Shown one piece after another: positions 1 to 33,775 of a DNA stretch of 33,775 nt. The DNA is taken from the NCBI GenBank assembly GCA_026413965.1, contig JAOAJY010000007.1, positions 1-33,775 on the forward strand, in the 5' to 3' direction. This stretch comes from Microcaldota archaeon. GTDB lineage: Archaea > Micrarchaeota > Micrarchaeia > Anstonellales > Anstonellaceae. The stretch's first letter is position 1. Each line of letters starts with the position of its first letter. The translations under genes were made by a program, and so were the position numbers. Below the pieces are notes generated by a model that was given only the letters and a program-made list of their open reading frames with translations, did no database searches and was not told the origin of the DNA.

Positions 1-1018
1 ATATTATCTTTATTAAGCCTCTTCCTATCTCAGCCAGATCCGCTCCAAATAGCGAGCCTGTCTGCCTCACAAATGTGAATGTTATTATCAGGCTAATCAT
101 AGGGTAAAAGACAACTTGGAGATAAAGCTGCTTTACAGCGTGCATCAAGGCAGCAGTGTCAATGTCTTTATCGGAGTTGGCTTTTGACTGGTATATCGCC
201 ATGCCCCTTGCGCCTGCGTTGTTGAAGCAAGGGTCGTCTCCCAAAAATTTCGCCCCGAACATCTGCCTGCTGAAATCGTTTGCTGTGTCTATGTGCGTGC
301 AGGCGTATTGGTTTGAAGGCATCATGGCGATGATGAGGACATAGGTCGCAGGAAAGACAAATCCAAACCCGAGTGCAAATGCAGTAAGAAGCCCTCCCAC
401 GCCGCGCGTTATGGGCAGGACTCTGAGTATCAGCCCAAGCGGAAGAAAAATCTGCAGCATTGTGTACTGGGAGAACTCCAGGACAAAATACTGGATATAT
501 TGGAAGAGCGAAAGATAAAACATATTCTGCATGGCAAATTTGCTGAAGCTCACATGCCCTGCCAAAAAGTATGACGGAGATATGCCCTCCACATTGCCGC
601 GGTTGAATCCAAAGCTGCTTATTCCCTCTAGCCAATAGTTTCTCACCAAGACAAAATCATAAATCGTTGACATGCATTCGATAGGCACTTGGAGGATGTA
701 CTCTTTTGCAAGCACAAAAGGGTCTGCCCTAAGGTCAGGGGGGATGTTGGTTATGCCAGTGTTTCCTGAAGCCGCAGCAAGCTGCGCAGCCAGGCTCCCC
801 AATACGTTCCCACCCACATTCACCATTGCGACCGCGCCAACTATTATCAGCGCAGTGGCTAAAACCTGCATATACTCTGATTTTGCGTAAAGCACCAGGC
901 TTTGCAGGCCAAAGGCTACGCCAAACATGTGCAGCAAAGCAGCCAACGACAAGGCTATGGCAGCAGCAAGAACGCAGATTCCAATCCATCCTCCCCAAAG
1001 AAGCACCAAGTCAGGCAT
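1..1018 (-). CDS. Polytopic membrane protein, VirB6/TrbL-like paralog 1 (3' end truncated by window edge; not in supplied ORF track)
   Basis: Manual minus-strand translation from ATG at 1018: MPDLVLLWGGWIGICVLAAAIALSLAALLHMFGVAFGLQSLVLYAKSEYMQVLATALIIVGAVAM...LPLGLILRVLPITRGVGGLLTAFALGFGFVFPATYVL...GSLFGADLAEIGRGLIKII, open through position 1. ATG directly abuts the stop of the upstream gene at 1019. Confidence 0.9.
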   Translation of the reverse strand, partial: MPDLVLLWGGWIGICVLAAAIALSLAALLHMFGVAFGLQSLVLYAKSEYMQVLATALIIVGAVAMVNVGGNVLGSLAAQLAAASGNTGITNIPPDLRADPFVLAKEYILQVPIECMSTIYDFVLVRNYWLEGISSFGFNRGNVEGISPSYFLAGHVSFSKFAMQNMFYLSLFQYIQYFVLEFSQYTMLQIFLPLGLILRVLPITRGVGGLLTAFALGFGFVFPATYVLIIAMMPSNQYACTHIDTANDFSRQMFGAKFLGDDPCFNNAGARGMAIYQSKANSDKDIDTAALMHAVKQLYLQVVFYPMISLIITFTFVRQTGSLFGADLAEIGRGLIKII

Positions 1019-2098
1019 TCATATCAGCCTCGTAAGATTGGACACATCAAGCTCATCCCCAAGCATCCGCGTCAGACCCCTGGCTATTTCCACAAGAACA
1101 ATGAAGTTTATCACTGGCAGCACAACTGCCCCCACCATATAAAGCGAAACAGGCTTTAATAGGAAAATGGTGGCGGAAGATGTTCCAGTTATCATATCTT
1201 GTATGTTCATCTGCCCCAAAGCATCTGACGGGTTGAGTTGCCCTATTTTCTTCAAATCCTCTGGATTATTCACATTCCCTGCCTCAATCTGCGCTTCTGC
1301 AATATTGGCGGCTTGCTTAAGCTCATCAAATACAGAATTGTATGTTGTTCTGGTCAGATAATCGTTGAAGACTAAGATAATTGGATAAAACAAAAAGAAA
1401 GACATGGCTATCCCGATTAGCGCGCCCCCAGCGCCTCTTGTGGGCTCAAATGCCCTGAAAAATATCCCGAAAGGAAATAGGTAAAACATGGACGCGTATG
1501 CCATATACTCCAGCATTCTCCTTTGCAAATCAAGAAGCAAAAATGAGGTGACAAATCCGCTCATGGCAAGAAAAATTATGGAGTTGAGCTGGCCAAGCGA
1601 ATCAAGCGGGTTGTCTGTGACGCCAAGGCCTAGCGGGCTGCTGAAATACGTCACTTTCTGGAAAAAGACAATCACTTTTGAGACGTACATGGCATAGGCA
1701 AAAATAAGATAGCCTATGCCTTTCATCCTCTGGAAGTATTCATCCACGATAATATACAGGTTTTTGCCCGTGTAGTCAATCCCTCTCACAGAGTCATTCA
1801 GGAAATCCATCTTGAATTCGCACATGCCCACGACCCAGACAATCAGGAATATGAAAACGGTTGCGGTGCCAAGGATTTGGAAAAGCTCGAACTTGCACCA
1901 GCTGGTGAGGCCCTGGTGGCGAAGGAAAAGCGCAAGCATGTAAATCAAAACAAGCGCCAAAAGCGAGCTTAAAAGCGCAAGGAAAGTGACTGTCCGCCAG
2001 TCTGCAAGCAAAACTCCGAAGGCTTCTGGAAAGGTTGGGTTTGCGCCAACCAGCGGCGCGCATGCGATTTCTGCAAGATGAGCCATAAAAATCCTCAT
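1019..2098 (-). CDS. Polytopic membrane protein, VirB6/TrbL-like paralog 2
   Basis: 359 aa ORF, multiple hydrophobic segments; motif FPFGIFFRAFEPTRGAGGALIGIAMSFFLFYP; C-term LGDELDVSNLTRLI; 4-bp ATGA overlap with upstream gene. Confidence 0.9.
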   Translation of the reverse strand: MRIFMAHLAEIACAPLVGANPTFPEAFGVLLADWRTVTFLALLSSLLALVLIYMLALFLRHQGLTSWCKFELFQILGTATVFIFLIVWVVGMCEFKMDFLNDSVRGIDYTGKNLYIIVDEYFQRMKGIGYLIFAYAMYVSKVIVFFQKVTYFSSPLGLGVTDNPLDSLGQLNSIIFLAMSGFVTSFLLLDLQRRMLEYMAYASMFYLFPFGIFFRAFEPTRGAGGALIGIAMSFFLFYPIILVFNDYLTRTTYNSVFDELKQAANIAEAQIEAGNVNNPEDLKKIGQLNPSDALGQMNIQDMITGTSSATIFLLKPVSLYMVGAVVLPVINFIVLVEIARGLTRMLGDELDVSNLTRLI

Positions 2099-3438
2099 AT
2101 GAGCTTCTCAAGAGCGCTCAGGTCAATTTCTGTCCCAAGCGCTTTGGTTATCTCCTTTGCGGCAGTGAGGCAGACGAAAAGTATCAAGATTGGGAGCAGG
2201 ATGCTGACCACAAAAACAAAAAACACAATCTCATACATGGATGAGAACATGAAGACTGCCATCACCGGAAGCAGGACTACCGTTATCCAGCTTAGGCCCA
2301 CATATTTCGCAAACAGGAAGTTAAGTCCTGCGACACCTCCAGCCAGTCCTGCAAATGTTGGAAGCCCCCAGCTTTGCACTACTGAAAGGAATGTGCCGTA
2401 TGTTCTTGCAAGGCCGGTGTTGAAAACGCAAATCGAGCCTCCCTGGAAAACTCCATGCAAAGACAGTATCACATTGCCAAGTATCACTCTTTCCTGCGAT
2501 ATTCGGTGGGACAGGTCGCTTCTCCAATTGTTTCCATTTGGCAAGAATGGCTCATCCCAGCTTGATGGAACAGCATCCGTGGGCGCGCAGCAGATCGGCT
2601 TTCCAGAAAGGCAGGCAGGCCAAATGTGCGGGGTGCTTGCCGCAAGCATTTCATTCACATAGTAGTCGCTGACCATCTGCCCTACGGCAATTATCATGAA
2701 AGGGTAGATGAAAAACAGGGAAAGCGCCATCCCAAGCAAAGCATTCCCTCCTGCTTTTATGCCGAAAGCCCTAAGAAAAAATCCAAGAGGCATCAGCAAA
2801 ATGAGCATGTCAGTCTTGATGAAGCACAGCAAAAACTCGTTGGCAGTCCAGGCAGCAACTGCCCCTGCCAAAAGCTGGACCATCATTCCAAGGCCGTCAA
2901 ATATGGGCCTGAACATTGGTGAGAGCTGGAAAGACAGCCCAAAAGCCTGGAATCCTGGTATTCTTATCTGTGGAGACTGCCTTGACATGAAAGAGAATAT
3001 GGTAGTCCCCACAATCACCATCCCAAAGTCAAAAGAAAGGGTGTTCCGTATCACTGATGAATACGCCCTGGCGGTGTCTATGTTGCGGATTCCGTATTCC
3101 CAAAGCCCTGCAAATGCGAGCGTGAAGATTGACAGAAGGCCTGCTGTCTCAAAAATCCCCCATAGCCCTCCTTTTATATAGTCGCTGTATTTTTGGATGG
3201 AGAATGCTCCGCTTAGTATCATGGCGGCGGACATGAAAAACACGCCCATCATAAGAGTGAGCCACGAAAGGGCTATCCAATGCATTGGGCTGCTGCTTGT
3301 CTGTATGCATGAATTTGCTTGGTTGGTCTTGAAAAGCTTCCCAAGCTCTGCGAAATCTATAGCATTGGTGGTTGCCATGAACGCAAAAAGCGAAAGAAAG
3401 AATGCGGCAAGAAATTTGGCTTTCCCAGGAGCCATCAT
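2095..3438 (-). CDS. Polytopic membrane protein with signal peptide, VirB6/TrbL-like paralog 3
   Basis: 447 aa; N-terminal signal-like segment AKFLAAFFLSLFAFMATTNA; motif LMPLGFFLRAFGIKAGGNALLGMALSLFFIYP; C-term LGTEIDLSALEKLI. Confidence 0.9.
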   Translation of the reverse strand: MMAPGKAKFLAAFFLSLFAFMATTNAIDFAELGKLFKTNQANSCIQTSSSPMHWIALSWLTLMMGVFFMSAAMILSGAFSIQKYSDYIKGGLWGIFETAGLLSIFTLAFAGLWEYGIRNIDTARAYSSVIRNTLSFDFGMVIVGTTIFSFMSRQSPQIRIPGFQAFGLSFQLSPMFRPIFDGLGMMVQLLAGAVAAWTANEFLLCFIKTDMLILLMPLGFFLRAFGIKAGGNALLGMALSLFFIYPFMIIAVGQMVSDYYVNEMLAASTPHIWPACLSGKPICCAPTDAVPSSWDEPFLPNGNNWRSDLSHRISQERVILGNVILSLHGVFQGGSICVFNTGLARTYGTFLSVVQSWGLPTFAGLAGGVAGLNFLFAKYVGLSWITVVLLPVMAVFMFSSMYEIVFFVFVVSILLPILILFVCLTAAKEITKALGTEIDLSALEKLI

Positions 3439-4757
3439 ATCAGCCTCGAGAGCAAGGATATCTCAACATCTCCTCCTATCAGCGGCGAGAAAACTTTGAA
3501 GGCAGACAAGGTCAGCATAAGCCCCACAAACGGAGTGAACAGGGTGAAAAACATCAAAGCTGCAAGATTTGCGATGGGCCCTTTCTTTCCAAACCTGCTT
3601 GTGTCGTTCTCAATCCCGCCAGTGTTTTTCATGATCTCGCCTGCCACATCAGAATGCAGCGCCTTCCAAACCAAACCAACTGCTCTAAGCACCATGTCTC
3701 CCCATGAATCTTTTTCTTCCTGTGTGGATGTGCCGCAAATATCTCCCAAGTTGGTAGGCTTGGAGAAAGCCTCAGCTCCGCTTGCGCCGCCAAAGCTCAC
3801 CGGTCCGCTTGCCCCAGGCACGATTGTTTTGTTTTGGTCCACTCTGTTTCCAAAAGTGCCTGGCGCATTCACCCAGCCGCCCATGAATCCGAACAATATA
3901 GCATCCATAAGAACATAAAACATCGGCAAAACCACATACAAAGCCAAACCCAACGCTATCAGCATGCCTCCAAGCTTTCTGCTGAAATGGAAAATCCTCA
4001 GAACCATCCCCAAAGCAAGCATGATGGGGAAGAATGCCGCGTAAAGGTAGTCCATAAAAACCTGCTGGACCCTCAGGAACATCATTGTCTTGAAAATCAA
4101 ATCCAGCATTATGGAATGGAATTCAGAGTGGATAGACAATCCGGCAAGCGGCCTTACGTGGGCATGCATTATATCCATCATCACTGGATTTTTCGTAGCG
4201 ATCGTGATGTTTGAAAGAAATGCGGCAAGCCAGTAGTTGAGAATATGGTATTGGGCCTGCTCTCTTGCGCTTTCAAACAATATCTGCAAATAGTCCTTGG
4301 CAATGGAAATGTGGCATGGGCTAAGCCGAAGGCTAGGCGGAGTAGCCGGGCATTCAATAAGCCAGTTCCCAGAAGAAGGCCTGCAGCAAACAACATTGTT
4401 TATGTAGCTGTTCCATTGGCTTGAAGGAGAAGCCAAGCTCACTATCTTGAGCCATCCATCCAGCGTCTGCAGAAGCAAAATGACTGCCACTATGATTATA
4501 GCCGAGTAAGCAAGCTGCCCAACTTCATGCTTTGCCCAAGCCCGCATCTGCTCGTCGCCAAGAAAGCTTGCAGCCATGTATGCCATCCAAATTATCAGCA
4601 CCATGGTGGCAAAAGCGATTCCAACCAAGCCCTCCCATCCCCAGCTTGTCCAGGCCGTGCTCCACTGGATATTTGGGGAGTTTGACACTGAAGCGCAGCC
4701 GCTAGCCAAAGCAAGGGCCGCCACGCCCGCAATCAGCAAAACTATATTTTTTCCCAT
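3435..4757 (-). CDS. Polytopic membrane protein with lipobox-like N-terminus, VirB6/TrbL-like paralog 4
   Basis: 440 aa; N-term MGKNIVLLIAGVAALALASGC; motif LALGMVLRIFHFSRKLGGMLIALGLALYVVLP; C-term IGGDVEISLLSRLI. Confidence 0.9.
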   Translation of the reverse strand: MGKNIVLLIAGVAALALASGCASVSNSPNIQWSTAWTSWGWEGLVGIAFATMVLIIWMAYMAASFLGDEQMRAWAKHEVGQLAYSAIIIVAVILLLQTLDGWLKIVSLASPSSQWNSYINNVVCCRPSSGNWLIECPATPPSLRLSPCHISIAKDYLQILFESAREQAQYHILNYWLAAFLSNITIATKNPVMMDIMHAHVRPLAGLSIHSEFHSIMLDLIFKTMMFLRVQQVFMDYLYAAFFPIMLALGMVLRIFHFSRKLGGMLIALGLALYVVLPMFYVLMDAILFGFMGGWVNAPGTFGNRVDQNKTIVPGASGPVSFGGASGAEAFSKPTNLGDICGTSTQEEKDSWGDMVLRAVGLVWKALHSDVAGEIMKNTGGIENDTSRFGKKGPIANLAALMFFTLFTPFVGLMLTLSAFKVFSPLIGGDVEISLLSRLI

Positions 4758-4758
4758 A

Positions 4759-5670
4759 CTACCCCAGCTTCTGGCTGAAAAATTTGGAAAGCCCTTTTAT
4801 GAACGTTACGGTTATTATCATGGATAGCGCAGGCAAAAACAGCGCCTGCAAAAGCAGGAAAGACATCGCAATAAGCGGCGTAAAAAGCAGTGTCTGCACA
4901 TCAAACAGCCCCTGTTCAATAACGGAAAAAACGCTAAGCTTGTCATGCCCCAAATCATGAAGCTGCTGCGAAAAGGTCCTTTCAAGCCCAGCCTGGGCTA
5001 TCTGCCTCTCCACGATGTCTTTGTGCATGACATAAGTATAAGGATAAACTATCTGAAAGCTTATTGCAGAAGCAATAAGGAATGCTCCTGCGTCTCTTGT
5101 CGGCGGGAATATCCTCATGACCACTCCTGCAGGAAGGACAAACGGAATGGCAATTCCTCTTATTGTTTCAATCATTATCCTTTGCACCATAAGGCTGGCG
5201 CTGAACGGAGTGACAAGTATGAGCAAAAAATCCACCACCCTCTCAAGCAGCACAAAAGAAGGAAATCCTGGCACTGAAATGCCCCAGACTGTGACCCCCC
5301 ACCTGAAGCTCATAGAGCCCCAAAACTGGACAAACATTTTGGTTGATTCCAGGGCAATCACTGCCTTTATCATCACAGTGTCAGACAAAAAGTTCAGGTA
5401 AGAGGTGGATATGTCAAATGGGTCGCCTCCTGCAAAAAGCTCAGCCATCCTGCAGGAGAACTCAGATGCCCCAAATATGCTTATCAGAAGGATTGCGGAG
5501 ACTAGCAGCTGGTGCGATTCAATTGAGACAAAGCTTTCGTATTCTGCCTTTCTCAAGAATTGGGCAATCATCCAGAACAAAGCCAAGAATAATGCCATAA
5601 TAGAAAGGGACACTGCTGCCATTGTCTGCACAGTCCCAATCATTTCAGGCAGTTGCGCGCAGTACATCAA
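4759..5670 (-). CDS. Polytopic membrane protein, VirB6/TrbL-like paralog 5
   Basis: 303 aa; motif VLPAGVVMRIFPPTRDAGAFLIASAISFQIVYP; same operon spacing. Confidence 0.9.
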   Translation of the reverse strand: MMYCAQLPEMIGTVQTMAAVSLSIMALFLALFWMIAQFLRKAEYESFVSIESHQLLVSAILLISIFGASEFSCRMAELFAGGDPFDISTSYLNFLSDTVMIKAVIALESTKMFVQFWGSMSFRWGVTVWGISVPGFPSFVLLERVVDFLLILVTPFSASLMVQRIMIETIRGIAIPFVLPAGVVMRIFPPTRDAGAFLIASAISFQIVYPYTYVMHKDIVERQIAQAGLERTFSQQLHDLGHDKLSVFSVIEQGLFDVQTLLFTPLIAMSFLLLQALFLPALSMIITVTFIKGLSKFFSQKLG

Positions 5671-5674
5671 ACCA

Positions 5675-7039
5675 CTATACCATCTTGCTTATGCCCATTA
5701 TCCTGGGCTCTCCCCCAATCATTCCAGAAAAATCTTTGTACAGAGTAAGAGTTATCACAATCTCAACCACAATAAAAAGAGAAACCAGCACCATCTGCTT
5801 GCCAATGTCCATCACCAGGAATTCAAACTGATTATATAGGTTGAGCACATCCGAGAAACTGAAAAATGAATTGTTTACCCCTTCCATAAGCCTTGCTTGC
5901 TCCAATGAAGCCAGCCTTTCCCTCTCTCTTAAGGCATCCTTTTGCCTTGCCTCCGCTTTGCTTCCAGGCTGGCTTGATTCAATCGCCCTATTTTTCTCCT
6001 CTTGGTACCTTTTTGTCCTTTCTATCTCCTGCTCAATGCTTCTTTCAACCAATGCTTGATTGGAGCGCCAATCAGTGCTTCCGCAAAATTTCAGCGTGGA
6101 TTTGTATTTGTGGATGTTGCCTATGGCTGATTCGCATTTTCCGGTGCAAAGCCCTGAGCAGCACTGCGCATCCTGGGTGCAAGGCTCTCCGTCTTTAAGC
6201 AAGCCCTGCGGGCATTGGGGGTTCGCAAGCGCATTGTAGATTTGGGCGTTCACCAGTATGCTTAGCGGATATATGAAGTAAGCGGCAAATGAGAATGCGA
6301 CAATCGTGGAGCCTGTTTTGCGCGTGAAGGGAAACGCCCTCATGACCAGCCCGAGCGGAAGTATCACTGAAGGCACGCTTGTTTGGACAAAAACAAGAAG
6401 CATTTTTTGGACAAACACAGAGGCTATAAGCGTCCCAACAATGTCTGTGAGCATGGTGTTTGCTTCATTTATGGGATTCAAAACAACCCCAAACAAAAGG
6501 TTCTCCACAACCAAATCAATAGGGAACACATTGAGAGGCTTTGGGACATTCGCAGAGAATCCGAATGTCGAAATGAAGCCGGTGGCTATCTCATACCCCA
6601 TCAAATTCATATAGGCGTCCACCAGGTTGGGCAGAAGGATGCCTTTCGGCCGGCTTCCGAGGATTCCCAGGCTGAAATAGTCCGTCCATTCCTCCGCGTT
6701 CATTCTGCATCCAAGAAAATACTCGGCCTGCTTGAAGGCGAAATTGGCATTGGGGCTTGTTTCAGGGCATGCAGGATGCGGAGGATGGGGCGCAAGCCCT
6801 TCCCCGACCTTGTCAAACAAGCTGCCAGGGGTTACAAGCACAATGGCAAGCAAGACTATAACGGCAGTGACTCCAAGCTCCCGCAGCTCCTGTTTCCCGT
6901 ATGCTTTCAGAGAGGGCATGGAAAAAAATTCCGCTGCCATCCAAGCAAGGGCAATGCTCAAAGCGGTGAATAGGAATGCCGATATCAAAAGGGGTTCGGA
7001 AAAGAAATTAGGGTATGCGAAGCTTATGAAATCTATCAT
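5675..7039 (-). CDS. Polytopic membrane protein with Cys-rich insert, VirB6/TrbL-like paralog 6 (first gene of operon)
   Basis: 454 aa; motif LPLGLVMRAFPFTRKTGSTIVAFSFAAYFIYP followed by CPQGLLKDGEPCTQDAQCCSGLCTGKC; C-term IGGEPRIMGISKMV. Confidence 0.9.
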   Translation of the reverse strand: MIDFISFAYPNFFSEPLLISAFLFTALSIALAWMAAEFFSMPSLKAYGKQELRELGVTAVIVLLAIVLVTPGSLFDKVGEGLAPHPPHPACPETSPNANFAFKQAEYFLGCRMNAEEWTDYFSLGILGSRPKGILLPNLVDAYMNLMGYEIATGFISTFGFSANVPKPLNVFPIDLVVENLLFGVVLNPINEANTMLTDIVGTLIASVFVQKMLLVFVQTSVPSVILPLGLVMRAFPFTRKTGSTIVAFSFAAYFIYPLSILVNAQIYNALANPQCPQGLLKDGEPCTQDAQCCSGLCTGKCESAIGNIHKYKSTLKFCGSTDWRSNQALVERSIEQEIERTKRYQEEKNRAIESSQPGSKAEARQKDALRERERLASLEQARLMEGVNNSFFSFSDVLNLYNQFEFLVMDIGKQMVLVSLFIVVEIVITLTLYKDFSGMIGGEPRIMGISKMV

Positions 7040-7101
7040 CTCTCCGACCTATCTCATTCTGCCAATATAAATTTATAAAGACAGCAAATCTAATTATATT
7101 C
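7040..7101. promoter_or_regulatory. Bidirectional promoter region between membrane-protein operon and giant-protein operon
   Basis: 62-bp divergent intergenic region with AT-rich, nearly symmetric TATA-like core AATATAAATTTATAAAG (about 7064-7080), about 25 nt from the plus-strand ATG at 7102. Confidence 0.55.
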
Positions 7102-10100
7102 ATGAGGGTGCCTGCATCCTTGCCCTTATTCTTCTTGCTGTTAGTTCTGCCTATTTCGCATTCCATCAACAATCCTGAGGATTGGAGCTTTAAGACAATA
7201 ATAACCGTCATATCCCAATCAGAATACAACATCACTGCAAAAATAACTTATTTCAACCTAAGCTATTTCAGCAAGTTCAACCAAGAAGAGATAAAAAGGG
7301 AGCCATTCAGGCTGGATCCGAATAAAAAAACCTCTTTTGATTACGTGAGCACAGGCTTCTTTCCGCTGAATGATTCGCCAATCTTTTTCACCTTTGAGGG
7401 GAGGAATGTCTCTTTGGATGGCTCCAGCCCAGCATGCAATCCCTCAATCTCTGATGCTGATGGAAAGGTGGAATGCCGCTTCACGTACTACCAGAATGAA
7501 TCAGGCGGCTTTGTCCCCATGGAGCAGCGGACAAGCTGCGGAACTTTGACATTAACCTACAAGGGCGAATTCAGAGGATCAGATGAGTACAAGCCTTCAA
7601 GCGCGTCACTGGTCATCTGCCCAAGGAACAATGCGGCAATTTCTGCGCTTGGGCCCGCCCTAATCTCAGCAATTGGCTCGCCATCAAACATCGGGGTGTG
7701 CCTTCCAGCCTTGGTTTTGAGCGGCCTTCTGATAGCGTCCATGTATTATTCAGGAAGGAACCCTCTTTCGCTTTTTGACTTGACCACTCCGCGCCTTCCA
7801 AAAACCAAGCATGCGCGCATATCAGGCGGAAGCACTGCTATGGCGATAAGGACAGCAGCCACAAGATACATGCAAGCAAAAAAGAAGGCGCAGAAAGAGG
7901 CGACAAACCTTCTCAAAAAAATCGCAAGGAAAAGCGGCAAATCATGGGGAGAAAGAAGGAGGGCAAAAAAAGAATTGAGCAAGCTGTTTGAAGATCTGGA
8001 TGAGGAGCTAAAGAAAAATCCAAATGGCCTCAATGAGAATACGCTCAACAATTACCGGATGAGGCTTCATGACATTTTCTCAAAATACGGGCTTCCCAGG
8101 GATGAGGAGCACAAGAATTTCAGGAAACTTTATGGAAGATACCACACTCTCGTTTTCAATCTCTTCAACACTTTTTATCTTTCAGATGTGGCAATGAAGC
8201 AGATGTCCTCCACTCGCTCTCCAGGGGGCGGAAAGTTCAAGAAATGGCTGGACAAGAAGCAAGCCGCCCTGACAGAAAAGCTTGTTTCATTTGAAAGCGG
8301 GCTACAAAAAATACCAGGCTACAAGATATTGAGGTTCACCCCTCTGCTTTATCCGCTCAGCCTTCCCAAAGCCGTGCTTGATGTGATTGCCCAGAGGCGC
8401 TCGGCAAAAGCCTATGCCAAGGCAGTCCAGCGCAGGATTCTGGGCCATGTTCCCTATGTTTTGCTTACCAGAAAAGTCAAAGATGGAGTGGGCGAGCGCG
8501 AGCTGAATTGGCTGGGCGAGCAAACCAAGAAGCTGTTTGACAAAGGCCCTCTAAAGTGGTGGGCAAACTACTTTGACTGGAGTTTTGATGGCTTCATTGA
8601 AAGGCACAACATCCACATGCGGCAGGCGGTCCATCTTTTTGATGCCGATTCAAAATACGCAAGGCAGCTTGCGGAAGCCATGAACACAGCGTCAGTCCTT
8701 GCCCTCCGCGAAATAATGGAGATGGAGCTTGCGATGCATAACATGCTTGCTGAAAAGAAAAAAATGCTTGAAATGATGAAAGCCTCCGCTTCCAAAAGCA
8801 AGCTTGCTGCTGAATTTGAAAAGATAGAAAACCATCTTAAAGAAGCGCAGGCAGGCAATACTAACCTTCTTGATGTTTGCAGGATGCTCCAAAAGCACGG
8901 AGACGCAAAGCAAAAAGCCATGCTTGCTGATTTCGAAACCAAGCTGAAGCAATTTGGCAGCGATTATCAGGCAATAAGGCAGATGGAGCAGAAAATAATG
9001 GCGGAATACGGAATATTCATGAAATTGCAAGGGCTATATTCTGATCTTACTTTTGACAATCTCAGAGATATCGCAAGGAAAGCAGAATTCGATGCGGTGG
9101 AGAATGCAAGGAAGCGCGGAGTAGTTGTGGCAAAAAGCGAAGAGTACATAAGAAGCAATCGCGCGGAAATAGAAAAGGCGATTGAGAATGCCCTTCCAGC
9201 CGCCATGCTCAAAAGGCTGGGCCTATCAGGCTCTGCCCTCTACAGCATAATACTCAAGGACAGGTCCAACGACCAGAAGGAAAGGGCAGAAGCAGAGGCA
9301 GAATTCAGGAACCGCGTCCTCAAGCCCATAATTGGCAATAGGATAAGCCAGCTTAATCTGGAGATAAATGAGGAGGGGCAACTCACAAGGCAGGGCATAC
9401 TGAGCAAATATGTTGAAGCTGTGGAGGCGCTTGGCAAGAAGGCCAATCCAAACGGCCCGGTCATTGGCAAAGACCCAGCAGGAACTATCCTGTTCAGCCA
9501 TTTGGAAAGCCTTGCCAAAGCCACAGGCAGCCCTGAGCTTCTGAAGTTTTTCCAGCAGTGCAAAATTGAGAACATCAGCGATTTTGAGACTCTTTATGCG
9601 AAAGGAGCAAGCAACCGCGAGCTTGCCCGCCTCCTCACCGCTGCGATAAACAGCGCAAGAGACGACACTAATGGCATAAGAAGGATTGCTGAAGTCCTCG
9701 CAGTGGGCATGAAAACAGTTGAAGGCGTCCACAGGGAGCTTTTGGCGATTCTTGAGAATAGGGCAAAGATTGCAAACGGCCTGGCAAGGCTAAGCGAAGA
9801 GGAAATCCAGAAATTATGCGCCCGGGTAGGTGTGCGCCCAGACCCGCACACAGGCGCAAGGCCATCTGTGGATGAGATAATTGAAGGGCTAAGCAGGCTT
9901 CCTGATGAGAAAGTCTCAGACAGATGGAGGCTTAAGAGCATAAGCCGCAAGCTTGGTGTTTCGGTGCAGGAGCTCCAGGAAAGCTCCATCCTGAGCTTCA
10001 CCATGGTTAAGCTTCTTGAAAAGACCCAAGTCGGAATTGAAAAGTGGGGGGCAAAAATACTCTCATCAGGAAAAGCCGGCTCTGAAAGCGATTTCAGGCA

Positions 10101-13100
10101 GGATTTCAAGAATTACGTTGGCGCGCACCAAGCGTTCGAATATGCTGCTCTTCGCAAAAAATTCAACTTCAACCAATACGAAGGAGAAATGGCGCAGCAC
10201 ATTGAGACAATGCTTTACATGATAAGAAGATACAACAAGGGAGCCGAATTTGCGCTCACAAAGGCTTTGAACGAAAATGTGAAGAAAAAAAGCGGAGCTG
10301 ACATCTACCTGTCCAACAACGCAGGCGGGCTTCTTGGAAGCTATGAAAGCGTTTTCAAAAACACCGTGTATGCGTTTGCGGCTGAGCGGGTGTTTTACAA
10401 AAACATCACCAGCCCAGAATCAAAAGCCTATGACAAGTCGTTTGCTAAGAAGATGTCTGATTTTGGGGCGAAAGCTGGAGAATTTGATGCTGCCGCCTAC
10501 ATGGCGCTCCAGTCCCGCGGGATTCTTTTCAGGGACATAAAAAGAGTGCCATACTCGCTCACAGCCGACAATTCCGGCGCAATTCCGCTTTTGGAGTTCG
10601 ACTCAAGATATGCAGTCAGCAAAGACTTTCTTTTGCGAAAAGACGCCAATATCAAGAAAGGCAGCATAGAGAATCAGCAAGACTATGGGCCTCTGCTTTC
10701 ACGCATGAGGGTTTCTGACTTTGGAAGCGAAATCATAGGCCTTGTCGCTGTGCGCAACCAAGGGGATGAGCACCATGAGCACTGGCACAAAGTGAATCCA
10801 GCGGACATAAAGGGCCTGAACACAATCTTCATGGGCTCCAGAGCCGAGCCTTCAAAGCGCGGGATTTACTCCAACGCAATAGCAGGGCTGGATGCTGAGG
10901 GTAACAGAGCATCAAAGCCCATCCTCAGATTCCTCCAAAATTCAGATTACGTGGAAAATCATCTGGGCAAAGGCTGGCAATTCTACCATCGGACCATGGA
11001 GAGGATAGGCGCATTCAGCTACATGCTGATGTACGATGACCTGAAAAACTCAAGCTACTGGTACGCTGCGCAGGCAAGAGCCAGGCATGCGCTCTACGAG
11101 CTTGCCCGCGTCGCCTCCAATTGGATGACGCCTGGGGCGAATCGCCTGGACCCAGAAAAGCTTTTTGAGGCAAACGAGTTTTATCAGAAATTTGACCCGA
11201 ACTTCAGCTATGACAAAAAGAGGATGCTTCAAACTCTGATGTCCGAGCTTGAAGACCTTGGGACTCTTAAGAATGGAAAGAAAAAGTCAGAGGTTCTAAG
11301 AGAGCTCATCTTGAAGATGGGCGACAATCCAAAAGCAGAATGGCTTAGGAGAAATTACGCTTACATCAACAAAGAAGCAGCCGGGTTTGAGTCGATAGCT
11401 TTTGGAGCGAAGATGGGGATAGAAGCCCTCAAGGAGATGTACGCAAAAAACATGATTGACAAGGCGCAGTTCGACAGGCTGTCTATCCAATTCAGGGAGA
11501 TTCAAAAGATGGCTCAGGCTGACTTCAAAGCCTCAGCAAAGATGTATGAGGAATTCAACAAGGCAGTGATTGGCTACACCGGAAGCCACAGCCCGCACAC
11601 GTACTACGGAAGCGTCCGGAACATATTTACCATGTCTGGGCTTTTCCCAGCATTTGATTTCAAGCAAGGCTTCATCCCAGGCTTCTTCATGTCCATAGAA
11701 TCGACTGCGATGAGGGATGCTGACTACAACCGAGGAGGCAGGAAAGGAGCGGAGTATTACGAAATGATGAACATGAACACAGGGCAGGGGATATACGAGA
11801 ATCCGCGCTGGTGGGCTGCCTCTATTTATGAGCAAAGGATGATTCTTCCGCTGATGTTTGCCCACTTTGTCCACAGGACGTTCTTGCCTCTTGCGGCAGG
11901 TTTCTACAGAAGCCAAATCGGGCTGTCATCATATTTGCAGAGGACCGAAATTGAGACAGAGTGGGGCAAGCCAAGGGTGCATCTTCTCTGGCTTCTTGGT
12001 TTGGGCAGGGGCACAAACGACATATTGGGGGCAACTGTGCAAGAAGTCAGCGACTTCACCGGCGTGTCTGATGCGCTGGCTGCTCTTCGCAAGATAAAAA
12101 GGGTAGAGATAGACAAGGACGGCAATGTTTATGCAGAGCAATCGCCTGTCTCAAAGTTTGTCCAAAGATGGGCAGTTGAAAGCAAGCATGTCAATTCCTC
12201 ATCGCAGTGGGCTTTCCAAAACAGGATTCAGGACAGGCTTCTTAGCTCAAAAGAATGGGCAGACAACCAATCGCTTGTGTATAGGAACGGGGAAAAGATT
12301 TATTACAATCCAAATGACTTGTCAGCCGAATTCTCGGTTGGCAGGCCAAGAGATGAAAACTACAAGGAAATGAGGATAAGAGACGCAGTGTCCATGTGGC
12401 CTCAGCTGTTTGATGCCTCCAGATTCTCCAAAGGAGCTGAAAAGGAGGTTTATGAGCAGCGCCTGCGCGAGCTTGAAGGATACCTGAACCCATTCGCATC
12501 AAAAATAATTGATGAGAGGCCTGAAGGAAACCAGCTTAGCCGAGGAGTTGGCAGCTTCTTCAACAAGGACGGCTCGCGTGACAGGTTCATGGAGATATTC
12601 CAGCGCGACCATGCGAACACATGGAGGCAGGTCATACCTGGAATGACTGAAGTCGATCCTGAAGGCAACGTTTTCATATCCGCAACCACAGCGCACTACT
12701 ATGAGAGGGGCGACAGCGGGCGAATGAAGCTGATGAAAGACATGTACTCGGTTGGCTACAATGAGGCTGAGGACCGCTTCTTCCTATTCAACCAGGTTGA
12801 TACCCACCGGGACGCTTTCCGAGACACCATGCGCCTGGACACTCCTGCCATGATGCAGCTTCTCAAGTTCCAAAGCTATGTCATGCGGTACGAGATGTTC
12901 AAGCCTATAACTTCCTCGCTGCGCTCAGCTGTTCCTTTCGGATTGGGCGATTGGGCATATGAGAAAATCCAAAGCAGGAAATCATGGACAAGCCTTTCCG
13001 AATCCGAAAGGCAAAGCGTCAATGCCCAGCTGGAGCGGTATGGGGCAAATCTGGATTATGTTCAGGAGATGCTCAACAGGAAAGCCCACAATTGGCACTA

Positions 13101-13278
13101 TTTCCAAGAGGAAAAAGAACGGCTGGGGGTAAGGCCGCTTGCAAAGATTTACAACCGCTATGTTGAAAGGATGCGCTGGATTGCTCTTGCAAGCACCGAG
13201 CAGCAAAGGAACATCAACGTCATGCGCAGGCAGAGGCTGCTGCATGAGTTGGATGTGGGAGAGGAAGAAGTGGTATAA
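7102..13278 (+). CDS. 2058-aa protein: signal peptide, ~170-aa external N-domain, one TM, very large helix-rich cytoplasmic region
   Basis: Single uninterrupted ORF; N-term MRVPASLPLFFLLLVLPISHS; N-glycosylation sequons in the N-domain; hydrophobic segment IGVCLPALVLSGLLIASMYY; then K/E/A-rich sequence. No family recognised. Confidence 0.92.
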   Translation: MRVPASLPLFFLLLVLPISHSINNPEDWSFKTIITVISQSEYNITAKITYFNLSYFSKFNQEEIKREPFRLDPNKKTSFDYVSTGFFPLNDSPIFFTFEGRNVSLDGSSPACNPSISDADGKVECRFTYYQNESGGFVPMEQRTSCGTLTLTYKGEFRGSDEYKPSSASLVICPRNNAAISALGPALISAIGSPSNIGVCLPALVLSGLLIASMYYSGRNPLSLFDLTTPRLPKTKHARISGGSTAMAIRTAATRYMQAKKKAQKEATNLLKKIARKSGKSWGERRRAKKELSKLFEDLDEELKKNPNGLNENTLNNYRMRLHDIFSKYGLPRDEEHKNFRKLYGRYHTLVFNLFNTFYLSDVAMKQMSSTRSPGGGKFKKWLDKKQAALTEKLVSFESGLQKIPGYKILRFTPLLYPLSLPKAVLDVIAQRRSAKAYAKAVQRRILGHVPYVLLTRKVKDGVGERELNWLGEQTKKLFDKGPLKWWANYFDWSFDGFIERHNIHMRQAVHLFDADSKYARQLAEAMNTASVLALREIMEMELAMHNMLAEKKKMLEMMKASASKSKLAAEFEKIENHLKEAQAGNTNLLDVCRMLQKHGDAKQKAMLADFETKLKQFGSDYQAIRQMEQKIMAEYGIFMKLQGLYSDLTFDNLRDIARKAEFDAVENARKRGVVVAKSEEYIRSNRAEIEKAIENALPAAMLKRLGLSGSALYSIILKDRSNDQKERAEAEAEFRNRVLKPIIGNRISQLNLEINEEGQLTRQGILSKYVEAVEALGKKANPNGPVIGKDPAGTILFSHLESLAKATGSPELLKFFQQCKIENISDFETLYAKGASNRELARLLTAAINSARDDTNGIRRIAEVLAVGMKTVEGVHRELLAILENRAKIANGLARLSEEEIQKLCARVGVRPDPHTGARPSVDEIIEGLSRLPDEKVSDRWRLKSISRKLGVSVQELQESSILSFTMVKLLEKTQVGIEKWGAKILSSGKAGSESDFRQDFKNYVGAHQAFEYAALRKKFNFNQYEGEMAQHIETMLYMIRRYNKGAEFALTKALNENVKKKSGADIYLSNNAGGLLGSYESVFKNTVYAFAAERVFYKNITSPESKAYDKSFAKKMSDFGAKAGEFDAAAYMALQSRGILFRDIKRVPYSLTADNSGAIPLLEFDSRYAVSKDFLLRKDANIKKGSIENQQDYGPLLSRMRVSDFGSEIIGLVAVRNQGDEHHEHWHKVNPADIKGLNTIFMGSRAEPSKRGIYSNAIAGLDAEGNRASKPILRFLQNSDYVENHLGKGWQFYHRTMERIGAFSYMLMYDDLKNSSYWYAAQARARHALYELARVASNWMTPGANRLDPEKLFEANEFYQKFDPNFSYDKKRMLQTLMSELEDLGTLKNGKKKSEVLRELILKMGDNPKAEWLRRNYAYINKEAAGFESIAFGAKMGIEALKEMYAKNMIDKAQFDRLSIQFREIQKMAQADFKASAKMYEEFNKAVIGYTGSHSPHTYYGSVRNIFTMSGLFPAFDFKQGFIPGFFMSIESTAMRDADYNRGGRKGAEYYEMMNMNTGQGIYENPRWWAASIYEQRMILPLMFAHFVHRTFLPLAAGFYRSQIGLSSYLQRTEIETEWGKPRVHLLWLLGLGRGTNDILGATVQEVSDFTGVSDALAALRKIKRVEIDKDGNVYAEQSPVSKFVQRWAVESKHVNSSSQWAFQNRIQDRLLSSKEWADNQSLVYRNGEKIYYNPNDLSAEFSVGRPRDENYKEMRIRDAVSMWPQLFDASRFSKGAEKEVYEQRLRELEGYLNPFASKIIDERPEGNQLSRGVGSFFNKDGSRDRFMEIFQRDHANTWRQVIPGMTEVDPEGNVFISATTAHYYERGDSGRMKLMKDMYSVGYNEAEDRFFLFNQVDTHRDAFRDTMRLDTPAMMQLLKFQSYVMRYEMFKPITSSLRSAVPFGLGDWAYEKIQSRKSWTSLSESERQSVNAQLERYGANLDYVQEMLNRKAHNWHYFQEEKERLGVRPLAKIYNRYVERMRWIALASTEQQRNINVMRRQRLLHELDVGEEEVV

Positions 13279-16007
13279 TGGTTAAAAAGCACTTATTCCT
13301 CCTTTTCTTATCCCTTCTAGCCTCAGGCTGCGCTCTTTATGACTACCGCACAGGAGATCCATTGCCAGGCTCGCTTAACGTGACTGAGCTTAGCGATGAC
13401 ATAAATGGAAGCAGGATTGTCTGCAAGGAGCTGCCAGGACCTCATCCTTGCTACTGCGTGCTTTGCGAAAACAAGACAAGCTGGGACCTGGGGATACTGA
13501 ACTTCCTCAACCCGTTTTTCGATTCCAGTCTGAAGGGCGGGAACTGCAGCATTTCGCACTGCAACATCTCCACTGCGGTTCAGGTCATAAAAGAGGATGA
13601 AAACGTCCAGCTTAGGACCTTCATGCTTGGCCACGGCCCTACCTTCACAGCAGGCGACTTGTCCAACATATATTGCAACTACTCCAATCAGCTGGCGGTG
13701 ACTTGGCTGTTGGGGGCAAATGGGATTCCGCCTCAGGTCCCGCAATCAAAGAGGGCTGCCTGCTGGCTGGAGCGCAACATCATCCCTATTTACATATACA
13801 ATACGCAAGGGACTGCGATAGACCCTGCACGCACCGGCCAAATAGCCTCTGCCCTTGCTGACGCAGGGCCTGTGATAATCACAAGCGAAATCAATTTCAA
13901 CTCCTCTGATGCTTCTGCCGTGCAGGCAGTTAAGCAGCAAATATACCAAATAAAAAGAAACTGCCCAAAATGCCTAAGCGTCCTTGCGGTCAAAAGCGGC
14001 GATTTGGAAGGGGTGCGCGCGGTTTTGGAAGACCCCTCTCCATCATATGGCGGGAAAAACATATCCAGCCTTGTGGATTTGGTCGGTTTTGGGTTTCTTG
14101 CGAATGATTATCCTGACTGCAATGTCAATAGGATAATAGGCTACAATCTTGCCTTCTCGCGCTTCATTTTGAGGAACTACTCCAAGCCGACCATTTGGCT
14201 TTATGTCGGCGCAAGCGAGGGGGGCAACGCCAATGGCGTCTGCACATTTTCCCCAGGCGCTGTCCGAGAGTTTTACCAAAGCCTTTTCACAGGAATCCAA
14301 GGGTTCGCAAGCTCGGGCGTAATCGGGATGGCGTTTTATGAGTTTTCAGACAGGTCAGGGCCGCTTCCTTGTCCAGAAGGCAGAGGCTGCGAATTTGGGG
14401 TATTGTCCTCAAGCGGCTTGCAGAAGCATCCGCACATAAACACCTGGGCAGAGCTTTGCAGATACTATACGCAGGTGGATTACCGAAGCCCGCTTGTTTT
14501 TTCCAGGAATGCGCAAGGGATAGTGTGCGATTTTCTGCAAAACTGGAAGATGTATCAGATAGCGTCAGTGGAGGTCAACACCAATCTTGGTCTAAGCAAT
14601 GAGCAGGTTATTCCGCTTCCGCGCAAGAAAAAGCTTCACTGCGGGGAGATTTGCGTATCTGACATTCCGCTGCAAAAGCCAGACATATACAACTCATACC
14701 AAGGCGCATCTTTCAGCGGCTCATGCTCACGCTATCCTGCAATTGAGGATTATTCTGATGATTTTGAGATAAGCTCGGTTTATATGCGGGCTCTTATACA
14801 GCAGGAGTCTGGGTTTGACCCATGGGTGGTCTCCTGCAGCCCCACGCCTTGCAACATACCCGCAAACACCACCATGGACCAGCTTTGCCAAATGGCAGGC
14901 TATTCTTCTGGCTGCTCTGCTCACACTTTGAACAGGGACAATGACAAAACCTGCCCGCCTTCTGCTCCATACTTTTGCGCTATGGGGTTGGCGCAATGCA
15001 CAAGGCCCCCAGGCGATTCCTTGCTCTCGCGCGAGTGCGCAGGAGGGTCAAGCTACGACCCATTCAATGCGTCTCAAAGCATCTGCTGCGGTGCGCGTGA
15101 GCTTAGGCAGAGGCTAGCTCAGGCAGACTCCTTCCTGCAAGCCAACTGGGAAAAGCTTTCTGAATGCCCATACGGGATGACTCAAGACGAGTATGGTTGG
15201 GCAAAATACTATCTTGCAGCCAATATGTATTACGGAGGGCCTGCCATCCAGCACCTATCCTCATTCCTTTCCCAGAGGGATGCGAATGGGAAATGCTCAG
15301 GGCAGCAGCATTACATAAAGTATCTGCGGGAGTCATTCACACGCGAATCCATTCCAGGGCTTCGCGACAGCGAATATGGGGCAAAGCAGCTGACCATTTA
15401 CCTTGACGCATTGGGCGACTGCCAAAGCGACTGCCCGGGCGCGATTCCAGGAGGGCTAGCAGTAGGAGAGACAGGGGATATGAGGATATTTGGGCATTCT
15501 TTGGCGCAAGAGTCCTTCAAAGGAAAAGAAGCCCAGGTCCAGCAGATGCTTTCTGAAAGAGGCGTCCGGATAACCGTGAATCCGACAATATCGCGCAGCG
15601 GGCAGACAATAGCCGAAACCACAAACAACGTGAGAAATGCAGGGCAGCACAAGGCAATAGTCCTTTACACTGGCGCAAATGACTTGCACAGAAGCGAGGA
15701 GGAGATAAAATCTCTTTTCAGCAATCTTTTTTCCGAGGCTTCAAGAAAGGCTCAGAAGGTGTATGTCTTCAACATAATAGAGTTTGGAAGCCAGGCGCAG
15801 TGGGCAAAGATATCCAGAATCAACTCCTACTTGCGGAACTACGCCAGCTCCAACAGCCAAAAATTTGTCCTGATTGACATAAACCAGCACATGAGCACCC
15901 TTGGCCCAGGCTGCCCGTACCGCTCAGGCAATATCCACGGCTGCTATGTGCAGACAAGGGAATTTTTTGTGCAGAAGGTGGCTGAAAATCCGCCATCTCC
16001 AGCATGA
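13278..16007 (+). CDS. 909-aa secreted/lipoprotein-like multidomain protein: unassigned possibly glycosidase-like region, SLT-type lytic transglycosylase domain, C-terminal SGNH/GDSL-like hydrolase
   Basis: TAATG overlap with upstream gene; N-term LLFLSLLASGC lipobox; SLT-like ALIQQESGFDP...CAMGLAQ...DPFNASQSICCGARELRQRL...KYYLAANMYYGG; SGNH-like RIFGHSLAQ...VLYTGANDL...GNIHG. Confidence 0.9.
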   Translation: MVKKHLFLLFLSLLASGCALYDYRTGDPLPGSLNVTELSDDINGSRIVCKELPGPHPCYCVLCENKTSWDLGILNFLNPFFDSSLKGGNCSISHCNISTAVQVIKEDENVQLRTFMLGHGPTFTAGDLSNIYCNYSNQLAVTWLLGANGIPPQVPQSKRAACWLERNIIPIYIYNTQGTAIDPARTGQIASALADAGPVIITSEINFNSSDASAVQAVKQQIYQIKRNCPKCLSVLAVKSGDLEGVRAVLEDPSPSYGGKNISSLVDLVGFGFLANDYPDCNVNRIIGYNLAFSRFILRNYSKPTIWLYVGASEGGNANGVCTFSPGAVREFYQSLFTGIQGFASSGVIGMAFYEFSDRSGPLPCPEGRGCEFGVLSSSGLQKHPHINTWAELCRYYTQVDYRSPLVFSRNAQGIVCDFLQNWKMYQIASVEVNTNLGLSNEQVIPLPRKKKLHCGEICVSDIPLQKPDIYNSYQGASFSGSCSRYPAIEDYSDDFEISSVYMRALIQQESGFDPWVVSCSPTPCNIPANTTMDQLCQMAGYSSGCSAHTLNRDNDKTCPPSAPYFCAMGLAQCTRPPGDSLLSRECAGGSSYDPFNASQSICCGARELRQRLAQADSFLQANWEKLSECPYGMTQDEYGWAKYYLAANMYYGGPAIQHLSSFLSQRDANGKCSGQQHYIKYLRESFTRESIPGLRDSEYGAKQLTIYLDALGDCQSDCPGAIPGGLAVGETGDMRIFGHSLAQESFKGKEAQVQQMLSERGVRITVNPTISRSGQTIAETTNNVRNAGQHKAIVLYTGANDLHRSEEEIKSLFSNLFSEASRKAQKVYVFNIIEFGSQAQWAKISRINSYLRNYASSNSQKFVLIDINQHMSTLGPGCPYRSGNIHGCYVQTREFFVQKVAENPPSPA

Positions 16008-16090
16008 AAATTTCTGGCCAGCCAGCGTTTGCTGAGGCTTTGGCTGAAAAAAACAAATAGAAATCAGCGCGGCTTGGAAAAAGGTGTTTT

Positions 16091-16519
16091 TTATTTCAGC
16101 CTGCTGGCTTCCCTTTCGCGCTCAAGCTCAATTATCTGCCGGCTTCTTGCAATGTCTTTGGGGAAGTGCCTGCCTCTCATCATGAAGTTTCTTTCATAGG
16201 TCTTTGCCTCAAATTTTGAGGCTATTATGTCAGAGGCAGACTCCACATCAAACTCCTTGCAGGAGAATATGTCCACGCTGACATAGTTCTTTTCAGGGAA
16301 AGTATGCACGCTTATGTGCGATTCTGCAATCAGCACTATGCCCGACACGCCCCAATCTTCCGGCTTAAGCCCGCTGTATGAGAACGTATACGGGGGCATT
16401 ATCTTCGTCATGCCTATAAGCGCAGGAAGCTCGTCCAAAAAATTATAAACAAAATTCACATCTTTCAGCTTTTTCTTGTTGCACCCATACATGTCCATAG
16501 TCAGATGCGGTCCAAACAT
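16091..16519 (-). CDS. speD: S-adenosylmethionine decarboxylase proenzyme, SpeD-type
   Basis: 142 aa with AESHISVHTFPE (pyruvoyl-forming Ser region) and YVSVDIFSC; SD-like GGAGGGAGG upstream of ATG. Confidence 0.9.
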   Translation of the reverse strand: MFGPHLTMDMYGCNKKKLKDVNFVYNFLDELPALIGMTKIMPPYTFSYSGLKPEDWGVSGIVLIAESHISVHTFPEKNYVSVDIFSCKEFDVESASDIIASKFEAKTYERNFMMRGRHFPKDIARSRQIIELEREREASRLK

Positions 16520-16695
16520 TTGTCTTGTCCTCCCTCCTTTCCCGATGGGAAAAGCACGCCTTTTTTATAAATATGCCGCATTTATAAGCTTTTGCTTTTT
16601 TGAAAAAATAAAAGACCTAATAATTCTTTTTATAGCATAAAAAACTCTATAAACATCTTTTTTTAAAAACAAAATCTCAATATCTTTTTTTTATC

Positions 16696-16733
16696 ATTAA
16701 AATAACACAATAGTGTTTTTTAGTTATTTTAAT
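16696..16733. repeat. 11-bp perfect inverted repeat ATTAAAATAAC...GTTATTTTAAT
   Basis: Arms 16696-16706 and 16723-16733; an alternative inner hairpin AACAC-AATA-GTGTT is followed by a T-run. Confidence 0.6.
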
Positions 16734-16909
16734 ATTCATATCCTCAATTTAATAAAAAAAGAAGCTCTAATGTCTTCTTTTTAGCCATTCTATCTCCTTA
16801 TAACTTATTTTTTTCATCCTCCGCCTGAAAAATATCTGTTCCATAAGGAACAAACAAAATCAAAAGAATCTCATTAAGGTTAAATGCTTTAATCCACAAA
16901 TTGCAACTT

Positions 16910-17467
16910 ATGCCACAATGCCAAAGATGCGGCTCATGGGCAGTTCTGCCATCTGGCTTATGCCAAAGCTGCGGCGCCAGTTCTCAAGCCCATCTTCCTG
17001 AGGATGTGCCGTGCCAGCGCTGCGGCATGTACCTGCCTGAGCATGAGCTGAAGATGTGGAATTCCAGGCTTTACTGCGCCTACTGCATAATGGACATCCA
17101 GGATGAAGAGGATCTGCTTCACCGAAGGCATAGCAAGCCTGAGCGCCATTCTGGAAGCGAGGGTCGAGAGCAAGAATTCGGCAAGGAGAAAGGCGCATGC
17201 GAAAGGTGCGGAAGGCAATCAGATGCCCTTTATCAGCATTTGGGAAAAAAGCTGTGCGCCTCCTGCCACTCAGACTCCAAGAGCCCTCCAGGCGAAGGCC
17301 ATGCGCCATTTGGGGTTTTTCTGCAGCAGCAGCTTGTGGGTTCTGCAAGGCAGTTTGCGGCAGGGCTTGGGAGCCCAAAAAAAGCCATCCTGCCTGATGG
17401 GCAAAGGAATCCAAAAAGAAAGAGCATTTGGGAAAGGATTTTTTCTTTTTTTGGGCTGAGAAAATAA
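16910..17467 (+). CDS. Multi-zinc-ribbon (CxxC-rich) protein
   Basis: MPQCQRCGSWAVLPSGLCQSCG; CQRCGMYLP...LYCAYC; CERCGRQSDALYQHLGKKLCASC. ATG at 16910 preferred over TTG at 16901. Confidence 0.75.
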   Translation: MPQCQRCGSWAVLPSGLCQSCGASSQAHLPEDVPCQRCGMYLPEHELKMWNSRLYCAYCIMDIQDEEDLLHRRHSKPERHSGSEGREQEFGKEKGACERCGRQSDALYQHLGKKLCASCHSDSKSPPGEGHAPFGVFLQQQLVGSARQFAAGLGSPKKAILPDGQRNPKRKSIWERIFSFFGLRK

Positions 17468-17468
17468 G

Positions 17469-17780
17469 CTACAGCCTGCTTATAGTTCCGCTTGTGGAGA
17501 CAGGCTCCATTCTGGCAGCCTCGCCTTTCCAATCAGCCAGGCAAGCCATGCAAAAAATAGCCTGCTCCACCTTTTCCCTTCCGCACCTCACAACGCCTCT
17601 GCCTGTCTTTTCATCATACTTGACCAGCTTGAAGGCCAGCGTGGATACCCCAAGCTCGCCAAAAAAAGACAAAAAGTGCTCATGGATGATTGTTTTCCCT
17701 TGGGCATGCGCAGGCGGAGCGCCGCCGCATGTCAGCACAAACAAAATGTACCTTCTGCGGAATCTCTCAGATGGCTTCAT
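17469..17780 (-). CDS. rnp2: RNase P protein component 2 (Pop5/Rnp2)
   Basis: 103 aa, RRRYILFVL...GRGVVRCGREKVEQA...PVSTSGTISRL; follows Rpp30-like and L15e genes, a known archaeal neighbourhood. Confidence 0.8.
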   Translation of the reverse strand: MKPSERFRRRYILFVLTCGGAPPAHAQGKTIIHEHFLSFFGELGVSTLAFKLVKYDEKTGRGVVRCGREKVEQAIFCMACLADWKGEAARMEPVSTSGTISRL

Positions 17781-18229
17781 TTTTTCGCCTCTTTAGCCTT
17801 TTCTTGCGCAAAACAAATCTCATGCTGGCTGAGCCCTAAAATAGCCATGAAAGAGCGGAGCTCCCTTGCGGTTCTAAGCTCATGTTCGCCTCTTGCCAGG
17901 GTGCAGAAGACATAGCCGCATCCTGCTTTTCTGCATGATTCTGCCGCAAGCCGCATCTTGGAAATCAGGATGCCTCGCCTGAAGCCTCTCTCCGCAAGGA
18001 TGTCGCAAAAAGCAAAAACCAGGCACCCATTGCTTTTCGCAAGCTGTCTGCAAGCTCCCTCATCAAGCTCATATTGGGGGAAGTGCAGCAAAACGTTTTT
18101 GACCTTGGCAAGCGGCTCCAAATCATCATGGGTTTTCGCTTGCCTGAATGCCTTCAAGCTTTCTGCAAGCAAATTTTCCTCAATCCCCTTTGCGCATCTT
18201 AAGCCTTTTGCCATCACTATGTCATACAT
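17777..18229 (-). CDS. rnp3: RNase P protein component 3 (Rpp30/Rnp3), apparently short
   Basis: 150 aa; similar to the C-terminal part of Rpp30, with FCTLARGEHELRTARELRSFMAILGLS; 4-bp overlap with Pop5. Confidence 0.65.
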   Translation of the reverse strand: MYDIVMAKGLRCAKGIEENLLAESLKAFRQAKTHDDLEPLAKVKNVLLHFPQYELDEGACRQLAKSNGCLVFAFCDILAERGFRRGILISKMRLAAESCRKAGCGYVFCTLARGEHELRTARELRSFMAILGLSQHEICFAQEKAKEAKK

Positions 18230-18230
18230 C

Positions 18231-18698
18231 CTACTGCCTTCCTTTCTTGCCTGCTGAGGTCAATCCCCTAAACGCCCTTCCTTTTGGCGCTCCGGGCAGA
18301 AGCTTCCTGTCCACAAGTATGACCTCAAAATATTTTTTCGTCCCGTCTTGCCCAACCCAGTAGGAATTGAGGACCTCCATGTTGCGGAAAACCCTTGCGG
18401 CTTTCTCCTCCCCAATCCTCTGGAGGGACTTTCCAGGCGACAAATAAGCCACGTTTTTCGCAGGCTTCCTGCCTCCCCAAGGGTGGGGCCTTTTCCTCTG
18501 CCCCCTCCCAACTGCCACACGGGCAAGGATATAGCCTTCCTTTGCCTTATATCCAAGAGCCCTCGCCCTTGCAAGATTGGTGGGCCTGGCAATTCTCACC
18601 ACAGTCCCCTGCTTTCTCCACTCGGCTATCCTCTGCCGGTGGATGGCGCTCCTTTTGCGGTATTCTTCCTGGAAAGCTTTCTGCATGTATTTGTACAT
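18231..18698 (-). CDS. rpl15e: 50S ribosomal protein L15e
   Basis: [82 protein letters not shown]; internal Met chosen over the longer ORF to 18824. Confidence 0.92.
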
Positions 18699-18830
18699 CC
18701 CCACACAATCACCGTTGCTCTTTTTTCTTCTTCTTCTTCTTCGTTCGGGCAACGACCCCCACATCCGAAGCGCAATCATCTGGCGCATAATGTATAATAA
18801 GCTTGCGCAATCCCTTGCAGGCAAATCAGC

Positions 18831-19733
18831 TCAGATTTCAAAAGACTTCTCTTTGTAAACCACGGTGTCCCCAGCGATGTACCTTTCGCCAATTTTCAGC
18901 AAAGAGCGCCTTTCGCCTTTGCGGTAATGCCCCAAGACAACCGTCCCGTTTTTTCCAAGCTTGGCAAGGTATTTTTGGAGAGGGGCAATCTCCTCAAGGG
19001 CGTATCTTACTGTCTGGGAGAGCGGAATCCTGTCTGTGTGCTTGCCGTTGCTTATGGTCAAGTGCTTGTGGTCCAAAAATATGTTGGCGCTTCCATGCTT
19101 CCCCATTATGCCAAGCAGCTCCTCCTTGGCTTCCTGTATCCTTTTTCTCAGCCTTTCTTTTGAAATCCTGTCGAATGCCTCCCCCACTTCCTTTTTGAGC
19201 CTCAAAACCTTGGCTTTCAGCGACCGCAGCTTTCGGTATGAAGACCCGCTTCTGCCGTATGCTATCTTTTTGAGCTTGGAGATGGATTTCCTGCACTTTT
19301 CAGCTTCCTTTCTGAAAGCCATGAAATGGCTTCTTGCCTCAAGCGCATCGCCTTCAGAATCGGCGTCTTTCATTTTTTTCAGGCTGCCCGCCAGCTTCTC
19401 AAGCACGGCTTTTGCGGATTCCAATTCGCAAGCCCATTCCTCCTCCCGCTCGGCAAGCTCAGCCGCAATGGCATACCTTTCAGCCTCGCCAATCTCAGCC
19501 AAAAGCTTGTCCGCAACTATGGCAGTTTCGTTCAAACCCAAATCCTTGCTTGCGTTCTGCTGAAGCATTTTTTTCGCAGCCACTATCTGCTCCTCGGCTT
19601 TCTGCGTCAAGGAGAAAAACCGATCAGCCTCTGCGCTTTCCCTAATAAGAGCCTCCATCAGCTCATCTGCGCTGCTTTCAAGCTCAGAGTAGATTTGGGA
19701 GCATTTTTCTATCAAGCTGGTCGCAGAGGGCAT
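18831..19733 (-). CDS. Coiled-coil-rich protein of unknown function
   Basis: ORF to 19748; start MPSATSLIEK at 19733 preferred because a TATA-like GCTTATAAATAAG lies about 25 nt upstream. C-terminal beta-rich segment HKHLTISNGKHTDRIPLSQTVRYALEEIAP. Confidence 0.75.
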   Translation of the reverse strand: MPSATSLIEKCSQIYSELESSADELMEALIRESAEADRFFSLTQKAEEQIVAAKKMLQQNASKDLGLNETAIVADKLLAEIGEAERYAIAAELAEREEEWACELESAKAVLEKLAGSLKKMKDADSEGDALEARSHFMAFRKEAEKCRKSISKLKKIAYGRSGSSYRKLRSLKAKVLRLKKEVGEAFDRISKERLRKRIQEAKEELLGIMGKHGSANIFLDHKHLTISNGKHTDRIPLSQTVRYALEEIAPLQKYLAKLGKNGTVVLGHYRKGERRSLLKIGERYIAGDTVVYKEKSFEI

Positions 19734-19766
19734 GTGGCAGTTGTGCAATTTCTTATTTATAAGCGT

Positions 19767-21191
19767 TTATCCTTTCACCACGCCCATGGGCGAAAGCCTT
19801 GCTACTATGTCTGAAAGCCCTGCCTGCGCAACTGACGCCACCACTTCATCAACGTTCTTGTATGCTCCTGGCGCTTCCTCCGCAAGAAGCTCTGATTCAG
19901 TCGCCTTCACCATTATGCCTTTTCCCATGAGCTCATCTTGTATCTGCTTTCCAGTCCAGCTGCGTATGGCTTTGCTTCTGCTCATGGCTCTGCCTGCCCC
20001 ATGGCAAGTTGAGCCCCATGAGTTCTCCATCGCCCCCTTTTTCCCAACAAGGACATATGAGGCAGTCCCCATGCTCCCTGGAATCAGCACCGGCTGCCCT
20101 ATCTGCCGATAATATGGCGGAAGCTCCTCCCTTCCTGCCGCAAATGCCCTCGTGGCTCCTTTGCGGTGCACGCAAAGAGTCTTTCTTTTCCCTTCCACTT
20201 CATGCTCCTCAAATTTTGCTATGTTGTGGCAAACATCATAGACAAGGGGCATCTGCTCTGAGGTTCCCCTGCCGAACACCTCGTCGAAAGTCTCCCTCAC
20301 CCAGTGCATCATGATATGCCGGTTGTTGAATGCGTAATTGACTGCGCATCTCATAGCCTTTATGTATTTTTGCGCCTCTGGGCTGCTTATCGGGGCGCAG
20401 CAAAGCTCAGGGTCTGGAAGGTCTATTTTGTATTTTTTGGCAGCCTGCAGCATCTCGCGCAAGGAGTCGTCGCAGACTTGGTGGCCAAACCCGCGCGAGC
20501 CGCAGTGTATCATCACCACAGCGTTCCCCTCCCTAAGCCCGAACTTCTCCGCAATCTCAGGAAGCATGACTTTTTGTACCTCCTGGATTTCCACAAAATG
20601 GTTGCCTGCCCCCACTGTTCCAAATTGCGGCAAGCCCCTTTTCTTCGCCTTTTCGCTCACAGCCGAAGGGTCCGCGCCCTCCATGCGCCCGTTCTCCTCT
20701 GTCTTCTCCTTGTCTTCCCGCGTCCCGTATCCTTGCCTTATTGCCCAGTCCACTCCCTCCACCACTGCCTCATCAAGCTCAGACTCTTTCAGCCTCAGCT
20801 TCCCCTTTGAGCCCACTCCGGATGGGACATTTTTGAAAAGCGCATCCACCAGCTGCCTCATCTTTGCGCGGACCTCTTGGGACTTGAGCCCGGTTGCAAT
20901 CAGGCGCACTCCGCAGTTTATGTCATATCCCACTCCGCCAGGGGAGATGATTCCGCTTTCCATCTCAAAAGCAGCCACTCCCCCAATCGGAAATCCATAG
21001 CCCTCATGCCCATCAGGCATAAGCAGGGCATGGCCCACAATGCCTGGAAGGCTCGCCACGTTCCTAAGCTGGCTGAAGGTCCTGTCCTTTCCCATAAGCT
21101 CAACTACGCTTTGGTTGGCAAACACCCTTGCAGGAACCCTCATCTTCCCCTCTTTCTCTATTTCCCACACTGCGCTTGAGATTTGTTTCAA
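19767..21191 (-). CDS. rtcB: RNA-splicing ligase RtcB
   Basis: 474 aa; SLPGIVGHALLMPDGHEGYGFPIGGVAAF, GGVGYDINCGVRL, HCGSRGFGHQV, PGSMGTASYVL, GAGRAMSRSKA. No intein. Confidence 0.97.
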   Translation of the reverse strand: MKQISSAVWEIEKEGKMRVPARVFANQSVVELMGKDRTFSQLRNVASLPGIVGHALLMPDGHEGYGFPIGGVAAFEMESGIISPGGVGYDINCGVRLIATGLKSQEVRAKMRQLVDALFKNVPSGVGSKGKLRLKESELDEAVVEGVDWAIRQGYGTREDKEKTEENGRMEGADPSAVSEKAKKRGLPQFGTVGAGNHFVEIQEVQKVMLPEIAEKFGLREGNAVVMIHCGSRGFGHQVCDDSLREMLQAAKKYKIDLPDPELCCAPISSPEAQKYIKAMRCAVNYAFNNRHIMMHWVRETFDEVFGRGTSEQMPLVYDVCHNIAKFEEHEVEGKRKTLCVHRKGATRAFAAGREELPPYYRQIGQPVLIPGSMGTASYVLVGKKGAMENSWGSTCHGAGRAMSRSKAIRSWTGKQIQDELMGKGIMVKATESELLAEEAPGAYKNVDEVVASVAQAGLSDIVARLSPMGVVKG

Positions 21192-21206
21192 AAAACCACC
21201 GATTTT

Positions 21207-22163
21207 TCAGGAAGCCTGCTTCTTTATGCGCATCAGGTTCTCCAGCCTTTTTGCAGTCAGGGGGTGGGTCATCAGAAGCTCAATAGCGCCTGCGCGCTTC
21301 TCCTTCTCAATTGCCTCGGCAAGCGCTGCCTCGTTTCCTGAGCTGATTGCCCTTGCGATTTCATGGGCATCCAGCTTTGCGCTTGATGGCTCGGAGAAAT
21401 AAAGAGCCTTGACCATTGAGCCTTGGTCAAATTTCCCAAAGTAGCGCCCATAGGATATTTTGGCAAGCGCGGTCATAAGCGCATTCGGATTGGAGGTGAG
21501 CCTTGCGGAGAATTCATCTGCCGCATACTCCCTTTGCCGCGAAAGCCACATGACCATAAGCTGCCCTATGAACTGAGCCACGAAAGCCCCCACAATCGTG
21601 CCTATCCCCGGCCCCTCATCCCTTCCTCTTGGAGAAAATATCAGCACGCCGTAGTAAAGAAGCACAGGCAATACGCTTGCCACTGTCATCACAGCAACGT
21701 CTCGGTTGTTTATGTGCCCAAGCTCATGCGCCATCACGCCCTCTATTTCCTGCTTGTCCAATACAGAAAGCAGGCCCGTATGGACAGCTATGCCTGAGTC
21801 AGACTGGGTTCTTCCGAAAGCGAAAGCATTCGGGGATGGGTCCTTGACAAGGTAAAGCTTGGGCATGGGCAGCCCTGCTTTCTTTGACAGCCTCTGGACC
21901 ATCTCAAAAAGCTCAGGGGCATCCTGCTGCCTGAGCTCTTTTGCACCAGTCGCCAATTTTATTATGCTGGGCCCAAGCCACCACTGCACAGCAGTCATGG
22001 CGAACGAGACAATCAGCCAAAAAAGTATGCTCCCTGTCCCAGCAATTCCTGTATAATGCAATATAGCGCCTATCAAGGCTGTTATGACTCCAAACACCAG
22101 CACAGTCGTGAGCAATATCCTGATTTTCATTCCCCATCCTGGGTTAAACCGTGCCTGCTCCAT
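21207..22163 (-). CDS. htpX: HtpX-like M48 zinc metalloprotease, membrane
   Basis: GVMAHELGHINNRD (HExxH), SRQREYAADEFSA, THPLTAKRLENL; start MEQARFNPGWGMK at 22163 preferred. Confidence 0.93.
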   Translation of the reverse strand: MEQARFNPGWGMKIRILLTTVLVFGVITALIGAILHYTGIAGTGSILFWLIVSFAMTAVQWWLGPSIIKLATGAKELRQQDAPELFEMVQRLSKKAGLPMPKLYLVKDPSPNAFAFGRTQSDSGIAVHTGLLSVLDKQEIEGVMAHELGHINNRDVAVMTVASVLPVLLYYGVLIFSPRGRDEGPGIGTIVGAFVAQFIGQLMVMWLSRQREYAADEFSARLTSNPNALMTALAKISYGRYFGKFDQGSMVKALYFSEPSSAKLDAHEIARAISSGNEAALAEAIEKEKRAGAIELLMTHPLTAKRLENLMRIKKQAS

Positions 22164-22218
22164 TCTCCCACCTCCAAAAAAAAGATGCATCTTATCTTTT
22201 TCTTTAAATCGTATTGCC

Positions 22219-22232
22219 AAATATATAAGCTT
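22219..22232 (+). promoter_or_regulatory. TATA-like promoter for a probably leaderless wHTH gene
   Basis: AAATATATAAGC about 20-25 nt upstream of ATG at 22245. Confidence 0.5.
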
Positions 22233-22244
22233 TTCTTGCCGAAA

Positions 22245-22874
22245 ATGGAGCCTGGCTCCTTGCCTCCAAAAAGCAGCTATAAAAACCTGAACATGCTTCA
22301 TACACTCATGCAAGAGGAAGAAGTGGATGGAGGGCAGGAAGAGGAGCAAGCCGCCAAAGAGGCTTACAAGCCATCAATTGCATCGCGGGGGATTCCTTCC
22401 AAAGACTCGCTCTACCTGCCTCCGCACAATTCCCCAGAGCTTCGCTCTTTCCAGGACAGCGGGGAAAATCCGACCAGGAATGTGTGGAGCCTGGAGGAAG
22501 TGGTGAATTTTGTCTTCCCGAAAAAGTACCAGCAGAAATACAACGAAATTGCCCTCTCTTTCCTTAGGCTCTGCCTTGAGAAAACCACGCTTTCCGGCGA
22601 GGAAATCGGCAGGTTCGTCTCAAGCAGCGGCATCTCAAAAGCCACATTCTACAACCGCGTCCTTCCTCGCCTCAAAAGAATAGGCATGCTGAAGGTGGAA
22701 AGGCAGACTGTGATTGCGCTGGAAAGCAAAAGGAAATTCCGCCCGATGATAATCTCCATCTCAAAAACTTTCGGCAATTACCTAAACAAAATTGGCGATT
22801 CTTGGCTGGCAATCGTGGATGATGCCCGCTCAAGAAAGCGGGTGGAGGAGCGGACAGGCGGCTTGCAAAAATGA
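22245..22874 (+). CDS. Winged-helix-like DNA-binding protein
   Basis: SGEEIGRFVSSSGISKATFYNRVLPRLKRIGMLKVERQ resembles a wHTH; start MEPGSLPPKSS. Confidence 0.6.
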   Translation: MEPGSLPPKSSYKNLNMLHTLMQEEEVDGGQEEEQAAKEAYKPSIASRGIPSKDSLYLPPHNSPELRSFQDSGENPTRNVWSLEEVVNFVFPKKYQQKYNEIALSFLRLCLEKTTLSGEEIGRFVSSSGISKATFYNRVLPRLKRIGMLKVERQTVIALESKRKFRPMIISISKTFGNYLNKIGDSWLAIVDDARSRKRVEERTGGLQK

Positions 22875-22892
22875 GCCTTCCTGCTATATCGC

Positions 22893-23723
22893 CTAATCGT
22901 CATTCACATCATAAAAGACTATCTCGTTGGGGTATACTCTTATCCCCAAATTGTCCACGAATTCAAAAGGGCAAACCCTCTCTGATGGGCGGCTTCCCCT
23001 CATTTTCAAGACCTCTATTGCGCGATACCTGGCGGACTGGTTCCTTGGGTGGTGCATCACTATGACGCCGTCCGAAAGATACTCCAAGCCAGCTGTCCTT
23101 CTCTCCTTGTCCGACAGCCTGCCCTCCACCGAAAGCAGGGAGGTGCATCCCCATTTGCGAAGCATGTCAAAAAGCGCAATCTCGGATTCTCTTGCCTGGT
23201 AGGCAGTCTCAAAAAGAGCCATGTAGGAAGTCAGCGAATCAATGCACAGCCTCTTTGCTCCAATGGAGGTTATGGTGTCCATTATCAGCCCGCCTCCCTC
23301 CTCAATCAGCTTCTTCACCTCGTGCGGCCGGTAGCTGATGGCTGCGAAAAGGTTCTGCTCCTCAAGCGCTTTGAAGTCAAACCCAAAGCTAAGCATGTGG
23401 CGGAATATTGATTCCGCAGACTCCTCAAATGTTAGGAGAACTCCGGGGTCTTTGTATTGCGAAGCCCCAACGAAAAGATATTGCGCAAGCAGAGTGGTCT
23501 TTCCAGATCCTGCCCCGCCCATGACCAAAGTGGTGCTGCCCTTCTCAAACCCTCCTCCAATAAGCTCATCCAGCCCGGGTATGCCGGAAGGCACTCTTTC
23601 CTCCAGCGGCACGCTGCTTGGAGCCTGAGCCTGCAAGGATGGCTGAAGCCTTTCCTTTTCCTCCTGCCCGCGCCTGATTGGCTTGACTGTAGGCCTTATT
23701 TTCTGGTCGGACAAGCCAGGCAT
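22893..23723 (-). CDS. KaiC/RadA-like RecA-superfamily ATPase (intact Walker motifs)
   Basis: SGIPGLDELIGGGFEKGSTTLVMGGAGSGKTTLLAQYL; LLTFEES; KRLCIDSLTSY. Confidence 0.9.
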   Translation of the reverse strand: MPGLSDQKIRPTVKPIRRGQEEKERLQPSLQAQAPSSVPLEERVPSGIPGLDELIGGGFEKGSTTLVMGGAGSGKTTLLAQYLFVGASQYKDPGVLLTFEESAESIFRHMLSFGFDFKALEEQNLFAAISYRPHEVKKLIEEGGGLIMDTITSIGAKRLCIDSLTSYMALFETAYQARESEIALFDMLRKWGCTSLLSVEGRLSDKERRTAGLEYLSDGVIVMHHPRNQSARYRAIEVLKMRGSRPSERVCPFEFVDNLGIRVYPNEIVFYDVNDD

Positions 23724-23806
23724 AAAATCATCTCAGAAAGTTTTCCAACGAACTTTTATAAACATGCTCAGTTTTATTCTCGTCATAAAAATGCGAAAGT
23801 GAGGCC

Positions 23807-24508
23807 ATGCCGTCCGATCTGCTGCTTCCCACAGGGATAAAGACCCTCGACAGCATTTTGGGGGGAGGCTTGCCTGTTGCAGGAAACATACTTTTGGACG
23901 GCGATCCGCTGTGCGGAAAAAAGCCTCTCATGATGCAGTTTGTCTGGGAAGGCCTCAGGATGAACATACCAGGCATTTTCGTCCTCACAGATTTTGGCTT
24001 TGAGGAGTGGAAAGCCATGATGGAGTCCTCTGGCTGGCGCCTGGCTGAATACGAAAAGAACGGGCTTTTGCAGGTGATAGACTGCTATTCCCGCCAGTTC
24101 AACCCGTCTTTGCAAGACCAGGGGATTGTGGCGTATGTGAGCGGGCCTGCAGACCTTTCCGCCATCTCCATGCAGCTTTCTGGACTTCAGGAGCAGATAG
24201 TCAGAATAGCGGACAACCACCGCCTGGGCATCCACTCCCTATCCTCCCTTCTGGAGACCAATCCCCCGGCTTCAGTTTTCCGCTTCCTCCAGTTCATCAC
24301 AGGCAAGTTCCGAAGGTCAGGGGCTTTGGCCATGTATGCCCTTGAGCGCGGCATGCATGATGAGAAGCACGTCAAGATGGTGGAGCATCTGATGGACGGC
24401 GTCATAGAATTCGAGGAGGACAAGCTGCGCGTCAGGGGGCTGATGGGCGCTTCCAATTCCTGGCACAAATACGAGCTTTCTGATAAGGGCTTAAGAATAA
24501 TGCTTTAG
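23807..24508 (+). CDS. Degenerate KaiC-like protein (probable pseudo-ATPase)
   Basis: TGIKTLDSILGGGLPVAGNILLDGDPLCGKKPLMMQFVWEGL aligns with KaiC-like N-terminus, but Walker A is GDPLCGKK and Walker B position reads GIHSLSS. Confidence 0.8.
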   Translation: MPSDLLLPTGIKTLDSILGGGLPVAGNILLDGDPLCGKKPLMMQFVWEGLRMNIPGIFVLTDFGFEEWKAMMESSGWRLAEYEKNGLLQVIDCYSRQFNPSLQDQGIVAYVSGPADLSAISMQLSGLQEQIVRIADNHRLGIHSLSSLLETNPPASVFRFLQFITGKFRRSGALAMYALERGMHDEKHVKMVEHLMDGVIEFEEDKLRVRGLMGASNSWHKYELSDKGLRIML

Positions 24509-24516
24509 GTCTTGGC

Positions 24517-24780
24517 ATGGCAGATATTTTGAGCATAGCAGGCCTTCTTCTGATACTTGCAGGATGGGCTTTTGAGCTCATGAATGCGGTTTCGCAGGGG
24601 CGCGCTTCAGTGCCTCTCAAGTTCTCCATTCTTTATGCTTCAGGAAGCCTTCTTCTTGCATACCACAGCTTCAACATAGGGGACGGAATTTTTCTTGCTC
24701 TCAACTCAGCTGCCTTCCTGGTCGCTTCCGCAAACATCCTGCTTTGGCTGGCACAAAGGCAAAAGCCAAAAACAAGGTAA
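24517..24780 (+). CDS. Small (87 aa) integral membrane protein
   Basis: About three hydrophobic helices; 8 bp downstream of the preceding gene. Confidence 0.65.
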   Translation: MADILSIAGLLLILAGWAFELMNAVSQGRASVPLKFSILYASGSLLLAYHSFNIGDGIFLALNSAAFLVASANILLWLAQRQKPKTR

Positions 24781-24785
24781 GATGG

Positions 24786-25649
24786 TTACTGCTCTTCCCC
24801 AAGCTCCTGCTTTTCCTTGCCCTCAAAATATATCTTCTCCATCCTTGCTATGTGCCCAAGCTGCCGCAGCTCCAGCTTTATTGCCCTCACTCTGCGCAAA
24901 ATGTCGATTAGTGGGATTGGAATCAGCCCAATTGCCACATCCACAACCGCCTCTCTTATGGATTCCCTCTTGAAAGCATCATGCTCTTTTTCAACAGCCT
25001 CTCTTGCCTTTCCTTCCAGCCTGCTTGCTATGGTATCCATGAGAATATGCTGCAAAACATCAAGAGTGTTGCCAATCCAAGTCATTGCCCGTGTTATTGG
25101 AGCAATCGCCACCAAGGTGTAAATTGCGTATGTTAAGAAAGTATTGAAGGCCTTTGACATCTCTTGCATATCCGCTATCCCATTCTTTATGGAGGATGCT
25201 GCTACGGCAACTATGCCTGCCGCTCCCCCCGCAAAAATCAGGATAGACAAAGCCTCATTGTAGATGTCTATCCTTGAGCCGAATTTCGCAAGCCGGAAAG
25301 CATTTTTCTCCCCAAGGGTGTCAATAATCTGCTGCTCGTCCATTCCGATTTTTTTAAGCATCTTCCTTTTTGCCTCCATCAGCTTGCCAGTGGCTTTGGC
25401 TATTTTGCCAGAGGCTTTCCAAAGAAAGCTTTCTTGGCTTCTTTTCCGCTCTGCCCTGGCAAGCTCTTTTTCAGCAAGCTTGTCAAAAAACTCAGACACT
25501 TTGCCCTGCTTGCTGTTCTCCATCCTTTTCAGCTCAGCTGCGGTCCACTCAAGCATCTTGGAGTAAAACAAGCTTCTTTTTTTCCTTTCAGCCTGAGGGC
25601 TTGGAAAAGGAAGATGCCTCTCTCCGCCTTCTTTCCTATAATACCACAT
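24786..25649 (-). CDS. Membrane-associated protein of unknown function
   Basis: 287 aa, charged coiled-coil N-region, central hydrophobic segments LSILIFAGGAAGIVAVAAS and TFLTYAIYTLVAIAPIT; TATA-like GCTTTTATAGG upstream. Confidence 0.7.
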   Translation of the reverse strand: MWYYRKEGGERHLPFPSPQAERKKRSLFYSKMLEWTAAELKRMENSKQGKVSEFFDKLAEKELARAERKRSQESFLWKASGKIAKATGKLMEAKRKMLKKIGMDEQQIIDTLGEKNAFRLAKFGSRIDIYNEALSILIFAGGAAGIVAVAASSIKNGIADMQEMSKAFNTFLTYAIYTLVAIAPITRAMTWIGNTLDVLQHILMDTIASRLEGKAREAVEKEHDAFKRESIREAVVDVAIGLIPIPLIDILRRVRAIKLELRQLGHIARMEKIYFEGKEKQELGEEQ

Positions 25650-25741
25650 ATGTTATTATTTTACCACAATACCTATAAAAGCATATGCCTACTTTTCGCA
25701 AAGCTTTAAATTCACTTCTTTCCATAAATTAAAACATGTTC

Positions 25742-26656
25742 ATGGCAAAAACAAAATCTCCGCAGAGGCAAGAAGAATCAATTGACTACCCTCGCCTCCG
25801 CCCAGAAAACGCGGAGAAATTCTACAGGCTGAAGGATTTCATAGAGAAAACCTGCGCCCAAAATGGCTTGGAAAGCCCGAAATTGGTCATTAGGAACGTT
25901 AATGCCATGTCAGCCTCGGCGAAAGTCAAGCCAGCGCCCTTTGCCATAAGCATATCCTCCAACCTCATAGACAAGCTGCCATCAGACCAGCTTCAAGCGA
26001 TAGCTGCCCATGAGATAGGGCATAGGAAATACCACAATTCGGCTCCAAACTACGCCAATTTTTTTCTCTCTTTGCTCAACTGCTTTGCTGCTTCAGACGC
26101 AATATTTGCAGCATGCCAGATAGGCTCAAGCGTATTTTCAGGATTGAAGAATTCGCTTTTGGTCTTCGGCGCATCTTCTCTGCTTTTGTATCTCAACCGC
26201 ATCAAGCTTTACAAGAATGAATACGAGGCAGACGAATTTGCGGCAAAAATCGCCTCAAAAGAAAGCTTCATAAATGGCCTCAAAAATCTGCACAGCCACA
26301 TTATGGATGCTAAAGCTAAGCGGCTTCCAAAAATCCTCAAAACAGTCCTCGAAGAAGCCAAAAGCAGATTGCTTTCGGCAGAAAAATCCATTTCTGATGC
26401 CGAAAATGTTTTCTTGAAGATTGCCAAGGCAGCTTTGAAGCCCGCAGTCTCAGCGTCCAAATGGGCATTGGGCAAGCTGGAGCGCTCTGTTTGCGAATTG
26501 GAGCGCACCTCGTTTTTCAGCAAGGCATCAAGCCTTTATGCCAGCCTCTTCCACCTAAGCCCCTACTCCACCCACCCAACAATCAAGCAGAGGGAAAAAG
26601 CCTTGCTGAAATTTCAGTCGCCCTGCCAAGAGAAGGAGGGGGCTCATGAAAGCTGA
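25742..26656 (+). CDS. M48-like membrane metalloprotease
   Basis: QAIAAHEIGHRKYHN (HExxH), NEYEADEFAAK, YSTHPTIKQREKAL; hydrophobic segments. Confidence 0.85.
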   Translation: MAKTKSPQRQEESIDYPRLRPENAEKFYRLKDFIEKTCAQNGLESPKLVIRNVNAMSASAKVKPAPFAISISSNLIDKLPSDQLQAIAAHEIGHRKYHNSAPNYANFFLSLLNCFAASDAIFAACQIGSSVFSGLKNSLLVFGASSLLLYLNRIKLYKNEYEADEFAAKIASKESFINGLKNLHSHIMDAKAKRLPKILKTVLEEAKSRLLSAEKSISDAENVFLKIAKAALKPAVSASKWALGKLERSVCELERTSFFSKASSLYASLFHLSPYSTHPTIKQREKALLKFQSPCQEKEGAHES

Positions 26657-26817
26657 GCCGCAGCTTGCGGTTCCTAAAAAAGCAGCGCTTGCCTTGTCAA
26701 TAACTATTTAAGCCTTTTGCTGCTTATAGCAACCATCGGCGGCTTTCTATCTTGTTGATTTTGGTAGAGGTCGGCTTTTACAAAAAGCAAAATAAGAGGC
26801 GACAAAAGAGGGATTTT

Positions 26818-27459
26818 ATGGCTGCGCAGGAAGGCGCTTCTGAAAAGCAGAAGGCTCTTTCAACCGGAACTACCACTGTAGGGCTTGTTTGCAGCGATGG
26901 AATCATCCTGGCTTCTGACAGGCGCGCCACCATGGGCTATTTCATAGCCAACAAAGACATACAAAAGATTTACCAGATAGACGATCATCTTTCCATGACA
27001 ATCGCAGGCGGAGTGGGGGACGCCCAGTCCTTGGTCCGCCTGATGAAGGCAGAAGCTGCCCTTTACAGGTTCAAGCACGGAAAGCCCATGAGCGTCATGG
27101 CTGCTGCAACGCTGCTTTCCAACCTTCTGCACAGCTACCGGTTCTACCCATTCTATGTCCAGCTTCTGGTGGGCGGCTATGTGGAGAGTGGCGAAGTATA
27201 CAGCATTGATGCTGTAGGCGGGCTGACTTCCGAAAAATATGTCTCCACAGGCTCAGGCTCTCCAATAGCCTACGGAGTCCTTGAAGAGACTTATAAGGAG
27301 GGCGGAACGGTCAAGGAAAATCTCCGCGTGGCAGCGAGGGCAATTGCGGCTGCGATGAAAAGAGACGCGGCTTCAGGAGAGCATGTTGATTTGGTGTCTA
27401 TCACAAAGTCTGGCTTCAAGAGGTATGACCGCACTGAAGTGGAAAAGTTGCTTCAATAA
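26818..27459 (+). CDS. psmB: Proteasome subunit beta
   Basis: ALSTGTTTVGLVCSDGIILASDRRATMGYFIANKDIQKIYQI...AGGVGDAQSLVRL; start MAAQEGASE; Thr of TTTVG is the likely catalytic residue after propeptide cleavage. Confidence 0.95.
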   Translation: MAAQEGASEKQKALSTGTTTVGLVCSDGIILASDRRATMGYFIANKDIQKIYQIDDHLSMTIAGGVGDAQSLVRLMKAEAALYRFKHGKPMSVMAAATLLSNLLHSYRFYPFYVQLLVGGYVESGEVYSIDAVGGLTSEKYVSTGSGSPIAYGVLEETYKEGGTVKENLRVAARAIAAAMKRDAASGEHVDLVSITKSGFKRYDRTEVEKLLQ

Positions 27460-27514
27460 TTTAATCAAGGATTAAGACGGTTTTTCTTGCCCAAGCAAGC
27501 AAAGAGGCGACTAT

Positions 27515-29410
27515 TTGGAACTCAAAGAGATAGAAAAGAAGGTTCGCGAGCTGGTGCCTAGCGAGTGCCTTCTCACAAAAGTTGAGGCAGAAGGCTTAGA
27601 CATAGTGATATACCTAAAAGACATCAATGCTTTTTATGCCAACGACCAGCTGATAAAGAAAATCGCAGGCACAATCCGCAAGAGGATACTGGTCAAATCC
27701 GACCCTTCCTCTCTTCTGCCGGTTGAAGAAGCCTCAAAAATAATAAAAGAGGTCGTGCCTGCTGAGGCAGGCGTTTCGCAGATAAGCTTCAACCCAGATT
27801 TTTCTGAGGTGAATATAGAAGCCCTCAAGCCCGGCTTGGTTATAGGCAAAGGCGGAGCCACGCTCAAGTCAATAATCCAAAGAACCCACTGGGCCCCTGT
27901 CATACTCCGCACGCCAACAATGCCTTCATCCACAATCAAAGGCATCCGCTCCTCCATGCTCAAGGAAGCTTCCAGCAGGAAGAAATTCCTCACAAGCTTG
28001 GGGAGGAAAATCTGCTCTTCCCTTCCCTCTGCAAGCGACTGGGTGAAGGTGACCGCCCTTGGGGGTTTTTATGAGGTCGGCAGAAGCTGCGCGCTGGTCC
28101 AGACCCCCAACAGCAAAGTCTTGGTGGATTGCGGAATCAACCCAGAAACGTTTGAGCCATCCAAAGCCTACCCTTACCTCAATGCCATGAATTTGGAGCT
28201 TGACCAGCTGGATGCCGTGGTGCTCACCCATGCCCACATGGACCACTGCGGCTTCATCCCGTATCTTTATGCCTACGGCTATGAAGGGCCAGTTTATTGC
28301 ACCACGCCAACACGTGACCTTGCCATACTCTTGCAGATGGATTTCGTGGCAATCGCGAACAAGAATTCCCAATATGCTCCGCCTTATGGCATAAAAGACA
28401 TACAAAAGGAGCTTGCCCACATAGTCACGGTGGATTACGGCGAAGTGATTGATATCACTCCTGAAATAAAGCTCACATTCTATAACGCAGGGCACATCTT
28501 AGGCTCAGCCATGGTGCATCTTCACATAGGGGACGGGCTGCACAACCTGGTTTTCTCAGGAGACATAAAATATGGCTTCACGCGCTTATTTGACCAGGCG
28601 AATTCCTCTTTTCCAAGGGTGGAGACCCTTTTCCTCGACTCCACTTACGGCGGAAGGAATGACATCCAGCCCAACAGGTTTGAGGCTGACAAAAAGCTTG
28701 TTGAGCTGTGCTTGGCTACTTGCCAGAGAGGAGGCAAGGTCCTCATACCTACATTCGCAGTGGGCCGCTCGCAGGAAATAATGCTGGTCCTTGAAGAATA
28801 CGCTTCAAAGAACAAGGATTTCAACTATCCTGTCTATCTGGATGGGATGATTCTTGAGGCATCAGCAATACACACCGCTTATCCTGAGTATCTGCGCCAC
28901 AACATACAAAGGAGGATACTCTCCAACGATTCGCCTTTCGAGTCCAAAATCTTCGAGCCTGTCAAAAAAGAGCGCAAGGAAATAGCAGAAGGCGATCCCG
29001 CAATCATAATCGCGCCTTCCGGCATGCTTAGCGGTGGGCCATCTGTGGAATACTTGAAGCTTCTTGCAGAAGACCCCAAGAACTCCCTGCTGTTCGTAGG
29101 CTACCAGTCTGCCCTTTCGCTTGGTAGAAAAATCCAGCGGGGGATGAAAGAAGTCGCCATGGTGTCAGATGACGGCAGGGCGACCTCCCTAAAAATAAAC
29201 ATGCAGGTGGAGACTGTTGAGGGGTATTCTGGGCACTCAGACAGGAATCAGCTGCTTTCGCTTCTGAAGAACATGCGCCCAAAGCCCGAGAAAATATTCA
29301 CGCTTCATGGGGATGAGACTAAGTGCGAAGACCTCTCCCGCTCAATACAAAAGCTTATGCACATAGATTCCCGGGCGCCGATGGATTTGGATTCAATAAG
29401 ATTAAAGTGA
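27515..29410 (+). CDS. KH-domain beta-CASP ribonuclease aCPSF1 (FttA)
   Basis: N-terminal KH-like domains (VIGKGGATLKSII), MBL motif LTHAHMDHCGFIPYL, beta-CASP motifs SGDIKYGFTRLF, PTFAVGRSQEIMLVLEEY, IIIAPSGMLSGGPSVEYL, VEGYSGHSDRNQL; TTG start with SD-like GAGGCGA. Confidence 0.95.
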   Translation: MELKEIEKKVRELVPSECLLTKVEAEGLDIVIYLKDINAFYANDQLIKKIAGTIRKRILVKSDPSSLLPVEEASKIIKEVVPAEAGVSQISFNPDFSEVNIEALKPGLVIGKGGATLKSIIQRTHWAPVILRTPTMPSSTIKGIRSSMLKEASSRKKFLTSLGRKICSSLPSASDWVKVTALGGFYEVGRSCALVQTPNSKVLVDCGINPETFEPSKAYPYLNAMNLELDQLDAVVLTHAHMDHCGFIPYLYAYGYEGPVYCTTPTRDLAILLQMDFVAIANKNSQYAPPYGIKDIQKELAHIVTVDYGEVIDITPEIKLTFYNAGHILGSAMVHLHIGDGLHNLVFSGDIKYGFTRLFDQANSSFPRVETLFLDSTYGGRNDIQPNRFEADKKLVELCLATCQRGGKVLIPTFAVGRSQEIMLVLEEYASKNKDFNYPVYLDGMILEASAIHTAYPEYLRHNIQRRILSNDSPFESKIFEPVKKERKEIAEGDPAIIIAPSGMLSGGPSVEYLKLLAEDPKNSLLFVGYQSALSLGRKIQRGMKEVAMVSDDGRATSLKINMQVETVEGYSGHSDRNQLLSLLKNMRPKPEKIFTLHGDETKCEDLSRSIQKLMHIDSRAPMDLDSIRLK

Positions 29411-29417
29411 ATCGCCT
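29379..29417. repeat. Direct repeat copy 1 (39 bp)
   Basis: CGATGGATTTGGATTCAATAAGATTAAAGTGAATCGCCT; 3' end of the aCPSF1 gene and its stop. Confidence 0.95.
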
Positions 29418-29454
29418 TCTCATGAAGAGGCAAGCATCAGACACCTCTCATCTA

Positions 29455-29493
29455 CGATGGATTTGGATTCAATAAGATTAAAGTGAATCGCCT
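29455..29493. repeat. Direct repeat copy 2 (39 bp, identical)
   Basis: Identical 39 bp, 76 bp downstream of copy 1; overlaps the 3' end of the convergent gene. Confidence 0.95.
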
Positions 29494-30869
29494 GCTGGCT
29501 CCGCCGGCTTTTGCGGCGGCTTTCTGTCAAGTATCTTTTTGATGAAGCGGACATACCTGTTGATGAACTCCAAAGGCTTTTGCAGGCGCCCTCTTGCCAA
29601 ATAAAGCGCAGCTGCTGCAGAAATCCCAATCAACCCAATAGCTATCCACCCAGAATAGTCTGCTTTTGGCTCTTCCTTCTTCAGCGCGGCAGGATTTTGG
29701 GGCTCCTGCGGCGGCTTTTGCGGCATATTTGGCTGGAATTGCAGCATAAGCGGAGCTGATTCAGCTTTTTCATATTTGTTTGAGGCAACCGCTATGACAG
29801 TGGTGTCTGCGAATATGCAAAAGCTTGTCGCAAATCTTCCCTGCTCGTCAAGCTGGGCATCTGCGGAAGTGGTGAGGTTGCTTGCATTTTTCAAAAACAT
29901 GACTTTGATAGGGAGGCTGCTTCTTGGGTCGCTCACATTCACGCTGAGCTTGTAGCAGTTCCTTCCTTGCGGCAGCTGGCTGATATTCCCTATTTTAAGA
30001 AGAGGCGGAAGGGCAACCGTCTGGTTTCTTGGCTGGCTCGCCTCAAAGGAAAAAGAATAGGTGTAATCGTTTCTCCTGATTGCTATCTCAAGCTTTCCTG
30101 GCGGCATCTGCACCAAGGCAAACCCGCTGTCATCCAAGGTCAAAACCACCGCTCCCTCAGAGTGCTTCGCCTCAATTTCCTGCCTGCCTAAGGGCTTGCC
30201 ATCGCTTCCGTATATCCTGAGCCCAAAAGGTATGGCTTTTGTGGCGTTGGCAGGCGGCGGAGCCGGCATCCAAACCTCAATAGCTCCCCCCTCGTTGCCA
30301 TGTATCATGTCTTTGCTTGCGAATTGCTGGCTTTGGTCCCTCAGCCTTGCCTCTCCTGCGAACCTGAATCCTGAAGGAAGATAAAAGATGGCATTTCCTT
30401 GCTGGTCAGCTTTTTCCTTCATGCCGGTTCCGAATATCTCAACCTCTGCGCCAGGGGCAGCCTTTCCGCGGTAGTCCAAAACCTTTATCCTTATAGGCTG
30501 AAGTTCGTACGGGACTGTGAAATTCAGCCTTGCCGCTTCCTCCTTTCCTGCCTCAATCGCCCTGGTTTCGCCTTCCCAGTAGTAAGAGGAAATGCTCACC
30601 TCTATCCTCCTGATTTCATTCTGCGGCTCCACTGTGTTGAGGATGCTGGCTGAAAATCTCCCATCCTTGCCGGTTTTTCCCAAAATCAGCCCGTCGCTTC
30701 TGCTTGCATTGTCGCTTTTTTGGTAAGTTATCCTGATTTCGCACCCCTGGGCAGGCAGCCCGTTTTTTGAGCTGGCGTATATCTCAATCGTCTGGTTCCA
30801 TGCCCCCAACGCCGGCTGGCAGAGGAGCAAAAAAGCGGCAAGAAGCGCCGCATATTGTCTGCCCATCAT
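29478..30869 (-). CDS. Surface-anchored protein with signal peptide, repeated Ig-like/carboxypeptidase-regulatory-like domains and C-terminal TM
   Basis: N-term YAALLAAFLLLCQPALG; KVLDYRGKAAPGAEVEIFG... repeats; C-term TM WIAIGLIGISAAAALYLA with basic tail. Confidence 0.8.
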   Translation of the reverse strand: MMGRQYAALLAAFLLLCQPALGAWNQTIEIYASSKNGLPAQGCEIRITYQKSDNASRSDGLILGKTGKDGRFSASILNTVEPQNEIRRIEVSISSYYWEGETRAIEAGKEEAARLNFTVPYELQPIRIKVLDYRGKAAPGAEVEIFGTGMKEKADQQGNAIFYLPSGFRFAGEARLRDQSQQFASKDMIHGNEGGAIEVWMPAPPPANATKAIPFGLRIYGSDGKPLGRQEIEAKHSEGAVVLTLDDSGFALVQMPPGKLEIAIRRNDYTYSFSFEASQPRNQTVALPPLLKIGNISQLPQGRNCYKLSVNVSDPRSSLPIKVMFLKNASNLTTSADAQLDEQGRFATSFCIFADTTVIAVASNKYEKAESAPLMLQFQPNMPQKPPQEPQNPAALKKEEPKADYSGWIAIGLIGISAAAALYLARGRLQKPLEFINRYVRFIKKILDRKPPQKPAEPAGDSL

Positions 30870-31021
30870 TCTACCTCTTCCACAAGCTCAAAAACAGGCG
30901 GGTAAATTTTTGCAAGCTTTATTCTAGCGCCGCAATCAGGGCAAACCATCGCCTCTCCCTCCTTCAAGCCAGGAGGCAAGGCTATGTGGTAGGTGCATGC
31001 AGGGCACTCTGATATTGCCAT
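30866..31021 (-). CDS. LysW-like small zinc-ribbon carrier protein
   Basis: MAISECPACTYHIALPPGLKEGEAMVCPDCGARIKLAKIYPPVFELVEEVE; 4-bp overlap with surface-protein gene. Confidence 0.65.
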   Translation of the reverse strand: MAISECPACTYHIALPPGLKEGEAMVCPDCGARIKLAKIYPPVFELVEEVE

Positions 31022-31097
31022 ATGAAAAAGATTCGCGCGGTATGGTTTTAAACTTTCCAGCCAAATCCCTTCCTGCCTGATTTCCATAGGTGATCAT

Positions 31098-31652
31098 ATG
31101 GGCATTCAAAATTCATGCGGCAGCGATATGAGAAAAGGCTTTGTTGCGCTTGCAGTTTCGCTGATGCTTGTCTTCATGCTGGCGTTCGGCTGCGCTTCAG
31201 CCCAGCCGCAAGAAAAATCGGATAAAGCCATCGCGCCCTCGCCACAGCCTTATCCCAAGGAAAGCCAAGATAAGCAGGCTGAGGTTTCAGGCAAGAGTCC
31301 TGAAGTATTGGCAGACAATAGGACAGGCTATGAGAAAATCAACCAGACAATAGCAAAAGCCATCGAAGATGGAATTTACGCAAAGAATGTTTCTTACAAT
31401 TACCACAGCGGCAAGGTGGATATGCAGATAACCCTTTCAATCAAGGACGAGAAGGTTGCGGATGTTTCTTTGGAGGGAATAAATCCTGACAAAGTTTCTG
31501 CCAAGTACATAGCAGGCGTGAATGGCGCCATCAGGGAACTGGTTGTTGGCAAGAAGCTTAGCGAAATATCCCTTCCAAAGCAAGTGGCTGGAAGCTCCCT
31601 GACAACCGCGGCATTCCAAAAGTATGTCTCTGAGCTGCAAGAGAGCCAGTGA
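31098..31652 (+). CDS. FMN-binding-domain lipoprotein
   Basis: Lipobox-like LMLVFMLAFGC; C-terminal domain ...VAGSSLTTAAFQKYVSELQ resembling the ApbE flavinylation motif. Confidence 0.75.
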   Translation: MGIQNSCGSDMRKGFVALAVSLMLVFMLAFGCASAQPQEKSDKAIAPSPQPYPKESQDKQAEVSGKSPEVLADNRTGYEKINQTIAKAIEDGIYAKNVSYNYHSGKVDMQITLSIKDEKVADVSLEGINPDKVSAKYIAGVNGAIRELVVGKKLSEISLPKQVAGSSLTTAAFQKYVSELQESQ

Positions 31653-31656
31653 GGGC

Positions 31657-32532
31657 ATGCAGCTTTCAGCAAGGTCTGAGGAGCATCTTGGGACTGTGGT
31701 TGAGGTGAAGCTGCCTGCAAGCAGCTCTTCCCTATTTCCAGCCTGCTTTGCAGAGTTCTCAAGGATTGAGAAGGCTTTCTCCCGCTTCCTTCCTGATTCT
31801 GAGCTTTCGCGCCTCAACAGCCGGCTTGGGGTGTGGCAGGATGCTACTGAAGAGCTTTTGCTTCTTGTGCAAAAAGCAGAGGAGTTCCGGGCAAAGACCC
31901 GCGGCAATTTTGACATCACCTTGAAAAGCAGGCTTGAGGAGCTTGGGTATGGCCCAAAGCCTGCGCCTTCCGCAAAGCCATCTCCTTTGCTTGGATTTTT
32001 CCAGCCGCCCTTCAAACTGGACACCAAAAAAAGGCGGATACTGCTGAACAAGCAGATTGAATTTGGCGGCTTTGGAAAAGGCTATGCGATTGACCGCGTC
32101 GCCTCAATTTTGGACAAGGAAAAAGTGAAGCACTATTACATAAACGCAGGCGGGGACATTTTCGCAAAAAGCGCAGATGGCGAGCCAGGCTGGCAAATTC
32201 TGCTTGAGCACCCAGATGACCCCCAAAAAGCCATCGGCAAAATCTCTCTTGACTGCATGGCGATAGCCGCCTCAGCCCCAAACAGGAGGCGCTGGGGGAA
32301 TGCGCACCATCTCTTGAACGCAAAAACCGGAATGCCTGCGGATGGCATGAAAGCCTGCTTTGTGCTTGCCCGAACAGCAATTGAGGCTGACGCATACGCA
32401 ACAGCCCTTTTTTCCGCTGGATTCAGCGCCGCAATAGAGCTTGCAGCCAGCCTTCCTATTGATGCTCTCCTGGTTTCAAAGGATGGCAAGATGTACCAAA
32501 CCTTCGGCTTCAAAGCTGAATTTTTCGCTTAG
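31657..32532 (+). CDS. apbE: FAD:protein FMN transferase (ApbE)
   Basis: FSRIEKAFSRFLPDSELSRLN, IEFGGFGKGYAIDRVASIL, YYINAGGDIFA, HHLLNAKTGMPADG, EADAYATALFSAG. Confidence 0.92.
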   Translation: MQLSARSEEHLGTVVEVKLPASSSSLFPACFAEFSRIEKAFSRFLPDSELSRLNSRLGVWQDATEELLLLVQKAEEFRAKTRGNFDITLKSRLEELGYGPKPAPSAKPSPLLGFFQPPFKLDTKKRRILLNKQIEFGGFGKGYAIDRVASILDKEKVKHYYINAGGDIFAKSADGEPGWQILLEHPDDPQKAIGKISLDCMAIAASAPNRRRWGNAHHLLNAKTGMPADGMKACFVLARTAIEADAYATALFSAGFSAAIELAASLPIDALLVSKDGKMYQTFGFKAEFFA

Positions 32533-32597
32533 CCAATCCTATTTTTTATACATACGTTTATATACTTCTTATAACACTTTTTTGCATCGGAGGGTAG

Positions 32598-33272
32598 ATG
32601 CATATGCAGATAGTCTTTCGAAAAAACATGAAGGACAAGGTAGAAAATCAAGTCCTTTCCAACAAGCTCAAGCATATTGAGCCGCTGGTAGATTCCATAT
32701 CCAAGGCAAAAGGAATAGATTGCTTGGAGCTGACAGTCCGAAAGTCCAATCGGATGAAAAGCGCTAGCGTTTTGTCAAAGGGCAGGCTGCTTGAAATCAA
32801 GGTGACCTCTGCTCTTGTGCAAAAGCTCAACCAAGATGAGCTTGCAGCAGTGGCTGTTTCTGAAATAGAAAGCGCGAAGAATAAAGACAGGCAGTTTTCA
32901 GCCTTCAGAAACATTATGGTGATTGCCAATTTAGGGTCCGGGTTGATCATTCTTGAAAGGATTCTTAGTCAGGCAAGTATTCAGCAAATAGGCGCCTCAT
33001 TGGTAGCGTTTGGCCTCACTGGATTGTTTGTTTGCCTTGGTCGGAGTATGGACTTCGAACGCATCTTCAAAGCAGACCTACATGCAGCAAAGGTAGTGGG
33101 CAAGCAGGCTATTGTTAGTGCTCTGAGGAAAATGAAAACAAATCTAATCAACTTTCCTGCAAATTTGCAGGCTGGGCTCCTCTCCCTGGTTTCTCTTTCG
33201 CCGACTTTAGACCAGCGAATCAGGAATCTGGAAAAAAAGGACAAAAGCCAGCCTCCTGCCAAAAGCGAGTAA
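32598..33272 (+). CDS. M48-like pseudoprotease (zinc motif lost)
   Basis: Parallels the 25742 protein: ELAAVAVSEIESAKNKDRQ vs QLQAIAAHEIGHRKYHNS; FKADLHAAK vs YEADEFAAK; SLSPTLDQRIRNLEK vs HLSPYSTHPTIKQREK; GGAGGG SD upstream. Confidence 0.7.
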   Translation: MHMQIVFRKNMKDKVENQVLSNKLKHIEPLVDSISKAKGIDCLELTVRKSNRMKSASVLSKGRLLEIKVTSALVQKLNQDELAAVAVSEIESAKNKDRQFSAFRNIMVIANLGSGLIILERILSQASIQQIGASLVAFGLTGLFVCLGRSMDFERIFKADLHAAKVVGKQAIVSALRKMKTNLINFPANLQAGLLSLVSLSPTLDQRIRNLEKKDKSQPPAKSE

Positions 33273-33301
33273 TTGAGCTAGGTTCTGGCAAGCTTGCCAT
33301 A

Positions 33302-33450
33302 TGCAGGGGGAGGGATTTGCAGTCCTGGGCTGGCATTCGCGCCAGCGCAGGGCTTTTGAACCCACGAACGGCTAACCGACAGGATTTCCCATGGGCTTGA
33401 TGCAAGCCCGTCTGAGTCCTGCGCCTTTGACCAAGCTTGGCTACCCCTGC
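33302..33450 (-). tRNA. tRNA-Leu(CAG) with two predicted introns (33386-33410 and 33316-33354)
   Basis: Minus-strand GCAGGGG/CCCCTGC acceptor, GCC/GGC D-stem, CAGGA/TCCTG anticodon stem with CTCAGA|intron|A loop, variable stem CGG-TTAG-CCG, T-loop TTCAAA|intron|T; 85 nt after removal of 25+39 nt. Confidence 0.85.
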
Positions 33451-33484
33451 TTGCTTGAAAATGGAAAAAATCTGCTTTTAAAGA

Positions 33485-33775
33485 TTACTCGTACCTTAGC
33501 GCCTCGACAGGCGCAAGCCTGGCTGCCTGCATCGCAGGGAAATAGCCTGAAAGCACGCCCACCACAAAGGCAAAGGCAGTCCCAAAGAAGGCTATCCAAA
33601 TGTTTATCTGCGCAGGAAGGCCAAATAGCCCTCCGACATAAACAAGCGCTATAGCAAGCGCGCTGCCCGCAATTCCGCCGACCATCCCCAGCACTCCGGA
33701 CTCAAAAAGGAAAATGTTGCGTATGTCCTCCTCTGTAGCCCCAATAGCCTTCAGTATCCCTATCTCCTTCGTCCT
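33485..33775 (-). CDS. ABC transporter permease, FtsX/MacB-type (C-terminal part; 5' end beyond window)
   Basis: Minus-strand translation from window edge RTKEIGILKAIGATEEDIRNIFLFESGVLGMVGGIAG...YFPAMQAARLAPVEALRYE. Confidence 0.9.
   Translation of the reverse strand, partial: RTKEIGILKAIGATEEDIRNIFLFESGVLGMVGGIAGSALAIALVYVGGLFGLPAQINIWIAFFGTAFAFVVGVLSGYFPAMQAARLAPVEALRYE

Follow-up and report, generated by a model that had tools for sequence, protein, structure and literature searches.

Six tandem VirB6/CedA-like membrane proteins conserved in Micrarchaeota, a plausible hetero-hexameric channel of a Ced/T4SS-like machine

Organization of the locus

The window, that is, the whole stretch of 33,775 nucleotides analysed here, is contig C26 of a 28-contig, 770-kb archaeal MAG, which is ~87% complete. 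It belongs to the Candidatus Micrarchaeota phylum, whose name in the NCBI taxonomy is now Microcaldota. Positions 2-7039 of its minus strand are occupied by six tandem genes for paralogous polytopic membrane proteins, numbered here from position 1 to position 6 (Table 1). The intergenic gaps in the array measure 4, 1, -4, -4, and 0 nt, and the ORF coordinates bear out an initial sequence-only reading of this DNA, which had described consecutive minus-strand genes, either abutting or with 4-bp overlaps. Inspection of gene 2 indicates that its true start is probably the ATG immediately 3' of the listed TTG. A Cys-rich insert is present in the position-1 subunit, at about residues 275-304. Matches of gene 1 to omega-toxin and conotoxin Pfam models (E 0.05-0.15) were taken to reflect a Cys-rich insert of extracellular type, and a toxin identity was rejected.

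Contig C28 could be joined to the window through an exact 77-bp overlap, which makes the position-6 gene complete, with its stop codon at the join. A seventh copy was sought past position 6 on C28 and was absent, the array being followed there by SecF- and SecD-like genes on the same strand, as recognised by eye. The sequence-only reading had counted at least six genes; six is borne out, and more than six is not. Linkage to SecDF was considered as a functional clue and dropped; judged by gene position and length, it occurs only in the genus of the window (L034, L043, L045, and L046).

The gene divergently transcribed from the array encodes a giant protein. Its N-terminus is signal-like, and it further has an ectodomain, a hydrophobic segment, the motif SGRNPLSLFDLTTPRLP, and a large helical C-terminal part. 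Relatives of this protein adjoin 25 of 69 six-gene arrays and display a conserved SGRNPLSxFDxTxPRLP-type motif. Downstream lies the gene of a lipoprotein-like protein, the N-terminal part of which is common to proteins encoded beside other six-gene arrays. In bacterial T4SS, transglycosylase activity belongs to VirB1, and the SLT stretch of the lipoprotein-like protein may represent a parallel to it, although this analogy is suggestive only.

Table 1. Genes of the array, its neighbors, and the unlinked partner genes on contig C11 of the same genome. Coordinates are those of the window unless preceded by a contig name.
Feature	Coordinates	Strand	Length (aa)	Remarks
Position-1 VirB6/CedA-like subunit	5675..7039	-	454	Motif PLGLVMRAFPFTRKTG, C-terminus IGGEPRIMGISKMV
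Position-2 subunit	4759..5670	-	303	Motif PAGVVMRIFPPTRDAG, C-terminus FIKGLSKFFSQKLG
Position-3 subunit	3435..4757	-	440	Motif ALGMVLRIFHFSRKLGG, C-terminus LIGGDVEISLLSRLI
Position-4 subunit	2095..3438	-	447	Motif PLGFFLRAFGIKAGG, C-terminus LGTEIDLSALEKLI; overlaps position 3 by 4 bp
Position-5 subunit	1019..2098	-	359	Motif PFGIFFRAFEPTRGAGG, C-terminus LGDELDVSNLTRLI; overlaps position 4 by 4 bp
Position-6 subunit	1..1018	-	339	Motif PLGLILRVLPITRGVGG, C-terminus GADLAEIGRGLIKII; stop codon straddles the window edge
Giant protein	7102..13278	+	2058	Divergently transcribed from the array
Lipoprotein-like protein	13278..16007	+	909	Sub-threshold SLT transglycosylase (VirB1-like) and GDSL-like stretches
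CedB/VirB4-like ATPase	C11:23341-24858			Unlinked to the six-gene array
VirB2-like genes	C11:52275-53331			Unlinked to the six-gene array

Mutual homology of the six proteins

All-against-all comparisons by phmmer and BLASTP have revealed that the six proteins are mutually similar, with ~20-24% identity across long stretches. Nearly all pairs are recovered in this manner, and the weakest ones, 2-4 and 3-4, are supported by profile comparison. When position-wise profiles were aligned with hhalign, every pair reached a probability of 99.9-100 (E 1e-33 to 1e-44), and comparisons of the six with the single-copy homologs reached 99.7-99.9. The SecD/SecF controls yielded probabilities below 1, and the similarity among the six must therefore reflect more than common hydrophobicity. 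The three alignable features proposed from the letters of the window, namely an N-proximal segment, a central signature, and a C-terminus, are real, and the residues conserved throughout the family comprise an N-proximal E, as well as G-x3-R, TR, G, and P. All six positions have kept the same core helices and motif, and the sizes of their inserts vary greatly from position to position. The proteins are equidistant, each position having a mean identity of 20.0-20.8% to the other five, with no outlier.

Distribution and gene number

In a first search, a profile built from the six proteins recovered the family from all 39 genomes searched, the source genome counted, and profile searches detected it in 93 of the 117 genomes of the class and in 178 of the 196 genomes of the phylum. 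Within the window's order, two sextets are present in many genomes. The genome analysed here has one complete array, and its contig C2 ends within gene 1 of a second one, whose upstream genes match those of the second array in relatives.

For the census of gene numbers, family members were counted in stop-to-stop frames in regions fetched around profile matches, and an array was regarded as intact if >1.5 kb separated it from each end of the fetched region. These regions were picked by matches and not randomly, a choice that does not favor six; the census leaves out L123-L125, from families f13 and f17, whose arrays are cut by region ends. The 65 intact arrays comprise 12 with a single gene and 53 with six; 52 of the latter are unsplit, and in L079 one gene is divided between two ORFs. 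None of the 65 contains two to five genes or more than six, so that six genes are present in 53 of 53 intact multi-gene arrays. All shorter multi-gene arrays run into a region end.

Orthology by position

The relationships between arrays were analysed with FastTree, using 428 proteins; these came from 69 arrays of six genes and from 14 entries with a single gene. The clades of positions 1-6 contain 66, 66, 69, 66, 68, and 69 of the 69 members, respectively, with supports of 0.83-0.995. In addition to its 66 members, the position-4 clade holds three foreign members from the divergent arrays of f13/f17, in which the order or the rates differ and the second gene groups with clade 4. Thirteen of the 14 single-copy proteins form their own clade (support 0.97), and the fourteenth entry, L187, which comes from the edge of a contig, clusters with position 6. 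In 18667 of 25740 comparisons, a protein finds its best match at its own position, where chance would give 1/6; the C-terminal signature is specific to each position, and gene order is conserved over many families. As the six positions correspond to six clades across families, the arrays therefore encode six one-to-one subunits that have been kept in order. In a smaller tree, the position clades have two branches, one for cluster 1 and one for cluster 2, which indicates that all six genes were duplicated together.

Relationship to VirB6 and CedA

CedE, a paralog of CedA in Saccharolobus, has been described as VirB6-like (PMC11868833). When coordinates were compared, all 14 matches of the NCBIfam CedE model in 23 Micrarchaeota genomes were found to fall inside the arrays. 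These matches (E 1.5e-6 to 0.03 in the genome search) are far below the curated cut-off and mainly cover the central motif region; the genes concerned are all outside the window's own genome, whose membership passes through family homology. No match to the CedE model was detected in three genomes devoid of the family, and among 14 control genomes Sulfolobus acidocaldarius alone gave one. Likewise, when 34 members of the family were scanned against NCBIfam, CedE ranked first (E 2.5e-4).

Other searches were negative. The six proteins of the window gave nothing above chance when scanned against Pfam and NCBIfam, the Pfam VirB6/TrbL models did not match the family, and a PDB profile search with position 2 gave no match. 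hhalign comparisons with the VirB6 proteins of IncW and IncN returned probabilities below 1, like the SecD/SecF controls. A negative result with plasmid VirB6 profiles might be expected, because CedA and TedA share only 13% identity and their relationship needed HHpred to be recognised (PMC9905601).

As for the fold, R388 VirB6 (TrwI) is a leading Foldseek match of the position-2 model (pLDDT 73), with a probability of 0.84 and TM scores of 0.39/0.43. With the better model, that of position 6 (pLDDT 83, pTM 0.76), VirB6 appears at rank 31, with a probability of 0.30. Structural comparison with VirB6, which had been suggested as a check of the initial assignment, is thus favorable for one position and weak for the other. 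The VirB6/CedA assignment is supported by sequence and gene context and the fold is equivocal. The guess of a VirB6/TrbL/CedA-like family has gained from the CedE matches and from the pilin and ATPase context described below, but not from the Pfam VirB6/TrbL models.

Pilin and ATPase genes

In family f16, two VirB2-like genes, the sextet, two genes for ~270-aa membrane proteins, and an ATPase gene follow one another in that order, and in f13 and f17 the sextet is contiguous with the pair of ~270-aa genes and with the ATPase gene. In f21, as well as in the second system of further genomes, the same partners accompany a single family member. The ATPase gene is thus contiguous with the sextet in f13, f16, and f17 or with the single member in f21. 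VirB2-like pilin genes adjoin the sextets of f16 and of some f7 genomes, as well as 10 of the 14 single-gene entries. In the order to which the window belongs, the ATPase gene is not adjacent to the sextets (Table 1).

The ATPase matches CedD (5e-19) and CedB (5e-18), and also VirB4 models. A close homolog of it was found in 23 of 23 tested genomes that have the family, and in none of the three genomes that lack it, two of them giving no match and one giving weak generic HerA-like matches. The VirB2-like neighbors match TrbC PF04956 (1e-4 to 2e-5) and T4SS_pilin, and the sole PDB match of their profile is TrwL/VirB2 (E 0.26). The ~270-aa protein encoded before the ATPase had no database match, and its labelling as the N-terminal part of VirB4, which would be inference only, was not retained. 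No match to the PF03432 relaxase was obtained in 12 genomes.

A proposed channel of six specialised subunits

The machine is proposed to be chromosomal, Ced/Ted-like, and derived from a T4SS, with the six genes supplying its VirB6/CedA-like membrane-channel part. One ancestral gene would have given rise to six, each product of which would hold one place of a ring in the cytoplasmic membrane. The ancestral ring would have been built from one gene product, as might be the case in the single-gene system today. The ring would be located above a hexameric VirB4/CedB-like ATPase, acting as the driver, and below the VirB2-like pilins, and the giant protein and the lipoprotein might serve as cell-surface and cytoplasmic accessories. 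DNA or protein would be moved between the cell and a partner or its surroundings.

Arrays of one or six genes, the fixed order, and the equidistance of the six proteins together make a ring of six specialised subunits the simplest reading. The idea of a hetero-oligomer, put forward when the array was first noticed, appears to be strengthened by the one-or-six rule and the strict position-wise orthology. We consider it rather probable that the sextet forms a hetero-hexameric channel of a Ced/T4SS-like machine, with one subunit per gene, and the 1:1:1:1:1:1 stoichiometry of the ring appears probable to the same degree. The chances are about even for the fuller proposal, namely an obligate pseudo-sixfold hetero-hexamer of VirB6-like subunits, with two rings and hence twelve VirB6 genes in many genomes, alongside a homomeric single-gene version. 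Bacterial VirB4 is a central hexamer (PMC9259494), and the four to five tandem VirB6 genes of Rickettsiales indicate that a set of VirB6 paralogs can persist stably (PMC7648143). The main argument against a hexamer is that it breaks with precedent, since the solved VirB6 of R388 is a homopentamer (PMC9259494).

This homopentamer would also agree with a set of six specialised VirB6 variants, each assembling with itself into a separate homo-oligomeric channel or adaptor for different substrates, partners, or growth states, and kept together by co-regulation in one operon. Such an arrangement is in keeping with the co-occurrence of single-copy homologs and sextets in the same genomes and with the great differences in insert size between positions. 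It nevertheless predicts occasional loss or gain of copies, of which the intact arrays bear no trace, and gene order has been kept over many families; it thus appears unlikely. The fivefold symmetry of R388 VirB6 and of conjugative pili (PMC9259494), and the five tandem VirB6 genes of Rickettsiaceae (PMC7648143), might instead point to a fivefold hetero-pentamer made of five of the six proteins, the sixth being an accessory involved, for example, in pilin recruitment or capping. However, no position stands out by its mean identity, and the core helices and the motif have been kept by all six, so we regard this arrangement as quite improbable. Least probable is a non-T4SS polytopic transporter or envelope-remodelling complex whose resemblance to CedE and VirB6 is a chance match between helical membrane proteins, which would account for the missing Pfam and plasmid VirB6 profile matches and the weak Foldseek result at position 6, but not for CedE matches confined to arrays (14 of 14) or for VirB2-like and CedB/VirB4-like genes contiguous with these arrays in several families.

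For the proposed channel, kinship with Ced/Ted and the lack of PF03432 relaxase matches in 12 genomes favor DNA import or exchange over the conjugation of a mobile element. DNA import or exchange is our tentative proposal for its main job, the alternatives being protein export and exchange with the host. Cryo-tomography of the cultivated Microcaldus ARM-1 has shown a barrel-like envelope structure that docks host nanotubes (PMC11329633); to equate the ring with that structure is pure speculation.

If the hetero-hexameric reading is correct, a T4SS channel ring can consist of six specialised subunits. The system would then illustrate the evolution from homomer to heteromer, with the single-gene ancestor type persisting in the phylum, and partly in the same genomes. 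A machine so widespread in the phylum would offer ultra-small, host-dependent archaea a possible route for the exchange of DNA, proteins, or metabolites, which bears on a long-open question of DPANN biology.

Comparison with known systems

No description of a T4SS in Micrarchaeota was found in the open-licence PMC papers searched.

The closest parallels are the Ced system of Sulfolobales and the Ted system of Thermoproteales (CedA/CedE/TedA), which are archaeal, T4SS-derived DNA exchange systems that combine a VirB6-like protein, a VirB2-like pilin, and a CedB/CedD/VirB4-like ATPase (PMC9905601; PMC11868833). The match of the CedE model to the Micrarchaeota arrays and the lack of the PF03432 relaxase in the 12 Micrarchaeota genomes add to this likeness. 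In contrast, Ced has CedA, with its paralog CedE in Saccharolobus, where Micrarchaeota have six ordered paralogs, and the sextets are often unlinked from the ATPase gene. To our knowledge, neither the giant protein nor the lipoprotein has a Ced counterpart.

TrwI of R388 is similarly a polytopic helical channel or stalk protein encoded beside VirB2/VirB4-type genes, and it resembles position 2 in the Foldseek comparison. It differs in that one gene gives rise to a homopentamer (PMC9259494), and its profile bears no detectable similarity to the sextet. Among DPANN archaea, giant SPEARE-like surface proteins of nanohaloarchaea that bear VirB4/TraG have also been suggested to be part of a T4SS-like machine; in these, the giant protein itself carries the ATPase as a fused part, and we are not aware of a VirB6 array reported with them (PMC10266531).

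The sequence-only reading had taken a single VirB6 to be the norm in bacterial T4SS, a generalisation that needs correcting for Rickettsiales, which carry four to five tandem paralogs (PMC7648143; PMC2653234). These sets are bacterial, have four to five copies instead of six, and lie beside virB3/virB4. We know of no counterpart of the giant protein in Rickettsiales. The rvhB6a-e genes nevertheless resemble the Micrarchaeota sextets in being VirB6 paralogs that are arranged in tandem, bear long additional domains, and are conserved order-wide in a host-associated lineage (PMC2653234; PMC7648143).

Irregular and single-gene systems

A second sextet of VirB6/CedA-like genes in the window's own genome (L204, G000:C2) lies at a contig end that cuts its first gene; the genes upstream match those upstream of the second cluster in relatives. 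In the divergent sextets of families f13/f17 (stretches L123-L125), the second gene falls with clade 4, which suggests that these arrays are reordered or fast-evolving. One MAG has an apparently split position-5 gene, which appears to reflect a frameshift or an assembly error. The single-gene channel version (L074-L077, L120, L129, L192-L195), accompanied by VirB2-like, approximately 270-aa membrane protein and ATPase genes, coexists with a sextet in some genomes. Several VirB2-like small proteins occur in tandem at two loci.

Proteins encoded beside the sextets and elsewhere in the window

Many sextets are adjoined by a giant-protein family (approximately 400-2100 aa) with a signal peptide and a conserved motif, SGRNPLSxFDxTxP, after a hydrophobic segment; neither the window protein nor its relatives gave an above-cut-off Pfam match. 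The position-1 protein carries a Cys-rich insert, CPQGLLKDGEPCTQDAQCCSGLCTGKC (residues about 275-304), which precedes the last helix and weakly resembles knottins in Pfam. Two M48 family metalloproteases are also encoded within the 34-kb window. The lipoprotein-like protein contains SLT transglycosylase and GDSL-like stretches, both sub-threshold, and is a possible VirB1 counterpart in an archaeon presumably devoid of peptidoglycan.

Locations of the features discussed
Feature	Location	Remarks
Position-1 protein	window 5675-7039	
Giant signal-peptide protein	window 7102-13278	relatives in L034, L036, L043, L045, L081
Lipoprotein-like protein	window 13278-16007	909 aa
M48 metalloproteases	window 21207-22349; 25736-26656	
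VirB2-like tandems	G000:C11:52275-53331; G034:C15:194655-196112	first is L112
Split position-5 gene	L079 9807-10878	two ORFs
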